Positions 1 to 64,000 of a DNA stretch of 64,000 bases are shown piece by piece. The DNA comes from Candidatus Caenarcanales bacterium (GTDB lineage: Bacteria; Cyanobacteriota; Vampirovibrionia; LMEP-6097). Both the position numbers and the translations under genes were made by a program. The notes beneath the pieces were generated by a model. That model was not told the DNA's origin and did no database searches. It worked only from the letters and a program-made list of their open reading frames with translations. The stretch spans positions 1 through 64,000 of the forward strand of contig JABSOS010000007.1 of the NCBI GenBank assembly GCA_013216135.1. The letters run 5' to 3'. Numbering within the stretch: the first letter of the stretch is position 1; each line of letters starts with the position of its first letter.

Positions 1-109
1 TTGTTACAATGTGCTTAGACATAGATAGTTTATTAGAAAACTTCACATTAGTTTCCTTTATTTGGTGAAGAGCCAATGACGAGCTACCTGAATTGTATTT
101 AGGAAACAT
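1..109 (-). CDS. Possible start of a hypothetical gene running off the left edge
   Basis: An open frame on the minus strand begins with ATG at 109 and stays open to the window edge, giving about 36 hydrophilic residues beginning MFPKYNSGSS. An in-frame GTG lies slightly upstream at about 127. The frame lies downstream of the tRNA-Glu terminator on the same strand. There is no recognisable domain and no strong ribosome-binding site, so this may be chance. Confidence 0.25.
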   Translation of the reverse strand, partial: MFPKYNSGSSSLALHQIKETNVKFSNKLSMSKHIVT

Positions 110-185
110 AAAAAAGTTACAAAGCACTCTTTCAAGCTTACTTCTAGATTAGAGATAGAGTCCCCAAATAATTCTAAAAATAAAA

Positions 186-208
186 AACCCGCACCAAAAG
201 CGCGGGTT
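186..208 (-). terminator. Intrinsic terminator of tRNA-Glu
   Basis: Arms AACCCGC and GCGGGTT pair around a 9-nt loop. On the minus strand they are followed by a T-rich run. The hairpin sits just past the 3' end of the tRNA gene. Confidence 0.8.
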
Positions 209-216
209 AATAAATA

Positions 217-292
217 TGGTACCCCCAAGGGAATTCGAATCCCTGTTGTTCGGATGAAAACCGAATGTCCTAGGCCACTAGACGATGGGGGC
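217..292 (-). tRNA. tRNA-Glu (anticodon UUC)
   Basis: The minus strand folds as a 76-nt cloverleaf. The acceptor arms GCCCCCA and TGGGGGT pair with a G-U closing pair. The anticodon stem TTCGG/CCGAA encloses the loop TTTTCAT with anticodon TTC. The T arm contains TTCGAAT, and CCA is encoded at the 3' end (217-219). It is a solitary tRNA with its own promoter and terminator. Confidence 0.95.
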
Positions 293-307
293 TTGTGAAC
301 TTTTATT

Positions 308-337
308 ATTCTATATTAAGACTCTTAACTTTTGCAA
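308..337 (-). promoter_or_regulatory. Promoter of tRNA-Glu
   Basis: On the minus strand TTGCAA (332-337), an 18-bp spacer and TAGAAT (308-313) lie 15 bp upstream of the tRNA 5' end. The hexamers fit a housekeeping sigma factor. Assigned from sequence only. Confidence 0.55.
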
Positions 338-375
338 TGCTCAAATTATTTTTTTAATTTTTTCATAAGTAATAT

Positions 376-617
376 AGTAAACCTCCAAAGTTCAACGAAT
401 TAAATAAATCCCAATCAGTACTGATTGGGCTTCCACTGATTGATCAATATTGAACCTTTGGGATTTCCTAATAATCAGTGTGATATGAAGCTTGCTTATC
501 GGTTTGAGCTTTGGAATAATTTCAATTCATTGAAATTATATTATTGGTCCGAACTGGCTACTGCCCCGAAAGCAAGATTTTTATCACCAGATTATTAGGA
601 AAACTTTGGAGGTTGAC
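376..617. repeat. Nested inverted-repeat element of unknown function
   Basis: The outer arms (376-392 and 602-617) are near-perfect reverse complements around AACCTCCAAAGTT. Inside them TTTCCTAATAATC (465-477) pairs with 589-601. A central hairpin has 11-bp arms (516-526 and 529-539) and a 2-nt loop. The left arm also carries about 70 bp absent from the right arm, and that insert contains a perfect 20-bp palindrome at 410-429. The left outer arm can alternatively pair with 450-461. It fills the gap between tRNA-Glu and the next gene. It could be a structured RNA, a miniature mobile element or a complex 3' structure. No second copy was noticed in this window. Confidence 0.7.
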
Positions 618-621
618 TATA

Positions 622-1245
622 CTAAGCTGCTGAAAGTTTATTTTTTGAACCAATTTGATTCCCTTTAAATAAATCTCTACTGATAATCTCATCTTCAATA
701 GATTGATCTAAACCTAAAATTGATAATTCATCATGCGCAGTGACCTTATCCACTAAATCTAATAAAGTAGCTGGATCATTCATTAAATCTTCATCGTAAC
801 TAATTCCTTTCGAATCAGCTTCATCCATTAATTCTAATTTCTTCTGCTCTTCATCAGCTTCCAAGTGCTCTTCTTCAAGAATCATCATAAATAGTTCAGT
901 ATTTCCGGTAACTTGAGCCCCAACGAGATCATTCGTAGTCCCAGCAGATCTCATGTCACTAACATCTATGCCTTTTTCTCTTCGTTCTTTAGGACTTAAT
1001 TCTTCTGCTTTACTTATTAAATCCGATAAGACACTATCGATATTGTCAGCTGTAACTGGAGGCAAGCCTTCTTTAAGCTTATCTGCAAGCTTTTTAGCTT
1101 GTTGCACCTTCTTTTTGAAGGATTTCATGAAAATCTCTTCATCTTGACTATAAAAGTCACTTTCAGCTACCTGATCTGACTCATTACTTGGCTCATCATA
1201 TGAATTCTCAATTCGAGAATTTTGATTAAGTCCATTTATCTGCAT
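622..1245 (-). CDS. Hypothetical acidic protein
   Basis: This frame encodes 207 residues, strongly acidic and lysine-rich, with no signal peptide or membrane segment. The region around residues 40-65 (FMKSFKKKVQQAKKLADKL) and much of the middle look helical and possibly coiled-coil. I recognise no domain. It is monocistronic, divergent from rplC, and ends against the inverted-repeat element. A TATTAC hexamer lies 6 bp before the ATG, as at many genes here, so the mRNA may be leaderless. The stop is TAG. Confidence 0.6.
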   Translation of the reverse strand: MQINGLNQNSRIENSYDEPSNESDQVAESDFYSQDEEIFMKSFKKKVQQAKKLADKLKEGLPPVTADNIDSVLSDLISKAEELSPKERREKGIDVSDMRSAGTTNDLVGAQVTGNTELFMMILEEEHLEADEEQKKLELMDEADSKGISYDEDLMNDPATLLDLVDKVTAHDELSILGLDQSIEDEIISRDLFKGNQIGSKNKLSAA

Positions 1246-1373
1246 TAATCTGTAATAGCAAATAAAAGTTAAATTATCTTTAAGTAATTAGTATTAATTG
1301 TTCATATGTTAAAATTATTAATCTGTAAATATCATGAAGGCTAACTAAAATTAGTTACTGTGAGGAGGAAAAA

Positions 1374-2060
1374 ATGGATCAAAAAGAATTAGGCTTATTA
1401 GCAACCAAAGAGGGAATGACTCAAATTTTCGACGAAAATGGTTTCGTTATCCCTGTTACTGTAATTAAAATTGCAGAGAATGTTGTCACTGACATTAAAA
1501 CTGCAGATAGAGATGGTTACACATCTGTTCAAATCGGAGCATTTGAAACAAAAGAAAAACTTTTAAATAAACCAGAAATCGGTAAATTTAAGAAAAATGG
1601 TACCAAGCTATTTAAAAAATTAATCGAATTCAGAACTGAAGAAGCAGCTGATATGGCTATCGGTGACGAAGTTAACACTGAAGAGTTCTTCAAGGATCTT
1701 GAGAAAGTAAATATCACTGGTGTTTCAGTTGGTAAAGGTTTCCAAGGTTTCGTTAAAGCTCACAATGGTCACATTGGTAGAAGATCGCACGGTTCTAAAT
1801 CTAAAAGACAAATCGGTTCTTTAGGTGCAGGTACTACTCCTAGTAGAGTTCTTCCAGGTAAGAGAATGCCTACTATGCTTGGTAATGAAGTGGTAACTAT
1901 TGAAAAAGTTAAAGTTGTATCTTATGATGCTGAAAAGAGAGTTCTTTTAGTTAGAGGACCTGTTCCAGGAAAAGCTGGAGCTGAGTTAAAGATTAAAGCA
2001 TTTGGTGCAAAAGCTTGGAACCACAAAAACAAAAGAAAATTAGCTTTAGAAGCTGCTTAA
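1374..2060 (+). CDS. rplC: 50S ribosomal protein L3
   Basis: Ribosomal protein L3 binds 23S rRNA early in 50S assembly and lies near the peptidyl-transferase centre. The 228-residue product has the family opening LGLLATKEGMTQIFDENG and the central loop containing GHIGRRSHGSKSKRQIGSLG, with the tip motif PGKRMPTMLGN. Length is normal for bacterial L3. A strong ribosome-binding site GAGGAGG lies 5 bp before the ATG. Normally rplC leads or follows rpsJ and precedes rplD in the S10 operon. Here no other ribosomal gene adjoins it, which is unusual. The downstream gene starts 11 bp after its stop. Confidence 0.97.
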   Translation: MDQKELGLLATKEGMTQIFDENGFVIPVTVIKIAENVVTDIKTADRDGYTSVQIGAFETKEKLLNKPEIGKFKKNGTKLFKKLIEFRTEEAADMAIGDEVNTEEFFKDLEKVNITGVSVGKGFQGFVKAHNGHIGRRSHGSKSKRQIGSLGAGTTPSRVLPGKRMPTMLGNEVVTIEKVKVVSYDAEKRVLLVRGPVPGKAGAELKIKAFGAKAWNHKNKRKLALEAA

Positions 2061-2071
2061 GAAACTTAAGT

Positions 2072-2983
2072 ATGAATAAATTTCATTTAAATAAAGCCGG
2101 AATCATTATGATGCTGGCTTTATTTTTTTTAGTATCTTGTTCCTTCAATTCTGGCTCTAAGCATAAAGCCAAGGTGAGCATGGGATATATTCTTAATATC
2201 ACTCACGCAGTTCCCATCATAGCTTTAGAGAAAGAATTGTTTGGAGAGGAAATAAAGCATTATCACTTCAGTTCAGGCGGATATTTATTAAATAGTTTAC
2301 TTACTGAAAATATAGATGCTGCTTTTATAGGACCTGGTCCATATATAAACGCTATAGATAAAGGCGTGAAGCTAAAGCTTTTAGGTAGCTATGCTTATGG
2401 TGCTAATAGTCTTATTCTTAGTAAGAAATTTCAAGGTAAAGATTTAAGTGAAATTAAAAAGCTTAGAATGGCTGTACCTCAATTCGGAAACACTCAAGAT
2501 CTTCTAGCTAAAATGTTTTTAGATGATTTGACTGATGAATATATAGCAATAGCCCCTGCTGAATTAGAGTTTGCCTTTTTCACAGAGTCTGTAGATGCAG
2601 CCTTAGTAAGTGAACCGTGGGCAAGTGTTTTAACTAAAAATGGTTTAGTTAATGCAAACTCTCTTTTTAAAGAGCGCTTAGAGAATATAAATAAGTTCCC
2701 GAGTACCCTTTTAGTAATTAATGACAAGCACTATAAGAAAAATAAACAGTTCTACAATGGCTTTCAAGAGAAAATTGATTCATTATACTTAGAACTTCAG
2801 TCAGGTAAAGATTTTAGTAAAGAAATTGAGAATCACTTCTATGAAATTAATAAAAAGAGCCTTGAAGAAGGACTTGTTGAAAAGAGTCTAGAACAAATCG
2901 ACTTTAAAACAAATGATAATTTAGAGTTTTATTTAAGTGAATTAAGGAAAGCTGCTGTAGCAGCTAAATATTTAAAGAATTAA
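2072..2983 (+). CDS. Lipoprotein solute-binding protein, SsuA/NrtA/NMT1-like
   Basis: The 303-residue protein starts at the ATG that gives a clean lipoprotein signal (MNKFHLNKAG..., hydrophobic core, lipobox LVSC at about residues 20-23). An earlier in-frame ATG inside rplC is less plausible. The mature part resembles periplasmic binding proteins for nitrate, sulfonate or thiamine precursors: MGYILNITHAVPIIALEKELF, then SGGYLLNSLLTENIDAAFIG and the hinge-region FTESVDAALVSEPWAS. No permease or ATPase gene adjoins it, so the ligand is unknown. Codons for the signal peptide also form an intrinsic terminator hairpin (2091-2130), so expression by read-through from rplC may be limited. Confidence 0.8.
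   Translation: MNKFHLNKAGIIMMLALFFLVSCSFNSGSKHKAKVSMGYILNITHAVPIIALEKELFGEEIKHYHFSSGGYLLNSLLTENIDAAFIGPGPYINAIDKGVKLKLLGSYAYGANSLILSKKFQGKDLSEIKKLRMAVPQFGNTQDLLAKMFLDDLTDEYIAIAPAELEFAFFTESVDAALVSEPWASVLTKNGLVNANSLFKERLENINKFPSTLLVINDKHYKKNKQFYNGFQEKIDSLYLELQSGKDFSKEIENHFYEINKKSLEEGLVEKSLEQIDFKTNDNLEFYLSELRKAAVAAKYLKN
2091..2130 (+). terminator. Intrinsic terminator inside the lipoprotein signal-peptide codons
   Basis: ATAAAGCCGG (2091-2100) pairs with CTGGCTTTAT (2113-2122) with one G-U pair. The inner ATCA/TGAT extends the stem around a TTA loop, and a run of T follows to 2130. It is correctly placed to terminate rplC mRNA but lies within the downstream reading frame. Confidence 0.75.
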
Positions 2984-2984
2984 T

Positions 2985-3024
2985 TTTGCGGAAAAATGAC
3001 CCCTAAAAATTCGTGAAGCAATTT
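2985..3024 (+). promoter_or_regulatory. Shared promoter module, copy 1, upstream of the VirB4 operon
   Basis: GCGGAA, 2 bp, ATGACC (2996-3001), 17 bp, CAATTT (3019-3024), then 15 bp to the ATG at 3040. The same arrangement occurs at three other places in the window, always upstream of a start codon. The block TGACCCCTWAAAATT is conserved even in the spacer, which suggests regulator binding in addition to sigma recognition. Confidence 0.65.
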
Positions 3025-3039
3025 TGCATTATTAAATGC

Positions 3040-3597
3040 ATGGATGCCTTTTCAAAAGAAGACCGCATATATTTTGCGACTAAAAATAAAATTGCTTATG
3101 CTCAAAAATCTCCTTTCTTAGAGAAAGAAATTATTTCACGAGTAATCGGTTCAAAAGAATTTTATAAGTCTATATCAGAGAAGCAAAGCTTCACAGAAAA
3201 ATTAAAAAGAATGCATGCAGCTGAGCATAAACTCTATAGATGCTTCATGAATAAAATTAAGAAGCTGCCATTTGATACTAGAGTAGAAACATTACTTAGA
3301 TATATTCCATCCATAAAAGAAATTAAAGAAACAAACAGTTTCTCATTTTTCTGCGGGACTACTCAAGCACTTTTCTTAATAAGTTTTAGCCTATCCCTAT
3401 TACTTTTAAACAACTTTACAAATACTCTTATTTCACTATTCATAAGCTTCTTCACTAGTTATTCACTAATATATTTCATCCAGAAGAAATATTTTTTAAC
3501 AGAACCAGATGAGTTTGAAATAGAAATAGCAAAAGCAGCACTAGTAAAAGTATTAGAAGGAGAAAAATATGACACTGATACTCACATCATCTATTAG
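3040..3597 (+). CDS. Membrane protein, first gene of the VirB4 operon, weakly DUF1385-like
   Basis: The protein has 185 residues from ATG 3040, chosen because it lies 15 bp past the -10 of the shared promoter module. A GTG at 3013 overlaps the promoter. A polar N-terminal half contains MHAAEHKLYRCF, which resembles the GAEHK motif of DUF1385 (YqhQ) membrane proteins. It is followed by two adjacent hydrophobic stretches at about residues 105-150 and a short polar tail. Its last 29 bp overlap the next gene, which indicates translational coupling. The DUF1385 link rests on one short motif and is tentative. It may be a membrane subunit of the secretion-like complex. Confidence 0.6.
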   Translation: MDAFSKEDRIYFATKNKIAYAQKSPFLEKEIISRVIGSKEFYKSISEKQSFTEKLKRMHAAEHKLYRCFMNKIKKLPFDTRVETLLRYIPSIKEIKETNSFSFFCGTTQALFLISFSLSLLLLNNFTNTLISLFISFFTSYSLIYFIQKKYFLTEPDEFEIEIAKAALVKVLEGEKYDTDTHIIY

Positions 3598-3985
3598 TTA
3601 CTATCTTATAAGCTTAATAAGCCATTACATAGTCTACAGAATTAGCATCCCAGTTAAAATTCTTGCTAGTAAAAGTAAGTCTCGAAATGGTGCTTTTATT
3701 TTAAGATCTGTTGCAACCACTACAGTGACTATCTTTCTTATTCAGGTTCTTCCACTCATATTTAAAATCATCGAAGACTTAGCCTCTGACTTTAATGTCT
3801 CTGTAATATTTTCTGAATCATATATAGGTGGTGGATTTTTAAATAACTTTGATAGATTCTCAGCCTTAATGGCGCAGATCGCTGCTCTACTTCAGCAAGT
3901 AGCACCTCTAATTGCAGTATTTATAGGAGGATTCAATCTTCTTAATAATTTATCTAAAGGAATAGCGGCTATCAAAAATGATTGA
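3569..3985 (+). CDS. Small polytopic membrane protein in the VirB4 operon
   Basis: This 138-residue protein has three hydrophobic segments: near the N-terminus, around TVTIFLIQVLPLIF, and near the C-terminus around LIAVFIGGFNLLNNL. An AAGGAG ribosome-binding site precedes its ATG, which lies inside the preceding gene. It overlaps the VirB4 start by 8 bp. In type IV secretion loci, small hydrophobic proteins just before VirB4 are often VirB2 pilin or VirB3, and position suggests such a role. The sequence itself does not let me decide. Confidence 0.6.
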   Translation: MTLILTSSISYYLISLISHYIVYRISIPVKILASKSKSRNGAFILRSVATTTVTIFLIQVLPLIFKIIEDLASDFNVSVIFSESYIGGGFLNNFDRFSALMAQIAALLQQVAPLIAVFIGGFNLLNNLSKGIAAIKND

Positions 3986-5924
3986 AGCAGAAGATATTTT
4001 AAATACAGAAATAAAACTAATAAGTAATTTTAGTATTAGAGATCTGCTTTTCTTGATTTTCATAATCCTTACTAATTACTTTTTGCTAGCAAGCTTGAAA
4101 ATTAGTATAAGCTCTCCTCTTTTTATTTTCTGTCTATCACTAGAAACTTTAGTTTGGGTACTCTTAAAAAGCTTATCCATTAAAGCTTACGCTCCTTTAC
4201 ACTACTTGAATTTAATTGGCTTTTACTTTAGGAAACTAAAACATAGTGCTGAAAAGTATTTCAAAAATACTTTCAAAGATACTCAAATATATCACTGTAA
4301 AAATTTAATTAACGACTCATGGATAGATGAAAAAAATCATGAACAAATAGGTAAAAGTTTTAGTAATTTAATTAAAAGTCTTTATCAGATTGACAATGAA
4401 ATACAAATAAACTTTCGTATATTCATTAGTAATGAAAAAGGAAATGGGGAACAGTTTCACCCTAAAAGAAAACTATATTTCGAAATGAAGACAAGTCAAA
4501 ATCATAGTTTCATTGAAGAAGAGTTAAAGAATTTTTTTATACTAAATAACTTAAGTATAGAAAAAATCAAAACTGAGAACTTCATTAACTTCTATAAAAT
4601 ATTTACCGGTATTAAACATTTCATCAAAGAAAGAAAAGATTACTTAAAAACTAAATACTATATCTCGAACCTTCAAGTAAAGAACTTTAAAGAAGAATCT
4701 ATTTCTCTAAATCAATTAATTAAAGCCATTCAATGTAAAGGTGAGTTAAATTTAAAAATAAACTTCCAGAATCAAGATCAAATTTCTAAATTAATTAAAT
4801 TTAAAAAAATAATTATTAAGTATCTCAATCCAGAAAACAATCACAATCAACAGCTTTTAACAAAGTTAGAAAATATTGAAAACAATATTCAAAAGGATGA
4901 AGCCTACATAGAAGAAAAGATCAATATTAAATTAATCTCAAGCACTAGGGATATATTAAAAACAAATGAGAAATCGCTATGTAATAAAGCCTTTAACGGT
5001 GAGATTATAAAACCACATTTCTCAGAGTATAAAAGCTTTACAAATAACTATATAAGTAAAAGTTTAATTAACCTAAATGAGCTAAAAAAACTTAATCCAT
5101 TTATTGAAAACAGAGTAGGAACACCTCATGGAGAAGTAATAGCCTGCAAAGCAGATGATAACTCACTAGTTAAGTTTGATATATTTGATAAGAATTTCTC
5201 AAATAACTATTCTATAAATTTTATTGGAGACTCTGGTTCTGGAAAATCTCTTGCAGCAAAACTACTGATGAAAAGACTTTCAAAGAATAAGCAGAATAAG
5301 TTCATTATCATTGATAGTTCTTTAGAAGGCTGGGAGAAAATAACTAAAGAATTATCAGGAAATATAGAGAGTTTTAAAAATATTAGTAAAAGTACTCATG
5401 CAATTGACTCTATAAAAAACTCGCAAGTGAATTTATTTAACTTTTATGCAATCGAAAAAGATATAAGAACCAGTCAAAACTTACTTCTTCAAATATTAGA
5501 GAAGATCAATAAGTTAGTTATAGAAAGGGATTCAAACTACTTTATTATCATTGACGAAGCTTGGAAATTATTAATTAATGAAAACTCCAAAGCATCTTCA
5601 GAACTCTTAAGTAAAATCGCAAGAACAGGAAGATCTATGAATATAGGCTTGTGGACACTATCTCAAAAACCAAAAGATATAAACCGAGATATTCACTCAA
5701 ATGCAAGCAACAGTTTCATTTTTCAAATTAAGGAAGAAAATGATAAAGATGAACTTACTAAGTATCTCAGTATAAGCAAACAAGAGAGAAATTCACTCGA
5801 TAGTTTTCAAATCAAGCAAAGAGGCTTTGCCCTAATGAAAAACCAATACTTTTCAGGGTTAATCAAATTCACCTTTGAAAGTAATGAGTTTAAGTTCTTA
5901 AACTCGGAGCATAAAATATGTTGA
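3978..5924 (+). CDS. virB4: VirB4/TraC-type secretion ATPase
   Basis: VirB4 ATPases energise pilus assembly and substrate transfer at the base of type IV secretion systems. The 648-residue protein shows the Walker A motif GDSGSGKS at about residues 417-424 and Walker B FIIIDEAWKLL at about 522-532. ARTGRSMNIGLWTLSQKPKD follows, as in VirB4 and TraC. The first ~75 residues hold two hydrophobic helices, like a fused VirB3 or PrgI-type N-terminus. The middle is lysine- and asparagine-rich and poorly conserved. It overlaps both neighbours by a few bases. The operon has no VirD4 coupling ATPase, VirB11 or relaxase within the window. Confidence 0.85.
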   Translation: MIEAEDILNTEIKLISNFSIRDLLFLIFIILTNYFLLASLKISISSPLFIFCLSLETLVWVLLKSLSIKAYAPLHYLNLIGFYFRKLKHSAEKYFKNTFKDTQIYHCKNLINDSWIDEKNHEQIGKSFSNLIKSLYQIDNEIQINFRIFISNEKGNGEQFHPKRKLYFEMKTSQNHSFIEEELKNFFILNNLSIEKIKTENFINFYKIFTGIKHFIKERKDYLKTKYYISNLQVKNFKEESISLNQLIKAIQCKGELNLKINFQNQDQISKLIKFKKIIIKYLNPENNHNQQLLTKLENIENNIQKDEAYIEEKINIKLISSTRDILKTNEKSLCNKAFNGEIIKPHFSEYKSFTNNYISKSLINLNELKKLNPFIENRVGTPHGEVIACKADDNSLVKFDIFDKNFSNNYSINFIGDSGSGKSLAAKLLMKRLSKNKQNKFIIIDSSLEGWEKITKELSGNIESFKNISKSTHAIDSIKNSQVNLFNFYAIEKDIRTSQNLLLQILEKINKLVIERDSNYFIIIDEAWKLLINENSKASSELLSKIARTGRSMNIGLWTLSQKPKDINRDIHSNASNSFIFQIKEENDKDELTKYLSISKQERNSLDSFQIKQRGFALMKNQYFSGLIKFTFESNEFKFLNSEHKIC

Positions 5925-6457
5925 AAAGATCATTACTAAAAGTATTAACTCTTCAAGAAAAAGAAAAGTACTTAGTACTTATAGTCGTAGTTCTATGTTT
6001 AATAATTTTATTTTCTTTTATCGAAATTTCAGAAACAAAAGAACAATTGAAGTCAAAAAATAAAATTAATATTGAAAATAGTATTTTAAAAATGAGTCAA
6101 GGAGAAGAAAAGCATGATATTGATGCCTTTGTAAAAAAATACTTAGATAACATTTTCAACTCAAACTCAGATAGTGATTTAACTTGGCTTAAAGAACATA
6201 GTGATCAAAAATTCTTTTTAGATACTCTTAGTGCACACTTAAGTGCACGAATTGAAAAGAAAATAGCAAGTAACTTTAGTATTGAAAGATTTTATAGAGA
6301 AGACTTAGATAGAAACATTGAAAAAATAATTGTATTCGGTGAGGAAAAGTTTTCTAACTCAAATTATGAAAATAGAGTACTTGTAATTGAACTAATTTTA
6401 AATACAGAGCTATTAAAAGTCGAGGAGATTATTTCTATCAAGACACTCAATGAATAA
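5918..6457 (+). CDS. VirB8/TraE-like bitopic membrane protein
   Basis: The product has 179 residues: a short cytoplasmic start, one membrane helix at about residues 18-38 (YLVLIVVVLCLIILFSFI), and an extracytoplasmic domain of about 135 residues. This topology, size and position directly after VirB4 match VirB8/TraE, the inner-membrane scaffold of type IV secretion systems. The soluble part has ISIKTLNE at the end and alternating hydrophobic strands, but I see no decisive motif. Start and stop overlap the flanking genes (7 bp and 8 bp), so it is translationally coupled. Family assignment is mostly by position. Confidence 0.55.
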   Translation: MLKRSLLKVLTLQEKEKYLVLIVVVLCLIILFSFIEISETKEQLKSKNKINIENSILKMSQGEEKHDIDAFVKKYLDNIFNSNSDSDLTWLKEHSDQKFFLDTLSAHLSARIEKKIASNFSIERFYREDLDRNIEKIIVFGEEKFSNSNYENRVLVIELILNTELLKVEEIISIKTLNE

Positions 6458-7616
6458 AAATGTCTTCCTAATTCTAACTTCACTATGGCTCTCACAGATT
6501 CCTGTGCTAGCTTTTTCTTTAGATGATCTTTTGGATAAAATTAATAACAATATTAAAACCTACCCAGAAGTTAGAGATAGAAAAATTCATTTTAAGACTG
6601 GTAAAAGTCCACTTGCAGCTTTAGAAACGATTGAAGATAAAACGAAAAGAGAATTTGAGAAAGCAAAGCAAAGCCAAGAAAGAATAGTTACCATCAGTGC
6701 TGCAAATAAAATTGTCGGGCTCGCTGATGGCTTTATTAATGTTAAATACCAAGTTCAAGATGGCATAAAAAATGCTCTTAAAGACATATTTATCGGTTAT
6801 CCAGAGTATCAAAGACGAAAAGTCACAGAAGAAATCACAAATGCAAACATAAACTCACATATAAACCTCCTAGACTTTATTTATCAGTTTAGTTTCGAGG
6901 ATTACTTTACTAGTCTATATCTTCAGAAAAATTCAATAGCTCATACACAAATATATAAAAAGCTAAAACAGATAAGTTTTAGTCTAGTAATAGTTATTAC
7001 ACTAATAAAGCTCCTAGAATCCTTTTTCATAAAAGAAAATATTGCTCGAGAAAGAATTGAAGTGATAATAAAAAAATCAATACTTTGTTTATTACTATTA
7101 ATCACATTAGATTTAACATGGTCTTTAATATTAAAATCCTGCTTATTTTTAAGTGAATATTTAAATACCATAAATACTTTTATTGAAAATAAACTTAATT
7201 ACATTAACCTAATCCAGAGTTTAATTTCCTCCTGGGAAAGTTTACTAAATAGAATCGGCTATTTCCCAGCATTAATATTAAGCCTAGTCGATACTTGCAG
7301 TCACTTTCTTTTTTACTCAGTGATTGCCTTTTCAAGCCTAATATTAGTGCTAATTAAATTATGCTCCCCCTTACTTATCCTTACAGAGCTATTTAGCAAT
7401 TCGAAATCCTTAAACCTAAACTACTTTTTCCTCTTTATAAAAATCATTTTTCTATTTATGCTTTTTCCTCTTTTTATAAAAATCAATCATTTCATTGCAA
7501 ATAGCATTGATATCTCTGGTCTTAAGTACTTAAATATTATTTATTCGATTAATTTATTTTTAGCAATATCAATTATTTTCTTATGGACACTCACTTATAG
7601 AGCTAAAACCAATTAA
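6450..7616 (+). CDS. VirB6/TrbL-like polytopic membrane protein
   Basis: The 388-residue protein begins with a probable signal peptide (NKNVFLILTSLWLSQIPVLAFS). A charged region of about 150 residues follows, then five or six strong hydrophobic helices from about residue 175 to the end. An extracytoplasmic segment followed by a multi-helix bundle fits VirB6/TrbL-type channel proteins. Its place after the VirB8-like gene supports that. It starts inside the preceding gene. The C-terminus is very hydrophobic and ends just after the last helix. Confidence 0.55.
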   Translation: MNKNVFLILTSLWLSQIPVLAFSLDDLLDKINNNIKTYPEVRDRKIHFKTGKSPLAALETIEDKTKREFEKAKQSQERIVTISAANKIVGLADGFINVKYQVQDGIKNALKDIFIGYPEYQRRKVTEEITNANINSHINLLDFIYQFSFEDYFTSLYLQKNSIAHTQIYKKLKQISFSLVIVITLIKLLESFFIKENIARERIEVIIKKSILCLLLLITLDLTWSLILKSCLFLSEYLNTINTFIENKLNYINLIQSLISSWESLLNRIGYFPALILSLVDTCSHFLFYSVIAFSSLILVLIKLCSPLLILTELFSNSKSLNLNYFFLFIKIIFLFMLFPLFIKINHFIANSIDISGLKYLNIIYSINLFLAISIIFLWTLTYRAKTN

Positions 7617-7629
7617 AATTATTACTATC

Positions 7630-8868
7630 ATGAAAAGAAAAATTAATACTGAAGAAATATCAAGGTCACATATTCATGATGCCATTAACCTTTTTAACTT
7701 AGTAAATTCAGAAATATCTGAACTGAACGTAGATGATACGAATCAAACTCAAATCAGGAAAATAAAGAAGCTTATAGAATCATCAGTCGACCACTTTAAA
7801 GAAGTTTTTGAGACTTTAGATAGTAAAAATACTGAAATTTATTTAAAAAGTTCCATGGACTTGAAAGATTTACTTGATTTAGAGATTTTTGATGTCTTTA
7901 GAGATTCACGCTTAACTATAGAAGATAAAGTTAAGCAGAATAACGCCTTAATAATAGGTAATTTTCCTTTACTATCAAAAGCACTTCTAAACCTCATTGA
8001 AAATGCCCTAAAGGTATCAAACTCAATCATAGAACTAAAACTAGAAGAAGGAAATGAGCATTGGTTAATTAAAATACATACTCCAGATGAAGCTTTCAAT
8101 GAAGAACTTGCTTCAAGCTTCGAAAAATTAAAACCAATAAACTCACGCCATGGCTTAAAGTCAATATCTGAGATATTAAAGTATCATGATGCTAAAGTAG
8201 AGGTATATAACCTTTACACTAGTGAAAACAGCATCAGCATTTACTTTCCTAAGTTAAGAAAGACTGTCTCAGAGCAAAGCTCCGACCAAAGAATATTCCC
8301 AGTAATAAATAAAACATTTCCAGCAATCAATAAAACATTACTTGAAATTTTGATGGCTAGCTTTATAGTAATTTTTAGTGTTACAGCTATTCATCTTGAG
8401 CGTAAGCAAAGTTACTCAAAACTAATGCAAAAACTAACGAACTATGAAAACAAAAATCTCGGTTATAAAGCTAAAGAGTTGCAAAATAAAATCACAAGTA
8501 TTGAAATAGCTATAAAGAATGATCAGGATAGCTACCTAGAAAACATTTACTCAGTAAAGCTTCCTGGAAACACTGTAGAGAACCAATACATTATTTTCAA
8601 ATCCTTTCTTCAAATGAATTCATTAAGTACCAATCAAATAAAGAGTATTGAAAAACAGGCAAGTAATTTCTATGAATATCATTTTATAAATGCGAGTAAC
8701 CTTGAAGCTCAGTCTAAAACAATACTTGCAAGTAAAGAAAAGCTCCTGGGGCTTTTAATAAAACTTAAAAACTCAATCTATATAAGCATAGAAGAAAAAA
8801 TTATTCGCAATGAAAACATCGAAACTATTTCGAAACTAATTCTTTACCTTCAAGACCAAGAACCTTAA
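7630..8868 (+). CDS. HATPase-domain protein with C-terminal membrane anchor
   Basis: The 412-residue protein has a histidine-kinase-like ATP-binding fold in its N-terminal half. The N box is at about residues 117-129 (LLNLIENALKVSN) and a G2-like segment at 174-190 (HGLKSISEILKYHDAKVEV). The DxGxG box is degenerate (IKIHTPDEAF). A helix around SRSHIHDAINLFNLV could be a dimerisation/phosphoacceptor helix. One membrane helix follows at 238-256, then a coiled-coil-rich domain of about 155 residues. Kinases normally have the sensor first and the ATPase last, so the order is inverted. It lies 13 bp after the VirB6-like gene and is probably part of the operon. It overlaps the 3' end of thrC by 44 bp. 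Confidence 0.65.
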   Translation: MKRKINTEEISRSHIHDAINLFNLVNSEISELNVDDTNQTQIRKIKKLIESSVDHFKEVFETLDSKNTEIYLKSSMDLKDLLDLEIFDVFRDSRLTIEDKVKQNNALIIGNFPLLSKALLNLIENALKVSNSIIELKLEEGNEHWLIKIHTPDEAFNEELASSFEKLKPINSRHGLKSISEILKYHDAKVEVYNLYTSENSISIYFPKLRKTVSEQSSDQRIFPVINKTFPAINKTLLEILMASFIVIFSVTAIHLERKQSYSKLMQKLTNYENKNLGYKAKELQNKITSIEIAIKNDQDSYLENIYSVKLPGNTVENQYIIFKSFLQMNSLSTNQIKSIEKQASNFYEYHFINASNLEAQSKTILASKEKLLGLLIKLKNSIYISIEEKIIRNENIETISKLILYLQDQEP

Positions 8869-9922
8869 TAATTTTAGATTCATCAGCTGGGAAAGACTCA
8901 TTCTCATCGATATCAACTTCCTGAATAGCTGTAGATGGATCTTTTAAACCATTACCTGTAAGGATGCAAACTACAGTAGAGTTAGCTTGAACTAAACCTT
9001 GTTTAGCAGCTTTAAGTAAACCAGCAACTCCAGTTGCAGATGACGGTTCACAAGCAATTCCATCCATTTGATGTAATAGTTTATATGCATCTAAAATCTC
9101 TCTATCTGTAACAGAATCAATATGTCCATGTGACTCTTCTAGAGCCTTCTCTGCTTTCTCCCAGCTAGCTGGATTACCGATTCTAATAGCAGTAGCTATA
9201 GTCTCAGGCTTATCAAAAACTTTTTTATTTACGATAGGAGAAGCTCCTTCTGCTTGGAAACCATACATTTTAGGTCTCTTTTTCCAGAAACTTAAATACT
9301 CTTTAAAACCTTTCCAGTAAGCAGTTATGTTACCAGCGTTGCCTACAGGTAAACATAAATAATCAGGAGCTGAGCCAAGCTCATCTACAATTTCAAAAGC
9401 ACCCGTTTTCTGTCCTTCAATTCTATATGGATTTAAAGAATTAACAAGTTCAATCGGATAGTTTTCAGATAATGATTTTACTATGTTTAAAGCATCATCA
9501 AAGTTTCCTTCGATTTGAATAACTTTAGAACCATAGATCATTGCTTGAGAAAGCTTTCCTAGGGCTACATAACCAGCAGGAATAATTACATAAGACTCCA
9601 TATCATAGCCCATAGCTCTTACTCTAGAAGCATAAGCAGCAGCTGATGCACTAGTGTTACCAGTACTAGCACAAATAATTTTGGTAGCACCCTTCTCTAC
9701 AGCTTTAGATACAGCCATAGTCATTCCACGATCTTTAAAAGAACCACTTGGGTTAACACCTTCGATCTTACAGTAAACTTTTAAACCTTTAACGCCAGTA
9801 AGTTTTGCGATATTCTTAGCTTCTACTAAAGGGGTTCTACCTTCACAAAGACTTACAATAGGCGTGTCTTTAGTTACAGGTAAGTATTTTTTATATCTAT
9901 TAATAGTTCCTTGATAAAGCAT
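8825..9922 (-). CDS. thrC: Threonine synthase
   Basis: PLP-dependent threonine synthase converts O-phosphohomoserine to threonine. The 365-residue protein has EGRTPLVEA near the start and the PLP lysine in GSFKDRGM (about residue 63). The substrate/phosphate loop STGNTSASAAAYASR, the glycine-rich LPVGNAGNITAYWKGFKEY, and CILTGNGLKDP near the C-terminus are also present. It is the short, single-domain form. It lies 34 bp downstream of mqnC. A TATAAT sits in that gap 13 bp before its ATG, so it may have its own promoter. It is convergent with the kinase-like gene and overlaps it at the 3' ends. Confidence 0.93.
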   Translation of the reverse strand: MLYQGTINRYKKYLPVTKDTPIVSLCEGRTPLVEAKNIAKLTGVKGLKVYCKIEGVNPSGSFKDRGMTMAVSKAVEKGATKIICASTGNTSASAAAYASRVRAMGYDMESYVIIPAGYVALGKLSQAMIYGSKVIQIEGNFDDALNIVKSLSENYPIELVNSLNPYRIEGQKTGAFEIVDELGSAPDYLCLPVGNAGNITAYWKGFKEYLSFWKKRPKMYGFQAEGASPIVNKKVFDKPETIATAIRIGNPASWEKAEKALEESHGHIDSVTDREILDAYKLLHQMDGIACEPSSATGVAGLLKAAKQGLVQANSTVVCILTGNGLKDPSTAIQEVDIDENESFPADESKIIKVLGLEGKELVSK

Positions 9923-9956
9923 GAATCAAGTTAATATTATAACTTACTGAGTTAAC

Positions 9957-11153
9957 TTAAACTAAATTATACTGAGTATCCCTCTGCGCAAAATCACGCC
10001 CACAAGCTTCGATGAAGTATTCCATCTGCTTAACAGAAGTTCTATAAGTAGTATCAGCAGCAGAAACCACATTCTCTTCCATCATATTCCCACCGAGATC
10101 ATTACAACCGAAGTTTAATGATACTTGACCGATTTCATGTCCTTGAGTAACCCAACTTGCTTGGAAGTTTTTAAAGTTATCTAAAAAGATACGAGCAATA
10201 GCAAGTGACCTTAGATATTCTTCACCCGAAGATTCTTTATTATATTCAGGTAATTTTCCATCTTTTTCAAAAGCATCCATGATTTTACCTAGTGGAGTTC
10301 CACCTCTCTGGAAATTCCACAGAACAAATGCAGTAAAACCATCTGTTCTATCCTGAACATCTCTAAGTTCTTGCATGTGCTGGACTCTATCCTCATAAGT
10401 CTCGACATGACCATACATCATAGTCGCAGAAGATCTAAAACCAATACTATGAGCTGTCTCCATAATATCAAGCCATCTTTGAGTGTCTATTTTTTTAGGA
10501 GCAATAATCTCTCTAACTCTTTCAGTAAGTATTTCAGCACCAGCACCTGGAAGTGAATCCATACCAGCATCTTTTAAAGCTTCTAGCACATACTTAATCT
10601 CTTCTAAGCTAGGTTCAATAATAGATCCAGGATTAGTTCCATCTCCATATAAACCTACTGGAGTAAAATGTTTCTCAGCTATATGCTGAACTTCAGAAGG
10701 GCTTAAAGCGTGTAAAGTTACGCTTGGAAAATCTTTTTTAATCTGAATAAAAAGTTCTTGATAATAATCTAAACCTAGTTCAGGGTTATGTCCCCCCTGC
10801 AAAAGAATTTCAGTCCCTCCAATATCAACTAATTCCTGAATCTTAGGTTTCATTTCTGTTTCGTAATCTAAAACATAAGCTTTTGGGAAATTACCTACAC
10901 CTTCTTCGATTCCAGGAGGGGTATAAAAAGCACAGAAACTACAATGAGCAGTACAGACATTAGAATAATTAATATTTCTCTGTACTACATAAGTTACTGG
11001 TTCAGAGTCTGGATGAAGAGATTTTCTCTTTTCATTAGCTACATAAGCAAGTTCCAGTAGATCAGCATTTTCAAAAAGATCTAAAGCTTCAAGATAGCTA
11101 ATACGGTGACCTTCTAGAGCTTTATTAAGTATAGGGTTAGATGTTTTAAGCAC
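9957..11153 (-). CDS. mqnC: Cyclic dehypoxanthinylfutalosine synthase, radical SAM
   Basis: MqnC cyclises dehypoxanthine futalosine in the futalosine route to menaquinone. The 398-residue radical SAM protein binds a 4Fe-4S cluster through CTAHCSFC at about residues 68-75, preceded by NINYSNVC. It has the family segments GTEILLQGGHNPELGLDYY, SLPGAGAEILTERVR and SATMMYGHVETYEDRVQH. MqnE and CofH are relatives, but the RNINYSNVC opening and overall pattern favour MqnC. It starts 5 bp after the end of the preceding coiled-coil gene, so these may be co-transcribed. No other mqn gene is nearby. Its presence implies a menaquinone-based respiratory chain, consistent with nuoHI and atpG here. Confidence 0.85.
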   Translation of the reverse strand: MLKTSNPILNKALEGHRISYLEALDLFENADLLELAYVANEKRKSLHPDSEPVTYVVQRNINYSNVCTAHCSFCAFYTPPGIEEGVGNFPKAYVLDYETEMKPKIQELVDIGGTEILLQGGHNPELGLDYYQELFIQIKKDFPSVTLHALSPSEVQHIAEKHFTPVGLYGDGTNPGSIIEPSLEEIKYVLEALKDAGMDSLPGAGAEILTERVREIIAPKKIDTQRWLDIMETAHSIGFRSSATMMYGHVETYEDRVQHMQELRDVQDRTDGFTAFVLWNFQRGGTPLGKIMDAFEKDGKLPEYNKESSGEEYLRSLAIARIFLDNFKNFQASWVTQGHEIGQVSLNFGCNDLGGNMMEENVVSAADTTYRTSVKQMEYFIEACGRDFAQRDTQYNLV

Positions 11154-11158
11154 TATTA

Positions 11159-11833
11159 TTATTCTACCTCGAAAGAATCTTTTGAATCTTTCAATTGCAG
11201 CTCTAGTAGAAATTTACTGACCAATAGCTTTAAATGATTGTTAATTGGTTGATTCAGTTGCTTAGAATCATTATAAACATTAATGTCATTAGCAAATTTA
11301 CTCTTACTTAATAATTGATTCTTTCTCGGATCAATATCTTTAATCATTGGAATTAAAGTTTTAAAAAATATCATTTTTCTAGCTTTGTCTAACTTTAGTT
11401 TTTTAGATAAATCAAGCCAAGAGCTATCAAATAAGTCTAATAAATTGTTTATTTTAGATTTATTAAAAAACTTAATCAAATCATTTTTAAAATTCCTCTC
11501 CTGATATGTCTCAATGTTCCTCATCGCATTTTCTAAATTATCATCTTCGAATTTTTTTGCGAGAGTATCAATAAAATCAACTAATTGCTTGTCAAAAGAA
11601 TGCTTAATTTCGGGCGAAAAACTCTCCTTATAACGAGATAAATTTTCAAGCATTTCTCTGTTACCTTTTTCAAGATTATTAGAAAATTTAACTACATCAG
11701 CCATTTTTTCTACAATTTGATAAGCAACTTCTTCTATCTTCTCCCGAGAGCTAATAGTTCTATTTTGATAATTCAAAACGTCTTTAGTAAGATCGCTAAA
11801 AACCTTCCTAGCTTTAGTTATGCTAATTGCCAT
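11159..11833 (-). CDS. Hypothetical helical protein
   Basis: The 224-residue protein is charged, rich in lysine and asparagine, almost entirely helix-favouring, and has no signal peptide or membrane segment. I recognise no domain. It lies immediately upstream of mqnC on the same strand. A TAGAAT hexamer ends 6 bp before the ATG and there is no Shine-Dalgarno sequence, so the mRNA is probably leaderless and may extend through mqnC and thrC. No link to menaquinone synthesis is visible from the sequence. Confidence 0.65.
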   Translation of the reverse strand: MAISITKARKVFSDLTKDVLNYQNRTISSREKIEEVAYQIVEKMADVVKFSNNLEKGNREMLENLSRYKESFSPEIKHSFDKQLVDFIDTLAKKFEDDNLENAMRNIETYQERNFKNDLIKFFNKSKINNLLDLFDSSWLDLSKKLKLDKARKMIFFKTLIPMIKDIDPRKNQLLSKSKFANDINVYNDSKQLNQPINNHLKLLVSKFLLELQLKDSKDSFEVE

Positions 11834-11918
11834 ATAGACATTCTAATCATATGTAACCCACAATAAATTAAAGCTATCTAATTATAGAAACAATAAAGTG
11901 AAAATATTCTAAGAAAAC

Positions 11919-13382
11919 TTAAACCATAGCCTCAACGGTCTTAACTAAGTTATCCAGCTCAACCTTATCATTACCCTCAAAGTAAACTCTACACATAGCT
12001 TCAGTACCACTTGGACGAGCAAGTAACCATGAACCATTCTCGAAATAAAGCTTAGCTCCTTCAGTTAAATCAACTTTAAGAACTTTAAAATCACCAATAT
12101 TTTTCAGTTCTGGATTTTTAAAAGTAGCAACAAACTCATCTTTCTTCTCACCATCTAAATGTAGGTCTAATCTATCGTAGAAATATTTCTTACCGACAAA
12201 GTCTTGAACCTCATCCCATAACTGAGAAAGAGTTTTTCCAGTAGCTGCTAGAACTTCAGCTGTAAGTAAGATAGCTAAAATACCATCTTTCTCAGGGATA
12301 TGACCTTTAATACTCATTCCACCAGACTCTTCGGCTACTAAAAGCATTTCCTGCTCTCTCATAAGAGCACAAAGCCACTTAAAGCCTACTGGAGTTTCTA
12401 TAGTTTCAGTTTCTAACTTTTTAGCAAGTTCATCAAATAAATGAGTAGTAGCTAAAGTTCTACCGATTTTACCTTTAAAACCTTTATTCTCAGCTAAATA
12501 CTTAGTGATGATAGGAAGCGTTTTATTCGCTGGATAGAACTCTCCTTTATCGTCTAAGAATGCAAATCTATCAGCATCTCCATCATTAGCAGCTCCTAAT
12601 TGAGCTTTTTCAGAGATAACCGTTTCTTTTAATTCCGTTAATCTTTTTACAGATGGGTCTGGAAGAGAACCACCAAATGTCGGGTCAACAGTGTCATGGA
12701 GAGCAGTTACATTAAAACCAGCTTCTTCAAGAATTTTATTAACAAAGTTCTTGCCTACACCGTGAAGTGAATCGTAGATGACCTTAACTTGATTTTCAGA
12801 ATTCTTTTTCTTAAGTAAATCAAAATCTACAACAGTTTTAATATAGTTCACATATGGAGTCTTAGCGTCGAAAGTAGAAATAGAAGCAGATGCTTTATGC
12901 GCAAGCTTAGAAACTTTCTCTGAATAAGCTTCTTTATCGTCAGCAAACTTTTCAGTTTCAGCAAGGATTTGATTAGTAATCTCAACTGTAGCTGGACCAC
13001 CATATTCTGGAATAAACTTAATTCCCATATATTCAGAAGGGTTATGACTTGCGGTAAACATTAGTGCACCATAGCTAGGCTCAGCTTGAGCTGCAAAAGC
13101 TATAACAGGAGTAGCTATCGGTTCAGGAATTAGTTTCACATCGATTCCAAAAGAATTAAAAATCTCAGCAGAGAATTTAGCAAATTTATCAGCTAAAAAA
13201 CGTGCATCATATCCTATAAAAATAGGCTTATCCTCTTTAAAGTTATTAAGAATATATGAAGAAATTGCTCTAGTTACTAAGTCTAAATTGTCATAAGTGA
13301 ACTCTTTAGCGATTAATGCTCTCCACCCATCGGTTCCGAAACGGATTTGGTGTTTACTAGAAGACTTTGAAACTGCTTGCAT
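11919..13382 (-). CDS. Phosphoglucomutase/phosphomannomutase family protein
   Basis: This alpha-D-phosphohexomutase moves phosphate between C1 and C6 of hexose phosphates through a phosphoserine. The 487-residue protein shows RFGTDGWRA at the start, the catalytic serine loop TASHNPSEYMGIKF and the metal-binding loop ANDGDADRF. The sugar loop EESGGMS and the phosphate-binding ARPSGTEAMCRVYFEG near the C-terminus are also present. The EESGGMS loop fits a phosphogluco/phosphomannomutase rather than GlmM (typically EQSGH), so glucose or mannose phosphates are the likely substrates. It is divergent from aroKB with overlapping promoters. Confidence 0.88.
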   Translation of the reverse strand: MQAVSKSSSKHQIRFGTDGWRALIAKEFTYDNLDLVTRAISSYILNNFKEDKPIFIGYDARFLADKFAKFSAEIFNSFGIDVKLIPEPIATPVIAFAAQAEPSYGALMFTASHNPSEYMGIKFIPEYGGPATVEITNQILAETEKFADDKEAYSEKVSKLAHKASASISTFDAKTPYVNYIKTVVDFDLLKKKNSENQVKVIYDSLHGVGKNFVNKILEEAGFNVTALHDTVDPTFGGSLPDPSVKRLTELKETVISEKAQLGAANDGDADRFAFLDDKGEFYPANKTLPIITKYLAENKGFKGKIGRTLATTHLFDELAKKLETETIETPVGFKWLCALMREQEMLLVAEESGGMSIKGHIPEKDGILAILLTAEVLAATGKTLSQLWDEVQDFVGKKYFYDRLDLHLDGEKKDEFVATFKNPELKNIGDFKVLKVDLTEGAKLYFENGSWLLARPSGTEAMCRVYFEGNDKVELDNLVKTVEAMV

Positions 13383-13391
13383 ACTGTATTA

Positions 13392-13421
13392 ATTATATGT
13401 CAAAATAAGCTAAAAGTGCAA
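13392..13421 (-). promoter_or_regulatory. Promoter of the phosphohexomutase gene, overlapping the aroKB promoter
   Basis: On the minus strand TTGCAC (13416-13421), 18 bp, TATAAT (13392-13397), then 9 bp to the ATG at 13382. On the plus strand TTGCAT (13377-13382), 18 bp, CAAAAT (13401-13406), then 9 bp to GTG 13416. The two divergent promoters occupy the same 45 bp, and each predicts an almost leaderless mRNA. Confidence 0.55.
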
Positions 13422-15125
13422 AACCAAAGCGATAAATTAGAACAAATTAAGCTTCCCATTAATGAAAAAGAGAACATTGCCCTCACGGGAATCATGGGAG
13501 CTGGAAAAAGTTCTGTTGGTTCTAAACTAGCGAAGTACCTCAGAAGAAAGTTTATTGACCTAGACTCATTCATAGAGAAAAAAGCAGGCAAAACTGTAAA
13601 AGAAATTTTTGAATATGAAGGTGAAGAAGCTTTCAGAGCTTTAGAGAAAGCAGCTATTAGAGAAGTTTTCAGTAATAATAACTTAGTCGTAGCACTTGGT
13701 GGTGGAGCCATAGTAAATGAAGAAAATAGAAACTTCATTCAAAGTCGAGCAAAAATTATTACTCTTTTAGCTGATATTGACACAGTTTCACAAAGAGTTG
13801 AGCATAAAACCCACAGACCTCTTTTAAAAGGTACAGATCAGAAAAATACCTTAGTAGACCTTTGGGAAAAAAGAAAAGATGTGTATATGAGCACTGACTT
13901 ACAGGTTTGTACTATGGATAAATCTGTAGATGGTTTAGCTAAACATATAATCTCTGAACTGGGTTTGGAAGAGATTGCTTACGGTAGACTCAACGTAGAG
14001 ATCCCTCGAAACTCCCATGGTTACGATATCCTATTCGATGATCTTTTAAAAATACACACCACATTAAAAAGATTAAATTTAGGTAGAAAAGTTCTAGTCC
14101 TTAGTCAGTCAGGTATTCCCGAACAATTCATTAATAGACTAAAGTCAGCTCTTCAGTATCATTTTGAGATTCATGCACTAACTTTAGATGATGGCGAGAA
14201 AAACAAAAACTTCTTTAGCTATCAGCTAATAATGCAAAATTTACTAAGTCATAAATTCGAAAGGAAAGATACTATTATCTCACTTGGTGGTGGAGTTATA
14301 GGAGATATGGGCGGTTTTGCAGCAGCAACTTACTATAGAGGAATTAACTATATCCAAATCCCAACTACACTTCTTTCTATGATTGATTCATCTGTCGGTG
14401 GTAAAACGGGAATTAATGTCCCTGAAGGGAAAAATTTAATCGGTGCTTTCTATCAACCAAACTTAGTTTATATCGATGTTGCTCACTTAGAGACTCTTCC
14501 AGATAAAGAATTCAAAAGTGGTTTAGGTGAATTAATTAAGTATGCCTTACTAGGAAAGCAATGGGACTCACTCATAGTCGACGATGAAGATGATACATTC
14601 TTTGATTTCATTGATAGAAACCATCAACTCATTAAAGATAGAGATCCTGAAATCCTTAATAGGATTATCAGACACTGCTTACAAATTAAAGCAAATATTG
14701 TAATTAATGATGAACGTGAATCTGGTATTAGAATGCACCTCAATCTAGGGCATACTTTCGGGCATGCACTTGAAGAGGTTACAAACTTTGAAAGATATAG
14801 TCACGGTGAAGCTGTAGCGATAGGTATAGTCTGTGCCTGCTACTTATCTGAACAAATAGATATCTTCAGTCATCTACACACCAACAAAGTAATTGAGTTA
14901 ATGAAAGCTTTTGATATGGATTACCAAATCCCAGCAGACATTGATATTAATGCTCTAATGGAATCAATGAAGCACGATAAAAAAGTCGAGCAAGGTCAAT
15001 TAAAATTCATTCTACCTAGGGAGAGAATCGGTTCTATATCTACAATCAAAGATTTAGCTCCTAAATTAGTAAAGAAAGCTTTAAAGAGAAACCAAAGAAC
15101 AAACGAGGTAACAAGTAATGGCTAG
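13416..15125 (+). CDS. aroKB: Fused shikimate kinase and 3-dehydroquinate synthase (AroKB)
   Basis: This bifunctional enzyme of the shikimate pathway has about 569 residues. The N-terminal ~170 residues are shikimate kinase: Walker A GIMGAGKSSVG, DLDSFIE, EEAFRALE, LGGGAIV. The rest is 3-dehydroquinate synthase, the second pathway enzyme: DDGEKNKN, LGGGVIGDMGGFAAATYYRG, PTTLLSMIDSSVGGKTGIN, the zinc ligands in GELIKYALLG and LNLGHTFGHALE, and HGEAVAIG. The start is uncertain. GTG 13416 lies 9 bp past a -10-like CAAAAT, whereas TTG 13377 would lie inside the neighbouring gene. It overlaps carA by 8 bp. Confidence 0.92.
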   Translation: MQNQSDKLEQIKLPINEKENIALTGIMGAGKSSVGSKLAKYLRRKFIDLDSFIEKKAGKTVKEIFEYEGEEAFRALEKAAIREVFSNNNLVVALGGGAIVNEENRNFIQSRAKIITLLADIDTVSQRVEHKTHRPLLKGTDQKNTLVDLWEKRKDVYMSTDLQVCTMDKSVDGLAKHIISELGLEEIAYGRLNVEIPRNSHGYDILFDDLLKIHTTLKRLNLGRKVLVLSQSGIPEQFINRLKSALQYHFEIHALTLDDGEKNKNFFSYQLIMQNLLSHKFERKDTIISLGGGVIGDMGGFAAATYYRGINYIQIPTTLLSMIDSSVGGKTGINVPEGKNLIGAFYQPNLVYIDVAHLETLPDKEFKSGLGELIKYALLGKQWDSLIVDDEDDTFFDFIDRNHQLIKDRDPEILNRIIRHCLQIKANIVINDERESGIRMHLNLGHTFGHALEEVTNFERYSHGEAVAIGIVCACYLSEQIDIFSHLHTNKVIELMKAFDMDYQIPADIDINALMESMKHDKKVEQGQLKFILPRERIGSISTIKDLAPKLVKKALKRNQRTNEVTSNG

Positions 15126-16248
15126 GCTACTTTTAGAAGATGGTAAAGAATTTATCGGTAAATCTATCGGTAAAGAAGATGAGTGTTTCGGTGAGATCAT
15201 ATTCAACACCAGTATGACTGGCTACCAGGAAATACTGACTGACCCGAGTTACGCAGGACAAATCATAACTTTTACTTATCCTGAAATTGGTAATTACGGC
15301 TGTAATGAAAAGGACATGGAAAGTCCGAAGCCTTTTGCTAGAGGAGTTGTGATAAAAAACTATAGCCCAATAGATAGCAATTCTAATTCAGAAGAGAGTC
15401 TAGAAGAATTCTTAGTGAAATTCAATATGACAGGTATCTATGGTATAGACACGAGAGCTTTAACGAAGTACTTAAGAGATAAGGGTTCAATGAAAGCTGT
15501 TATCGCTCCAGATAAAGTTTCAAGAGAAGAGTTATTAGAGAAATTAAAGAAGTCACAGAATATGGAAGGTTTAGATTTAGCTTCAGAAGTTACTTCTAAA
15601 GAGTCTCGCCTGATTCCAGCAAGAGCTAATATCAGTGATAAAAACAATGACTTAAGTAAACCAGAGAAAGTCTATAGAGTTATAGCTTTTGATTTCGGGA
15701 TTAAGCAAAACATTATAAATAAACTTACCGAAAGAAACTGCCAAGTGGAACTAGTTCCAGCAAACACAAGTGCAGAGTATGTTTTAGAACGCAACCCTGA
15801 TGGAATTTTCTTAAGTAATGGACCTGGAGACCCAGCTGCTGTAACTTATGCTATAGAAACTGTAAAAACACTAGTTGAAAAGTACAAGAAGCCCATCTTC
15901 GGCATCTGCCTTGGGCACCAGATTCTATCCCTTTCTCAAGGAGCTAAAACCTATAAATTAAAATTCGGGCATAAAGGTGCTAATCACCCTATTAAAGAAT
16001 TAGGAACGGGGAAAATCGAAATTGCAAGTCATAATCATGGCTTTGCAGTAAACCCTAAAAACTTACCTAGTAATGTCACAGTCAGTCATTTAAACATTAA
16101 CGATGATACTGTTGCTGGTATAGAACTTAACAATAGAGACAATGTCTTCTCTGTACAATATCACCCAGAGGCTAGTCCTGGACCACATGATAGTGATTAC
16201 TTATTCGATAAATTCTTAAACCTTATAGTTCGAGATATCGAAAAGTAA
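15118..16248 (+). CDS. carA: Carbamoyl-phosphate synthase small subunit
   Basis: CarA is the glutaminase subunit that supplies ammonia to CarB for arginine and pyrimidine synthesis. The 376-residue protein has the N-terminal domain motif GEIIFNTSMTGYQEILTDPSY and a C-terminal class I glutamine amidotransferase domain. That domain shows LSNGPGDPAAV, the nucleophile elbow FGICLGHQILSLS and the catalytic histidine/glutamate in YHPEASPGPHDS. Length is standard. The ATG overlaps the end of aroKB, so the two are translationally coupled. carB is not in the window. Confidence 0.96.
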   Translation: MARLLLEDGKEFIGKSIGKEDECFGEIIFNTSMTGYQEILTDPSYAGQIITFTYPEIGNYGCNEKDMESPKPFARGVVIKNYSPIDSNSNSEESLEEFLVKFNMTGIYGIDTRALTKYLRDKGSMKAVIAPDKVSREELLEKLKKSQNMEGLDLASEVTSKESRLIPARANISDKNNDLSKPEKVYRVIAFDFGIKQNIINKLTERNCQVELVPANTSAEYVLERNPDGIFLSNGPGDPAAVTYAIETVKTLVEKYKKPIFGICLGHQILSLSQGAKTYKLKFGHKGANHPIKELGTGKIEIASHNHGFAVNPKNLPSNVTVSHLNINDDTVAGIELNNRDNVFSVQYHPEASPGPHDSDYLFDKFLNLIVRDIEK

Positions 16249-16265
16249 CTTCCTAAAGCTTAAAA

Positions 16266-16808
16266 ATGTTTCAGAACTTTGAATTCAAACCATATAAATT
16301 AATTGACTACTCTAAAGATCGCGAAGAAGCTACTGTAGAGTTTGTCCGCAAAGGCTATGCTAGTGTCGGATACATGAACCTAGAACCAGATACTCTTGAT
16401 AATGATCTGCTTCATATTGAAGAGATTTATAAAGAACCTTCATTTTTCAAGTTACTTATAGACAAGTCACTGACTGACATTGATGGCAAAGCCAAAATAG
16501 TAGGATCCATAGCTCTGAAAATAAATAAAGCGAACCCAGAATTAGGACATTCTTCAGAATACGGTGAACTAAAGCGTGTTTTTACAGACACATCACTTCA
16601 TGGAAAAGGTTTAGGGAAGAAGCTTTCACAGTTTGCTTTTGACTATGCTAAAAAGAATGGAATTAAAGTTATAGATATTTGGTCTGGGACACTATGTGAA
16701 GTTGCACATAAGCTTTATCAAAAATTAGGTGCTAAGGATATGGGGGAGATGCGCTTTCTAGGTGGAATAGACGAGGTTTATGAAAAGTATTTTCAGCTTA
16801 GGCTTTAG
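16266..16808 (+). CDS. GNAT-family N-acetyltransferase
   Basis: The 180-residue protein has the GNAT core. An ELKRVFTDTSLHGKGLGKKLSQFAFDYAKK segment matches motif A (acetyl-CoA pyrophosphate loop, HGKGLGKKL). It is followed by the beta-alpha segment around IDIWSGTLCEVAHKLYQKLGA with its Tyr. Substrate is not predictable. It lies 17 bp after carA on the same strand. Its last 11 bp overlap the end of a small membrane-protein gene on the opposite strand. It marks the left border of the accessory block. Confidence 0.8.
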   Translation: MFQNFEFKPYKLIDYSKDREEATVEFVRKGYASVGYMNLEPDTLDNDLLHIEEIYKEPSFFKLLIDKSLTDIDGKAKIVGSIALKINKANPELGHSSEYGELKRVFTDTSLHGKGLGKKLSQFAFDYAKKNGIKVIDIWSGTLCEVAHKLYQKLGAKDMGEMRFLGGIDEVYEKYFQLRL

Positions 16809-16941
16809 AATTTTCATCTAGATCTGTATAATAGCTTTCGACAGGTGTGTTAACAAGTTTATTAACAAGTATTCCAATGATTATTACAATAACACCTGTA
16901 ACACTCATTCCGATTATTGTATTCGTATCAAAACTTTCCAT
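16798..16941 (-). CDS. Small single-helix membrane protein, partner of cassette A
   Basis: The product has 47 residues beginning MESFDTNTIIG. A single membrane helix spans about residues 8-28 (IIGMSVTGVIVIIIGILV), followed by a polar tail ending in DENSKA. The ATG overlaps the last 14 bp of the upstream cassette gene, and GGAGAGA serves as ribosome-binding site, so it is translationally coupled. It is the second gene of a cassette that recurs at 17222-17401 and 20733-20864, with little sequence identity but the same design. Function unknown. Confidence 0.6.
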   Translation of the reverse strand: MESFDTNTIIGMSVTGVIVIIIGILVNKLVNTPVESYYTDLDENSKA

Positions 16942-17161
16942 ATTCTCTCCTTATAATGTAAACTGAATAGCTTGCTAGCTGGTATGCAAAACAACATAAA
17001 GCTATAGAAAAAGGCAAACAATACAACAACTTAACTTCAAAGTTATTAAAATCACCTACTAAAAATCCTAACATCAAATGTCCAAATGGTATAGCTAGAA
17101 TATAAGCCAGGTTTCTAATAAGCTCAGCTCTGAATTTTATATGCTCTGGTATTGATGCCAT
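16928..17161 (-). CDS. Two-helix small membrane protein of the FRAE family, cassette A
   Basis: The product has 77 residues: a polar start, the motif FRAELIRNLAYILAIPFGHL in the first membrane helix (residues ~10-32), a polar loop, a second helix at about 44-68, and a charged tail. The same motif occurs at 20865-21104 (FRAECLKFIAFALTIPFGHL) and in degenerate form at 17385-17636. The shared promoter module ends 14 bp before the ATG. I know of no described family to place it in. The helix-loop-helix form is compatible with a holin-like, toxin-like or subunit role. Confidence 0.65.
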   Translation of the reverse strand: MASIPEHIKFRAELIRNLAYILAIPFGHLMLGFLVGDFNNFEVKLLYCLPFSIALCCFAYQLASYSVYIIRREYGKF

Positions 17162-17175
17162 ATTTTAATTATCGG

Positions 17176-17213
17176 AAATTTCTTTCAGGATTTTTAGGGG
17201 TCAAAATTCCGCA
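17176..17213 (-). promoter_or_regulatory. Shared promoter module, copy 2 (cassette A)
   Basis: On the minus strand GCGGAA, 2 bp, TTGACC (17199-17204), 17 bp, AAATTT (17176-17181), then 14 bp to the ATG. It lies between cassette C and cassette A, so cassette A is not merely read through from upstream. Confidence 0.65.
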
Positions 17214-17221
17214 GAATTGCT

Positions 17222-17401
17222 TTAAACATCTATAGGCGGAAAGAAAAAGTTTTCAAAAAACGACTTGCTTTTATCTATTTTACCGTTGCGCTTTCTGTAA
17301 TTATACTCAGGTAAATGCATTCCAATAATGGCTAACAAAACAGGCAGAAAAGTCATTAATCCTAAATTAATAACATCAATTAAACTATAATTTGGATTCA
17401 T
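17222..17401 (-). CDS. Small single-helix membrane protein, partner of cassette C
   Basis: The product has 59 residues beginning MNPNYSLIDV. One membrane helix spans about residues 8-30 (INLGLMTFLPVLLAIIGMHL), followed by a basic stretch (YRKRNGKIDKSK) and an aromatic/proline tail (FFENFFFPPIDV). A GGGAG ribosome-binding site precedes the ATG. The start overlaps the end of the FRAE-like frame at 17385-17636 by 17 bp, like the overlap in cassette A. It is too short for routine gene callers, and the support is the conserved cassette design. Confidence 0.5.
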   Translation of the reverse strand: MNPNYSLIDVINLGLMTFLPVLLAIIGMHLPEYNYRKRNGKIDKSKSFFENFFFPPIDV

Positions 17402-17636
17402 TATTAAACTCCCTAAGAGAAATCATAATGTTCACTGACCTAATAATCATCGTAAGCCCCCATATAAAAAAAGTCAAACAAAAGAAAAATTCAAAACTCA
17501 AAAACATTTCCTAGAAATGAAGTTCACGGCTTAAGACTTTTATCGACATAATAGCAAATGGAGTAGAAAGAGCAAAACCAAACTGTTTCAAGCTTTCTGA
17601 TTGAAATTTATAAGATTCTAAATCTTTATTCTCCAC
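17385..17636 (-). pseudogene. FRAE-family small membrane protein split by an in-frame TAG, cassette C
   Basis: From GTG 17636 the frame encodes about 41 residues with FQSESLKQFGFALSTPFAIM, matching FRAE...IPFGHL of the two intact paralogues. It then hits TAG (17511-17513). The same frame resumes two codons later at an ATG (17507) and runs 40 residues. That part has a second hydrophobic helix and an ending (SVNIMISLREF) resembling cassette A (SVYIIRREYGKF). Total length, 83 codons, fits the family (77 and 79). It may be a nonsense-mutated pseudogene, or be made as two one-helix peptides by reinitiation. It has its own promoter module. Confidence 0.55.
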
Positions 17637-17651
17637 AATAGTAATTATGAA

Positions 17652-17691
17652 AAATTAAATTGAAAAAATTAAGGGGTCAAAGTTTCGCAAA
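17652..17691 (-). promoter_or_regulatory. Shared promoter module, copy 3 (cassette C)
   Basis: On the minus strand GCGAAA, 2 bp, TTGACC (17675-17680), 17 bp, TAATTT (17652-17657), then 15 bp to GTG 17636. About 55 bp here closely resemble the copy before cassette B (21119-21158). The interval also faces the divergent gene at 17730. Confidence 0.65.
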
Positions 17692-17729
17692 TTTAGATAC
17701 AATAATTTTAGTTTACTAGAAGCTTGGTG

Positions 17730-18371
17730 ATGTCTGCAGTTTTTGAAAATCCAGAAAATATTTTAGAGCTGATCAAGTCAGCAAATAGCTTTCATGGACT
17801 AACATGTGCTGAATTAATGAACTGTAATTCAGCTATAGCTTGGTTTAGGAATATTACTTGTCCTGAATTTAAGACTGGGGCTGAGGTTTTTCGGGGGAAT
17901 TTGGATGGGTTGTTATCAAATAACTATTTAACATGGCTTACAAACTTTACATATAAAAATGATTCTCAATTTAGCCAATTATTAACCATCACATCTGCTT
18001 TGGATATCGGAGTTTTAACGATACTTGCTCCATTTACTCTTGAAGTGCTAAGGGGATTTCAAAATATAATTTCTGGATTGAGACTTGGAACTAATGAAAA
18101 TATTTCAGATAAAATGATTAATCTTCTTTGGTATTTTTCTTTACATCTGGTATTTAATCTAATGATTATTTCTTTGTCTAATATTAAAGGATATGCTAAT
18201 TTGTCAGGTCTAATATACATAATCTCATTAATCTCAACAGTTGCTCTAATTTTCTATTTAAGATCAGTATTTTCAGAAGCGATAAAAGTTTCTTCTGGTA
18301 GTGATCCAAATAAATACATTCAAGAGACTCTATTAGAAGATTATGATAAAAAAATGGGGATTAAAATTTGA
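17730..18371 (+). CDS. Hypothetical membrane protein, first gene of an accessory pair
   Basis: The product has about 213 residues. A polar N-terminal third with several cysteines (GLTCAELMNCNSA..NITCPEF) is followed by hydrophobic segments at about residues 88-108, 133-152 and 157-178, and an acidic/lysine tail. I recognise no domain. ATG 17730 is chosen over the adjacent upstream TTG and GTG. No good ribosome-binding site is seen, but TACAAT lies at 17698-17703. The stop overlaps the TTG start of the next gene, so the pair is translationally coupled. It is transcribed divergently from cassette C. It could anchor the 787-residue partner to the membrane. Confidence 0.65.
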   Translation: MSAVFENPENILELIKSANSFHGLTCAELMNCNSAIAWFRNITCPEFKTGAEVFRGNLDGLLSNNYLTWLTNFTYKNDSQFSQLLTITSALDIGVLTILAPFTLEVLRGFQNIISGLRLGTNENISDKMINLLWYFSLHLVFNLMIISLSNIKGYANLSGLIYIISLISTVALIFYLRSVFSEAIKVSSGSDPNKYIQETLLEDYDKKMGIKI

Positions 18372-20731
18372 CTGAAATAAAAAATAAAAATGATATAGAA
18401 AATTCAGTTTACGATTTATGCCAAATTTTGCTATCAGAAATTGCAGATGAAACAACAAAAAATAGAGTTATTGAAATTTTAGAGAAACACCTTAATTCCT
18501 ATTATCGAAAATTTTATGAAATATTCAAAGCTGATGATATATACGGAGAAATAAATGCAAAAGAATTTTCAAACCTAATACATGTCGTAAATAGTGAATT
18601 GAAGAACTTATACTTTAAAACTCAAAATGATGGAGTGATAAATGAAATCCTAAGCTTAATTGAAAATATAATAAAAAAACAACTAGAACTATCATCTCAA
18701 GAGTTCAATCCAATTCTAGATAGCACGTCTAAAAGTATTATCTACTTTCAAAAAGTTGTATTTGAATTCAACATTCTAAAAGAAATTCTAGACTTTGAAC
18801 TAAAGGAACAAAATAGTAAAAGAATAGAAAAGATTTGTTTTGGTTTGTATCAAAGAGATTTTCAAATAGTAGATAATTTGAAGATCTATAAAATAGCATC
18901 AGATTATTTTCTAAGCTTTATTAGTCCATTACTAAAAGATGAACAAAGTTTTTTAATAAAGGAGTTCTTCACCAAGGATTTATTAAATTATCCTCTAATG
19001 AGGCAATATATTGGTTATAGCTTGGAGCAGAATTTTATACATGCCTATGACCTAAATAATTTCATTAACTGTGAAATGTACGACAAAACTTATTATGAGA
19101 TTGAAGATTCTATCAAAGAAAAATATCAAGATTTGGTATATAGGTACGAAATAAATGACCAAAATATTTCAGATACAATCGATGATATAACGGATTTTCT
19201 TGAATCAAAAGTTATAAAAGATAAAGAGCTTTTCAGTACATATATAGATCACATTAAAGGTCATTTATATACAAAACAACAACACTCTATCTTAATGCAA
19301 ACTAGCTTTAAAGTATTGGCAAGACTATATGATGAAAATCAAGTCGAAGAAATAAGACATATAATCGAAGAGCCTATTAAAAAACATGGCATGAGTCAAA
19401 GTATAGTCATATTTTTTCCGCATGGTCATTATTACCACTATAAGCAAATATCATTGTTTATAAATTTAGTGTTTAAACTACTTGATGAATCTTACCGAGG
19501 CAGAGCCACAGTTAACGTAAAGCCTATTATAAATTTGTATTTGGCTTATTTTTTAAAACGTGAATGGAATGAACTTAAGCAATGGTCATCAAATGATCTT
19601 TTGGGTATCTTTGTTGATGAACAATCAGCAAATAAAATGAATGCTTTAGCTCGATATGTCGAAGATTACCTTATTACTTGGATTGATTATTTTAGGCAAG
19701 CTTTTCTTTGTGAAAATGAACAAGATAAAAAAGATATAATTCAACACCTAGACAAATTTGCTCAGCTAATTTACCAAAAACCTTTTACCCAATGTAAAAA
19801 CGAAGTTAAATCGCTAATTGAAGAACTAGAGATATTTTATAAAAAGATTATTGAAGAAGCACGCAAAAAGCGTGATGAACTTCTATATAAGACTGAGTTT
19901 GATGACACTAAAGTAGACATGCTTAAAGGCATCTTTAGAAGTAACTATGATAATGATTTTCCAAACTTATTCAAAATACTCGATTTCGAGTTGTGCTCTT
20001 CTTTTCAAAAACTTGCAGATCAAAAATTGCAATATGATTTAGGGAAATGGGGTAAAGAATTTATTACGAAGAATGATCTATATAATCCTTTATCAATGAA
20101 TTCTCGATCAATTGCAAAATCATTAAGACCCATTCAAGAATACCTACTAAGTTTAATAAACGATTCAATCAAAGACTTAACTCCAAAAGAATTACAAGAT
20201 AAATCATTAAATGAATTTATAAACTCTTTAATGGACTCTCACAAATTCAACCCTGAAACATGTTTGGCTCTATATTATCCATCTAAATTAACGACAGAAG
20301 AACACTCCTTACTTTTCCAAAGAAGGGATAGCCATATAGACTCACAAAAAATCAAATCAATTAATCAACCTGAATATAAATTCATAAGACAACACCTTTA
20401 TTCAAAAGATCAGGAGATAATTATCCCAGTAATCAATCCCCAACTTGAGATATTAGATAACTACTTAATTATCATAGACAAAAGCAAACTACCAAAAATG
20501 CAAGTAACTCAAAAAGCCTATGATAACTTCAAAAAAGATAAATCTATATTCAATCAAGAGCTTTTAGATATTCTTATTGAAGAAAACCCTGAAAACTATA
20601 AAGAAGTATTAATAAAATACAGAACGAATTTCAATTTTAGTAAAACTAGTAAATGCTTTGGCTTTAAAATAAATCTAAAAGACTTTCTCAATAATTACGA
20701 AAAGAAAGACCAGGAGACAAAAAAATTATAA
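18368..20731 (+). CDS. Large hypothetical protein coupled to the membrane protein
   Basis: The product has 787 residues from a TTG start that overlaps the preceding stop (TTGA). It is strongly helical, rich in Lys, Glu, Asp, Ile and Asn, with no membrane segment, Walker motif or nuclease motif that I can identify. Features seen are VIFFPHGHYYHYKQ in the middle and a long charged helix around EELEIFYKKIIEEARKKRDELLY. A C-terminal beta-rich stretch follows around DQEIIIPVINPQLEILDNYLIIID. Base composition is more AT-rich than the neighbouring housekeeping genes, which suggests transfer. A membrane protein plus a large cytosolic helical protein flanked by small membrane cassettes could be a defence or contact system, but this is conjecture. 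Confidence 0.7.
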   Translation: MTEIKNKNDIENSVYDLCQILLSEIADETTKNRVIEILEKHLNSYYRKFYEIFKADDIYGEINAKEFSNLIHVVNSELKNLYFKTQNDGVINEILSLIENIIKKQLELSSQEFNPILDSTSKSIIYFQKVVFEFNILKEILDFELKEQNSKRIEKICFGLYQRDFQIVDNLKIYKIASDYFLSFISPLLKDEQSFLIKEFFTKDLLNYPLMRQYIGYSLEQNFIHAYDLNNFINCEMYDKTYYEIEDSIKEKYQDLVYRYEINDQNISDTIDDITDFLESKVIKDKELFSTYIDHIKGHLYTKQQHSILMQTSFKVLARLYDENQVEEIRHIIEEPIKKHGMSQSIVIFFPHGHYYHYKQISLFINLVFKLLDESYRGRATVNVKPIINLYLAYFLKREWNELKQWSSNDLLGIFVDEQSANKMNALARYVEDYLITWIDYFRQAFLCENEQDKKDIIQHLDKFAQLIYQKPFTQCKNEVKSLIEELEIFYKKIIEEARKKRDELLYKTEFDDTKVDMLKGIFRSNYDNDFPNLFKILDFELCSSFQKLADQKLQYDLGKWGKEFITKNDLYNPLSMNSRSIAKSLRPIQEYLLSLINDSIKDLTPKELQDKSLNEFINSLMDSHKFNPETCLALYYPSKLTTEEHSLLFQRRDSHIDSQKIKSINQPEYKFIRQHLYSKDQEIIIPVINPQLEILDNYLIIIDKSKLPKMQVTQKAYDNFKKDKSIFNQELLDILIEENPENYKEVLIKYRTNFNFSKTSKCFGFKINLKDFLNNYEKKDQETKKL

Positions 20732-20732
20732 A

Positions 20733-20864
20733 CTAATCCTCCTCCCCCATATCCCTTTTAAAACCTCTTTTTGCATCCTCTAGAATAAAATTAGCTAAAG
20801 CAATTCCACCTATTCCAGCGCAAATACCTAAAACATACCTGAGAACTTCTGAATCTTCTAGCAA
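20733..20864 (-). CDS. Small single-helix membrane protein, partner of cassette B
   Basis: The product has 43 residues from a TTG start immediately after the TAG of the upstream cassette gene. AAGGAG lies 10 bp before it, so it is coupled. A helix rich in Gly, Ala and Ile spans about residues 8-27 (VLGICAGIGGIALANFI), followed by a charged tail ending RDMGEED. It ends 1 bp from the convergent 787-residue gene. It belongs with the partners at 16798-16941 and 17222-17401 by position and layout. Confidence 0.5.
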   Translation of the reverse strand: MLEDSEVLRYVLGICAGIGGIALANFILEDAKRGFKRDMGEED

Positions 20865-21104
20865 CTATAATATCTCCTTCTTAACATCAGCCAAAGTATT
20901 TACACAATGATGAATAATTAGATATGAACAATTTAACAGAAAAATAGAAATAGGTAAAGTTACAGTAAGCTTAAAGATTATATTCTCTAATTCCCCTTGA
21001 ATTATACTCAAGAATAAATGCCCAAAAGGAATTGTCAAAGCAAAAGCTATAAACTTTAAACACTCAGCTCTAAACTCAACTGCTTTTGTCCTATTTTTCT
21101 CCAT
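20865..21104 (-). CDS. Two-helix small membrane protein of the FRAE family, cassette B
   Basis: The product has 79 residues: polar start MEKNRTKAVE, FRAECLKFIAFALTIPFGHL in the first helix (~10-35), a second helix at about 46-66, and a polar tail ADVKKEIL. It is clearly paralogous to the protein at 16928-17161, sharing FRAE, IPFGHL and spacing. The shared promoter module ends 14 bp before its ATG. The tail codons also supply the ribosome-binding site for the next gene. Function unknown. Confidence 0.65.
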   Translation of the reverse strand: MEKNRTKAVEFRAECLKFIAFALTIPFGHLFLSIIQGELENIIFKLTVTLPISIFLLNCSYLIIHHCVNTLADVKKEIL

Positions 21105-21118
21105 ACCCTAATTATGAA

Positions 21119-21158
21119 AAATTAGACTAGAAATTTTAAGGGGTTAAAATTCCGCAAA
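21119..21158 (-). promoter_or_regulatory. Shared promoter module, copy 4 (cassette B)
   Basis: On the minus strand GCGGAA, 2 bp, TTAACC (21142-21147), 17 bp, TAATTT (21119-21124), then 14 bp to the ATG at 21104. It also lies about 35 bp before the divergent UDG-like gene. Confidence 0.65.
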
Positions 21159-21192
21159 TATATACCAATCAACAACAAGCTAAAATAAGCAT

Positions 21193-21807
21193 ATGTTCGC
21201 TCACCAAAGACTACTCACAGAAATCAAATCCTGCACCCACTGCAAAGAGCATCTTCCTCTAGGAGCAAACCCTGTTCTAAACTTCCACCCAAATTCAAAA
21301 ATTCTCATAGTAGGTCAAGCTCCAGGAACCAAAGTCCACAATACTGGAATTCCATGGAATGACCCATCTGGTAATCGTTTAAGAGATTGGCTTTCTGTAG
21401 ATAAAGAAACATTTTATGATGTAAGTAAATTCTCAATAGTACCAATGGGATACTGCTACCCAGGCAAAGGTAAATCAGGGGATCTCCCACCGAGAAAAGA
21501 ATGTGCAGAACTTTGGCTCACCCAAGTTTTAAATGAATTAAAAAACATAAAACTAGTTTTATGCATTGGTATCTATGCACAAGAATACTACCTGAAAGAT
21601 AAAAGGAAGAAAAACCTTACAGAGACAGCAAAAGCCTGGCGAGAGTATCAGAATATTTCAATAACTCAAACTATTACAGCTAAGGTCATCCCTTTGCCTC
21701 ACCCATCTCCAAGAAACCTACTCTGGTTAAAAAAGAACCCTTGGTTTGAAGAAGAAGTAATACCCGAATTAAAAAAAATCACCCAGACCTTAGTCAATCA
21801 AGCATAA
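21193..21807 (+). CDS. Uracil-DNA glycosylase superfamily protein
   Basis: The product has 204 residues of the UDG fold. Motif 1 is LIVGQAPGTKVHNTGIPWNDPSG (about residues 38-60), a middle strand is VLCIGIYAQEYYL, and motif 3 is LPHPSPRN with the characteristic histidine. It has only one CxxC near the N-terminus, so the Fe-S cluster of family 4 enzymes is not obviously complete. Activity on uracil is therefore not assured. TAAAAT ends 6 bp before the ATG and there is no Shine-Dalgarno sequence. It is divergent from cassette B. Confidence 0.8.
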   Translation: MFAHQRLLTEIKSCTHCKEHLPLGANPVLNFHPNSKILIVGQAPGTKVHNTGIPWNDPSGNRLRDWLSVDKETFYDVSKFSIVPMGYCYPGKGKSGDLPPRKECAELWLTQVLNELKNIKLVLCIGIYAQEYYLKDKRKKNLTETAKAWREYQNISITQTITAKVIPLPHPSPRNLLWLKKNPWFEEEVIPELKKITQTLVNQA

Positions 21808-21814
21808 TAATAAA

Positions 21815-22444
21815 ATGCAAAATACAGCAGCCATCTCAAACTATAATTTCAAAATTTCGAAAGGAAACGAGCTTGAAGAATTAATCCCAGAAATAGCAAA
21901 AGCAAGACTAGAATTATTTAAAGAATTCCCATATCTTTATGAAGGTACTTATGAAAATGAATTAAAGTATCTAACTGACTTTGTCAAAAACCCCAAATCA
22001 ATTATACTTACCGCACACGAAGCAGACAAATTAATCGCCTTCGTCACTGCTACAGCTGTAGAATCAGGCTTTGACTTAACTGAAGCCATTAAAGACTTAA
22101 TGCAGAAAGAAGATATAGATACCAGTAAGTATTTTTATATATCTGAAATGATGGTCTACCCAGAATTTAGATCTTTTGAATTACAAAATAAACTAAAAAA
22201 AGATATTGAAAATTATGCAAAAGAAAATTCTTATACAAAGGTTTGCTTCCTAAGTGTCTTTAGAGAAAATGATCACCCACTAAGACCTGAAGGATATAAA
22301 GAAATATCCAGGCTATGGAAATTTAATAAATACCATAAAACAGATATAAGTACTGAATTTGAGTGGAATACGGTCCAAAAAGATTCAGAATCGAAGCTAA
22401 TGAATAACAGACTAGACCTATGGGAAAAAAAATTAACTAAATAG
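21815..22444 (+). CDS. GNAT-like N-acetyltransferase
   Basis: The 209-residue protein resembles GNAT enzymes: an N-terminal helix region (ELIPEIAKARLELFKEFPYLYEG), the central strand pair SIILTAHEADKLIAFVTAT, then YISEMMVYPEFRSFELQNKLKKDIENYAKE in place of motif A. The acetyl-CoA loop is less canonical than usual. It lies 7 bp after the UDG-like gene on the same strand. Its last bases overlap the convergent ribH. Substrate unknown. Confidence 0.65.
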   Translation: MQNTAAISNYNFKISKGNELEELIPEIAKARLELFKEFPYLYEGTYENELKYLTDFVKNPKSIILTAHEADKLIAFVTATAVESGFDLTEAIKDLMQKEDIDTSKYFYISEMMVYPEFRSFELQNKLKKDIENYAKENSYTKVCFLSVFRENDHPLRPEGYKEISRLWKFNKYHKTDISTEFEWNTVQKDSESKLMNNRLDLWEKKLTK

Positions 22445-22913
22445 CCAAAACCTGAATCAAAGAAAGAGCAAACTCTTTACCTTTATCATCACGATCTTTA
22501 GCAGCACGAACTTTAGCTTGTTCTTCATTATTAACAGTAAGAACTCCATTAATAATAGGCTTAGAAGTTTTAAGCATTACATCCATAATCCCTCTAGCTG
22601 ATTCATTAGCCACGATCTCAAAGTGATAGGTCTCTCCACGAATCACAGTCCCAAAACAAACCACAGCATCATAGTGATCTTTCTCTAAAAGCTTCTGTGA
22701 AACAAAAGGCATTTCATAAGCACCTGGAACATGAACAAATTTTACAGAATCATCCTCAAAACCATACGATAAAAGAGTTTCTTTAGCTGAATCTGCCATT
22801 TCTTGGTTATAGTCGATATTCCATTTAGCTACCACTAAAGCTATTTTCAAATTTGCTGGATTAATTTTTGCTAAAGAATCTTCGATTTTAAATTCTGGAC
22901 GAGAGTGACGCAT
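22437..22913 (-). CDS. ribH: 6,7-dimethyl-8-ribityllumazine synthase
   Basis: Lumazine synthase performs the penultimate step of riboflavin synthesis. The 158-residue protein has the family motifs VVAKWNIDYNQEM, VPGAYEMPF, CFGTVIRGETYHFEIV with the catalytic histidine, and ANESARGIMDV followed by INGVLTVNNEEQA. Length is normal. No other rib gene and no FMN riboswitch is seen nearby. It is monocistronic. Confidence 0.95.
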   Translation of the reverse strand: MRHSRPEFKIEDSLAKINPANLKIALVVAKWNIDYNQEMADSAKETLLSYGFEDDSVKFVHVPGAYEMPFVSQKLLEKDHYDAVVCFGTVIRGETYHFEIVANESARGIMDVMLKTSKPIINGVLTVNNEEQAKVRAAKDRDDKGKEFALSLIQVLAI

Positions 22914-23025
22914 AAATTTAACTCTAGCAAAGAATCAATAAAAATTAATCTTAATCAGTATTTTATTAATGATATTTAACTCACTTATCTTGCAAGTAAA
23001 TAACTTAAATTAATAGAATAACAAA

Positions 23026-23781
23026 GTGGTATTTTTAAATGTTTATAACGGAACAGATAGTTTTATTTCCCCAAGTGGCAAAGCCCCACAAACTTTTTTA
23101 GTAAATAAATTTAATCCCTTTATTGAAGATTTAGAAAGTAGAAATTCTTTAAATAAATTAGTTGGAGGAGAAGAAACTTTTAATATAGAAAATATATCGA
23201 ACTCCACGATCTCTATTAATGAAGAAAGTAATAAACAAAAATTAGCACTAAAGAATGAGCTTTTAGTTATTTTTTCAGGTTTATTAAATTCAATAGTAAA
23301 AAATGATATGGACTTAATTTCGGATGAAAATATTTTTGCAAATTTTACTGAAGTACATGAAAAACTTTCAAAACTTGGTATAAACAATGAAAAACTATCA
23401 CCAAATTCTCCACTAGAAGATAAATTAGAAGTTCTTCTAGTTAACATACCTTCTTTCTTCTATAGTGTTATGAGTAATATTAGTAATCAAATCAAGTCAG
23501 ATCGCTTAAATGATTTAATTCAGCCTACCGTAAAAGAAACTATAAATTACTTACTAAGCTCTGAACTAGAGAAGCAAACAAACAATGGTGAAAAAAAGTT
23601 AGAGTTTAAAAAAGTAAATAGCCTTATTAACAACGTTAAACAAGCTTATAAAAGCTCCATTGAAAGTAATTACTTTGGAGATATTGACTTATATTTTGAA
23701 AGAACTAAAGAAAATAGTGAGATTAGTTATATTCAATTTAAAGACGAAGATTATTATGCTTTGATGGAAAACCTTTATTAA
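23026..23781 (+). CDS. Hypothetical protein
   Basis: The product has 251 residues, hydrophilic, Asn/Ser/Lys/Glu-rich, no signal peptide or membrane helix. The middle (NELLVIFSGLLNSIVKNDMDL) is helical. I recognise no domain. The start is GTG 23026; no in-frame ATG is near. TTGCAA (22990-22995), 18 bp and TAGAAT (23014-23019) lie 6 bp before the GTG, so a leaderless mRNA is likely. The stop overlaps the ATG of the next small gene (TAATG). Confidence 0.6.
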   Translation: MVFLNVYNGTDSFISPSGKAPQTFLVNKFNPFIEDLESRNSLNKLVGGEETFNIENISNSTISINEESNKQKLALKNELLVIFSGLLNSIVKNDMDLISDENIFANFTEVHEKLSKLGINNEKLSPNSPLEDKLEVLLVNIPSFFYSVMSNISNQIKSDRLNDLIQPTVKETINYLLSSELEKQTNNGEKKLEFKKVNSLINNVKQAYKSSIESNYFGDIDLYFERTKENSEISYIQFKDEDYYALMENLY

Positions 23782-23939
23782 TGAAGTTTGATCAGGTAAA
23801 TGAGCAATATCAAAATACACATGAGGAAAGAAAGTTTCAATATATTCTTAAACCTAGTGAATACGCAAGTGATAATTTTCTCAAAGAAAACCAACTAAAA
23901 AAAGATGTTCGCGAAGATGATATGAATTTTCTGGTATAA
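23781..23939 (+). CDS. Small hypothetical protein coupled to the preceding gene
   Basis: The product has 52 residues beginning MKFDQVNEQYQNT, very hydrophilic, no domain recognised. Its ATG overlaps the preceding stop codon by one base, a typical coupled arrangement, and it ends 3 bp before the convergent miaB. Codon use resembles its neighbour. Too short for certainty. Confidence 0.5.
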   Translation: MKFDQVNEQYQNTHEERKFQYILKPSEYASDNFLKENQLKKDVREDDMNFLV

Positions 23940-23942
23940 CAA

Positions 23943-25340
23943 CTACTTAATCAAAAGCTCACCACGAAGCGCCCAAGCGTTAGCTTGAGTAATTCTTACA
24001 TCAGAAATAGTTCCAATATACTGATCATGAAGCTCTGGATCACATTCAATATTCACAGTTTTGTTATTAAAGATTCTTCCAGCAAGCCTTCTAGGGTTTC
24101 TCTGAGACTTACCTTCGATAAGCACTTGCTCAACTTGATCAACATATCTCTGTGCTTGCTTTTCAGCAGTTTCAGTAATGATCGCATTCAAGAAACGAAT
24201 TCTCTCCTGCTTCTCATCTGCTGAAATATCATCTTCCCAAGTCGCAGCTGGCGTGAATGGGCGCTTAGAGTAAATAGCTGTATTACAAGCATCGTATTTC
24301 ACTTCCTGAACAACTTTCACGCTATCCATGAATTGTTCGTGCGTCTCACCAGGAAAACCGACTATAATGTCACCCGTAATAGAAGCCTCTGGCATTAACT
24401 TACGAATATAGTTAACTAGTTCCATGTATCTTTCAACTGTATATCTACGCGCCATACGCTTAAGAATATAATCATTACCTGCTTGGATAGGAACATGAAA
24501 GTATTTAGAGACCTTAGGAAGCTCAGCAACAGTCTCTATCAGTTCAAAGGTCATATCGCATGGGTGTGAAGTTAAAAACTTAATTCTTTCAATCCCATTT
24601 ACTTCATGAACTTCACGAAGCAATGTCGCTAGGTTTGAACCGATGTCTAAACCATAACCATCAACATTCTGCCCAAGTAGAATTACTTCTTTGTATCCTT
24701 CTTGAGCAAGACCTTCAATTTCTTTTTTAATTTCAGCTATCGGACGTGATCTTTGATCACCACGAGTTTTAGGAACTATACAGTAAGTACATCTATAGTT
24801 ACAACCATAAATTACGTTCACCCAAGCGTAGTATTTAGTTTTACGGAAAATAGGAGTTTCTGGAATATCCTCAGGAAGCTCTTCCCAGATCTCAGCGACT
24901 TGTGGACGAGCAGCATAAACTCCGATATTCTGGTCTGCACCTTTCACTGAGTTAAGTTTATTAACTTCATGCTTCCTTTCTGCTTCTAAAACCAAGTCAG
25001 GTAAACGGTGTAAGTTATGAGTCCCGATGATAATATCAGCAACTCTAACATCTTTAGCCATGCCTTCACCTTCCTGCTGAGGTACACAGCCTGCTAAAGC
25101 CACAAGGCTACCAGGTTTACGTGTTTTATCCCAGCTACCTACATAACTACGCATTTTATCTACAGCGTGCTCACGGATACTACAAGTATTTAAAATCGAT
25201 AAATCAGCTTCTTCACGCTTCTGTGTCTGCTCATAATCTATTTCATCTAATAAGCCAAGCATACGCTCAGTATCGGCGACATTCATTTGACAACCAAGTG
25301 TCTCAATGAAAACTTTTTTCTTTTTTACTTGTGTAGCCAT
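23943..25340 (-). CDS. miaB: tRNA-2-methylthio-N6-isopentenyladenosine synthase
   Basis: MiaB is a radical SAM methylthiotransferase acting on A37 of tRNAs. The 465-residue protein has the N-terminal MTTase domain with FIETLGCQMNVADTERM and the cysteines in NTCSIREHA and AGCVPQQEG, which ligate a second cluster. The radical SAM cysteines are in YGCNYRCTYCIVP, and SRPIAEIKKEIE follows. A C-terminal TRAM-like region is present. QMNVADTE and the RSRP segment favour MiaB over MtaB or RimO. TAAAAT lies 9 bp before the ATG, suggesting a leaderless mRNA. Confidence 0.95.
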   Translation of the reverse strand: MATQVKKKKVFIETLGCQMNVADTERMLGLLDEIDYEQTQKREEADLSILNTCSIREHAVDKMRSYVGSWDKTRKPGSLVALAGCVPQQEGEGMAKDVRVADIIIGTHNLHRLPDLVLEAERKHEVNKLNSVKGADQNIGVYAARPQVAEIWEELPEDIPETPIFRKTKYYAWVNVIYGCNYRCTYCIVPKTRGDQRSRPIAEIKKEIEGLAQEGYKEVILLGQNVDGYGLDIGSNLATLLREVHEVNGIERIKFLTSHPCDMTFELIETVAELPKVSKYFHVPIQAGNDYILKRMARRYTVERYMELVNYIRKLMPEASITGDIIVGFPGETHEQFMDSVKVVQEVKYDACNTAIYSKRPFTPAATWEDDISADEKQERIRFLNAIITETAEKQAQRYVDQVEQVLIEGKSQRNPRRLAGRIFNNKTVNIECDPELHDQYIGTISDVRITQANAWALRGELLIK

Positions 25341-25405
25341 GGATATATTATTTTATCTAAAATAACGACTTAATTCAGGCTTTTATGAGAAATCTTTAAG
25401 GAAAG

Positions 25406-26416
25406 CTAAACTATTTCAAGATCAAAACTTCCACGATTTCCCTCAGTACCTTTAGCAAATTCAATAAACCCACCCATATCTTCACAAGTAATACAACCTA
25501 AACTGCTATACAGATGTTCCTTACCTGGACCAACTAAAGAACCAAGACTACCTTCACTACCATGAACCTGAATAGCAGATGCTCTCATTTGCCTTACCGT
25601 ACCATCATTCTCAGTATATGTAGCCATTGGGTTACCTGATCGACCATTAACAGTTATAAGATTAGATCTACCAGTAGATGTAAGATCTGTAGAAAAAGTC
25701 AAGACTTGCTCTTTATTTACCTCGGCAATACCAGTGGTACCTTGACGAGATTTTTCATTTAACTTCCTACCTGCAGGACCATCACCTAAATCTTTTTTAC
25801 TTTGAACAGTGGGATCAGAAGCACCAGCAAAAACTTTCACAGTCCCATCAGCCCGAATACCAACGATCTTTTCCTATTCACCATACCCTTCTTCCCTGAG
25901 AGCAAAAAACTTGGTTTTACCATTATTATCTTCTTTATATAATTTACTATTCTTAATTCTTGCTATCTCATCTGTGCTTAAACCAGCTTCTTCAAGACTC
26001 CCACCTTCACTAGTACTAGTAACAGGGTTGGTAATACTATTACTAGGTGGTATTACCGCAGCTGAAGCTGAAGGCATTATAACGTTACTTACCTGCCCCC
26101 ATAAATTAGGAACAAGACCTAGCAATTTATCCTTTGCAAAATTAATAGAACCAGCAAAGGGGTTACCAGAACCAAAAGTTGTCCCGCTAAATGTATCACC
26201 ATCTGGCTTATTCTCGATTAGCGAGACTGTATTACCGTTTTCACCTTTTTGAACTAAAATAACTTGTCCAGTTTCTTGATTATAGGCTAAAGAAACATTT
26301 GGGTCGTCAGTCGTTTTGCTTGTCCATTTACTTGGATCATTCACGCCAACTTTCCCAATACCAAGATCAAGACTTAAAAGTGTATTTTTTACAGTGTTAG
26401 CTAGTGATCCGACCAT
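25406..26416 (-). pseudogene. L,D-transpeptidase-like gene interrupted by an in-frame TAG
   Basis: From ATG 26416 (ribosome-binding site GGAGAGA) the frame runs 180 residues to TAG at 25874-25876. It then continues without frame change for another 156 codons to the end. The first part is Gly/Ser/Asn-rich. The second part carries IQVHGSEG and, 23 residues after that His, YSSLGCITCEDMGGF. This matches the His...S-x-G-C signature of YkuD-type L,D-transpeptidases, which cross-link peptidoglycan. TAG is a normal stop in this genome, so this is either a nonsense-mutated pseudogene, a sequencing error or a read-through. An internal start (TTG/GTG/ATG) could also give a separate short enzyme. Confidence 0.6.
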
Positions 26417-26607
26417 AATTTCTCTCCAAAGATACAACCAATTAAACCAGTAATTTTTGATAGTAAATTTACAAATCTTAAAAAAAATTCACTTTCAAAT
26501 CTAAAAAAAACTTGAAAAATAAAACAAAAGTAAAATATAATGAAATGAAATATATTAAATCAGTTACGAATGCGTGTGTGACTCGGTTTTTTATTCAGGA
26601 GGATAAC

Positions 26608-27519
26608 ATGATAACGAACTTCTTACAGTCAAGGGCGACTGGTGAGGGGATGTTGGGGAATATTTGGCAAAACTCAGCATTGCCCTTCAATAATACAGAG
26701 CTGCTTGAAGATGCAGCTGCAGCAAGTGGACAATTTGATAGAGTCAAAAGTGAACACGAAAAAAATGAAGATCTTGCATTAAGGTATGTAAGAGAAATCA
26801 AAAAGCTAACGAGGAATAAAGAAGCCGTTAAACAGCTATTATTCAAGGAAATTAATCGCAATAAAATAAATAAAGAGCTTACTGATAAAATCTCAAATCT
26901 TATCGGAACTCACATGCCGTTAATGATAAAGGCTATAAAAGAAAAAAAGCACTTTAAAAAGATGGCTGTTAATTTCTCTTTAAGAAAACAGTTTTTAGAG
27001 ATAATTGACTCATTAGAAGAGAGTACACAAAAAGAAGCTGCTTTTTTCTTCAATCGGAAAGTTGAACAGTGTTTAGAAAAGAGAAATCACGATAAATATC
27101 AGGTTAATATTAGAGATCATTTTTTTAGATCTATAAACCCACAAGTTAATCAAAAACTTCTCCAGATAGCACCTAATATTCAAAGACAAATAGACGTTAT
27201 CTGTATATTACCGTTTCAGGCAGAGTTACAAAAATGCTTTCAAGAAGAAGTCGATAAAAAGTTCAAAACACGTAAAAAGACTGATACTTTCTGTAAAAAA
27301 ATAAATCATATTGAAATGAAAATGCACAAAGCTTTTACTAGCTTAACCGCTCATAAATCTTCTGCGTTTCAACTTTTAGCTTATGAATACTTCTATAGAA
27401 AGATAAACCAATCTAAATTCAGAGCTTTTACTAAATTAACTTTGAGTTATTCAGCAAACCCATATAAACTCTCTAAATTCATGCGATTAAGTCCGATGGT
27501 ATTTAGAGTAATGGGCTAA
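26608..27519 (+). CDS. Hypothetical basic helical protein
   Basis: The product has 303 residues from ATG 26608, chosen because it follows a strong ribosome-binding site (CAGGAGGATAAC). A longer TTG frame upstream has none. The protein is Lys/Arg/Gln/Phe-rich and helical throughout, with no membrane helix or signal peptide. The first 20 residues (MITNFLQSRATGEGMLGNIW) look different from the rest. I recognise no domain. The stop is 3 bp from the end of the convergent helicase gene. Confidence 0.6.
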   Translation: MITNFLQSRATGEGMLGNIWQNSALPFNNTELLEDAAAASGQFDRVKSEHEKNEDLALRYVREIKKLTRNKEAVKQLLFKEINRNKINKELTDKISNLIGTHMPLMIKAIKEKKHFKKMAVNFSLRKQFLEIIDSLEESTQKEAAFFFNRKVEQCLEKRNHDKYQVNIRDHFFRSINPQVNQKLLQIAPNIQRQIDVICILPFQAELQKCFQEEVDKKFKTRKKTDTFCKKINHIEMKMHKAFTSLTAHKSSAFQLLAYEYFYRKINQSKFRAFTKLTLSYSANPYKLSKFMRLSPMVFRVMG

Positions 27520-27522
27520 TGC

Positions 27523-29820
27523 TTATGAATTAGTAACTTCTAAGACAGGTTCTTTCTCGATTACAGACACAGCTTCTTCAGCTAGAGACTTAACTTTAGG
27601 GTCAATAAAATCAAGTTTAGAAACCTGTTTACAGATATCAACTGTTCTAAGAAGTGCTTTTAGAGCGTCACCGTCATCTGAATTATTTTCAGACATCAGT
27701 TCATCCCAATTCAGACACTCCATCCATTTACTAACTACAGAAGCAACATTCATGTTAACTTCAACTGGTTTAATAACCTTATAGTTTCTCTGTGTTTTAA
27801 CTACGTTTCTAGCTATAACTTTAAGTTGATCAAACAATTCATAAAATTCAGCTTTAGATTTAAGGGAAGCATTATCTCTAGATCTAGATTCAATAACTAC
27901 AGCAGCTAATACACAAGCAAATTCTACAACTGTTAAGTCTTTTACTAAATCACTAGTAACTAGTTCTGTAATATAGAAAGAGTTTTCAGATCTAATCGCA
28001 GCGCAAGTTTTACCTAAATCTGTAGGTTTGTTATTCTCATCAAGATACTTTTTATCTTTTAAAAGTTCTACGATTCTTTCAAAATCTTGCCAGTAAGTTT
28101 CTTCACGCTCTTTAATCGTGAAACCAAGTTCTTTAACTTTCTTTCTGAATCTCTTTACAGTAGACATTTGTTTAGAACAAGGCTTCTGTTTAGGGCAACC
28201 ATTACAAGGATAATTTTGAGCTTCTAAAGTAAGAATTTCTAAAAGCTCTTCCATATCAGTAACCTCAGGAGACATACTTTCTTCAAATTTCTTTTTCTTA
28301 CGACGAGTGTCATCTAGCTTATCTTGCATTGATTTATAGTGCTGTAAATCACCGATTTCACCAGGACATAATGGAGTCTGTAAATCAAATAATTTATCTT
28401 CTAAGTTAGATTTTTCTTTTAGAAGAGGTTTTAAGTCTCTTAATACTAAAGAATGCCCAAAGCTCTTAAAGATTAATTCTTTAACTTCTTTAAGATCGTG
28501 GTTCATAAGAAGGTTTAAAACCATTTCATAACTAGCTTTAAAGTTGCTTTCAATATCTTCAGCTTTAGCTACAGCAAGTGAAGCTGCATCAGCAGCGGTT
28601 TGATTTTGACTTTTAACGGTTATCACATAACCTAAGTCATCCATTCCTCTACGCCCAGCTCTACCAGACATTTGAAGGAATTCAGATGCTTTAAGTTCTC
28701 TAAAACCATGATCACCTCTTTTCTCAATGCTACTAATGATAGTAGTTTTAGCAGGCATATTAATACCAGCAGCAAGAGTTTCTGTAGAGAATACGACCTT
28801 AATTAAACCTTTCATGAAAAGTTCTTCAATTAAAAGTTTCACAGCAGGTAATAAACCAGAATGATGAGAAGCAATTCCTTTTCTAATCAAATCTAAATGC
28901 TGATAGTTAGCGATAAATGAATGTGCTTTACTCTTTTCATCTACAAGCTTATTAACTTCTTTCAGCTCCGCTTCGTTTAAAAGATTTAAAGTCTCACACT
29001 GACGTGCATATTTATCACAACCTTTTCTACTAAACACAAAGTAGATAGCAGGAAGCATTTCTTTTTTAGCAAGCTCAGCTACAACCTTCTCTGGAGACGA
29101 ATCTTTAGCGAAGTTTCCGCCACCTCTACCAAATTTATTCTTCTTACCGAATCTATTATCGTTTCTTTCCTTAAGCTTAGGGTTAAGTTTTTTATTCGGA
29201 GTAATAAGTGGAAGTAACTGCTCTTCTTTAAAGTAATAATGGTGCAAAGGAACTGGTCTAAAATCAGTTTTAACTAATTCACATTCACCATGAACTTCTG
29301 TAATCCAGTCTTTAATTTCTTCAGGGTTATTAATAGTCGCAGATAATGCCACTATGTTAACAGTCTTAGGACTATAAATTACACTTTCTTCCCAAACTGT
29401 TCCACGAGACTCATCTCCTAAGTAATGGAACTCATCAAAAATAATAAATCTTAAATCGTCTAAATAATCATCAATAGAACCAAATGTTGTTTCATACAAC
29501 ATATTTCTATAAATCTCTGTAGTTAAAACGATTACTTTAGCGTCTCTATTTTTAGAGGTATCACCAGTAAGTATACCGACATTCTCTTCACCAAATTCTT
29601 GACCAAATTCTAAGAATTTTTGGTTAATTAAAGCTTTTAAAGGAGCTGTATAGAAAACTTTTTTACCTTCATCTAGTGCTATTCTTATAGCTTCTTTCGC
29701 TATAACCGTTTTACCAGCACCAGTAGGAGCACTAACAATTATGCTCTTTGAGTCTTTTATATAATCTATCGCTTCCTGTTGAAATGAATCTAATTCAAAT
29801 TTAGTTTTTGTAACTGACAT
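27523..29820 (-). CDS. Ski2/Mtr4-like DEAD/DEAH-box RNA helicase
   Basis: The 765-residue superfamily 2 helicase has Walker A SAPTGAGKT at about residues 30-38, motif II DEFHYLGDESRGTVWEE, motif III SATIN, and VFSTETLAAGINMPAKT with QMSGRAGRRG for motifs V and VI. The C-terminal region resembles the DSHCT helical domain of Ski2/Mtr4 proteins. Cyanobacteria carry such helicases. A cysteine cluster (CNGCPKQKPC) in the linker before DSHCT could bind metal. In eukaryotes relatives feed RNA to the exosome; the bacterial substrate is unknown. An AAGGAAAG lies before the start. Confidence 0.85.
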   Translation of the reverse strand: MSVTKTKFELDSFQQEAIDYIKDSKSIIVSAPTGAGKTVIAKEAIRIALDEGKKVFYTAPLKALINQKFLEFGQEFGEENVGILTGDTSKNRDAKVIVLTTEIYRNMLYETTFGSIDDYLDDLRFIIFDEFHYLGDESRGTVWEESVIYSPKTVNIVALSATINNPEEIKDWITEVHGECELVKTDFRPVPLHHYYFKEEQLLPLITPNKKLNPKLKERNDNRFGKKNKFGRGGGNFAKDSSPEKVVAELAKKEMLPAIYFVFSRKGCDKYARQCETLNLLNEAELKEVNKLVDEKSKAHSFIANYQHLDLIRKGIASHHSGLLPAVKLLIEELFMKGLIKVVFSTETLAAGINMPAKTTIISSIEKRGDHGFRELKASEFLQMSGRAGRRGMDDLGYVITVKSQNQTAADAASLAVAKAEDIESNFKASYEMVLNLLMNHDLKEVKELIFKSFGHSLVLRDLKPLLKEKSNLEDKLFDLQTPLCPGEIGDLQHYKSMQDKLDDTRRKKKKFEESMSPEVTDMEELLEILTLEAQNYPCNGCPKQKPCSKQMSTVKRFRKKVKELGFTIKEREETYWQDFERIVELLKDKKYLDENNKPTDLGKTCAAIRSENSFYITELVTSDLVKDLTVVEFACVLAAVVIESRSRDNASLKSKAEFYELFDQLKVIARNVVKTQRNYKVIKPVEVNMNVASVVSKWMECLNWDELMSENNSDDGDALKALLRTVDICKQVSKLDFIDPKVKSLAEEAVSVIEKEPVLEVTNS

Positions 29821-29963
29821 CTAGAAATTACTTTCCTTATAATATTTTTATTCACTATTGTCCGTATATATTCTTAGCACATAGTGGTAAAAGAATCATA
29901 AGTTTATAGGATTTTTTTAAGTTTTCAAGATAAGCCAGTTTTTAAAAAGTACAAGTCTAAAAA

Positions 29964-30797
29964 CTAAGGAGTCATTTCTGCTTCAGTTTCATAACTCATT
30001 TCATGTGGTTCATGAATATGAAAATCATATGGATCATAATCACCGATGATATCGCCATCTAAACTAAAACTTTCAGCGCTAAGTGGATATTTATAACCTA
30101 AAACAAGTCCATTAGTGAAACCTTTAACAGCTCCCGTTAATGCTCCAGAAATAGCTCCAACTCCTAAGCCACCAACTTTCCCGAAAGCCTCTCCCATTGT
30201 TCCAGGTCCCATATAATCAGAGAAATCATCAGCGTGATCAATACCTTTAGCAGCGCTACCTCTAACAGCAGCGATAGGCGCTCCTACGACAGCACCTACT
30301 GGTGCACCGACTAAAGTCCCAAAGATTCTATGAAATAAACCGGCTTCATAAACATAATCCACATCATCATTATGTCTACCTTTCATTTGGTGAACATCTG
30401 AATCTCTTTGGATTTTACTAGAGTGTGAAGTTTTACTTGAAGCGATTACAGTTTTTTCAGACATCTCTGCTTTAGCTTTCCACTCACCAACTCTTCTATT
30501 TAAATCTTTATTTTCAGCAGTTAAACTAGTTAGCTTACCATCTAGAACTGCTTTTTCTCTTAAACAATTGTTGCACTTATTATTAAGGCTCATATTTTCG
30601 TTTTTAAGTTTTTTATTCTCTTCTTTCTGTTCTTTATATAATTCTTTATACTCATCAGCATAGACTTTAGCCTGCTCTAACTCATTTCTAAGATCATGAC
30701 TAACTTCTGTCATACCATGAGTACCACCAGCAAAGGCATTAGTAGCCAAAACAGCATTAATTAATGAAACTACTATTATCTTCTTCATCATCGACAT
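29964..30797 (-). CDS. Secreted or periplasmic protein with coiled coil and Gly-rich hydrophobic region
   Basis: The 277-residue protein begins with a signal peptide (KKIIVVSLINAVLATNAFAGG; likely cleavage after AFA). A long coiled coil spans about residues 35-110 (ELEQAKVYADEYKELYKEQK, NLNRRVGEWKAK). A hydrophobic Gly/Ala/Val-rich stretch follows with repeated VGAPVGAVVGAP and VGAISGALTGAVKGFTNG. This resembles glycine-zipper segments that insert into membranes. The acidic, His-containing C-terminus ends EAEMTP. It may be an envelope protein. Start may be the first or third Met. Confidence 0.6.
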   Translation of the reverse strand: MSMMKKIIVVSLINAVLATNAFAGGTHGMTEVSHDLRNELEQAKVYADEYKELYKEQKEENKKLKNENMSLNNKCNNCLREKAVLDGKLTSLTAENKDLNRRVGEWKAKAEMSEKTVIASSKTSHSSKIQRDSDVHQMKGRHNDDVDYVYEAGLFHRIFGTLVGAPVGAVVGAPIAAVRGSAAKGIDHADDFSDYMGPGTMGEAFGKVGGLGVGAISGALTGAVKGFTNGLVLGYKYPLSAESFSLDGDIIGDYDPYDFHIHEPHEMSYETEAEMTP

Positions 30798-30925
30798 CTT
30801 ATCTTACCATAATGTAATACAATTACGAGATTATTATACCCATAAGCTATAAGTTCCCAGCAAAATCCACCAGAAAGACCATATATAAGCTCTCGTCTGT
30901 GTTTCAAGAAATCTCAATAGACGGT

Positions 30926-32224
30926 TTACTTAAAGATTAACTTAGGTAAAGAAGTCTTAGAATGACTAAAATATATGGCTTCTACGATCTGCGCCATAGC
31001 ATTTTCTAAATTCTCTTTTTCCTGAGAAGCATAAACAGTAAAAACCTTTTCACCTTTCTTAATAGGTTCACCAATTTTCTTATGGAAAATAACTCCAGCT
31101 GAATAATCTTTAGTAGCATCAGTTTTTAAGGCAAGTCTATTAGCTATATTACCGATCATTTCACAAGAAATAGATTTCATATATGCATCTTCAGTAGCAA
31201 TAAAATCTAAATTAGGAATCTCTTTATAGGTCTCTGTAAATTTCTTAAGGTCACCACCTTGAGCTGAAATCCACTCATCAAACTTAACAGCAGCTTTACC
31301 AGATTCAATAGAATCTATCACCTCTGACTTAGGAACCAACTGAGAAGCTAACTCTAGTACTAAATCATAAGTATCATTTTTCAATTTACCATCTAAAATC
31401 TCAATCGCTTCTTGAACCTCTAAAGCATTTCCGACAGCGTAGCCTAATGGCTGATCCATATTACTGATAAGCACTCGAACATCTAATTTAAGTTCACTTC
31501 CTATAGAAAGAATCTCTTTCTTTAAAGCCTTAGCAGAAGATTTATCCTTCATAAAGGCTCCAGAACCACATTTTAAATCAATAAGAATAGTATCAGCTCC
31601 AGCTGCAATCTTCTTAGACATTACACTAGAAGCAATTAATGGAACAGACTCTACGGTAGCCGTCTTATCACGCAAAGCATAAATTTTCTTATCAGCAGGA
31701 GCGTAATCTTCAGTCTGAGAAGCAAGTGCAATACCAACATCTTTTATCTGAGCCTCAAAACGCTTAATATCTAAATCTAGGCTAAAGCCAGGAATAGAAT
31801 TAAGCTTATCAGCTGTACCACCAGTGTAACCTAGTGAGCCACCTGAAAATTTGGAAACCTTAAAACCTAAAGCAGCTAAAACTGGGGAAAGAACTAAACT
31901 TACTTTATCTCCCACTCCACCTGTGCTGTGCTTATCGACAAACCCTCTATTTGAGATAAGAGCCTCAGGGTTACCAGGGTTAAACTCATCATCGTGTCTT
32001 TTTAAGGTAAGAACATGACCACTGTATGCCATAGCCCTAGTGAGCTCAGCTGTCTCCTTCTTATCTAGACCTTTAATAAAAACTGCTGTAACCCAAGCAC
32101 TAAGCTGAAAATCAGGAATAGTATCAATATTATTTATAACCCAATTGATCTCATCATTAGAATAAGCAAGACCTTTAATCTTCTTATCAATCAGATCAAT
32201 AATATTGTAACTAGATTCCATCAT
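30926..32224 (-). CDS. deoA: Thymidine/pyrimidine-nucleoside phosphorylase
   Basis: This enzyme splits thymidine or other pyrimidine nucleosides with phosphate for nucleoside salvage. The 432-residue protein has SGHVLTL, the phosphate-binding VDKHSTGGVGDKVSLVLSP and FSGGSLGYTGGTADKLNSIP. DLKCGSGAFMKD and the C-terminal domain with AGVIFHKKIGEPIKKGEKVF are also present. Deciding between DeoA and the broader Pdp specificity is not possible here. It starts 9 bp downstream of atpG on the same strand, an unusual pairing, and is probably co-transcribed. Confidence 0.9.
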   Translation of the reverse strand: MMESSYNIIDLIDKKIKGLAYSNDEINWVINNIDTIPDFQLSAWVTAVFIKGLDKKETAELTRAMAYSGHVLTLKRHDDEFNPGNPEALISNRGFVDKHSTGGVGDKVSLVLSPVLAALGFKVSKFSGGSLGYTGGTADKLNSIPGFSLDLDIKRFEAQIKDVGIALASQTEDYAPADKKIYALRDKTATVESVPLIASSVMSKKIAAGADTILIDLKCGSGAFMKDKSSAKALKKEILSIGSELKLDVRVLISNMDQPLGYAVGNALEVQEAIEILDGKLKNDTYDLVLELASQLVPKSEVIDSIESGKAAVKFDEWISAQGGDLKKFTETYKEIPNLDFIATEDAYMKSISCEMIGNIANRLALKTDATKDYSAGVIFHKKIGEPIKKGEKVFTVYASQEKENLENAMAQIVEAIYFSHSKTSLPKLIFK

Positions 32225-32233
32225 AAATTTAAA

Positions 32234-33130
32234 TTAAGCTAAAGCGGCAGAACCACCAACAATCTCAGAAATTTCCTGAGTGATAGCAGCTTGACGAGCT
32301 TTATTATACTGAAGCAATAACTTCTTAATAACTGAGTCTGCATTATTCGTAGCATTGCTCATAGCAGTCATTCTCGATGCAAGCTCACTTGTCGTAGCAT
32401 CTAACATATCAGAATAAACAGTGTTGTTAATAAACATAGGTGTAAGAGTATTAATTAAAGAACTAGCATCAGGTTCTAAAATAATATCAGCATGGCTTTC
32501 TTCAATCGCTTCTTCGGTAGTAACTTTCTGAACAGGAAGCACAATTTTATGCTCAGCTAACTGAGTAACCATATTCAAGAAACGAGTAGAAATTACTTCA
32601 ACTCTTTGAACTTTATTATCCGTGAAAGAATCTGCCATAAATTGACCGATCTCGTGTACAGTTTCTAACTCAGGCTTAGTCGGTAACTGGATATAAGACT
32701 TAATAACATTAATCCCTCTATCTTTATAAATATCTTTAGAGAAGAAATCAGTAGCCTTTCTACCTATAGTAAGAAGTTCAATCTCAACTCCTTCTTCTTT
32801 TAATTCTTCAATTCTATTTCTAGCAAGCTTCTGCACATTAGCGTTATAAGGACCACAAAGACCAATATCAGAAGAAATAATAACTAATAAAACTTTAGAA
32901 ACTGAGTCGTAAGTTTTTAAAAGTGGGTACTGCTCTAATTGTTCAGGGTCAAGAGAGTCCTGAAGCTGAGAATATAACTTTTTAACAGCATTAGCATAAG
33001 GTCTAGCAGCCTTAATAAGCTTCTGCATCTTATTAACCTTTGCAGCAGCAACTAGTTTCATCGCTGCAGTGATTTTTTTAGTCTTCTTAGTACTACCAAT
33101 TTTAATTTTAATTTCTTTAAGACTTGGCAT
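32234..33130 (-). CDS. atpG: ATP synthase F1 gamma subunit
   Basis: The gamma subunit is the central rotor shaft of F-type ATP synthase. The 298-residue protein begins PSLKEIKIKIGSTKKTKKITAAMKLVAA, the N-terminal helix signature. SSDIGLCGPYNANV follows, and it ends with ASRMTAMSNATNNADSVI and NKARQAAITQEISEIVGGS. Length is slightly above the E. coli protein. It stands apart from atpHA and atpDC, with deoA downstream. TAAAAT ends 8 bp before the ATG with no Shine-Dalgarno sequence, so the mRNA is likely leaderless. Confidence 0.96.
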   Translation of the reverse strand: MPSLKEIKIKIGSTKKTKKITAAMKLVAAAKVNKMQKLIKAARPYANAVKKLYSQLQDSLDPEQLEQYPLLKTYDSVSKVLLVIISSDIGLCGPYNANVQKLARNRIEELKEEGVEIELLTIGRKATDFFSKDIYKDRGINVIKSYIQLPTKPELETVHEIGQFMADSFTDNKVQRVEVISTRFLNMVTQLAEHKIVLPVQKVTTEEAIEESHADIILEPDASSLINTLTPMFINNTVYSDMLDATTSELASRMTAMSNATNNADSVIKKLLLQYNKARQAAITQEISEIVGGSAALA

Positions 33131-33172
33131 AGGATAATATTTTAGCTTAAAAATCAGATTAGTACTAAATTT

Positions 33173-34666
33173 TTATTGTTTAATCTTAATTTTTATAGGG
33201 ATTCTACCGTAAGGATCTATCCGGTGAACCAAACCAACTTTATTTTTACCACCATCATTAGGACTTCCAGCAGCAGGGGATGAACCACCAGCAAATACCG
33301 GAGCTCGTTGAAGAACTTTATGAACAAGTGCACCACCTTCTCCATTCTGAAAAGGTTGCTTTGTAGTTCCAACAATTAAATTCAGGGTAGTTTCAGAACC
33401 ATCCTCATTTGAAGTCACCATAAATGGGAATTGTTCATCTTCCCTCCTACCGTCGTAGTTAATGGTAGGCATCATATCGTAAATTTCATTTTTATCTTCA
33501 AGTCCATAGGTTACACGCTTATAGTTTCCTGCTCTATCAGAAAATGACTGAAATCCTTCGAAGTCAAAAGCAACAAAGGCGTAATTTTGACCAGCGTGAT
33601 GTGATTTTTTTTCTTTTGTTAATTTATAAGTTGATTCTGAAACAATCTCACCATTATTTTCATCATTTGATGTAGCTTTAACTTTCAATTCAAAAGCTCT
33701 TCCCTCTGGAACAGTTAGTATAATTTCACCAGTATCTTTATCTCTTACTAGGGGTATATTTTGATCGAACACTTGTCCATTGTCATCTAGTGGAACAAAT
33801 GAATACTCTATAGAAACAGGAAGAGCTTCAATATTATAATCTTTCATTAAAGCTTTCTTAGTAGGTTCAATATCAGCAATATCACTTACCTCTATAGGGT
33901 TCACCTCACTTAAAGGCTTAGTAGTAGAGTCTTTAGGTTTTACACTCGCTAGATTTACAGTATAGTGAATCGTATTATTGCGAATTTGAACATTGTGTAA
34001 ATGCTCTCTATTCGCATCTGAAGCTGATACTGATAAATCAGGTAATTCTTGTATATCAAACCTATTTGCAGCTTGCAAGCTCTTGTTTCTAATTTCAGTA
34101 AATCTTGCTTGAGCTCCACTGTCTGGCAGAGAAGGCTTTGCTACACGAGGATCAATATTCTTAATCTCGTCCAGACTTGGTTTAAATTTATTGATTTCAT
34201 CTAGTTTAGGGAGTTTATTTAGGTCTATTGCTGGGTCAGCCTGGTAGATATTCACTAATGCTCCTGTTAAATTCCATAGCGTATATTCAATAAACTTTTG
34301 ATCTCCATCGAATTGGTCTACATTACTTTGAACCAAAGAAGATAAGCCTTTCACTTTTTCTTCAGCTGAACTTTGTTTATTTTGCAAAATTTTATTTAAC
34401 TGAGTTATTGAGCTTTCAAAAAATGATTTATCACGAGTCCAGACATCTACTCTATTTTCACCTGTAAAATTGAGCCTCATTGGTGAACTATCTCTATTAA
34501 ATTCTTTTATGGCAAAACCAATAAGATTATTCACTTTAGTATCAATCTCTTGCCTAAGCTCTTGAATAGGATCAACTTGCTTTTTAGTAGTCTCTTGAGT
34601 TTTAGTTTTTCGGTTAAGCTCTGTAGGCAAAACTGGTGCCTGTGTAAAAATCTTTTTTGATGTCAT
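33173..34666 (-). CDS. Hypothetical hydrophilic protein
   Basis: The product has 497 residues, with no signal peptide or membrane helix. The N-terminal half is helical. The C-terminal half looks beta-rich (PVSIEYSFVPLDDNGQVF, FELKVKATSNDENNGEIV), and the end has FAGGSSPAAGSPNDGGKNK, a Gly/Ser/Pro linker, before a short basic tail. I recognise no domain. GAGG lies before the ATG. It is monocistronic and divergent from the calpain-like gene. It belongs to the set of large orphan proteins scattered through this window. Confidence 0.6.
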   Translation of the reverse strand: MTSKKIFTQAPVLPTELNRKTKTQETTKKQVDPIQELRQEIDTKVNNLIGFAIKEFNRDSSPMRLNFTGENRVDVWTRDKSFFESSITQLNKILQNKQSSAEEKVKGLSSLVQSNVDQFDGDQKFIEYTLWNLTGALVNIYQADPAIDLNKLPKLDEINKFKPSLDEIKNIDPRVAKPSLPDSGAQARFTEIRNKSLQAANRFDIQELPDLSVSASDANREHLHNVQIRNNTIHYTVNLASVKPKDSTTKPLSEVNPIEVSDIADIEPTKKALMKDYNIEALPVSIEYSFVPLDDNGQVFDQNIPLVRDKDTGEIILTVPEGRAFELKVKATSNDENNGEIVSESTYKLTKEKKSHHAGQNYAFVAFDFEGFQSFSDRAGNYKRVTYGLEDKNEIYDMMPTINYDGRREDEQFPFMVTSNEDGSETTLNLIVGTTKQPFQNGEGGALVHKVLQRAPVFAGGSSPAAGSPNDGGKNKVGLVHRIDPYGRIPIKIKIKQ

Positions 34667-34782
34667 TATTTCTTATCCTCGCAATCTTAAAAAGAGGTTA
34701 AGGAAGTTATTTTGACAGAAAACTCTAATTTTAAAAACAAATATTATAAATAATAAACATTCATATAACTTGTATTAAAAGA

Positions 34783-36129
34783 GTGGTTAATTTTCAATTT
34801 TTTTCAAAATCGATTGAAGTACCTGTGCAGAAAGAGAGTGCATTCAAACTAGATCCAACCCCATCTAAGGAGTCGGTTAATATACTTCTAGGGGGAGAAT
34901 TTAAGGAAAAGCAAATTTCTAAAGAACAAATAATTCAACTATCCACACTATTAGTCAAAAATGGGTCGACCAAGGATGGTTTCATAACTGAAAGTGAATT
35001 TAATCTCACAATCGATACATTTAACTCTCACCAAGATACTTTTTTAGATGCAAATAATTTATTTAAAGAAATTATTGACGAGGAAGGTCCAGTTAGGGAG
35101 ATAAAAGGAGCTTCAGTTAAAATGTACTCAGAATATATACCTGGAGCTTTTCGGCATATTACTGAAAACAATATTAAAAACTTAAAGTTACCAAAAGAAG
35201 ATTTAGAACAGTTCACAAAGGAAAAGCATAAAGTATATAGCTTTCTATTTAATGGCGAGCAATATCATTCTATTTCGTATCAATCCTCTAAAGGTAAAGC
35301 AGTAACTTTATATTTAAAAGAAAGTAAAGGAAATAAATTAAAGCTCATAGATCCATATAATTTCTCAGAGATATTAGACAAAGAAATATTAAAGACGAAA
35401 GTAAAGCAAGGAAATTATAATAATTGCATTACTTTATCTATAATCCAAGGTCTTCAAAATAGTGGAATTAATATCAATGATTTTATTGAAGTTAGTGATC
35501 TTGGCTATAAAGTTCAATTAGGTGATGAAAATATTTATGTTCCTATTTACAAGACAATCGGTCTATGGTTAAAAAATACAGACATTTTGGCAAGTGCTGT
35601 AGATCAATACATCTCAAAAAATGATAATTTTTTTAAGAGTGACTCCTCTGGACTTACTCTAAAAGATGGAAAAAGACTAATGGAACTTTTAACTGGTAAT
35701 GAAGCTGAAGCATACAGTATAAATGCAGGGAAAGTTTTTAAAGATAGTAATAGTGATGATTTAAATATTTTTTTTCAAAACATAAAGAAAATTCCTATAC
35801 TTAATAAAATTCAATTCAATGAACATAAAATAACTAGACAAAAAATTACTCTAGATAGCATGAGTCATATAAGATCAGCCTTGAGTGCAGGAAAAATAGT
35901 TATTTTGGGTATTCACACTTTACCTAAAGGAAAAAAAGAAAAACAATTTGGCTCAAATGAAGCTCAAGCATTAAACACAAACCACGCCCATACTATTATT
36001 GAATATAAAGATTCAAAATTCAAAATTCAGAACCCAGTTGATGGCTCAAAACCATTCTGGGTTGATGAAAATTATATGCAAAATATTATTAATGAATCTA
36101 GAAGTTCTTTAATAATAGGAAATCCTTAA
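34783..36129 (+). CDS. Calpain-like cysteine protease with EF-hand-like motif
   Basis: The product has 448 residues. An EF-hand-like loop lies near residues 66-80 (STKDGFITESEF). The C-terminal half shows a papain-type arrangement close to calpains (family C2): QGNYNNC with Cys215 as nucleophile, NHAHTII with His401 (calpain GHAY) and IQNP with Asn417 (calpain RNP). The gap between Cys and His is typical of calpains. Bacterial calpain-like proteins are sporadic and often extracellular or effector-like. No signal peptide is visible. The start is GTG 34783, just after an extended -10 (TG-TATTAA), suggesting a leaderless mRNA. Confidence 0.6.
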   Translation: MVNFQFFSKSIEVPVQKESAFKLDPTPSKESVNILLGGEFKEKQISKEQIIQLSTLLVKNGSTKDGFITESEFNLTIDTFNSHQDTFLDANNLFKEIIDEEGPVREIKGASVKMYSEYIPGAFRHITENNIKNLKLPKEDLEQFTKEKHKVYSFLFNGEQYHSISYQSSKGKAVTLYLKESKGNKLKLIDPYNFSEILDKEILKTKVKQGNYNNCITLSIIQGLQNSGININDFIEVSDLGYKVQLGDENIYVPIYKTIGLWLKNTDILASAVDQYISKNDNFFKSDSSGLTLKDGKRLMELLTGNEAEAYSINAGKVFKDSNSDDLNIFFQNIKKIPILNKIQFNEHKITRQKITLDSMSHIRSALSAGKIVILGIHTLPKGKKEKQFGSNEAQALNTNHAHTIIEYKDSKFKIQNPVDGSKPFWVDENYMQNIINESRSSLIIGNP

Positions 36130-36130
36130 A

Positions 36131-37024
36131 CTAAATTAATTGAGAAAGAAAACCTCTATTTTCTTCTAAAATCTTAGTAGCCTGTTCAAATTCAAGACCT
36201 TTTTTAATATAGAGAATCGCTTGCTTAACTTTATTATTAGCTTTTTCTAAAGCTAGCTTAGCTTCCTCTTCAGAACATTCAGCAATTTTCTGAACTAAAG
36301 AAACCGCGCGTTTATATAATTTTTCATTACTAACCTTTACATCAATCATAAGGTTTCCATAAGTCTTCCCTAATTTCACCATCACCGAAGTACTAATAAT
36401 ATTTAAAACTATTTTCTGAGAAGTCCCGGCTTTAAGTCTAGTGCTTCCAGAAAGAAGCTCAGCACCAGTGTTTAAAAAAACATTATTCTGTGAATGAAGA
36501 AAAATTTTAGCCGAAGAGTTGTTAGAAATTGCTCCCCTAAAACACCCTATTTCTTGAGCAGCTTTTAAAGCACCTATACAGTAAGCCGCTCCGCCACTAG
36601 CTGAGATGACTAATAAAGCATCCTTAGAAGTTAATTTATCTTTTATAACTTTATAACCAGCTTCCTCATCATCTTCAGCTCCTTCCACGGCGTGGATTAT
36701 CGCCTTTTCTCCACCTGCTATGATTCCTTGAACCATTTCAGGATCAGTAGAGAAAGTAGGGGGACATTCTACAGCATCTAAAATTCCTAAACGACCACTG
36801 GTTCCAGCTCCTAAATAATATAAAGAACCACCTTTATCTAAGCACTCAGTTACAGAATCAATGACTCTTGCAATTTCAGTTTTAGAATTTTTAAGAGCAA
36901 TTATTACATTTAAAGTATCATCAGCAAATAGTTCCACTAAAGCATCAGAAGCTAATTTATCTAAATTTTCAGATTCTTTATTTACTGTTTCAGTTACGGA
37001 TATATTCTGCATATTTAAAATCAT
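36131..37024 (-). CDS. murQ: N-acetylmuramic acid 6-phosphate etherase
   Basis: MurQ cleaves the lactyl ether of MurNAc-6-phosphate in cell-wall recycling. The 297-residue SIS-fold protein has YYLGAGTSGRLGILDAVECPPTF, VEGAEDDEEAG, VISASGGAAYCIGALKAAQEIG, and TGAELLSGSTRLKAGTSQKIVLN, all typical of the family. Its ATG overlaps the stop of the upstream oppF-like gene (ATGA), so they are coupled. The pairing suggests uptake of muropeptides and their breakdown by one transcript. Confidence 0.94.
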   Translation of the reverse strand: MILNMQNISVTETVNKESENLDKLASDALVELFADDTLNVIIALKNSKTEIARVIDSVTECLDKGGSLYYLGAGTSGRLGILDAVECPPTFSTDPEMVQGIIAGGEKAIIHAVEGAEDDEEAGYKVIKDKLTSKDALLVISASGGAAYCIGALKAAQEIGCFRGAISNNSSAKIFLHSQNNVFLNTGAELLSGSTRLKAGTSQKIVLNIISTSVMVKLGKTYGNLMIDVKVSNEKLYKRAVSLVQKIAECSEEEAKLALEKANNKVKQAILYIKKGLEFEQATKILEENRGFLSQLI

Positions 37025-38013
37025 TTATAAAGCAAACATGAAACACAATGCTTTTCATTATTATCACTTATATTTATTGAGTTTGGCTTAGTAGTTTTAC
37101 AGTCTTCAAAAACCTGCGGACACCTAGTGTGAAAAGTACAACCTGAAGGAATTTTATTTGCTTTAGGTATTTCTCCTTCAAGAAAAATCCTGTCCCGCTC
37201 ACGAAGCTTAGGGTCTGGAATAGGAGCTGCATTAAGTAGTGCTTTAGTATAAGGATGTGAAGGATTCTTAAAAAGATTTTCCTTAGAGCTAAGCTCTACT
37301 ATTTCTCCTAAGTACATTACTCCGACTCTATCAGCGATATATTTAACCACAGCTAAATCGTGAGTTATAAAGAGAAAACTAATCCCAAGCTCATCTTTAA
37401 GCTTTTTCATCAGACGTAAAACTATCCACTGAACAGACACGTCAAGTGCACTCACAGCTTCATCTGCAATAATAAGCTTTGGGTTGCAAGCTATTGCTCT
37501 TGCGATACAAACTCTCTGGTTTTGTCCACCAGAACACTGGTGAGGATATTTTTGAGCTAAAATCTCATCTAACTCAACTAAGCCCATCAATTCAAAAACC
37601 TTATCTTTTATCTCAGCTTCAGTTTTAGGGAAGCCTTCTTCACCTTTATTTACTCTTAAAGGCTCTGCTATTGAATCAAAGATTTTAAAGCGAGGATCTA
37701 AACTAGAAAAAGGATTCTGAAAAACCATCTGCATAGCTTTTCTTTTCTTTCTAAACTCATTTGCTTTTAAGTCTAAGAAATTCTCATTATTAAAATGAAC
37801 TTCTCCTGAATCTGGTTCTAAAATTCTACAAACAAGCTTCGCTAAAGTAGATTTACCACATCCAGACTCCCCGACTAGAACAAAGCATTCGCCCTCTTCA
37901 ATATTCAAACTAATATCTCTTACTACATGCAGTAAATTATCAGATTTCTTGAAGAGAAACTTAGAACCCAGGTCAAAAGACTTATTTAAATTTTTAAGTT
38001 CCAGCAATGCCAT
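37021..38013 (-). CDS. oppF: Oligopeptide ABC transporter ATP-binding protein
   Basis: The 330-residue ABC ATPase of the OppF/DppF type has Walker A VGESGCGKST, Q-loop MVFQNPFSSLDPRF, signature CSGGQNQRVCIARAI, Walker B LIIADEAVSALD and the switch histidine in FITHDLAV. The C-terminal oligopeptide-transporter extension has the cysteines of GCTFHTRCPQVFEDC. It is coupled to murQ by a 4-bp overlap, so muropeptides are a likely cargo. Partner permease and binding-protein genes are not adjacent. Confidence 0.9.
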   Translation of the reverse strand: MALLELKNLNKSFDLGSKFLFKKSDNLLHVVRDISLNIEEGECFVLVGESGCGKSTLAKLVCRILEPDSGEVHFNNENFLDLKANEFRKKRKAMQMVFQNPFSSLDPRFKIFDSIAEPLRVNKGEEGFPKTEAEIKDKVFELMGLVELDEILAQKYPHQCSGGQNQRVCIARAIACNPKLIIADEAVSALDVSVQWIVLRLMKKLKDELGISFLFITHDLAVVKYIADRVGVMYLGEIVELSSKENLFKNPSHPYTKALLNAAPIPDPKLRERDRIFLEGEIPKANKIPSGCTFHTRCPQVFEDCKTTKPNSINISDNNEKHCVSCLLYK

Positions 38014-38029
38014 TTATAATGAATTTAGC

Positions 38030-38830
38030 ATGAATAAGAAAATTGGAATTATAGGTGCAGGGTCAATGGGAAGTGCTATCGCGATAGGCTTAAGTAAAGA
38101 AGCTAATGTAGACTTAAGTATCTTCAATAGAAGCCCTGAAAAATTAATTCAGTTAAAAAATATAATTAGTTTCACCAGTGCTGAAAAGCTAAGTGATTTA
38201 ATTAAAGATAAACTAGATATTCTAATCATCGCCGTTAAACCTAAAGACTTTAACCAACTTCTAGAAGAAATCAAAAATCTAAATCTGTCACCAGAAACGA
38301 AAATCATTTCAGTAGCAGCTGGAATTGAAATTAAAACTATAGCTAAGTTTTTCCCAGAAAATAAAATCTATCGAGTCATGCCTAATACCCCTTCACAGAT
38401 CTCAGCTGGAATGTCAGCTATAGCTGCAAACTCTCTAGGTAAAGATGAAATATCTGAGATAGAGCAAATCTTTAAAAGCATCGGCGAAACTTTAATCATA
38501 GAAGAAGAACAGATGCATGTTGCTACAGCTATAGCTGGTTCTGGTCCTGCCTACTTTTTTAAAATCATTGAAGCTTTAGCAGAAGCAGGAACAAAACAAG
38601 GTCTCAGTTTAGTAGAAGCAGAGAAACTTGCCATAGAGACTATGTACGGCGCTGCCTTACTTTTAAAAAAATCAAAACTCAGCCCTAAAGATTTAAGAGT
38701 ACAAGTTACCAGCCCTAACGGTACTACTCAAGCAGCTTTAGAAAGTTTTGAGGATTCTCAAATAGATTCAGTGATAGATGCAGCTGTAGCTGCTGCTTGT
38801 AAAAGATCTGTTGAGCTTGCCAAGAGTTAA
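38030..38830 (+). CDS. proC: Pyrroline-5-carboxylate reductase
   Basis: ProC catalyses the last step of proline synthesis using NAD(P)H. The 266-residue protein has the Rossmann motif IGIIGAGSMGSAIAIG at its start, VKPKDFNQLLEEI, YRVMPNTPSQISAGMSAI, ATAIAGSGPAYFFKIIEALAEAG and VTSPNGTTQAALESFE. The start at 38030 matches the family; a longer upstream frame would run into oppF. TATAAT (38015-38020) lies 9 bp before the ATG with no Shine-Dalgarno sequence. Confidence 0.95.
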   Translation: MNKKIGIIGAGSMGSAIAIGLSKEANVDLSIFNRSPEKLIQLKNIISFTSAEKLSDLIKDKLDILIIAVKPKDFNQLLEEIKNLNLSPETKIISVAAGIEIKTIAKFFPENKIYRVMPNTPSQISAGMSAIAANSLGKDEISEIEQIFKSIGETLIIEEEQMHVATAIAGSGPAYFFKIIEALAEAGTKQGLSLVEAEKLAIETMYGAALLLKKSKLSPKDLRVQVTSPNGTTQAALESFEDSQIDSVIDAAVAAACKRSVELAKS

Positions 38831-38831
38831 A

Positions 38832-39656
38832 CTAATTATTAGTTATTCCTCTAATTTTCTCCTCAACTTTTTGATCAAGTTCTGGAGTTCTTGAACGCCC
38901 CCCTAAAACCCCTCCTACAGAATAATCAATTTTTTGACCATTAACTTCGCCAGTCAAACGAATAGGTTCAAGCGATTCAGCTGTGAAGTTTAACTGATAC
39001 CCATCTAATTTTATATCCCCATGATAAGTTTGACCTGACCTTGCACCACTCTCATTATTGACTGATATAACTCCATTATCAATAATATCTTGAAGTACTT
39101 TTTTTCTTAGCTCAAAAGACTGCTCATTCTCAACAGTATTATTAAAAGCTATTACCATGTCATCAGCATATACAATATCATTCTCTTTAAAATATTCTAC
39201 TAGGTCTTGTTTTGATACAGTTTCATTCCCACCTGCAATTTCATCAAATATTTGATTTATCTGCCTCCATGAGCTCGAATGATGCGATTCACCTTTTAAT
39301 TCACTTAATGGTACAGTAGCATCAGAAATCCCTTCACCATTAACATATTCTTCGGTGTGCAAAAGTTCTTGTTTCTTTAACTGAAGAGGCTCTGGATTTT
39401 TACCTTCTAATTTCTCCCATTCATGCATAATGATTCTTCTACCAAAACTTGCATACTCATCACCAGATCTCTGAATTCGAAATATCGTTTCTTCATCAGT
39501 TACAAATCCGTCACCATTACCTTTGCCAAGGTTATCTGAATCATTATAAAATTCTTTTACACCCTCTTTTTCTTCTGAAGTTAAATCATTTCGAGCATCA
39601 ACAATTTTATATAAATTTTGGAGACTTATTTTTCTTTCACTAGGATTTATTCCCAT
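38832..39656 (-). CDS. EF-hand-like hypothetical protein
   Basis: The product has 274 residues, acidic, no signal peptide or membrane helix. One EF-hand-like loop lies at about residues 45-60 (GKGNGDGFVTDEE) and a weaker one near 140-155 (GGNETVSKQDLVEYF). The C-terminal third is beta-like and ends with a basic stretch. The DGFV/DGFI loop recurs in the calpain-like protein and in the 921-residue protein, which hints at a common calcium-binding N-terminal module. TATTAC lies 6 bp before the ATG. Confidence 0.6.
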   Translation of the reverse strand: MGINPSERKISLQNLYKIVDARNDLTSEEKEGVKEFYNDSDNLGKGNGDGFVTDEETIFRIQRSGDEYASFGRRIIMHEWEKLEGKNPEPLQLKKQELLHTEEYVNGEGISDATVPLSELKGESHHSSSWRQINQIFDEIAGGNETVSKQDLVEYFKENDIVYADDMVIAFNNTVENEQSFELRKKVLQDIIDNGVISVNNESGARSGQTYHGDIKLDGYQLNFTAESLEPIRLTGEVNGQKIDYSVGGVLGGRSRTPELDQKVEEKIRGITNN

Positions 39657-39680
39657 AATTATGTAATATTCCCAAGGAAA

Positions 39681-40154
39681 CTATATATTAACCTTAGCCA
39701 TAGCTAAAACTTCACTCCATTCAGCTTCAGTAACTGGCTGCACAGAAAGCCTCGCACCTTTTTGCACCACTTTCATTTCACTTAATTTAGGGTTTGCTTT
39801 AAGTTGTTCTAAAGAAATCATCGGCAAGTCTTCTACAAACTTCACATCGACTAAAAACCATCTAGGTTTCTCTGGATCAGACTTAGGGTCGTAATATTTA
39901 GACTTCTCATCGAATTGAGTAGGATCTGGATAAGCTTCATCACTAGCTATCTCTGCGATACCAACAATCCCAGGAGGAGTTGCATTACTATGGTAGAAAA
40001 ATACTTTGTCACCTTTTTGCATTTGGTCACGCATAATATTACGTGCCTGATAGTTTCTAACTCCATCCCACATGTCAGTTTGCTTAGGAAGTGCTTTTAA
40101 ATCTTCTATAGAAAAAGCATTCGGTTCGGATTTCATTAACCAATAATTAGCCAT
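39681..40154 (-). CDS. EVE-domain protein
   Basis: The 157-residue protein is a complete EVE domain: MANYWLMKSEPNAFSIEDL, WDGVRNYQARNIMR, GDKVFFYHSNATPPGIVGIAEI, and DPEKPRWFLVDVKFVEDLP. EVE folds bind modified bases in DNA or RNA and relate to PUA and YTH domains. Stand-alone copies are common in bacteria and their targets are mostly unknown. TAAAAT ends 6 bp before the ATG. Confidence 0.9.
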   Translation of the reverse strand: MANYWLMKSEPNAFSIEDLKALPKQTDMWDGVRNYQARNIMRDQMQKGDKVFFYHSNATPPGIVGIAEIASDEAYPDPTQFDEKSKYYDPKSDPEKPRWFLVDVKFVEDLPMISLEQLKANPKLSEMKVVQKGARLSVQPVTEAEWSEVLAMAKVNI

Positions 40155-40344
40155 AACCTTATTTTACATAAAACTACTAGATTAGATTAAAATCTAAGTC
40201 TAGTTCCTCCCCAGTTAATAGTCTCTTTAAAATCAAAATGCTTTGATAAGCCTTCTGAATCTTTGATACCCTGTCAGACTTATTTTATATAGACTTTAGT
40301 TTTTTTCAAGACATTTGTAGATAATTTGTACTACTATTTAACGC

Positions 40345-41970
40345 ATGAGACTATTATCTAAAACTGTTTTAATATTTATATTCCTACTCTCAAGTCAGAA
40401 TTTAATCCTTAATGCTATGGACGATGATTTCCATAGTAGCAGTATCGAAAACGCAAGTAGCAATGATGCCAACGGACTGAAAAAATTTCCAGAATTAAAC
40501 TTAGATTATTATCCCTGCCCTGGAAATGAAGCCCTTCAGCAATTAAATGAAACACAATTATATGAATTGGCTGAGTATTATAAACTTTCTGTAGATCAGC
40601 TTATAAATATACTCAAAAATGATTCAAGTTTATGGGTTGAAGAATATGCTTTGCTTTATATGGATAATTTCCCAACCTATAGTGACGGTGAGGAAATAGA
40701 TTTAATCAATCTTGAGATCCCACTAGAGGATACATTTAAATTACATAGCAAGGCAGGCTCAAAAAAAGTTATTCATTTAGATTTTGATGGTTATACATTA
40801 ACTCCTGGACACAGACATAGTCCAATCAAAGCCCCCCCAAGGATCTTAGAACCTTTTAATAATATCGGTCTCTCTGATACCTTTACAGATGATGAATTGA
40901 GACAGATTCAACTAATCTGGCAAATGGTCGCTGAGGATTTTGCAGCTTTTGATATTGATGTAACTACAGAAGACCCAGGATATGATGCATTATACAGAAC
41001 CGATTTGTCTGATGATAGATATGGAGTATCAGCTGTTATTACTGATACATTTGCATCACCCTTTGGTTTCAATGCTGAAGCTGTAACAGACTCTTTTGCT
41101 ACTATTGGTCCAAATAAAAATATATTTGGTCCAGCTCTAATCTATTCTAGAGCGGCTATAGGTCCTAGATTTATTTATCCACAAAGACTTGCTGAGTTCA
41201 CGTCACATGAACTTGGTCACACACTTGGTCTTAATCATCACGGTCAAACCCCAAATTCAGAATATTACAATGGGCATGCTGACTGGGCTCCGATTATGGG
41301 AAGGGCTCAAGTAGGCTTTCTAATTAATAGGAACCTTGTCTCTCAGTGGAGTAAAGCTGAATACGCTAATCCCAGTAATCCAGGTCAAAATGATTATCAA
41401 AGAATGATAACAGTTAGCGATGTTAGTCTCAGAGCAGATGATCACTCAAATTTCTTTGGAAATGCTACTGAGTTACTTCCTAGTACTCAGTTTGGTCATA
41501 TAGACGGCACTAATAGTAATAGTTCTTCACCATCAAGCATATTTGATAATAGTCTCCCTATAGACTCAATTAATAGAATCTATAACACTGATGCTAGAGG
41601 CATAATCGAAAGAGATACTGATATAGATATGTTTAAATTCAGTACATCAGGTGGTCTCTTGAGTCTGGACTTCTTGACAGTTAAAAATTTTCCAAATTTA
41701 GATATTGAAGTTAAATTATACAAAGAAAATATTCAAGGTCCCTTCAGCGCTCTTCCGAATTCTTATGATTTAATCTTAACTAAGAATGATCCTAATGATA
41801 TGTCAGCCACAATTTCTAGATATTTAGAACCTGGAACATACTATATTTCTTTAGATGGAGTTGGTAAAGGTGACCCTATGGTCGATGGTTACACAGATTA
41901 TGGGAGTAGAGGTTTTTACAGAATAAAAGGAACACTTCCCCCACCATTAACCGCCCATATTAACAATTAA
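40345..41970 (+). CDS. Secreted zinc metalloprotease (metzincin) with C-terminal pre-peptidase-like domain
   Basis: The 541-residue protein has a signal peptide (MRLLSKTVLIFIFLLSSQNL). The catalytic zinc motif is TSHELGHTLGLNHHG (HExxHxxGxxH) and the Met-turn is WAPIMGRA. Upstream segments such as MVAEDFAAFDIDVTTEDP resemble related secreted cyanobacterial and planctomycete proteases. The C-terminal ~120 residues (DTDIDMFKFSTSGGLLSLDF, PGTYYISLDGVGKG) resemble a bacterial pre-peptidase (PPC) domain. Likely exported. A -10 TACTAT (40332-40337) lies 7 bp before the ATG, with AAGACA 18 bp further upstream. Confidence 0.82.
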   Translation: MRLLSKTVLIFIFLLSSQNLILNAMDDDFHSSSIENASSNDANGLKKFPELNLDYYPCPGNEALQQLNETQLYELAEYYKLSVDQLINILKNDSSLWVEEYALLYMDNFPTYSDGEEIDLINLEIPLEDTFKLHSKAGSKKVIHLDFDGYTLTPGHRHSPIKAPPRILEPFNNIGLSDTFTDDELRQIQLIWQMVAEDFAAFDIDVTTEDPGYDALYRTDLSDDRYGVSAVITDTFASPFGFNAEAVTDSFATIGPNKNIFGPALIYSRAAIGPRFIYPQRLAEFTSHELGHTLGLNHHGQTPNSEYYNGHADWAPIMGRAQVGFLINRNLVSQWSKAEYANPSNPGQNDYQRMITVSDVSLRADDHSNFFGNATELLPSTQFGHIDGTNSNSSSPSSIFDNSLPIDSINRIYNTDARGIIERDTDIDMFKFSTSGGLLSLDFLTVKNFPNLDIEVKLYKENIQGPFSALPNSYDLILTKNDPNDMSATISRYLEPGTYYISLDGVGKGDPMVDGYTDYGSRGFYRIKGTLPPPLTAHINN

Positions 41971-42554
41971 TTTCTACCTGGATAGACACCTTGAAGTGCA
42001 ACACAAAAAGTTACAACCTGGTATGGTTGCATATTAGGGTGAGCTTGATTACCACCAGAATTATTTGTTACCTGGCTTGTCAGTTTTTTTATATTACCTG
42101 AGGTTCTATAAATACCTGATTCTGCAAGCGAAGAATTTGCAGCGTCACTTTGAACTCCCCGACCTTCTTTTACAGCAAAATTATAACTATGGTTATGTGC
42201 AGGGATTTGTAAGTTAGTCAAAGTAACAGACTCTACTCCACCTTTTTCACCAAGCTTTCTTGCACTAAGTCCAGTACCTATACCTGGAGCCATTGGTACC
42301 CTTCCTCTTAAGTCTGGTAAGCCGAACATAGTTCTACCATCTCCCCCGTATAAATTTCCAAATAAAGAAAAAAGAGCAGAATTGCTGGAAACTGGAAGTA
42401 ATCTACCATCAGCAGGAGCCCAGCCTTGGGGGCAAAAATTACCACCTAACATTCTAATTTCGCCAACAAAAGGACTAGACGATGCACTAACTTTAAGAAA
42501 ATTAGTGAGGCATGCAAATGCAATTAATATTAAGCTAAAGTATCTTTTTTTCAT
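41967..42554 (-). CDS. Secreted phage tail-collar domain protein
   Basis: The 195-residue protein has a signal peptide (KKRYFSLILIAFACLTNFLKVSA). A tail-collar domain (PF07484 type) follows: GEIRMLGGNFCPQGWAPADGR, LFSLFGNLYGGDGRTMFGLPDLRGRVPM, then LGEKGGVESVTLTNLQIPAHNHS. Its end PYQVVTFCVALQGVYPG is also typical. Free-standing collar proteins of this type (for example MdpB-like) occur in many bacteria, and nothing else here suggests a prophage. The signal peptide implies export. Its stop overlaps the end of the convergent protease gene by 4 bp. Confidence 0.82.
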   Translation of the reverse strand: MKKRYFSLILIAFACLTNFLKVSASSSPFVGEIRMLGGNFCPQGWAPADGRLLPVSSNSALFSLFGNLYGGDGRTMFGLPDLRGRVPMAPGIGTGLSARKLGEKGGVESVTLTNLQIPAHNHSYNFAVKEGRGVQSDAANSSLAESGIYRTSGNIKKLTSQVTNNSGGNQAHPNMQPYQVVTFCVALQGVYPGRN

Positions 42555-42598
42555 TTTTAAACTATTCCTTCGTTATTAAACTAAACTGAACCCAGTAC

Positions 42599-43276
42599 TC
42601 AACCACAATCTTTTATTAAAATATTCCCAGCGTTTACTTCTTGACCTTCTCTTACAGTAATAGTTTGTACACTAGCGGCTTCCATGCCATACTGGTTAAC
42701 TATTAATTTAAATGTACCTGCTGGTACAGACCGAATCTTAAACTTTCTATTTGAATCTAATTTCGATGAACCTGAAGTACCAACTAAATGAACAGAAAAA
42801 CTATTATTTGCAAGATTAGTACAACCAATAATTGTTCCTACGATGCTCCCCAATGAATTAGATTGCTCTACTTTCACTTTAGTTGACTCCTGAGGGGCAC
42901 TTTGCCTAGGTTGATTTTCTTGAGAAGTACCATGCCTAAAAAGTCTTCTGTTCCTAATGTAGATTGAAAACTTTTGAATATCTTCACCGCCATTATTTTT
43001 TATGACTAAATTACCTTTAGTGTCACGCACCACTGAGGGTAACTTAACTATCGCCATGTTTCCTCCAGCGTAACTCTTTAGTTTTAAGCTTCTACAGAAT
43101 GTGCTAGCTGGAGAGTTACCAAAAAATTCAAAGCATGCACTAGCACTATCAAGGTTATTACCAGTGAGTCTTATTGAACTATTCTCCCAAGCTTTGCTCG
43201 TAACCGTACCTGTTACTTTAGCTGAAGCTGTGTGAGAGAAAATGAGTAATGCGAGTAAACAAAATATTTTTTTCAT
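42599..43276 (-). CDS. Secreted protein with carboxypeptidase-regulatory-like domain
   Basis: The product has about 225 residues from the Met that gives a signal peptide (MKKIFCLLALLIFSHTASA); a Met 7 codons upstream is possible. The central region (TGNNLDSASACFEFFGNS..FCRSLKLKSYAGG) resembles an IPT/Ig-like sheet with paired cysteines. The C-terminal ~85 residues (GSIVGTIIGCTNLANNSFSV, FKIRSVPAGTFKLIVNQYGM, VTVREGQ-like) resemble a CarboxypepD_reg beta-sandwich with a terminal Cys. It is upstream of the collar gene on the same strand, so the two may form one exported set. Confidence 0.65.
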   Translation of the reverse strand: MKKIFCLLALLIFSHTASAKVTGTVTSKAWENSSIRLTGNNLDSASACFEFFGNSPASTFCRSLKLKSYAGGNMAIVKLPSVVRDTKGNLVIKNNGGEDIQKFSIYIRNRRLFRHGTSQENQPRQSAPQESTKVKVEQSNSLGSIVGTIIGCTNLANNSFSVHLVGTSGSSKLDSNRKFKIRSVPAGTFKLIVNQYGMEAASVQTITVREGQEVNAGNILIKDCG

Positions 43277-43421
43277 ACTAGATTGATAGGAAACCATTAA
43301 CTTAACATATGCTGATATAAATTACCATCATCTAAAGCATCATTTATTTTTTGACAAATATCCGATAGGAAGATTGCTATGTTAGTATATTCTTCACTTT
43401 GTTTAAAGAAGAGAGTAAGCA

Positions 43422-45374
43422 ATGGTTCAATTAGAGAGTAGTGGAATTGTAAGTAGAGAAGACTTACCAAGTATTATTGGTAATAGTAATAATAGCTTCA
43501 ACTCTAAAGAGGAAAGCTCAACCACAGCCGATGATACCAAAAAAAATTTAATTATTAAATTAAGTAACACCTCTGAACTTCAAACCAGAGATCCCAAAAA
43601 ATTAATTCTTAAAGTAGGTTCAAATACTATTAAAGCTTTCTTTACTGACCTGGTAAGAGACTTATACGGAGAAAGTAATGTTACTAATTTAGGAGATAAT
43701 GTAAAAATTGGTGTTGGGGAACAAGCTACTTATAAACTAAAAGAAGACAAAAAAGAATTTGCACTTGATGTATTTAAAAGAATAGCTCAATACGCAAAAG
43801 AATTTAATCTAACAGACATTGAATTCTTAGCTACTGCATCTATCAGAAATACTGAAGATGGAGAAGAGTTACTAGATCAAGGAATAGCAATATTTCAAAA
43901 AGAATTCAAAAATTTAATACCAGAAAATAAAATTGTTAAGCATATAGTTCCTACTAGCGATGAAGCAAAATATGCTAAGGAAGCAGTACTTTACGAAAGA
44001 GGAGAAAATTCTCTAACAGGAAAAGAGCCTAATTTAATAGTTGACCTAGGCGGTGCTAGTGGAGAGATAACTCAAGTTAAATCAAATGAAACACAGTCTA
44101 TAGCTAAAAATCCAAATGAAGAAATAGTTAGTTTAAATCTTGGTTCACACCCCATAATCAAGCACCTAGAAGAATCACAGAGCTTTGATGCAACCTATAG
44201 TTTTATAGAAAATGAATTTCTAGCACATTTAAACCCTTCTTCTATAAACGATCCAAGTACAACTCTAAATTTAATAGGTGGAAAAATAAGAGACTTAGGA
44301 GAAAAATTAACTTCTGAAAGTGAAGGCATAAGTGACTATAAACCTGACGCTTATGATCTTTATCAAGGTATTTTAGTACAAGAAAACAAACTAAAGAAAA
44401 AACTCGAGGGTAAGCTAGGCAATATAAAAGAAAATGAAAAGCTAGAAGAAAAAGCAAAATCTTTATCTGCTTCGATGTTTATGAAAGTTTTACTTGAAAA
44501 AGTTTATGGTAAGGAGAATTTAACTACCGATAAAAAAGATAAAGGTATTTTCAAAAAGAATCAAGTTCATTTCCTGGAAGCTGGAATGATTCAAGGATAC
44601 CTTCATGATCTCAGAAAACAAAGAGGTATACAGAATCCTCTAGAAGGTGCTGTTTTACCGATACGAAGCATAAACCCAAGAACCCTAGAATTAGGGAAGA
44701 AAGTAGCAGAGTGGGTGAAAGAAAAATCGACAACCATAAATGATCAACTAAAAGAACAAGGCTCAAATTTAATTAAAGCTAAAGATGAAATAGAAAGATC
44801 TGTATTAGAGAAAGCTATTGAAGTAGCCGCTCCTTTAAGTGCAACATTTAGACTAAATAATAATTTATCTTCATTGAAATTAATCAATCAACAATTAAAA
44901 GGGATGCTATCAAGTGTAAAATTTGGCTTTGATGAAAATACCAATAATAAATTAAAAAGCTTTGTAAGAAAACTCCTTTTAATAAATTTTTCAGGCAAAC
45001 CTAAAGAATTAGCTGAACTTCCAGGTGAAGAATTCAAAGAGTTTAAAGACTTAAAAGAAAAGAAGAAAATTAGTGAGTTATCTAACGATAATATTGCTGT
45101 CACACAAGTAGCTCAATTAATGAGATTAGCTAACCTATATTCCCCTGGAACTCCTAGTGAGCTTGAAAATTTAGAAGTAAATGTAATTACTAAAAAAGAC
45201 GAACTAAAGGATATCTCTGACATTGAAATTGCCATAAGATCAAAAAAGAGTGATAAAGATCCATTAATGCTAGGAGATAAAATTAAAAAGGCTTTCAAAA
45301 GATTAAATTTAGCTTTCATGGACACCATCAAAAAAGTAAGCTCTGCTGACTTTGTTAAAACCGTAAATAGCTAA
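43422..45374 (+). CDS. Divergent Ppx/GppA-like phosphatase with long C-terminal region
   Basis: The 650-residue protein has an ASKHA-type N-terminal half resembling exopolyphosphatase/pppGpp phosphatase: KLILKVGSNTIKAFF, FLATASIRNTEDGEELLDQ, SDEAKYAKEAVLYE, IVDLGGASGEITQV and VSLNLGSHPI. The second glycine-rich loop is altered relative to DLGGGSTE. About 400 C-terminal residues are Lys/Glu/Leu-rich and helical, without a domain that I recognise (possibly HD-like; no clear HD motif). The N-terminal 55 residues are Ser/Asn-rich. A ribosome-binding site (GAGAG) lies before the ATG. Confidence 0.65.
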   Translation: MVQLESSGIVSREDLPSIIGNSNNSFNSKEESSTTADDTKKNLIIKLSNTSELQTRDPKKLILKVGSNTIKAFFTDLVRDLYGESNVTNLGDNVKIGVGEQATYKLKEDKKEFALDVFKRIAQYAKEFNLTDIEFLATASIRNTEDGEELLDQGIAIFQKEFKNLIPENKIVKHIVPTSDEAKYAKEAVLYERGENSLTGKEPNLIVDLGGASGEITQVKSNETQSIAKNPNEEIVSLNLGSHPIIKHLEESQSFDATYSFIENEFLAHLNPSSINDPSTTLNLIGGKIRDLGEKLTSESEGISDYKPDAYDLYQGILVQENKLKKKLEGKLGNIKENEKLEEKAKSLSASMFMKVLLEKVYGKENLTTDKKDKGIFKKNQVHFLEAGMIQGYLHDLRKQRGIQNPLEGAVLPIRSINPRTLELGKKVAEWVKEKSTTINDQLKEQGSNLIKAKDEIERSVLEKAIEVAAPLSATFRLNNNLSSLKLINQQLKGMLSSVKFGFDENTNNKLKSFVRKLLLINFSGKPKELAELPGEEFKEFKDLKEKKKISELSNDNIAVTQVAQLMRLANLYSPGTPSELENLEVNVITKKDELKDISDIEIAIRSKKSDKDPLMLGDKIKKAFKRLNLAFMDTIKKVSSADFVKTVNS

Positions 45375-45381
45375 GAAAAAC

Positions 45382-45410
45382 ATGACTTTTAAATAAATTC
45401 ACGCTACAAT
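45382..45410 (+). promoter_or_regulatory. Promoter of pfp
   Basis: ATGACT (45382-45387), 17 bp, TACAAT (45405-45410), then 7 bp to the ATG at 45418. There is no Shine-Dalgarno sequence, so transcription would start at or next to the start codon. Confidence 0.55.
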
Positions 45411-45417
45411 AACCAGC

Positions 45418-46473
45418 ATGCGTATAGGTATATTAACTGGTGGTGGTGATTGTCCTGGATTAAATCCGGTAATCAGAGCTTTAGTATTTAAGTCCGTAAA
45501 ACAGTACGGTGCTGAAGTAATAGGTTTTAAATATGGTTGGAAAGGTGCTGTAGAAAACATAACTACAGAATTAAACCTTGATAAGATCGAAGATATCGTA
45601 AGAGAGGGTGGTACTATCCTTAAGTCTTCTAGAACTAATCCTTTTAAGATGGATGGTGGTCCTGAAGCTGTAATCAAGACTATGGAAGCGAATAAGCTTG
45701 ATGCTCTAGTAGCTATTGGTGGTGAAGATACTTGTGGTGTAGCTTCTAAACTTTATAACGAATATAAAATTAACGTAATCGGTGTTCCTAAAACTATCGA
45801 TAACGATTTATCTGGTACTGACGTTACTTTCGGTTTTGATACTTGTTTAAACATCGTAACTGAAGCATTAGATTCTCTTCATACTACAGCTGCTTCTCAC
45901 GAAAGAGTTTTAGTTTGTGAAGTAATGGGTAGACACGCAGGGTGGATCGCTTCATTCTCTGGTATTTCTGGAAATGCAGACTATATCTTAGTTCCAGAAG
46001 AAGAAGTAAACATTGATGACTTATGTTCTACTATCAAAAAAGTATTTGAGAAAAAAGAATACGCGATTATCGTAGCTGCTGAAGGCGCAAAACTAGCTAA
46101 CGAAGATGTAACTAAAGATGCTGAATTAGACGCATTCGGACACGTTAAGTTAGGTGGTATCGGTGAAAAAATCGCTAAAATGGTTGAAGAAAAAACTGGT
46201 TTAGAAACCAGATCTACAGTTCTTGGACACATCCAGAGAGGTGGTAGACCATCTGCTTTCGATAGAGTTTTAGGAACTAGACTTGGTTGTAAAGCTGCAG
46301 ACATGATCAGTGCTGATGATTGGGGTAAAATGGCTGCTATCGTAGGTAATAAAACAGCAGCAGTTTCACTTCAAGAAGCAGTAGGAACTTTAAAAACTTT
46401 AGATATGTCAATTCACGAAGATTCTAAGTTATTCTTCGGAACTGAAACTAAGGAATTAGCTAACTCTAAGTAA
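45418..46473 (+). CDS. pfp: 6-phosphofructokinase, probably pyrophosphate-dependent
   Basis: The enzyme phosphorylates fructose 6-phosphate in glycolysis. The 351-residue protein has GILTGGGDCPGLNPVIR, GGEDTCGVA, GVPKTIDNDLSGTDVTFGFDT, CEVMGRHAGWIA and HIQRGGRPSAFDR. Where ATP-dependent enzymes have GGDGS and PGTIDND, this protein has GGED and PKTIDND. The Asp and Lys at these two positions are the residues associated with pyrophosphate use. That makes a reversible PPi-dependent enzyme likely. It appears leaderless and ends with a clear terminator. Confidence 0.9.
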   Translation: MRIGILTGGGDCPGLNPVIRALVFKSVKQYGAEVIGFKYGWKGAVENITTELNLDKIEDIVREGGTILKSSRTNPFKMDGGPEAVIKTMEANKLDALVAIGGEDTCGVASKLYNEYKINVIGVPKTIDNDLSGTDVTFGFDTCLNIVTEALDSLHTTAASHERVLVCEVMGRHAGWIASFSGISGNADYILVPEEEVNIDDLCSTIKKVFEKKEYAIIVAAEGAKLANEDVTKDAELDAFGHVKLGGIGEKIAKMVEEKTGLETRSTVLGHIQRGGRPSAFDRVLGTRLGCKAADMISADDWGKMAAIVGNKTAAVSLQEAVGTLKTLDMSIHEDSKLFFGTETKELANSK

Positions 46474-46490
46474 TTAATAATTGATTGATG

Positions 46491-46527
46491 AGAGCCATTC
46501 TTGCATAGAGAGTGGCTCTTTATTTTT
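46491..46527 (+). terminator. Intrinsic terminator of pfp
   Basis: AGAGCCATTCT (46491-46501) pairs with AGAGTGGCTCT (46509-46519) with one G-U pair around a 7-nt loop, followed by a T-rich run. It ends only 4 bp before the lysC start codon. Confidence 0.8.
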
Positions 46528-46531
46528 GTCC

Positions 46532-47785
46532 ATGTTAAAAGAGAAAACAACAGTATTAAAATTTGGTGGCACTTCAGTTGCTGATGCTGAGTGTATTAAA
46601 AGAGTTTGCTCGATTGCGATAGAAGAAGCTAAAACAGCAAACTTGGTCATGGTAGTTTCTGCCATGGGAAAAACCACAGATGGTCTAGTTAAGCTTGCTA
46701 AAGAATTTAACTCTCTTCCAGAAGGTAGAGAACTTGATATGTTACTTTCCACGGGTGAACAAGTAACCGCTTCATTAGTATCTATGTGCCTTCATGAAAT
46801 GGGCTATGCAGCAAGCTCACTTGTTGCTTGGCAAGCAGGCTTCATCACAGAAAGAGCTCATAATAGAGCAAGAATCGCAAAGATAAAAACCGAAAGAATC
46901 CAAGGTCATCTAAGTAAAGGTGAAATAGTTGTACTTGCAGGTTTCCAAGGAATCACTGACTGTGGCGAAGTTACCACTTTAGGTAGAGGTGGAACAGATA
47001 CTTCTGCTGTTGCAGTTGCCGCTGCACTAGGTGCACAAAAATGTGACATCTATACAGACGTCGATGGAGTTTATACTACAGACCCTCGTATTATTCCTGA
47101 AGCAAAAAAATTAGATATCGTTAGTTACGAAGAAATGCTGGAGCTTGCGAGTCTTGGAGCAAAAGTTTTACACCCTAGATCAGTTGAGCTTGCTAAAAAA
47201 TACGATATAGATTTAAGTGTAAGAAGCAGTTTTAAACCTGAAGATAAAGGTACAAAAGTTATAAAATTAAGTGAGGTAGAAAGAATGGAACTTACCCAAG
47301 CAGTTACAGGTGTGGCATTAGATAAAAAACAAGCAAAGCTTGGTTTCATAGGTGTGCCTGATACTCCAGGTATCGCATCTAAAATCTTTACGACTCTTGC
47401 CTCGAATAATGTAAGTGTCGACGTTATCCTTCAATCTGTTGCGCGTGAAGGTATTATCGACGTAGCTTTCACCGTAAACCAGGACTATTTAAGAAAAGCT
47501 ATCCAAATTTCAGAAGAAATAGTGAAAGAAGTAGGTGCAGAGAAAGTTGTACACGATGAAAGTGTTGCAAAAATTTCAATAGTAGGTGCAGGTATGTTGA
47601 ATAAACCTGGTATCGCCTCTGAAATGTTTACTGCATTATTTGATGCAGGTATTAACATCCAAATGATCACGACTAGTGAAATTAAGATTAGTTGTGTTAT
47701 TGATTTAGAACACGCTGAAGAAGCAGTAAAAGCTATTCATAGTAAATTTAATTTAGCTGGAACTGTAGAGGAAATTATTGTATAA
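46532..47785 (+). CDS. lysC: Aspartate kinase
   Basis: Aspartokinase is the first enzyme of lysine, threonine, methionine and diaminopimelate synthesis. The 417-residue protein begins with VLKFGGTSVADAECI and has GFQGITDCGEVTTLGRGGTDTSAVA, DVDGVYTTDPRI, and MLELASLGAKVLHPRSVELA. Two C-terminal ACT domains (DTPGIASKIFTTLASNNVSVD and GMLNKPGIASEMFTALFDAGIN) imply feedback control by lysine and/or threonine. The start is ATG 46532, because an upstream frame runs through the pfp terminator. How it is transcribed past that hairpin is unclear. Confidence 0.95.
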   Translation: MLKEKTTVLKFGGTSVADAECIKRVCSIAIEEAKTANLVMVVSAMGKTTDGLVKLAKEFNSLPEGRELDMLLSTGEQVTASLVSMCLHEMGYAASSLVAWQAGFITERAHNRARIAKIKTERIQGHLSKGEIVVLAGFQGITDCGEVTTLGRGGTDTSAVAVAAALGAQKCDIYTDVDGVYTTDPRIIPEAKKLDIVSYEEMLELASLGAKVLHPRSVELAKKYDIDLSVRSSFKPEDKGTKVIKLSEVERMELTQAVTGVALDKKQAKLGFIGVPDTPGIASKIFTTLASNNVSVDVILQSVAREGIIDVAFTVNQDYLRKAIQISEEIVKEVGAEKVVHDESVAKISIVGAGMLNKPGIASEMFTALFDAGINIQMITTSEIKISCVIDLEHAEEAVKAIHSKFNLAGTVEEIIV

Positions 47786-47803
47786 ATTTATATTGAGAGA
47801 AAG

Positions 47804-48307
47804 ATGATGACAGAGACCTTAGAAGCAAAAGAAATAGCAGAAAAAGCAGAGAGTTCTGAAATTTTAAATTTTAATATTCAAGAAATCTCTAAATTACTTC
47901 CACATAAATACCCATTTTTAATGGTAGACAGAGTTACTGAATGTAAAGCTGGGCTATATGTTAAAGGTTATAAGAATATCTCTATGAATGAACCTCAGTT
48001 TCAAGGACATTTTCCAAATGCACCGATCATGCCTGGTGTTCTTCAAGTTGAAGCTTTAGCTCAAGCTTGTTGCTTATGCATTCTTGCGATTCCTCAGTAT
48101 AAAGACGATTACACAGGTATTTTTACTGGTTTAGATAACGCTAAATTTAGGAAAATGGTAGTGCCTGGTGATAGATTAGACCTAGAAGTTACTAGAACTA
48201 AATTTAGATTTCCATTTGGGAAGTTTGAAGTTAAAGCTAGTGTAGACGGCGAGGACACTTGTAGTGCTACACTATCCTTCGTTATGGTAAAAAACGAAGA
48301 TCTTTAA
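47804..48307 (+). CDS. fabZ: 3-hydroxyacyl-ACP dehydratase
   Basis: FabZ dehydrates 3-hydroxyacyl-ACP in fatty acid elongation. The 167-residue hotdog-fold protein has LLPHKYPFLMVDRVTE with the catalytic histidine nearby, GHFPNAPIMPGVLQVEALAQA with the catalytic glutamate, and GLDNAKFRKMVVPGDRL. About 25 extra N-terminal residues precede the core. GAGAGA lies before ATG-ATG, and it follows lysC by 18 bp, so the two are probably co-transcribed. Confidence 0.94.
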   Translation: MMTETLEAKEIAEKAESSEILNFNIQEISKLLPHKYPFLMVDRVTECKAGLYVKGYKNISMNEPQFQGHFPNAPIMPGVLQVEALAQACCLCILAIPQYKDDYTGIFTGLDNAKFRKMVVPGDRLDLEVTRTKFRFPFGKFEVKASVDGEDTCSATLSFVMVKNEDL

Positions 48308-48317
48308 ACATTAAAGA

Positions 48318-48345
48318 TTGCAAGTATTAAAAATCAAGTTATAAT
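48318..48345 (+). promoter_or_regulatory. Promoter of nuoHI
   Basis: TTGCAA (48318-48323), 16 bp, TATAAT (48340-48345), then 9 bp to ATG 48355. An AGG lies between but the leader would be only a few bases. Confidence 0.6.
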
Positions 48346-48354
48346 ATCTTAGGA

Positions 48355-49773
48355 ATGAATTCAAAAGCTGTAGACCTAAATCTTTTATCAACCTTTCACC
48401 CACGTGAAAAGTTTGCAACTAAAACGGCACTAGCCCAAGCAGTTAAGTTTATCTTACTAGCTGTGACTTGGCTTTCTATAATCTTTTTAGCTGCTGCTGG
48501 AGCAGGAGTTGCATTTGCTTGGAAAGCTCCTTTCGTATTTAACGAACTGCTTCCTATGTGGTTACCAGCTGTTGATAAATCAATTTTCACAACACTTGCT
48601 GATGTTCATTCATATTTAGCTCCAACTGTAGTTGTAGCGACTATAATTCCTGTAAACGCTCTATTCATGGTACTTTGTGAGCGTAAATTTTTATCATTAC
48701 TAACGATGAGAGTTGGTCCTGATAAAGTGGGTCCTAATGGTGGTCTTCAAACACTTGCAGATGCTTTCAAACTTTTATTTAAAGAAGATACTATGCCTAA
48801 AGGTGCTGACCCGATTTTATTTACTTTAGCTCCCGCACTTTTCTTTGCACCATCAATGGTAGTATTTTTACCTTTACTTGCTGTTGCTTCTAACCGTTTA
48901 GGTGGTTTCGTTTACACAGACTTAGATATCAGCTTAATTTTCATTCTAGGTTTCGTTTCTCTTGGAACCATGTCATTAGTAATGGCTGGTTGGGCTTCCA
49001 ATAATAAATACTCACTTATGGGTGGTTTAAGAGCTGCTGCTCAGGCTGTAAGTTATGAAATTCCTTTAGTTCTTTCTATGATCGCTATCATAATGCTTTC
49101 AGGTTCAGTTAACTTAGTTAAAATTTCTGACTCACAAGCAGGTGGAATATTAAACTGGAACTTATTTGGTCACGGTAAATTACCTTGGTTATTAAACTTA
49201 ACTGCTAGCTCAGGTGGAAGTTTCTTTGAAGGCTTAGTAACCTTAATCTTCATCGGTCTTTGTGTAACTTTATTTATTATTTTCGTAACAGCTTCGACTG
49301 CTGAAGTTAACAGAATTCCATTTGATATCCCAGAAGCTGAGTCTGAATTAGTTTCTGGTTTCAACACTGAATTTAGTGGAATGAAATTTGCATTATTCTT
49401 CTTAGCTGAGTACACTAACTTATTTATCGCTTCAGCTGTAGCATCAATACTATTCTTAGGTGGTTCTCACCTCCCTATAGATGCTGTAACTGAGCAAAAC
49501 CTTTATAACCTTTTAAGTAATGTTTCTTTTGAGCTTCCTGTAATCGGTAACTTTTACGGAATGTTCGAAGGATTAAACTTAACTTGGGTTCTTTCATCAG
49601 TAGCTTTACTAGTTAAAATCTACGTAATGTTTTTAATCGCTATCTGGATTAGAGCTACCCTTCCTAGATTAAGACAAGACCAACTAATGGAATTTGGTTG
49701 GAAGTACTTAATTCCTATATCTTTGGGTATTATATTCTTGATGGCTATGATTTTGGAGTATATTAAATTATGA
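48355..49773 (+). CDS. nuoH: NADH-quinone oxidoreductase subunit H
   Basis: NuoH is the membrane subunit of complex I that forms the quinone cavity at the junction with the peripheral arm. The 472-residue protein has the conserved loop CERKFLSLLTMRVGPDKVGPNGGLQTLADAFKLLFKED and NRIPFDIPEAESELVSGFNTEFSG, plus at least eight membrane helices. It is over 100 residues longer than usual. There is an N-terminal extension with an extra helix, a loop insertion around KLPWLLNLTASSGGSF, and another around LPVIGNFYGMFEGLN. Its stop overlaps nuoI (ATGA). Confidence 0.94.
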   Translation: MNSKAVDLNLLSTFHPREKFATKTALAQAVKFILLAVTWLSIIFLAAAGAGVAFAWKAPFVFNELLPMWLPAVDKSIFTTLADVHSYLAPTVVVATIIPVNALFMVLCERKFLSLLTMRVGPDKVGPNGGLQTLADAFKLLFKEDTMPKGADPILFTLAPALFFAPSMVVFLPLLAVASNRLGGFVYTDLDISLIFILGFVSLGTMSLVMAGWASNNKYSLMGGLRAAAQAVSYEIPLVLSMIAIIMLSGSVNLVKISDSQAGGILNWNLFGHGKLPWLLNLTASSGGSFFEGLVTLIFIGLCVTLFIIFVTASTAEVNRIPFDIPEAESELVSGFNTEFSGMKFALFFLAEYTNLFIASAVASILFLGGSHLPIDAVTEQNLYNLLSNVSFELPVIGNFYGMFEGLNLTWVLSSVALLVKIYVMFLIAIWIRATLPRLRQDQLMEFGWKYLIPISLGIIFLMAMILEYIKL

Positions 49774-50291
49774 GTTCAGTTCTAGATATATTTAAACCAG
49801 TTACTAAATTTGGAAGCGGTCTGTATAACATATTTTTAGGTATGTTCACCGTAGCAAAAAACACTACTAGGGACCCTATTACGAATGAATACCCTAATAA
49901 AATGCCTGAGCTTTATGCTAGGTCAAGACATAGGCTTGCTTTAAATGTTGACCCTAATACTGGTGAGCATTTATGTATCGCTTGTAAGCAGTGTGAAAGA
50001 GTATGTCCTGATAACTGTATCTCGGTTATCCCTCACGATAATGTAAAGGCTAAATCATCTCAGTTCTATATTGACCATGGTTTATGTATGTTCTGTGGTT
50101 TATGTACTGAAGTATGTCCTACTGACTGTATTATTAATACTGTAGACTTCGAGATGTCAGAAGAAACTCGTGAAGACTTAGTGTATGATATTAAGAAGTT
50201 AACTCTTAGTCAGACTCAGTCTAGAGAGTACTTTAAGATGAAAGGTTACACGCCTAAGCCACCTAAAAAAAAGCCAGCTGCTGCTAAGTAA
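49770..50291 (+). CDS. nuoI: NADH-quinone oxidoreductase subunit I
   Basis: NuoI carries the two 4Fe-4S clusters N6a and N6b that pass electrons toward quinone. The 173-residue protein has CIACKQCERVCPDNCIS and CMFCGLCTEVCPTDCI, with RHRLALNVDPNTGEHLC before the first. It starts inside the nuoH stop codon. The C-terminus is a basic Pro/Lys/Ala tail (PKPPKKKPAAAK). Only nuoH and nuoI of complex I are here; the rest must lie elsewhere. Confidence 0.95.
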   Translation: MSSVLDIFKPVTKFGSGLYNIFLGMFTVAKNTTRDPITNEYPNKMPELYARSRHRLALNVDPNTGEHLCIACKQCERVCPDNCISVIPHDNVKAKSSQFYIDHGLCMFCGLCTEVCPTDCIINTVDFEMSEETREDLVYDIKKLTLSQTQSREYFKMKGYTPKPPKKKPAAAK

Positions 50292-50293
50292 GC

Positions 50294-51400
50294 TTAAGCA
50301 ATAGCAAATTCACCAAATTTAACATGATTATCCTCAGGTGAGATATTACTATCTTTTTGATATGCTTTTTCCATTGAAATAGGCGTCATCTGAGATATTC
50401 CATTTCTTTGTTTAACTAAATTTAATAACGAGCGTGAAGTTTGAGTTGGAACAATTTTCTCTAATATATCCTTTAGAATAAAGTCAACACAAATAGTATC
50501 AAATATAGTTTTTTGTTCTTTTTTAGTTTTAACATTACTCTTCTTCTCTGACTTATTATTATTTGCAAGTTTGACTTTCTCTAAATTTGTCTTAATTTTC
50601 GATAATCTAGCTTGAAGATTCTCAACAGTTTTAGAGTCTTTTATTTTTTCAACCAAATTCTCTTGATTAGTCTCGATATTCTCAAGCACTTGGTTTAAAA
50701 GTCCATTTGTAATAACATTTACACCTCTTCCTAAAACAGTTGAAACTGAATAATTATACTGATCGGAAGTCTTTTTATATTTTTCAACAAGAGCATTAGG
50801 GGCTGTTGTATAGCCTGCTTGATATAAACTCATGATAGAACCGTACTTAGAAGACCTATAAGTTAAATCCTCTAAGTTTTCAATCCTAAGTTTATTTTTT
50901 ATACCTCTAAGGTCACTCTGAATAACGATATATTTACCATTATTATTAACTATTGCACCAACATGAACAGGGATAACTTTAGCTAATTCTTCTCCAAGAT
51001 ATTCCATTAACTCCTCGTCATTTTTAGATTTATCAGCAGTTACAGTTCTCATTAAATTAAAAACTGTCTTATCCATTAATTTAGCTAGAGGGTCTTTAGG
51101 ATTATCAGGACTTGTAAAAAATACGCCCACATCACCACTTCTAGGGAGGACTTTTTTACATAAAGTATTCATTTCACCCAATTTTAAATCTAAAACTTTA
51201 ATCTCATCTTCACTAAGCTTGGACCTATCTAATTTTTCTACTTTTTCAGTCTTAGGCTTAGCATGCATATCCTTTAGTTCTTTTTCACTAAGATTAGTTC
51301 CTGTGAATTTTGCAACCAAATTTTTAACAGATTGCACAGCGGTTTGAATCCAAATTTTGGACTGCTTAAATAGTTCAGAACTAGTAATTCCGCCAAGCAT
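50294..51400 (-). CDS. Hypothetical protein with possible permuted NlpC/P60-like domain
   Basis: The product has 368 residues. A region from about residue 85 to 200 has RSGDVGVFFTS, then VIPVHVGAIVNNNGKYIVIQSD, then a Tyr-rich stretch. The order GD-h-h followed by HVG-h-V resembles permuted NlpC/P60 (YiiX/LRAT-like) peptidases, but no clear catalytic Cys is assignable. The rest is Lys/Asn-rich coiled coil (NLQARLSKIKTNLEKVK). No signal peptide. TATAAT lies 15-16 bp before the ATG. It is convergent with nuoI. Confidence 0.55.
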   Translation of the reverse strand: MLGGITSSELFKQSKIWIQTAVQSVKNLVAKFTGTNLSEKELKDMHAKPKTEKVEKLDRSKLSEDEIKVLDLKLGEMNTLCKKVLPRSGDVGVFFTSPDNPKDPLAKLMDKTVFNLMRTVTADKSKNDEELMEYLGEELAKVIPVHVGAIVNNNGKYIVIQSDLRGIKNKLRIENLEDLTYRSSKYGSIMSLYQAGYTTAPNALVEKYKKTSDQYNYSVSTVLGRGVNVITNGLLNQVLENIETNQENLVEKIKDSKTVENLQARLSKIKTNLEKVKLANNNKSEKKSNVKTKKEQKTIFDTICVDFILKDILEKIVPTQTSRSLLNLVKQRNGISQMTPISMEKAYQKDSNISPEDNHVKFGEFAIA

Positions 51401-51501
51401 TCAATATGTAAATATATTATAACAAAAAAAGACTCCCTATTTTAGAAAAATGGGCGCCCTGTCAGCATATTAAAGTTAAAAACGAACTATGTTATTAAAA
51501 A

Positions 51502-52455
51502 TTAAGCAGTAGCTCTTAATTCTTCAAGTTTTTTAACGTTAGTTTTCACAGATTCAGCTGAAGCTTTTAAATCAGCCAATTCTTTCTCAGCTAAGTTTAG
51601 TTCCATAATATCTTCGATACCATTTAAACCTAATTTAGTAGGAACTCCTACAAATACTCCCTCAATTCCATACTGACCAGTTAAGTAGCAAGAACATGGA
51701 AGGATTTGTTTTTTATCAGTTAAAATAGCTTCAATCATCTCTACAGAAGAACTAGCTGGAGCATAGAACGCAGAACCAGTCTGTAAGTGGTTAACTATCT
51801 CGATACCACCTTTTTGAGTTCTTTCAATAATAGCTTGGATTTTATCTTCTGGAAGAAGCTCTGTTAATGGCACACCAGCAACTGTAGTGTATCTAGCAAC
51901 AGGAACCATATCATCACCATGTCCACCTAAAACACAAGGCTGTATATTTTTAACTGAAACATCTAACGCTTCAGCGATAAAGAATGCCATTCTAGAACTA
52001 TCTAGAACACCAGCCATACCGATGATCTTCTTAGTATCTACACCTTTAGCATTTAAAATCTGATAAGTTAACTGAGTCATAGCATCTACAGGGTTAGAAA
52101 CTACAATAAAGATAGCGTCTGGTGAGTACTTATAAGCATTTTCAATACAAGTACTTACAATTTCAGCATTCTTTTTAAGTAAATCATCTCTACTCATACC
52201 AGGCTTTCTAGCTAAACCAGCAGTCATAAGAACTATATCAGAACCTTCTGTAAGAGAATAATCTGCACCACCTATGATATATCTATCATGAAGTTCTACA
52301 GGACGAGCTTCCATAAGGTCTAAAGATTTACCTTTAGCAATTCCTTCTGCTACATCGATTAAAACTACATTTGCGATATTTTTTTCAGCAAGTCTTTGAG
52401 CTGCAGTAGCTCCTACATTACCTGCACCTATAACTGTTACTTTAGCTTGTTTCAT
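51502..52455 (-). CDS. mdh: Malate dehydrogenase
   Basis: This LDH-like malate dehydrogenase interconverts malate and oxaloacetate with NAD. The 317-residue protein has KVTVIGAGNVGATAAQRLA, the dicarboxylate-specific arginine in AGLARKPGMSRDDLL, VVSNPVDAMTQLTY, GMAGVLDSSRMAFFIAEAL and the catalytic histidine in LGGHGDDMVP. These favour malate over lactate. TAGAAT lies 7 bp before the ATG with no Shine-Dalgarno sequence. Confidence 0.95.
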   Translation of the reverse strand: MKQAKVTVIGAGNVGATAAQRLAEKNIANVVLIDVAEGIAKGKSLDLMEARPVELHDRYIIGGADYSLTEGSDIVLMTAGLARKPGMSRDDLLKKNAEIVSTCIENAYKYSPDAIFIVVSNPVDAMTQLTYQILNAKGVDTKKIIGMAGVLDSSRMAFFIAEALDVSVKNIQPCVLGGHGDDMVPVARYTTVAGVPLTELLPEDKIQAIIERTQKGGIEIVNHLQTGSAFYAPASSSVEMIEAILTDKKQILPCSCYLTGQYGIEGVFVGVPTKLGLNGIEDIMELNLAEKELADLKASAESVKTNVKKLEELRATA

Positions 52456-52620
52456 AATTTCTATTCTACCAACAAATTTCCATAAAACAGCAGAATATAG
52501 TAAATTTACTGCAATTGTTCTATCCCTTATTAAGAAAGGGTTAAGAGATTTTCTATCAAGAAATTACGTATTAACACACATTGTAAGAGCACACAAAGAT
52601 AAAACTTGGAGAATTAAATT

Positions 52621-55386
52621 ATGAATGCAGTAGTAGATGCAGCTAAGGGAATAGGGGCGAAGTTATTTAATCAGGCGTCCACAGAAGTAAGTAAACAAGA
52701 AAATTCTGGTACGAAAGTAAATGAACAAAAAGTTACTGAAGCAGATAAAACTACTACCAATCCAGAAACTCAAAAAGTTGAAAATAAAAGTGATGGTTTC
52801 ATTAGCAAGCAAGAACTAGGTACTGCAACTCAAAAAGCAGAAACAAGTCCAGTGCAGAATGAGTCAGGAGAAGGGCAAGTTTTAAGTGAACAAGAAGTTA
52901 ATCAAACATGGAATAAAGTGGGAAATACAATAAAAAATGAAACAGCTGGTATTGAAAAAACTGAAGCAACTTTAAAGAAAGTTGATGAAAATAATCAAGT
53001 AGTAGATGGAGAAAAAACAAGTCTCGGTGGTGAAACTACAATTCAAGGGACAGATATTACTGTTAACACCTTATCTACTCCTGAACAATATGGAAAGATA
53101 GCAACTGAACTTGCTAAGAATGGAGAAATTATAGATAAAGTCGTTAATGAAAAAAGTAGAAATATCGATTTATCATCAACAGATCCAGAAGTTATTGAGC
53201 ATAACAAAAAAATTCAAGTAGCATATGAAAATATGTATAAAATTGATCAGCAGCTAAAAGAATATCAAGAAAAGATAGAAGCTAATCAAAAAATTGCAGA
53301 GAAAAACCGTTTAGATGAAATAAACAAGCAGGAGGAAAAAGCTTTAGAAAATATCAAAGCTTTAAGAAAATCAATTGCAAACTTCCATGCTGAAAAAGAT
53401 TCAACCATAACCCTTTCAAATGGAGCAAATTTAACTAACAACGCCGTTAAATTTGACGGCAAAGGAATTCAAGAGCTTAAAACTAGTGAAAATAGTAACC
53501 TGGCAGATAATCAAGTCGCAATTCAATATAAACAAAACGTGGTGCAGACAGATGATAGTGGAAATATTATTACTGATTCAGAAGGTAATCCAAAAACAAA
53601 AGAAAAAACTATTCAACATTTAGTAGAAAGAGTTACCGAAGGTTCAGGAGATAACAAAAAAGAATATACTGTTATCAGTAATGTTGACCTTGAAGTCAAA
53701 GGTGAAGATGGAAGTAAATATATCACTGGATCTGGAAATTTTATAAGAGACGACGATTCTTCAGATGGAGAAGTTGCAAGTAATTCTCTAACAGATGAAA
53801 TGGAAAAAGATAGAGACCTAAAAGTAAAAGCAAGAGCTTTTGATACTAGCAGCGGTAAAGAAGTTAAAACTATTGAAGAAGGTGATAGTATCCCAACTAA
53901 TATAGAAGTAGGTAAATCTAAGACTGTAAGTGAAATTGAACAGTCACTAAATAATACTGAAATTTTATCTGAAGATTCTAACTTTGATGAATTACAAAAT
54001 GATAAGAATTACAGAGAAAGAATAACCTACGCACTTGAAAATGCAAAAACAAATGATACAACTTACTGGGCTAATAGATTAAAAGATGAAAAGTTTGATC
54101 CTACAAAATTAAATGTACTAGGTGCAAAAAGCCTAAGAGATTCAATAAATAGAGCTCTCGTAACAGTTGCACCAGCTCCAGAAAAAGTAACGGGCACGAA
54201 TCAAGCTTGGTTCACAAATGAAGAGAAAGTGAGAACCTTTGATAAAGCCACCCAAACACCAACTGAAGAGTATAGATTAACTTTGACACCTGATCAAAAA
54301 GCAGTCATACAAACAGCTTTAGCTGGACATAATAAAGAGTTTAATTTAATTAAGGATAATTCCTCAAAACTAGAAAACGGAAATACCCTAGTTACATTAA
54401 ATGAAGACCAGTACAAGGATATTTCAACTGAGCTACTAAAGACTGACCTTGACAACTTTACCCCTGAAAAAACACAAATATCTTTAAACTTAGCAGATTA
54501 TGAAATCCCTAAAGATAGTAGCGAAGCATACTCTAACGTAAGCTATATAGACACATCAAAAATAGATGATGACACAAGAAGATTACTTGCTAATCAGTAT
54601 GCAAAAGAATACAAATTTGGTACAAACCCACTTGATCCTAAGGAAAATAATTACCAGGTTTTATTAGCACTAAGAAACGGAGGTTCAGTGCAAGCAAGTG
54701 TTCTTGAAGACTTAATTAATAAAAATAACTCAGATACAACAACTAAAGCTCATAGCCAAAATCATCAAGATAGTCACGGTCAAGTTCAGGTTAGTAACAC
54801 TCCAGAAATACAAAATGAAAATATAGAACAAAAAACAGAGCCAAAGTTTCCATTTGGAACTGTTGATATAGTTGAAAATAGATACAACATATCAAATTTA
54901 AGTGAAGAAGAATTAGGTCTTATAGCAAACGCAAATGCAAACAAAGGTTGGCTTAATAATTCATTCCACACTGAACTGACCAATACATTATACGGTAAAG
55001 AGTATGAGATTGGTGACCCCACTGAACTACGAATAAGGGGTTCAGAGGAAAACAAGTATGAACTAGGGCATGTTGAAACACGCCATTTTAACAAACTTAG
55101 GGATAGGGTTCAAGAAGAGTTAAATAGAAGAGAAGAGCTGACTAATGGGGTTTATATTAATAATATCAGTAGTCTTAAAGAGCTAAAAAACCCTGATACA
55201 TTTAAACAAGTTCAAGCAGCTATCCAAAATTATGCTCAAATTACAATCTACATGGATAACGAGGAGGCAGAAAGATTCTCTCAACGCTTAGAAGAATTTA
55301 GTAATGAAGAAAATCCTGAGATACAAGCATCTATTCTTGAATTAATCAATGAGAAATTATCAAGAACATATCAAGGTAATATGTAA
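52621..55386 (+). CDS. Large hydrophilic hypothetical protein with EF-hand-like loop
   Basis: The product has 921 residues, Glu/Lys/Asn/Thr/Gln-rich, with no signal peptide or membrane helix. An EF-hand-like loop (NKSDGFISKQEL) lies at about residues 56-67. A coiled coil spans about 190-260 (YKIDQQLKEYQEKIEANQKI). Scattered beta-like segments with Thr- and Asp-rich stretches follow, and the C-terminus is helical. I recognise no enzyme domain. TTGGAG is the ribosome-binding site and the 165-bp upstream gap gives room for a promoter. Low complexity and size suggest a structural, surface or effector protein, but no export signal is evident. Confidence 0.65.
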   Translation: MNAVVDAAKGIGAKLFNQASTEVSKQENSGTKVNEQKVTEADKTTTNPETQKVENKSDGFISKQELGTATQKAETSPVQNESGEGQVLSEQEVNQTWNKVGNTIKNETAGIEKTEATLKKVDENNQVVDGEKTSLGGETTIQGTDITVNTLSTPEQYGKIATELAKNGEIIDKVVNEKSRNIDLSSTDPEVIEHNKKIQVAYENMYKIDQQLKEYQEKIEANQKIAEKNRLDEINKQEEKALENIKALRKSIANFHAEKDSTITLSNGANLTNNAVKFDGKGIQELKTSENSNLADNQVAIQYKQNVVQTDDSGNIITDSEGNPKTKEKTIQHLVERVTEGSGDNKKEYTVISNVDLEVKGEDGSKYITGSGNFIRDDDSSDGEVASNSLTDEMEKDRDLKVKARAFDTSSGKEVKTIEEGDSIPTNIEVGKSKTVSEIEQSLNNTEILSEDSNFDELQNDKNYRERITYALENAKTNDTTYWANRLKDEKFDPTKLNVLGAKSLRDSINRALVTVAPAPEKVTGTNQAWFTNEEKVRTFDKATQTPTEEYRLTLTPDQKAVIQTALAGHNKEFNLIKDNSSKLENGNTLVTLNEDQYKDISTELLKTDLDNFTPEKTQISLNLADYEIPKDSSEAYSNVSYIDTSKIDDDTRRLLANQYAKEYKFGTNPLDPKENNYQVLLALRNGGSVQASVLEDLINKNNSDTTTKAHSQNHQDSHGQVQVSNTPEIQNENIEQKTEPKFPFGTVDIVENRYNISNLSEEELGLIANANANKGWLNNSFHTELTNTLYGKEYEIGDPTELRIRGSEENKYELGHVETRHFNKLRDRVQEELNRREELTNGVYINNISSLKELKNPDTFKQVQAAIQNYAQITIYMDNEEAERFSQRLEEFSNEENPEIQASILELINEKLSRTYQGNM

Positions 55387-55429
55387 CCAAATAGGGGGAC
55401 TATCTATTCTTATTTCGGTAATGAAAAAA

Positions 55430-56665
55430 CTAATAAGCTGCTAAAGCCTTAGCATCCATATCAGCTATCAATTCTTGCAACGATGATTTATCTGTTGCTG
55501 AAATAAAGATAGGCTTGTACTCAGAGAAACGAGCTTTTAACTCAAATATCAATTCTTCTTTCTTCTCTAAAGTCATATCTCCTTCTTCTACAAGCCTATC
55601 TAATTTATCCATTTTATTAAAAATATAATATTTATCCTTATCCTCACTGATGACACCGATTTGAGCCATGATGTCTTCTACGACTTGGATTTTAAGAAAA
55701 ATATTTTCATCAGAAGTGTCTATCACGTGAAAAATAATATCAGCTTCAATAATCTCAGCTAAAGTAGACTTAAAAGCATCAATTAAATCAGGAGGTAAGT
55801 CCTGAATAAACCCGATTGTATCAGCTACTATCATTTTTTTACGCGACTGAGGTAAAAACAACTCACCTACAGTAGAATCTAGGGTCGCAAATAATTCATC
55901 AGCCACATAAGTATTCTGTTTTTTAGTTAATGAACGCTTTAGAGTACTTTTCCCAGCATTGGTATAACCGACTAAGGCTGTAGTTTTAAAATTTTTATTT
56001 CTTCTTGAGTCACGGTGACGACGTTGAACATCACTATAAGTCTGAATCTTCTTTTCTATAAGCTTTTGGCGCTTCTGTAAGTGACGTTTCATCATCTGTG
56101 TATTCGTTTCACCAGCACCTACAGTACCGATACCACCAGCCTGACGAGAAAGCTCAAGACCCATACCGAAGATTCTTGGTCCCATATGCTTAATACTTGC
56201 AAGCTCAATCTGTAACTTCGCTTCCACTGTACTTGCATGCTTATCAAATATCTTTAAAATTAAATCAACCCGATCCCAAACTTTAATTTTCTTCGGATTC
56301 TCCCATCTACTAACTGAAGTTTTAGAGCTCCCTTCTTCTTCAAAGCGCTCTCTATCGTCTTTTCGTTTATTGATCTGGTAATTAGTGCAAAATTCTTCTA
56401 AGTTATAAATTTGACGAGGTTTCAGAATATTATTAATAATAATTACATCTAACTCATCAAAGCTCTCAAAAGAATCTAATAATTCTTCTAACTTACCTGT
56501 ACCTACATAAGTTTTATAAGCTGGCTGAGCCCTTTTCTGAACGAGGTTCTGAATAGATATACTGCCATAAGTTTTAACTAAACTGTTAAGCTCCTCTAGA
56601 CGAAGTTCTGTTTCCTTCTTCGTGCAGTCGGGTTCTACGATATCTATCAGTACTGCTTTATCCAT
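55430..56665 (-). CDS. hflX: GTPase HflX
   Basis: HflX is a ribosome-associated GTPase that splits stalled 70S ribosomes. The 411-residue protein has the N-terminal domain with TYVGTGKLEELL and IINNILKPRQIYNLEEF, then the Gly-rich linker GPRIFGMGLELSRQAGGIGTVGAGETNTQ. The G domain follows: G1 GYTNAGKSTL, G3 DTIGFIQDLP, G4 NKMD, and SATDKSSL for G5. Its start is adjacent to the stop of the aminotransferase gene, so the two form an operon. Confidence 0.95.
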   Translation of the reverse strand: MDKAVLIDIVEPDCTKKETELRLEELNSLVKTYGSISIQNLVQKRAQPAYKTYVGTGKLEELLDSFESFDELDVIIINNILKPRQIYNLEEFCTNYQINKRKDDRERFEEEGSSKTSVSRWENPKKIKVWDRVDLILKIFDKHASTVEAKLQIELASIKHMGPRIFGMGLELSRQAGGIGTVGAGETNTQMMKRHLQKRQKLIEKKIQTYSDVQRRHRDSRRNKNFKTTALVGYTNAGKSTLKRSLTKKQNTYVADELFATLDSTVGELFLPQSRKKMIVADTIGFIQDLPPDLIDAFKSTLAEIIEADIIFHVIDTSDENIFLKIQVVEDIMAQIGVISEDKDKYYIFNKMDKLDRLVEEGDMTLEKKEELIFELKARFSEYKPIFISATDKSSLQELIADMDAKALAAY

Positions 56666-57976
56666 TTATACCGGCGCAAGCACTTCCTGAGTATACTTTA
56701 AAAGTCTTTCAGTAACCTGATCTAACTTAGCTTCACTTAAACCACAAACAGGAATTCTTAAGTATTGGTCTAAAAGAACAGGAATATAAGTACTACTTCT
56801 AATGAAAGTTTCAGAAAGCCTAGCACCGATATCTGGAACTCTCTCTAAAACTTCATCTTTAATTTTAAAAGAAACAAAGAATCCACCATCAGGCTTAATT
56901 AAAGCTAACTCCTCAGGAAGATTAGGAGTAATGGTATTAAGAAAATGTTCTTTTCTTTTCTCAATTAAAGCTACAGTATCTTTCTGGAACTGATGAACAT
57001 TTGCAAGTTTAGCTTCATCCGTTAAAATCTTAAAAGCTATCTCCTGGCTTGTTTTCGAAAGGTTACTCACTGTTCCTCGAAGAGTACCGCCAACTGCATC
57101 TTTCCAGTTAGAAACATTTTCATAAGACGATGAAAGTAAAGTCGCCACACCGACTCTAGCTCCATACATCGCAAAGCTTTTAGATAAAGTACCTGCAACT
57201 ACGACACTTAATTTTTCGCTATTTACTTTTTTGAAGAAATCTTTTAAGAATGCAAGCTTACTATAATCTTTAGCATTAGGACCGAAGTCTATATAAGCTA
57301 TATCCAGAATAATTAAGAACTCTTGACCTTTATAAGAAGCTAAAACATTAGCAATCTGTTCCCATACATCAGCTCCTAAATCTTTACCTAAAGGATTATC
57401 ATATGGTGTATTTAAAATTAAAGTTACTTTAGAGTTTGCTTCTTTAGGAAGAGCTTTAACTGCTCTATCTACAGTCTTACTAAAATTTTCTAAGTTAAAT
57501 TCATCATTTTCTTTTAGTAACTCAAAGTTATAAATATTAGCTCTACCTATCCCTAGAGAAATGCTATCGTAACCAGCCCAGTGTGGTCTCTGAAGAATGA
57601 TTGGGTCGCTTGGCTTAGTACACGTCATTAAGGTAGCAGAAATTGCGTTAGTCCCACCACAAGTAATGACTTCAGCTCTTCGAATATTTTCATCGTAAAG
57701 ATCTTTTAAAGTATCTTTTCCGATAAATTCTTGAGAAATCATAGGAGCTAAGTCTTTTATCCCACCACTAGGTGCGTAGCCCATACTTAAACCAGCTTCA
57801 ACTAGTTCTTTAGCCGCATCATTAACAGCATTAGGCACTATTAACTTACCTGAATCATCCATAGCTGAACCTACTATCGCAAGTAATTTATCTGGGGAAG
57901 AATCTTCACTTGCTTTTTGTACCAATCCAACTATCGGATCAAGAGAAATCTTAGCTTTAGTCTCAAAAAATACCAT
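56666..57976 (-). CDS. Class I/II PLP-dependent aminotransferase
   Basis: The 436-residue fold-type I aminotransferase has a substrate loop GYAPSGGIKDLAP, TCGGTNAISATLMTC for cofactor phosphate contacts, LNTPYDNPLG, DIAYIDFG, and the PLP-binding lysine in GTLSKSFAMYGARVG. A C-terminal YLRIPVCGL gives the carboxylate-binding arginine. The SKSFAMYGARVG pattern resembles aspartate/aromatic aminotransferases. The amino acid substrate is not decidable. It is co-transcribed with hflX (no gap). Confidence 0.85.
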   Translation of the reverse strand: MVFFETKAKISLDPIVGLVQKASEDSSPDKLLAIVGSAMDDSGKLIVPNAVNDAAKELVEAGLSMGYAPSGGIKDLAPMISQEFIGKDTLKDLYDENIRRAEVITCGGTNAISATLMTCTKPSDPIILQRPHWAGYDSISLGIGRANIYNFELLKENDEFNLENFSKTVDRAVKALPKEANSKVTLILNTPYDNPLGKDLGADVWEQIANVLASYKGQEFLIILDIAYIDFGPNAKDYSKLAFLKDFFKKVNSEKLSVVVAGTLSKSFAMYGARVGVATLLSSSYENVSNWKDAVGGTLRGTVSNLSKTSQEIAFKILTDEAKLANVHQFQKDTVALIEKRKEHFLNTITPNLPEELALIKPDGGFFVSFKIKDEVLERVPDIGARLSETFIRSSTYIPVLLDQYLRIPVCGLSEAKLDQVTERLLKYTQEVLAPV

Positions 57977-58000
57977 GTATTATAGTAATAATAGCAAAAG

Positions 58001-58672
58001 ATGGCTCATTCAGATAAGATCCTAGGTTTTATAGACAAGAACAAATTCTATGGCAGTACTCCTGCATTAATAATGTTCTCCATTGCAAAGTTTTTTTGCT
58101 TACTCTACTTCTATGCTACTCAGGATATAGAAGTAGAATACTCTAAAAACTATGATCCTAATGAAAACTATGTCTGCGCAGCAAATCATAAATCTATGTT
58201 TGATCCACCGATTATAGGTTCACTATTAAATAGTCCATCTGCGTTTATCGCAAAAAAGGAATTGTTTTCAAATAAATTCTTTGCTAGCTTGATTGAACTT
58301 TGCTCTGCTATTTATTTGGATAGAGATAAACCAGGTTCTTCATCTATAAAAACCGCTAAAAATATTCTAAAGAAGGATAACTGGAAACTACTAGTCTTTA
58401 TAGAAGGTACCAGATCTAAAACAGACGAACTAGGAAAAGCGCAAACTGGAGCAGCTTTCCTTGCTAGACTCTGTAAAAAGCCTTTACTTCCTATAGGAAT
58501 TAGCTATAGAGATAAAAAAAATCCTAGTTCTAGAAAAAAAATTATTGTAAAAATTGGTGATCCTTATTATTTCTTGAAAACAGATGACCTAAATGATGTA
58601 AGCGAAGAGTGTTTAAACCGTATTTCTCAACTTTGTGACTATAAGCTTGCACCTACTTCAGATGAATCATAA
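58001..58672 (+). CDS. plsC: 1-acyl-sn-glycerol-3-phosphate acyltransferase
   Basis: PlsC adds the second acyl chain in phosphatidic acid synthesis. The 223-residue protein has an N-terminal hydrophobic helix (MFSIAKFFCLLYFYA), the catalytic motif NHKSMFDPP (NHxxxxD), the acceptor-binding motif FIEGTRSK, and KPLLPIGISY further on. Length and motif spacing are normal. It is divergent from the aminotransferase gene and monocistronic. Confidence 0.92.
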   Translation: MAHSDKILGFIDKNKFYGSTPALIMFSIAKFFCLLYFYATQDIEVEYSKNYDPNENYVCAANHKSMFDPPIIGSLLNSPSAFIAKKELFSNKFFASLIELCSAIYLDRDKPGSSSIKTAKNILKKDNWKLLVFIEGTRSKTDELGKAQTGAAFLARLCKKPLLPIGISYRDKKNPSSRKKIIVKIGDPYYFLKTDDLNDVSEECLNRISQLCDYKLAPTSDES

Positions 58673-58958
58673 GTAGAAATTACTTATCAGCTAAAGACTT
58701 TAAATTCATTAATTCAAACTAAGCTAAGAAAACAAATTCAACTTTGTTGTTTAGTTGCTTCTTTTGAGATTCATCTTTTTAGAGAAGCACTCTTAGACTA
58801 AATAAAAGTCTTAAAAACTTTCAAGTTTTTCAACTAAGTCCCCGATCTGGATCTGTGTGAAAACTCCGTTATTTATTTGTGTAAGCACGCACAACTTACA
58901 AACGCACAACACACAACGCACAACGCACATTTCACATTCACACATTGAGGAGTAAACA
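58673..58958 (+). promoter_or_regulatory. Flagellin upstream region: sigma-28-like promoter and CA-rich leader
   Basis: TCAAGTTT (58821-58828), 12 bp, CCCGATCT (58841-58848) resembles the flagellar sigma-28 consensus (TAAAGTTT, 11 bp, GCCGATAA). From about 58884 to 58946 the leader is almost free of G and repeats CGCACAAC several times, before the GAGGAG ribosome-binding site. Such a leader would be unstructured. AAAAACTT/AAGTTTTT (58813-58830) is an inverted repeat overlapping the -35. Nothing coding is seen in the interval. Confidence 0.55.
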
Positions 58959-60272
58959 ATGGGACTAGTAATTAATACAAATAGACTTAGTTTAGATGCA
59001 CAGGCTGCATTAAGAACTAACAATAGAGAGTTAGAAATAACTACAAGAAGATTATCTACTGGTAAAAGAGTAATAACTGCTGGTGACGATGCCGCGGGTA
59101 TGACGATTGCTCAAAGAATCACATCTGATGTTAAAGCATATAGAAAGACTATGCAAAACCAGATGGATGGTATAAGTTTAATTCAAGTAGCTGAAGGTCA
59201 AGTTCAATCAATGCAAGATGACCTCCAAAGAATCAGAGAATTAATGATTCAAGGTGCTAATGGAACAAATGGTGTCGATGAAAGAAACGCACTTCAAAGA
59301 GAGATTAATGAACGTGTTAAAAACGTAGGTGATATAGCTGCTAATACAAGGTTTAACAGTGTTCTCTTATTAAGAGGTTCAGTAGGTAATAAAACTGATC
59401 AAGTCGATAGAACTATCCAAAGTGGTATTACTTTTTCAGAAGTAACGACAATGCAATTTGGTCCAGCACATATTAATGGAGAAGGTGCTGCAGGTTTCAC
59501 ATTCACTCCAGAAAGAGGAATTAATGTTGATGTAAATTTTAGAAGCATCGCTTTAACAAGTACTGCCGCCCAAGCAGACTTAGACGTTGCAAATACAGCT
59601 TTTAATCTAAGCTTCAACTACGTTGATGAACAGATTGAAGATATGATCGATGAGATGACAGCACAAGGAGTTGGTGCTAATGCTGCACTAGAAGCATGGT
59701 TAAGAGCATTTCAAACAGCTGCTGGTCCAGGTACAGGTCAGTATGCCGCTGTGAATATGCAAAGCTTATTAACAGACTTACATAATGTTGAATATGGTAT
59801 TGCAGCTGCTGCAAATAACGCTCCCGTAGCTGCCCCTGCAGCAGGTGATATTACACCAGCGCAATTGGAAATAATAAACTATTTCCTACACGAAGGTGGT
59901 CAATTAGTTGAGGGTTCATCAACACCAGGCTTCATGATTGAAAGACTTAGAATTCCTGGAGCAACAATAACAGCACCAGATAATATAACAAACGCTGACC
60001 ATGGTAACTTAGATGATATCACTAGAATGATTGATAATCTTTCTAGAATGAGATCTCACCTAGGTGCCCTACAAGGATCTATGGAAGCTAAAATTAACGC
60101 ACAAGATATAGCTGTAGTTAACTTAGAAGCTTCTAAATCAAGAATCATCGACGCAGACATGGCTCTTGAAAGTAGTAACATTGCAAAACAGCAAATCCTA
60201 CAACAGTCAGGAATTGCGATGTTAGCCCAAGCAAATGCTCAACCTGAGCAACTATTAAACTTGCTACCATAA
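58959..60272 (+). CDS. fliC: Flagellin
   Basis: This is the filament protein of the flagellum, exported through the flagellar type III apparatus. The 437-residue protein has a conserved N-terminal domain (INTNRLSLDAQAALRTNNRELEITTRRLSTGKRV, DDAAGMTIAQRI, NQMDGISLIQVAEGQ). The conserved C-terminal domain has LGALQGSMEAKINAQDIAVVNLEASKSRIIDADMA and ends QILQQSGIAMLAQANAQPEQLLNLL. The central ~250 residues are the variable exposed region, Ala/Gly/Pro-rich around APVAAPAAGDITPA. GAGGAG precedes the ATG. It stands alone with dedicated promoter and terminators. Confidence 0.96.
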   Translation: MGLVINTNRLSLDAQAALRTNNRELEITTRRLSTGKRVITAGDDAAGMTIAQRITSDVKAYRKTMQNQMDGISLIQVAEGQVQSMQDDLQRIRELMIQGANGTNGVDERNALQREINERVKNVGDIAANTRFNSVLLLRGSVGNKTDQVDRTIQSGITFSEVTTMQFGPAHINGEGAAGFTFTPERGINVDVNFRSIALTSTAAQADLDVANTAFNLSFNYVDEQIEDMIDEMTAQGVGANAALEAWLRAFQTAAGPGTGQYAAVNMQSLLTDLHNVEYGIAAAANNAPVAAPAAGDITPAQLEIINYFLHEGGQLVEGSSTPGFMIERLRIPGATITAPDNITNADHGNLDDITRMIDNLSRMRSHLGALQGSMEAKINAQDIAVVNLEASKSRIIDADMALESSNIAKQQILQQSGIAMLAQANAQPEQLLNLLP

Positions 60273-60280
60273 AGGATTTT

Positions 60281-60352
60281 GAATTAATGATTGTAACTAA
60301 CTGTAACTCAAACTAGTAAAAACTGTAACTATTCAAACTAGGTCATTAATTC
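60281..60352 (+). repeat. Direct and inverted repeats in the flagellin 3' region
   Basis: AACTGTAACTCAAACTAG (60299-60316) recurs with a 3-bp insertion at 60321-60341. They are enclosed by the perfect inverted repeat GAATTAATGA (60281-60290) and TCATTAATTC (60343-60352). The enclosed RNA could form a stem that protects the message. Confidence 0.6.
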
Positions 60353-60362
60353 CCCATAAAGC

Positions 60363-60447
60363 TTTTACTGGCTAATTGTGTCCCAGCCAGTAAAAATAAA
60401 ATGTGCGGTTACCGTCCCAATTACTCCTCGGGACGGTAATTTTTTTT
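60363..60447 (+). terminator. Tandem hairpins and intrinsic terminator after flagellin
   Basis: A first hairpin pairs TTTTACTGGCT (60363-60373) with AGCCAGTAAAA (60385-60395). A second pairs TTACCGTCCC (60409-60418) with GGGACGGTAA (60430-60439) and is followed by eight T. The rest of the gap to 60595 is AT-rich. It holds a palindrome TTTCGG-C-CCGAAA at 60573-60585 just before yggS, and no gene. Confidence 0.85.
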
Positions 60448-60595
60448 GTTTTAAAGTTATTCAATTTAACCTAACAGAGCAAACAATTATGTAGATTTAA
60501 TGAAAAAAAATTTTTCTAGCCCTTGACTCTTGACAGAAAGATAGATTAATAGGATTCTATAAACATAGGAAGTTTCGGCCCGAAATAACAGATTC

Positions 60596-61273
60596 GTGTC
60601 CCAAATGCAAATAAAAGAGCGACTAAACGAAATATCTAATAACATCAAAAGCTTTGCTACAGCGGATGACATTAAATTAGTTGCTGTTACTAAATACGCA
60701 GATGATGCACAAGTAATTGAAGCTGAAAAACTTGGAGTTAAGATATTTGGTGAGAATTATGTTGGACCAGCACTTGAAAAAATAAAAAGATTAACTCCAT
60801 ATTTCACAAATAAAGTTGAATGGCACTTAACTGGTACTCTACAGAAAAACAAAGTAAATAAAGCCGTTGGTAATTTTAGTTTAATCCAATCCATAGACTC
60901 AATTGAACTTTTAGAAAAAGTGGATGCTCGTTCTAAGTCTATGAATATTAAACAAGATGTTTTAATTCAAATAAATATTTCAAATAGTCCTACTAAACAT
61001 GGATTTAGTAAAGAAGACTTTGAAACTAATATTAGTAAAATTCTTTCCTTTGAAAATGTTTCGATTAAAGGCTTAATGACTATGTTTGAGCATGGTCAAG
61101 ATAGTGAGTCTTTAGAAAAAGAACTTCAAATCATGAATAATCTTAAAATTCTTTTGAAGAGTTTTAAACCAGAAAATGAATTTGAACTTTCAATGGGAAT
61201 GTCAGGTGATTACTGTGCAGCACTGAAAGGTGGTGCAAGTATGATTAGAATTGGTAGAGCTTTATTTGGTTAA
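60596..61273 (+). CDS. yggS: PLP homeostasis protein YggS/PROSC family
   Basis: YggS binds PLP and controls its cellular level. The product has 225 residues, with the PLP lysine in VAVTKYADD (KLVAVTKY), GENYVGPALEKI, WHLTGTLQKNKVNK, IQSIDSIELLEKVD, GLMTMFEHGQD, and ELSMGMSGDYCAALKGGASMIRIGRALFG at the end. The start is either GTG 60596 or ATG 60605; neither has a good ribosome-binding site. It precedes sepF by 18 bp, the same order as in Gram-positive bacteria and cyanobacteria, so the two form an operon. Confidence 0.93.
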   Translation: MSQMQIKERLNEISNNIKSFATADDIKLVAVTKYADDAQVIEAEKLGVKIFGENYVGPALEKIKRLTPYFTNKVEWHLTGTLQKNKVNKAVGNFSLIQSIDSIELLEKVDARSKSMNIKQDVLIQINISNSPTKHGFSKEDFETNISKILSFENVSIKGLMTMFEHGQDSESLEKELQIMNNLKILLKSFKPENEFELSMGMSGDYCAALKGGASMIRIGRALFG

Positions 61274-61291
61274 TTAAGGAGTAGAAATTTT

Positions 61292-61837
61292 ATGTTCAAT
61301 TTAAATAAATGGTGGATGGGTCCAGATTCAGATTCTCTGAATGATGGTTTTGATAGTTTGTTTGCAGTAAAGGATGCTCTTATTCCACCAGCTAGTCCGA
61401 CAGTAGTTTCCAAATTACAGGAAATCGAGTCAGAGACTAAGTTTAACAAGACACCTATCAAGGAAAATAATTCTATGGATTCTTTATTTGGAACTAAAAC
61501 AAATCATTTAGAAGCAGTAAATCAAAGGACAAAATCAATGAACATAATTGTTATCGAGCCTAAGAATTTTGAAGAAAGCTTAGAGATCGTAAAAAACTTA
61601 AAACAAAGAAGTACAGTAATAGTGAATCTTCAGTATTTAGACAATGAAGCTTCACAAAGAGTAATAGACTTCGTTAGTGGTGCAGCAGTAGCTATGGATG
61701 GATCATACGAAAGAGTAGGTTCTGGTGTATTTATTTTCGCACCAATCAACTGTAACGTAACATCTAATGCTGGAATGGATGTATACAGTGAACTTTTCAA
61801 TAAAACTTTTTCACAAGTTCAAGAACAAGTAGCATAA
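61292..61837 (+). CDS. sepF: Cell division protein SepF
   Basis: SepF links FtsZ to the membrane and bundles it at the septum. The 181-residue protein has an N-terminal amphipathic start (MFNLNKWWMG), an acidic/Ser/Thr linker of about 75 residues, and the SepF core from about residue 82: MNIIVIEPKNFEESLEIVKNL, STVIVNLQYLDNEASQRVIDFVSGAAVAMDGSYERVGSGVFIFAP. An AAGGAG ribosome-binding site precedes it. SepF is typical of Gram-positives and cyanobacteria, and this supports the taxonomic guess. Confidence 0.94.
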   Translation: MFNLNKWWMGPDSDSLNDGFDSLFAVKDALIPPASPTVVSKLQEIESETKFNKTPIKENNSMDSLFGTKTNHLEAVNQRTKSMNIIVIEPKNFEESLEIVKNLKQRSTVIVNLQYLDNEASQRVIDFVSGAAVAMDGSYERVGSGVFIFAPINCNVTSNAGMDVYSELFNKTFSQVQEQVA

Positions 61838-61855
61838 ATTTTCTATTAACCTTAA

Positions 61856-62767
61856 TTAAGCAAAGAGCTGGGCTAGACTAAATTCTGAGCCCGGCTCTCT
61901 TTTTATTAAGCCTCTTACCTCTAGTAAAGATAAAGTCTGAGAAATCCCAACTTCATTTTTATTCAAACTAACTTTAATAGTTTCAAAGCTCTTAGAACCA
62001 GACTTTAATAAACGAATAATCTCTCCAGCTAGACCCACAGCAAAATTATTTGCAGAAGAAATTTTCTTAGCTTCGCGAACCCTTTCTAAGTTCAAACTAC
62101 TTGTAAATTCCTCTATAGAATTAATAGATTTAGCAGAAAGGGAGTTAAGCAAAAGCTTATTTGCTGCAAAAGCTGGCTTATCAAGCTCTGTAGCAAAGGT
62201 GTAGAGAGGTTTCTCAAGCTTCTCTGCATATTTTGCAGTAATTAAAGAACCACTTTTCGCGGCCGCTTGAACTAAAATCGTAGCTTTGCTTAAAGCTGCT
62301 ATCAAACGGTTCCTATGAGCGTAAGTCCATTTCTGTGCTTTAAAATTAGGTTCGAATTCTGAAATGATCAAGTTTTTTGGATTTTCCATAACTCTTTTTA
62401 CGAAAAACGAATTTAAATCTAAATGAGATTCTAAAAGCCCAGAACCTAAAATTAAAACAGTATTTAGCTTATTTTCGAGTGCAGCAAAATGTGCCTCCTG
62501 ATCTATTCCTATTGCTGCACCACTAACAATAGTAGTATCAAAGTTAGCCAAAGACTGAACTAGAGAACGAGTTAAATGCTTTCCATAAAGTGTCGAGCGC
62601 CTAGCCCCAACAATAGAAATACAAGACTCACAGTTTAAAGAACTAATGTCACCGATGTAATAGAGCTTCTCTGGAGCATTCTTTAAAATTCTTAAAGCAC
62701 TAGGATATAGTTCATCATTGATATTTACGACTTTTATGAGAGATTTTAAAAATTTAGACATATACAC
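61856..62767 (-). CDS. dprA: DNA-processing protein DprA
   Basis: DprA binds incoming single strands and loads RecA during natural transformation. The 303-residue protein has the Rossmann-like core: CISIVGARRSTLYGKHLTRSL, TIVSGAAIGIDQEAHFAAL, TVLILGSGL, SEFEPNFKAQKWTYAHRNRLIAALS, and AAKSGSLITAKYAEKLEKPLYTF. A C-terminal winged-helix part (EIIRLLKSGSKSFETIKVSL) follows, and the SAM domain of longer versions is absent. It suggests a competence capability. The start is the first or third codon (Met). Confidence 0.94.
   Translation of the reverse strand: MYMSKFLKSLIKVVNINDELYPSALRILKNAPEKLYYIGDISSLNCESCISIVGARRSTLYGKHLTRSLVQSLANFDTTIVSGAAIGIDQEAHFAALENKLNTVLILGSGLLESHLDLNSFFVKRVMENPKNLIISEFEPNFKAQKWTYAHRNRLIAALSKATILVQAAAKSGSLITAKYAEKLEKPLYTFATELDKPAFAANKLLLNSLSAKSINSIEEFTSSLNLERVREAKKISSANNFAVGLAGEIIRLLKSGSKSFETIKVSLNKNEVGISQTLSLLEVRGLIKREPGSEFSLAQLFA
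61864..61905 (+). terminator. Intrinsic terminator of sepF within dprA codons
   Basis: AGAGCTGGGCT (61864-61874) pairs with AGCCCGGCTCT (61888-61898) with one G-U pair. CTTTTTATT follows on the plus strand. The same bases encode the last residues of dprA on the minus strand. Confidence 0.75.
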
Positions 62768-62828
62768 TTACCTTTGTAAGAATATACTACCACTCTTACT
62801 AAAGTAAGTAAACAAAGCTTTACGATAT

Positions 62829-63959
62829 TTATGCAAATTCGGGTTCTAAATTATCATTTTTACGGCTAAGAGCGCCCCAACTAGCAGTAATAATTTCATT
62901 AGCTCCACATAGGAACTGAGCAAATATATCTTGAACTGGTTCTGGTGTGTATCTATTAACGAGTTCACCAAATGACGCAAGTATGAATGGGAAGCCTATC
63001 TTAAAGTCATCACTCTTCAGCATTTCAGCAAAGGCTTGTTTCGCACCATGTTTTTCTTTAGCTTCCTTATAAGCTTCGATTAATAACCATAGATCCCCAC
63101 CAATACCAGCAGTATTTCTTGCAAACCCTAAAGATTTAGCTTTAGGCGTACTAACTTCATCACCAATTATTGCTGAACCAACAACAGTAGATCCCATCAA
63201 ACCACTTGGAACTATAATTTTTAATAGATTCACGAAAACGTTTTTACCTTGGGAAATTTCAGCTGCTGAATCTTTAATAGAGCCTAATAACTCAGTGAAG
63301 AAAAATTTAATATTCTCTCCAAATGATTTAAAGTTTTTAGCTTCATATTTATCCCTTCCTATAGCAAGTTTCGCCATCTGCACACCTGGGAAAAGACCTG
63401 AAGAGATACTGAAATTAGCTGGTTTAGTTTGAAACTGCTTAGCTACTAGACTAAAGATTTTTGAAAAACCAGAAACAAAATCATTTTTAGCTAAATCTTC
63501 AATTCCAGTTAAAGCATTAGGAAGTACGGTTAAAGATTTAGAAAATAAAATTGAAGCTCTATAAGTTAAAGCTTTTAAAGGCTTAGGTAAATTCATCGAT
63601 TCAGCAAAGCCATCTAAAACATGCAATGCTCCACCTAAACCAGATATTGCGACAGGAATATTACCACTATTTAAACCATCAATGATGGGAGCTAAAACAT
63701 TTCTCAAGGATTTAAAAAGTGGATTACCTTTAGCTTCTTCAGAATCTTCTGTCTCAAAGGGCTGCTCCACACCAGGAACTTTACTAAGTTCTTTATTAAT
63801 AAACTCCCTATCTTGTTTTAATAAATCTTCATCACTAACTTGTTTTTCAGACAGCAAGTCTGGATTTTCAAGAATAGTTGGCTCATCAAAGGCATTATCT
63901 TGACTAATTTTGGTTACATCTGTACGCTGTTCAGCGGATATATTTGAGGTTGATACCAT
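62829..63959 (-). CDS. Hypothetical protein with amphipathic/hydrophobic segments
   Basis: The product has 376 residues. The first ~80 residues are acidic and probably disordered. The rest is helical with several hydrophobic stretches (IPVAISGLGGALHVLDGF, LKIIVPSGLMGSTVVGSAIIG, FKIGFPFILASFGELV) that could be membrane-embedded or buried. I recognise no domain. It is upstream of dprA on the same strand with a 61-bp gap and may be separate. It belongs to the set of orphan proteins spread through this window. Confidence 0.6.
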   Translation of the reverse strand: MVSTSNISAEQRTDVTKISQDNAFDEPTILENPDLLSEKQVSDEDLLKQDREFINKELSKVPGVEQPFETEDSEEAKGNPLFKSLRNVLAPIIDGLNSGNIPVAISGLGGALHVLDGFAESMNLPKPLKALTYRASILFSKSLTVLPNALTGIEDLAKNDFVSGFSKIFSLVAKQFQTKPANFSISSGLFPGVQMAKLAIGRDKYEAKNFKSFGENIKFFFTELLGSIKDSAAEISQGKNVFVNLLKIIVPSGLMGSTVVGSAIIGDEVSTPKAKSLGFARNTAGIGGDLWLLIEAYKEAKEKHGAKQAFAEMLKSDDFKIGFPFILASFGELVNRYTPEPVQDIFAQFLCGANEIITASWGALSRKNDNLEPEFA

Positions 63960-64000
63960 TAAGGTTTAAATGAAAGTATTAATTAATAAATAAAACGAAA

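What the first reader, a model, noticed from the sequence alone, without database searches (positions are those of the whole stretch)
2985..3039. VirB4 operon shares its promoter module with the small membrane cassettes
Seen: GCGGAA-N2-(T/A)T(G/A)ACC-N17-NAATTT occurs before the VirB4 operon (2985-3024) and before each of cassettes A (17176-17213), C (17652-17691) and B (21119-21158). The distance from the last hexamer to the start codon is 15, 14, 15 and 14 bp. The spacer begins CCT(T)AAAA in all. Four copies with fixed spacing, each directly upstream of a start, are unlikely by chance. Inference: one regulator or alternative sigma factor controls a type IV-like apparatus and the small proteins, which may be functionally linked.
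Basis: partly seen in the sequence, partly recalled or inferred. Interest (0 to 1): 0.8.

Follow-up and report, generated by a model that had tools for sequence, protein, structure and literature searches.

The report
LuxR-linked regulon joins T4SS, ComM, mini-proteins
The repeated DNA box seen before a type IV secretion operon and some tiny membrane-protein genes is the signature of a real, genome-wide regulon, probably switched on by a small LuxR-type protein that sits behind the same box, and its other members (ComM; DprA in a related family) suggest that it runs a DNA-uptake/recombination programme.

Summary
The box GNGG-N5-TGACCCC-TWAAAA occurs 32 times in this genome (0 in the reversed control). 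At 28 of 32 copies an ORF starts 51-53 bp downstream (random 2.2%). Targets: the VirB4 operon, ComM, a single-domain LuxR/GerE regulator, two secreted-protein operons and ~30 two-gene mini-membrane cassettes, 16 of them in one tandem array. In sister genera the box, in genus-specific spellings, again precedes the LuxR gene and the T4SS operon. In one genus a small-protein cassette with the box sits directly ahead of both the T4SS operon and ComM. A second family of the class has the same small proteins under a different dyad (TGTAACC-N3-GGTTACA), which also precedes ComM, DprA, PilC and RecJ. The promoter reading is corrected: NAATTT is not conserved (6/31), whereas CATRATT 7-13 bp before the start is (26/31), implying activator-dependent, probably leaderless transcripts. 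VirB4 (HMM) and VirB8 (fold) assignments are supported; no coupling protein exists in nine genomes, so the apparatus is probably not conjugative. Binding by LuxR, DNA uptake and the small proteins' role are inferred, not shown.

The parts
2988..3009 (+). regulon box upstream of the VirB4 operon (GCGGAAAAATGACCCCTAAAAA)
   Evidence: 52 bp before ATG 3040; conserved before the orthologous operon in genera g2 and g4
3027..3033 (+). -10-like element CATTATT
   Evidence: alignment of all sites; inferred
3040..3597 (+). first gene of the operon: 185 aa, 2 TM, 'HAAEHK...FCGT' (weakly DUF1385-like)
   Evidence: start set by the box spacing; orthologues aligned; DUF1385 only E=0.026 in the g4 orthologue
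3569..3985 (+). VirB2-like small membrane protein (138 aa)
   Evidence: conserved position in operon and alignment A8; no Pfam hit; assignment by position and size
3978..5924 (+). VirB4 ATPase with PrgI/VirB3-like N-terminus (648 aa)
   Evidence: AAA_10 2e-13; best solved relative VirB4 4ag5, E 4e-11; in 9/9 genomes of the family
5918..6457 (+). VirB8-like protein, 1 TM + NTF2-like domain
   Evidence: AlphaFold model pLDDT 78.5; Foldseek hits CagV/VirB8, IcmL, TraM, VirB8
6450..7616 (+). VirB6-like polytopic membrane protein
   Evidence: position and topology; low-confidence model, best fold hit R388 T4SS inner-membrane complex, not significant
7630..8868 (+). GHKL-ATPase / TM protein ending the operon (histidine-kinase-like)
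   Evidence: HATPase_c_5 3e-4, HATPase_c 8e-9 in the g4 orthologue
17191..17212 (-). regulon box of cassette A
16928..17161 (-). cassette A first gene, P1 family (77 aa, 2 TM)
   Evidence: alignment A2; profile hit
16798..16941 (-). cassette A second gene, 47 aa, 1 TM
17667..17688 (-). regulon box of cassette C (3 mismatches)
17406..17636 (-). cassette C first gene, P1 family, interrupted by an in-frame TAG
17222..17401 (-). cassette C second gene, P2 family (59 aa, 1 TM, ...KSFFENFF...)
   Evidence: alignment A3
21134..21155 (-). regulon box of cassette B
20865..21104 (-). cassette B first gene, P1 family (79 aa, 2 TM)
20733..20864 (-). cassette B second gene, 43 aa, 1 TM

Best explanation
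The box is the operator of a dedicated regulon. A small single-domain LuxR/GerE-type protein, encoded behind its own copy of the box, most likely binds the imperfect dyad (GNGG-N8-CCCC) centred about 45 bp upstream of the transcription start. There it activates promoters that have a CATRATT -10 but no -35; the start lies at or next to the start codon, so the mRNAs are probably leaderless. The regulon switches on together a minimal, chromosomal type IV apparatus (VirB2-, VirB3/4-, VirB8-, VirB6-like plus a GHKL protein), the transformation helicase ComM, secreted-protein operons and many two-gene cassettes of tiny inner-membrane proteins. The most likely purpose is a competence-like DNA uptake/exchange programme. 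Shown by sequence: the box, its spacing, its targets, its conservation and its genus-specific spelling. Inferred: binding by LuxR (about 0.75), activation with leaderless starts (about 0.7), competence-like purpose (about 0.6), T4SS acting in DNA uptake rather than secretion (about 0.35), and small proteins as membrane accessory or immunity-type proteins of that programme (low).
For: 32 sites versus 0 control; hits are confined to genera g1 and g2 of the family, with one chance-like hit in 51 genomes of other families, and a scan of the GTDB collection gave one hit, inside a CDS. Start codon 51-53 bp downstream at 28/32 sites. Targets in g1 and g2 agree: VirB4 operon, ComM (YifB TIGR00368, 450 bits), LuxR/GerE gene (2e-11), the L043-type operon, the secreted propeller-like gene and small-protein cassettes. 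The box precedes the LuxR orthologue in g1, g2, g3 (2-3 tandem copies) and g4. LuxR and T4SS promoters share a genus-specific form: GAGGACTTTTGACCCCCTACAAA at both in g4, G(A/G)GGTTAAATGACCCCTTTCG at both in g3. LuxR, VirB4 operon and P1 proteins occur in 9/9 family genomes. In g3 a P1+P2 cassette with the box 52 bp before its start lies directly ahead of the T4SS operon (L092; a truncated copy in L089) and ahead of ComM (L252-L254). In family f6 the P1 genes have the dyad TGTAACC-N3-GGTTACA, which also precedes ComM, DprA, PilC and RecJ, Pfam-confirmed. No T4CP in 9/9 genomes.
Against: No expression or binding data. In the window's own family ComEC and DprA lack the box, so this is not a complete competence regulon. 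The T4P platform protein (PF00482) is present in 8 of 9 family genomes, including this one, so the T4SS is not an obvious replacement uptake machine. f6 has the small proteins without this T4SS. ComM/YifB also occurs in bacteria not known to be competent (own knowledge). In the fifth genus (g5) the LuxR box is only weakly recognisable. Shine-Dalgarno absence (0/28) is weak evidence of leaderless mRNA, because only 7/44 control genes have one.
Confidence: 0.72

Rival explanations
1. One reading: an alternative sigma factor recognises TTGACC as -35 and NAATTT as -10 with a 17-bp spacer.
For: In the four window sites the two hexamers are 17 bp apart and the spacing is constant. TTGACC resembles a -35.
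Against: NAATTT is absent from 25 of 31 sites while CATRATT is kept in 26. TTGACC to CATRATT is about 24-25 bp, not a sigma spacing. The upstream arm GNGG is as conserved as TGACCCC and forms a dyad; the f6 counterpart is a perfect dyad. In g2 and g3 the box of the LuxR gene is about 100 bp from its start.
Confidence: 0.1
2. The box spread as part of a mobile or duplicated cassette, and its presence before unrelated genes has no regulatory meaning.
For: Cassettes clearly duplicate in tandem (array on C28). An IS-like transposase gene in g2 carries a copy. Orphan boxes occur at array ends (L034, L037).
Against: Unrelated genes (VirB4 operon, ComM, LuxR) have it at the same 52-bp spacing. Their orthologous promoters keep it across genera in a genus-specific spelling, which passive copies would not. 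ORFs start at fixed spacing in 15/18 non-array sites.
Confidence: 0.05
3. The box is an RNA element in the 5' UTR that controls translation at a fixed distance from the start codon.
For: Fixed distance to the start codon.
Against: No stable shared fold in the window sites (z 0.18, -0.06, -1.0). A -10-like element lies between box and start. Box-to-start distance is ~103 bp or more for the LuxR gene in g2 and g3. No Rfam match.
Confidence: 0.04
4. It is a DNA-damage (LexA/SOS-type) regulon.
For: The f6 dyad precedes RecJ, MutL and a BRO/DinD-like gene; ComM helps recombination.
Against: None of the box-bearing genes identified in g1, g2 or in the f6 sites read here is recA, lexA, an error-prone polymerase or a uvr gene. 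A repressor would not need a fixed 52-bp spacing. LuxR, not LexA, sits behind the box.
Confidence: 0.08
5. The regulon is a weapon or predation programme: the T4SS exports proteins and the paired mini-proteins are toxin/immunity or bacteriocin-like.
For: Many diverse, partly decayed two-gene cassettes, as in immunity arrays. No coupling protein. A predatory relative was proposed to use a T4SS on its prey (PMC4451040).
Against: No effector-like gene was found in the regulon. f6 carries the cassettes without the T4SS and with ComM, DprA and PilC under the same dyad. The Vampirovibrio T4SS is a different, T-type conjugation system. P1/P2 match no bacteriocin, toxin or defence model.
Confidence: 0.2

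Closest known systems
Competence regulons (ComK/ComX/CRP-S type) that include comM and dprA
   Same: A single regulator box before comM, and in the related family f6 before comM, dprA, pilC and recJ; many small extra genes under the same control.
   Different: The candidate regulator is a single-domain LuxR/GerE protein; comEC and dprA lack the box in this family; a T4SS operon is included; promoters seem leaderless.
Helicobacter pylori ComB competence T4SS (PMC13395361)
   Same: Chromosomal VirB4/VirB6/VirB8-like apparatus apparently co-regulated with a transformation gene, here without VirD4.
   Different: No VirB9/VirB10-like gene recognised in the operon; a type IV pilus platform protein is also present; DNA uptake not shown; VirB11 not looked for.
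Minimal, relaxase-poor T4SS of Patescibacteria (PMC12102498)
   Same: Chromosomal VirB2/3/4/6/8-type core, not tied to a mobile element.
   Different: VirB3-like and VirB4 parts appear fused here (none found fused there); found only in one family of a different group; carries the regulon box.
Vampirovibrio chlorellavorus T4SS (PMC4451040)
   Same: T4SS in a probably related non-photosynthetic lineage.
   Different: That one is a T-type conjugative system on plasmids and one contig; this one is minimal, family-wide and lacks a coupling protein.
LuxR/GerE-type regulators
   Same: The box-bearing regulator has a GerE helix-turn-helix (PF00196 above cut-off) and the box is a G/C-armed dyad.
   Different: No receiver or autoinducer domain found; conserved C-terminal extension of its own.

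Membership tests
Type IV secretion system | VirB4-type ATPase | tested here: met
   AAA_10 above cut-off; best solved relative is VirB4 4ag5, E 4e-11
Type IV secretion system | VirB8-type inner-membrane NTF2 protein | tested here: met
   Model of 5918-6457: 1 TM + NTF2-like; CagV/VirB8 E 8e-4, TM up to 0.67; IcmL, TraM and VirB8 also match
Type IV secretion system | VirB6-type polytopic protein | tested here: inconclusive
   Right place and topology; fold model 69.5 pLDDT, best hit R388 IMC E 0.12
Conjugative T4SS | Coupling protein VirD4/T4CP | tested here: not met
   PF02534: 0 of 9 family genomes; controls ring in 5 of 14
ComB-type DNA-uptake T4SS | Genetically required for transformation | not testable with these tools
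   Only co-regulation with ComM and absence of T4CP are consistent
Competence regulon | Shared operator before comM | tested here: met
   g1, g2 directly; g3 through the leading cassette; f6 with its own dyad
Competence regulon | Shared operator before comEC and dprA | tested here: not met
   No box in family f1; dprA has the f6 dyad in f6; comEC in f6 not examined
LuxR/GerE regulator | GerE helix-turn-helix | tested here: met
   PF00196 2e-11 (g1) and 3e-13 (g2), above cut-off
LuxR/GerE regulator | Binds the box | not testable with these tools
   Inferred from autoregulatory position, family-wide co-occurrence and genus-specific box spelling
Sigma-70-type -35/-10 promoter | 15-19 bp between the two hexamers | tested here: not met
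   TTGACC to CATRATT is 24-25 bp; NAATTT at 17 bp present in 6/31
Leaderless promoter | -10 placed 7-13 bp before the start codon | tested here: met
   CATRATT-type in 26/31; looser pattern 24/28 versus 7% of random 10-mers; transcription start itself not mapped

The most novel reading that the evidence does not exclude
A lineage of probable non-photosynthetic cyanobacterial relatives has a dedicated LuxR-controlled genetic-exchange programme in which a coupling-protein-free, chromosomal T4SS works with ComM, together with a large, fast-evolving set of paired mini membrane proteins that form an undescribed family tied to competence operators in at least two bacterial families.
Probability: 0.38. 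Interest if true: 0.85.

Novelty: new variant of a known kind. Interest (0 to 1): 0.68.

Why it matters
It assigns a coherent programme, a candidate regulator and a readable operator to genomes known only from sequence, and it places a large orphan family of two-gene mini membrane proteins (36 first-gene copies in this genome) in a competence-type regulon in two bacterial families. It would add a possible second case, outside Helicobacter and its relatives, of a T4SS tied to transformation genes, and the operator allows the regulon to be read from any related genome.

Tried and rejected
(2) Conjugative element: no VirD4 in 9 genomes, and the VirB4 operon is in all nine family genomes. (3) Full competence regulon in this family: ComEC and DprA have no box. 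(4) T4SS as replacement for a missing type IV pilus: rejected, PilC/T2SSF is present. (5) RNA structure: no common fold in window sites; in the C28 array the hairpin over GCGGAAT is a terminator-like stem of the upstream cassette that overlaps the box, not a general feature. (6) GTDB collection scan: single hit inside a CDS of a Bacteroidetes contig, chance. (7) Family look-ups for the small proteins (Pfam, PHROGs, PADLOC, PDB for P1; Pfam, NCBIfam for P2): nothing consistent. (8) Sequence search of VirB8- and VirB6-like proteins against PDB: nothing. (10) Paper searches for a described competence regulon of this kind in this lineage found none.

Full report
OBSERVATION. The window is G000:C50:1-64000 of a 3.08 Mb, 52-contig genome. 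The genome carries 33 matches to GCGGAANNTTGACCCCTWAAAA at <=3 mismatches and 32 to the more general GCGGAA-N3-TGACCCC form at <=2; the reversed control gives 0. At 28 of the 32 an ORF of at least 34 codons begins 51-53 bp downstream of the first base of the box, against 2.2% of random positions (P ~2e-42). Because tandem copies are not independent, I repeated this without the array (15/18, P ~1e-22) and in the sister genus (35/43, P ~2e-50).

PROMOTER ANATOMY. Aligned on the start codon, the conserved blocks are GNGGAA at about -52, TGACCCC at about -43 to -37, WAAAATT to about -29, and a CATRATT block at -13 to -7. The -10-like element is thus so close to the start codon that transcription should begin at or next to it; this leaderless reading is inferred. 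Shine-Dalgarno-like 4-mers are absent from all 28 genes, but they are rare in this genome anyway (7/44). TTGACC is 24-25 bp from CATRATT, too far for a -35, so an activator overlapping the -35 region fits better than a sigma factor.

TARGETS IN THIS GENOME. Downstream of boxes lie: the VirB4 operon; ComM (L035; TIGR00368 at 450 bits); a 114-aa protein that is essentially one GerE helix-turn-helix (L040; PF00196 2e-11); an operon of secreted proteins (L043); a site upstream of a secreted propeller-like protein (L032); and many two-gene cassettes. On contig C28 sixteen readable cassettes stand head to tail over about 8 kb, all on one strand. The stop region of each second gene runs into a hairpin (ATTCCGC-TTTT-GCGGAAT-TTT; 6-8 pairs of 8 in all 16 sites, z -2.5 and -4.2 in two tested) whose right arm is the left arm of the next box: a terminator-like stem overlapping the next promoter. 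The first gene (P1, alignment A2, about 79 aa, 2 TM, ES-KFRAE-L...PF) and the second (P2, alignment A3, about 55 aa, 1 TM...LDPNKSFLENFF) match no known family consistently. Several P1 copies are truncated or interrupted, including the one in window cassette C. Of the 36 P1 copies in the genome a few lack a recognisable box.

CONSERVATION. In sister genus g2 the box is GGGGAAAAATGACCCCTTAAAA and precedes the same set: VirB4 operon, ComM, LuxR gene, the L043-type operon, the propeller-like gene and cassettes. In g4 the box GAGGACTTTTGACCCCCTACAAA precedes both the VirB4 operon (51 bp before its ATG) and the LuxR gene. In g3 the LuxR gene has two or three boxes GGGGTTAAATGACCCCTTTCG. Also in g3 (L092) the box is 52 bp before a P1+P2 pair that lies directly upstream of the VirB4 operon; in L089 that pair is truncated. 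ComM in g3 likewise follows a P1+P2 pair with the box (L252, L253, L254). So each genus spells the box in its own way, and the spelling agrees between LuxR gene and T4SS. The VirB4 operon and the LuxR orthologue are in 9/9 genomes of the family and not, at comparable score, in 88 genomes of other families. The exact box is essentially absent elsewhere.

A SECOND FAMILY. P1 proteins also occur in all f6 genomes sampled, but not in the other seven families of that sample. Their upstream regions carry another dyad, TGTAACC-N3-GGTTACA, with 14-50 sites per genome against 3-11 in the control. In two f6 genera the sites precede ComM (two dyads), DprA, and RecJ/PilC back to back, as well as MutL, a propeller-like protein, RAYT-type transposases and ORF6N proteins (Pfam for ComM, DprA, RecJ and PilC; the other names are by eye). 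This family has no relative of the window's VirB4. The P1 family is therefore tied to a competence-type regulon independently of the T4SS.

THE APPARATUS. VirB4 is supported by AAA_10 and by the solved VirB4 4ag5 (E 4e-11). The 179-aa protein is predicted as one TM helix plus an NTF2-like domain (pLDDT 78.5) and matches CagV/VirB8, IcmL, TraM and VirB8. VirB6 is suggested by topology and a non-significant hit to the R388 inner-membrane complex. VirB2 is by size and position only. No VirD4 family member exists in nine genomes. PilC/T2SSF is found in eight of nine, so the apparatus does not replace the pilus.

INTERPRETATION. A LuxR/GerE-type activator acting on this box is the simplest cause: its gene carries the box in four genera, it has the same distribution as the T4SS operon, and its promoter changes spelling in step with the others. 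[quoted passage not shown] pylori shows that a T4SS can serve DNA uptake (PMC13395361). Against a simple competence reading, ComEC and DprA lack the box in this family. I therefore put the regulon at about 0.9, LuxR as its regulator at about 0.75, a competence-like purpose at about 0.6, and DNA uptake by the T4SS at about 0.35.

TAXONOMY. Family sizes and gene content resemble the non-photosynthetic cyanobacterial relatives (Vampirovibrio group), but no tool confirmed this.

Noticed in passing
L031 (G000:C28:1-16000), 4900-12600: Tandem array of 16 readable two-gene mini-membrane cassettes, each stop region running into a terminator-like hairpin that overlaps the next promoter box; several first genes are truncated or frameshifted.
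   Followed up: partly
L046, L050, L053, L056, L064 (genus g2): IS-like transposase genes with CxxC motifs carry the box about 53 bp before the start; many copies sit at contig ends, as expected for a repeated mobile element that has captured the promoter.
   Followed up: no
L032 7656 (-), L143 2059 (+), L047: A box lies between tRNA-Lys and tRNA-Gln genes that are on the opposite strand, upstream of a secreted propeller-like protein, in two genera; transcription would run antisense through tRNA-Gln.
   Followed up: partly
L171 1540 (G037, family f6): An imperfect f6 dyad lies between a NarL-type response regulator and a single-domain GerE protein, a possible counterpart of the f1 regulator.
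   Followed up: partly
L233, L247, L251, L273 (family f6): The f6 dyad TGTAACC-N3-GGTTACA repeatedly precedes RAYT-type (REP-associated) transposases; whether the dyad is also a transposase target was not tested.
   Followed up: no
window 62141-62740 (-): DprA is encoded in the window itself, without the regulon box.
   Followed up: yes
L166-L168, L252-L254, L257 (genus g3): Promoters in g3 carry two boxes about 97-99 bp apart, with different flanks (CCCCCTTAAAT upstream, CCCCTTTCGTTT downstream).
   Followed up: no

What the first reader, a model, noticed from the sequence alone, without database searches (positions are those of the whole stretch)
17730..20731. Unrecognised membrane-protein/787-residue-protein pair framed by the cassettes
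Seen: a three-helix membrane protein and a large helical protein overlap by TTGA, sit in a more AT-rich stretch, and lie between cassettes C and B. The housekeeping genes on either side (carA-acetyltransferase, UDG) look unrelated. Inference: an acquired module, possibly defence or contact-dependent, with the large protein as cytosolic sensor or effector and the small one as anchor. No catalytic motif was found, so this is only a position-based idea.
Basis: inference. Interest (0 to 1): 0.65.

Follow-up and report, generated by a model that had tools for sequence, protein, structure and literature searches.

The report
Orphan membrane-linked putative defence gene pair
A non-photosynthetic relative of cyanobacteria carries an unknown two-gene pair (a small membrane protein and a large soluble partner) that occurs twice in its genome, each time beside small repeated membrane-gene units which, in this and related genomes, often sit next to known virus-defence or toxin-antitoxin genes; the pair is therefore a candidate, untested, new defence system.

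Summary
In detail: gene A (17730-18371, 213 aa, three hydrophobic helices) and gene B (18368-20731, 787 aa) overlap by TTGA, are AT-rich (30% and 27.5% GC against 35-39% nearby), and lie between small two-gene 'cassettes'. No search found a relative: Pfam, NCBIfam, PADLOC, PHROGs, PDB, plasmids, phages, IMG/VR, or the class and phylum genomes sampled. New here: the same genome holds a second, very divergent copy (A2 170 aa, B2 783 aa; about 24-27% identity, same order, overlapping), directly behind a cassette. The cassettes are two-small-membrane-protein transcription units with a promoter-like motif found almost only in Caenarcaniphilales MAGs. In this and related genomes cassettes often abut KAP/PifA-like NTPases, SIR2, MNT-HEPN, type I and III R-M, a CapP-like peptidase and BrnA antitoxin; in one relative a KAP NTPase sits in the slot that A-B fills here. 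Best reading: an accessory conflict (probably anti-phage, abortive type) module, A as membrane effector or anchor, B as cytosolic sensor/regulator. That rests on position, composition and duplication; no catalytic motif, usable structure or experiment supports a mechanism.

The parts
17730..18371 (+). Gene A1: 213-aa orphan membrane protein, three hydrophobic helices, C-terminal tail probably cytosolic by charge
   Evidence: no family hits; divergent paralogue A2 at L043:1422-1934
18368..20731 (+). Gene B1: 787-aa orphan soluble, probably helical protein, TTG start, 4-nt overlap with A1
   Evidence: no hits; divergent paralogue B2 at L043:1912-4263
17642..17695 (-). Regulon-type promoter-like motif of the cassette divergent from A1; the intergenic stretch 17696-17729 is where an A1 promoter would lie (none shown)
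   Evidence: one search found promoter-like matches at about the shuffled rate, none there
17222..17636 (-). Cassette next to A1: broken ORF1 (17636-17511, frame shifts) and intact ORF2 (17401-17222, 59 aa)
16800..17219 (-). Second upstream cassette: motif 17166-17219, ORF1 17161-16928 (77 aa), ORF2 16941-16800, small membrane proteins
   Evidence: ORF2 read by eye
20733..21162 (-). Cassette convergent with B1: motif 21109-21162, ORF1 21104-20865 (79 aa), ORF2 20864-20733 (43 aa)
2988..7616 (+). Another transcription unit with the same motif: VirB4/HerA-like ATPase operon (a regulon member, not part of the pair)

Best explanation
A-B is a two-gene accessory conflict module, most likely an anti-phage system of abortive type, occupying a cassette-associated slot where related bacteria keep known defence genes. 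Proposed working: B, a large cytosolic helical protein, detects an infection cue and signals to, or holds in check, the membrane protein A, which then damages the cell membrane, as proposed for membrane-acting systems such as RexAB and PifA. Shown: the two genes, their overlap, a second divergent copy in the same order, adjacency to cassettes in both loci (behind a cassette in one, between cassettes in the other), frequent adjacency of cassettes to defence genes, and low GC. Inferred: that A and B interact, that the function is defence, which protein senses and which acts, and the killing step.
For: Second copy A2-B2 behind a cassette with overlapping reading frames ORF2/A2/B2. Cassettes adjoin SIR2, MNT-HEPN-like, KAP/PifA-like in G000:C24, KAP/PifA-like in L110 lying reversed next to a full cassette and a truncated one as A1-B1 does, type I R-M, type III MTase plus CapP/ImmA-IrrE-like peptidase and BrnA antitoxin. 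Hand count: 7 of about 18 cassette loci against 0 of 11 cassette-free loci with the same motif, Fisher p 0.02, indicative only. Patchy distribution: none in 382 class and 386 phylum genomes sampled. GC of B1, B2 and the KAP gene is 27.5-28.1% against 31-39% for the other genes measured. Membrane-depolarisation model for RexAB and PifA: PMC8594841.
Against: No defence profile matches A or B. No catalytic, NTPase or nuclease motif. AlphaFold without relatives gave pLDDT 37-42, so nothing structural supports it. Eight of the eleven cassette loci in this genome have no defence-like or A-B module beside them. A1/A2 and B1/B2 similarity is weak; one decoy reached z 4.1 against 4.7 for B1/B2. Defence adjacency was judged after the fact and the loci are not all independent.
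Confidence: 0.45

Rival explanations
1. A-B is a downstream component of the motif regulon (with YifB/ComM, a VirB4-like operon and the small membrane proteins): it works with the cassette proteins at the envelope, for instance in DNA uptake, secretion or surface assembly, and is not a defence system.
For: In C49 the frames run motif-ORF1-ORF2-A2-B2 with overlaps, suggesting one operon; the motif precedes YifB/ComM, a VirB4/HerA-like operon and surface-protein operons.
Against: In the window A-B is on the opposite strand from the cassettes and has no motif of its own. Most cassettes lack A-B. The pair is absent from relatives that have the regulon.
Confidence: 0.22
2. A-B is a toxin-antitoxin or immunity-type pair acting between bacteria (A a membrane toxin or immunity protein, B its neutraliser), maintained like the tandem small-membrane-protein units.
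For: Overlapping genes; cassettes multiply in tandem arrays of diverging copies and adjoin TA genes in relatives.
Against: A 787-aa antitoxin would be unusual; no TA profile match; no secretion or delivery domain seen.
Confidence: 0.15
3. A-B is a fast-evolving lineage-specific pair whose closeness to cassettes and defence genes only reflects insertion-tolerant sites, with an unrelated function.
For: No recognisable homologue elsewhere; several cassettes lie between plain housekeeping genes.
Against: Two copies of the same pair, both at cassettes, are hard to explain by tolerance alone.
Confidence: 0.1
4. B1/B2 and A1/A2 are not related; both loci simply hold a membrane gene followed by a long helical gene, alike by architecture and composition.
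For: Pairwise E-values are poor (best blastp 0.18-0.23), the N-terminal third of B shows no signal and one long decoy scored almost as high.
Against: Same order, similar lengths, overlapping genes, global z 4.7 and 3.7, middle-region z 7.4, shared C-terminal stretch.
Confidence: 0.08

Closest known systems
KAP family P-loop NTPases / PifA-like (PF07693)
   Same: A large protein with membrane segments found in the same genomic slot next to cassettes (G000:C24, REEB446 L110); low GC like A-B in C24; PifA is a membrane-linked phage-exclusion system
   Different: A-B has no P-loop or KAP domain and splits membrane and soluble parts into two genes; no sequence relation to the C24 KAP protein
RexAB (lambda) and other membrane-effector abortive systems
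   Same: Two genes, a small multi-helix membrane protein plus a cytosolic sensor (from general knowledge)
   Different: RexA is far shorter than B (recalled) and no sequence match exists; resemblance of plan only
Kiwa (KwaA membrane protein + KwaB)
   Same: Membrane protein followed by a soluble partner (from general knowledge)
   Different: No PADLOC match for A or B at E up to 1; B is about twice as long as KwaB (recalled)
Integron-type gene cassettes
   Same: Tandem, same-direction repeated units in an array (G000:C28)
   Different: The repeated site is a promoter-like motif present ahead of single-copy conserved operons; no integrase was seen in the loci examined (not searched genome-wide)

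Membership tests
Known anti-phage defence system (any in PADLOC-DB 2023) | Match to a curated defence profile | tested here: not met
   no hit for A1, B1, A2, B2
Known anti-phage defence system (any) | Protects cells from phage | not testable with these tools
   needs an experiment
Defence-island accessory module | Association with defence or TA genes at the same kind of locus | tested here: inconclusive
   A-B itself has no known defence gene adjacent; its cassette neighbours often do in other loci
KAP/PifA-like | KAP P-loop domain, Walker A | tested here: not met
RexAB | Sequence relation to RexA/RexB | tested here: not met
   no Pfam, PHROGs, phage or PADLOC hit
Toxin-antitoxin pair | TA family match | tested here: not met
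Recurrent A-B module | Same two genes, same order, overlapping, more than once | tested here: met
   two copies in one genome; weak but collinear similarity
Cassette protein family (ORF1/ORF2) | Profile similarity of A to ORF1 or ORF2 | tested here: not met
   hhalign probability about 1% or less

The most novel reading that the evidence does not exclude
A-B founds a new two-gene membrane-linked anti-phage system carried at loci marked by a Caenarcaniphilales regulon of paired small membrane proteins, which themselves may take part in the same defence or in competence-linked conflict.
Probability: 0.25. Interest if true: 0.75.

Novelty: new variant of a known kind. Interest (0 to 1): 0.5.

Why it matters
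If true, A-B would be a defence module with no recognised protein family, in a little-studied non-photosynthetic branch of the cyanobacterial phylum, and the small-membrane-gene units would be a handle for finding further unknown conflict genes in that order. It also links a promoter-like motif shared with ComM and a VirB4-like operon to loci rich in defence genes, a link that transcription data could test directly.

Tried and rejected
A 930-aa gene beside a C24 cassette looked like an A-B fusion but is a KAP NTPase with no similarity to A or B. The 763-aa gene at C34 is unrelated. A weak hit in G190 lies in an 818-aa ORF whose start does not resemble B. Weak phylum hits L122 and L123 are short ORFs in unrelated neighbourhoods, taken as chance. 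A phage match to B2 at E 0.5 was ignored. Cassettes as integron or transposon ends: rejected because the repeat is a motif ahead of conserved single-copy operons. AlphaFold models were too poor to search by fold. Empty-site comparison impossible, neighbours not conserved.

Full report
What is there. Gene A (17730-18371) encodes 213 aa and gene B (18368-20731) 787 aa; the TGA of A and the TTG start of B share the letters TTGA. A has three hydrophobic helices at 84-102, 129-147 and 158-176; the charge pattern puts the C-terminal tail in the cytosol, though the 83-residue N-terminus is hard to place. B has no hydrophobic helix and looks helical, but the structure models are of very low confidence. 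GC is 29.9% and 27.5% against 35-39% for most housekeeping genes measured.

Orphan status. No profile matched A or B in Pfam, NCBIfam, PADLOC or PHROGs beyond chance-level scores, nor did PDB sequences, plasmids or phages, IMG/VR or the GTDB contig scan (these two find close relatives only). Six-frame searches of 60 relatives, 382 class genomes and 386 phylum genomes found only the window itself at convincing E-values. In the large sets only two candidates per genome were scored, so distant relatives can have been missed.

A second copy. On contig C49 of the same genome a cassette is followed by a 170-aa membrane protein (A2, four hydrophobic helices) and a 783-aa protein (B2), with overlapping frames, between a sulfotransferase-like gene and trpB. 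A1/A2 and B1/B2 align in order over their lengths at about 27% and 24% identity. Against shuffles the global scores are z 3.7 and 4.7; other proteins of these genomes reached at most 2.7 for A and, with one exception of 4.1, at most 2.2 for B. The middle of B scores z 7.4 and the C-terminus z 3.0, with a shared stretch LDNYLIIIDKSKLPKMQVTQKAYDNF / LLDHLLLIDFSSLPALKVTSKRNYQNL; the N-terminal third gives no signal. Single-sequence E-values are poor, so the relation rests on collinearity, gene order, size and location together. Profile searches of the own genome found no third copy.

The cassettes. Each is a 50-60 nt repeat followed by two small membrane-protein genes (about 79 and 54 aa). Contig C28 carries a tandem array of about 17; other copies lie singly. 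The repeat contains GGAAWWWTGACCCCTWAAAATT roughly 30 nt before the start codon. In 84,980 species genomes it matched 18 stretches, 17 of them in three Caenarcaniphilales/Melainabacteria MAGs. Downstream genes include YifB/ComM, a VirB4/HerA-like operon (also in this window at 3013-7616), a surface-protein operon and the small-membrane-protein pairs. So the repeat is best read as a regulon promoter element rather than a recombination site. The window genome is most likely a member of that order: 17 of the 18 matches lie there, and the family member G001 shares a 61,604-base contig length and position with MAG REEB446.

What sits beside cassettes. Directly behind or next to cassettes I found a KAP/PifA-like NTPase (C24), SIR2, a nucleotidyltransferase plus HEPN-like pair (below Pfam cut-offs), type I R-M, a type III methyltransferase with a CapP/ImmA-IrrE-like peptidase and a BrnA antitoxin. 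In REEB446 (L110) a KAP NTPase lies in reverse between a full and a truncated cassette, the same layout as A1-B1 here, where the cassette next to A1 also has a broken ORF1. A hand count gives 7 of about 18 cassette loci with a known defence or TA gene against 0 of 11 loci that have the motif without a cassette (Fisher p 0.02; control loci checked by eye). The count is post hoc, some loci are orthologous, and the control loci were not run through the profile libraries, so it is only indicative. In this genome eight of eleven cassette loci show neither A-B nor a defence gene.

Interpretation. A-B behaves as an accessory module held at cassette loci. By position and company the likeliest function is conflict, probably anti-phage, with a membrane effector and a cytosolic sensor. 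The mechanism is inference. A role in the ComM/VirB4-like regulon is the main rival, since A2-B2 appears to be in one operon with a cassette, but A1-B1 is on the opposite strand and lacks the motif. Literature context: RexAB and PifA are described as sensing phage proteins and killing by membrane depolarisation (PMC8594841); the order Caenarcaniphilales was proposed from UASB_169 (PMC4040986).

Noticed in passing
L034 (G000:C28) 4594-12640, minus strand: About 17 tandem copies of a two-small-membrane-protein unit, diverged, some truncated, most with their own promoter-like motif; many carry a GCGGAA hairpin that could end the preceding unit. Function unknown.
   Followed up: partly
window 2988-3036 and L062, L083, L084, L100-L115: Promoter-like motif GGAAWWWTGACCCCTWAAAATT nearly confined to Caenarcaniphilales, ahead of YifB/ComM, a VirB4-like operon, surface-protein operons and a LuxR-type HTH gene that could be its regulator.
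   Followed up: partly
window 3013-7616: Operon with a VirB4/HerA-like ATPase (3978-5924) and small membrane proteins, with the same upstream neighbours in relatives (L103, L114); possibly a DNA-uptake or secretion apparatus.
   Followed up: no
L110 4640-6679: KAP/PifA-like NTPase reversed between a full and a truncated cassette that share upstream sequence, suggesting cassette duplication around the insert.
   Followed up: partly
window 13377-15125: Shikimate kinase and 3-dehydroquinate synthase appear fused in one 582-aa frame.
   Followed up: no
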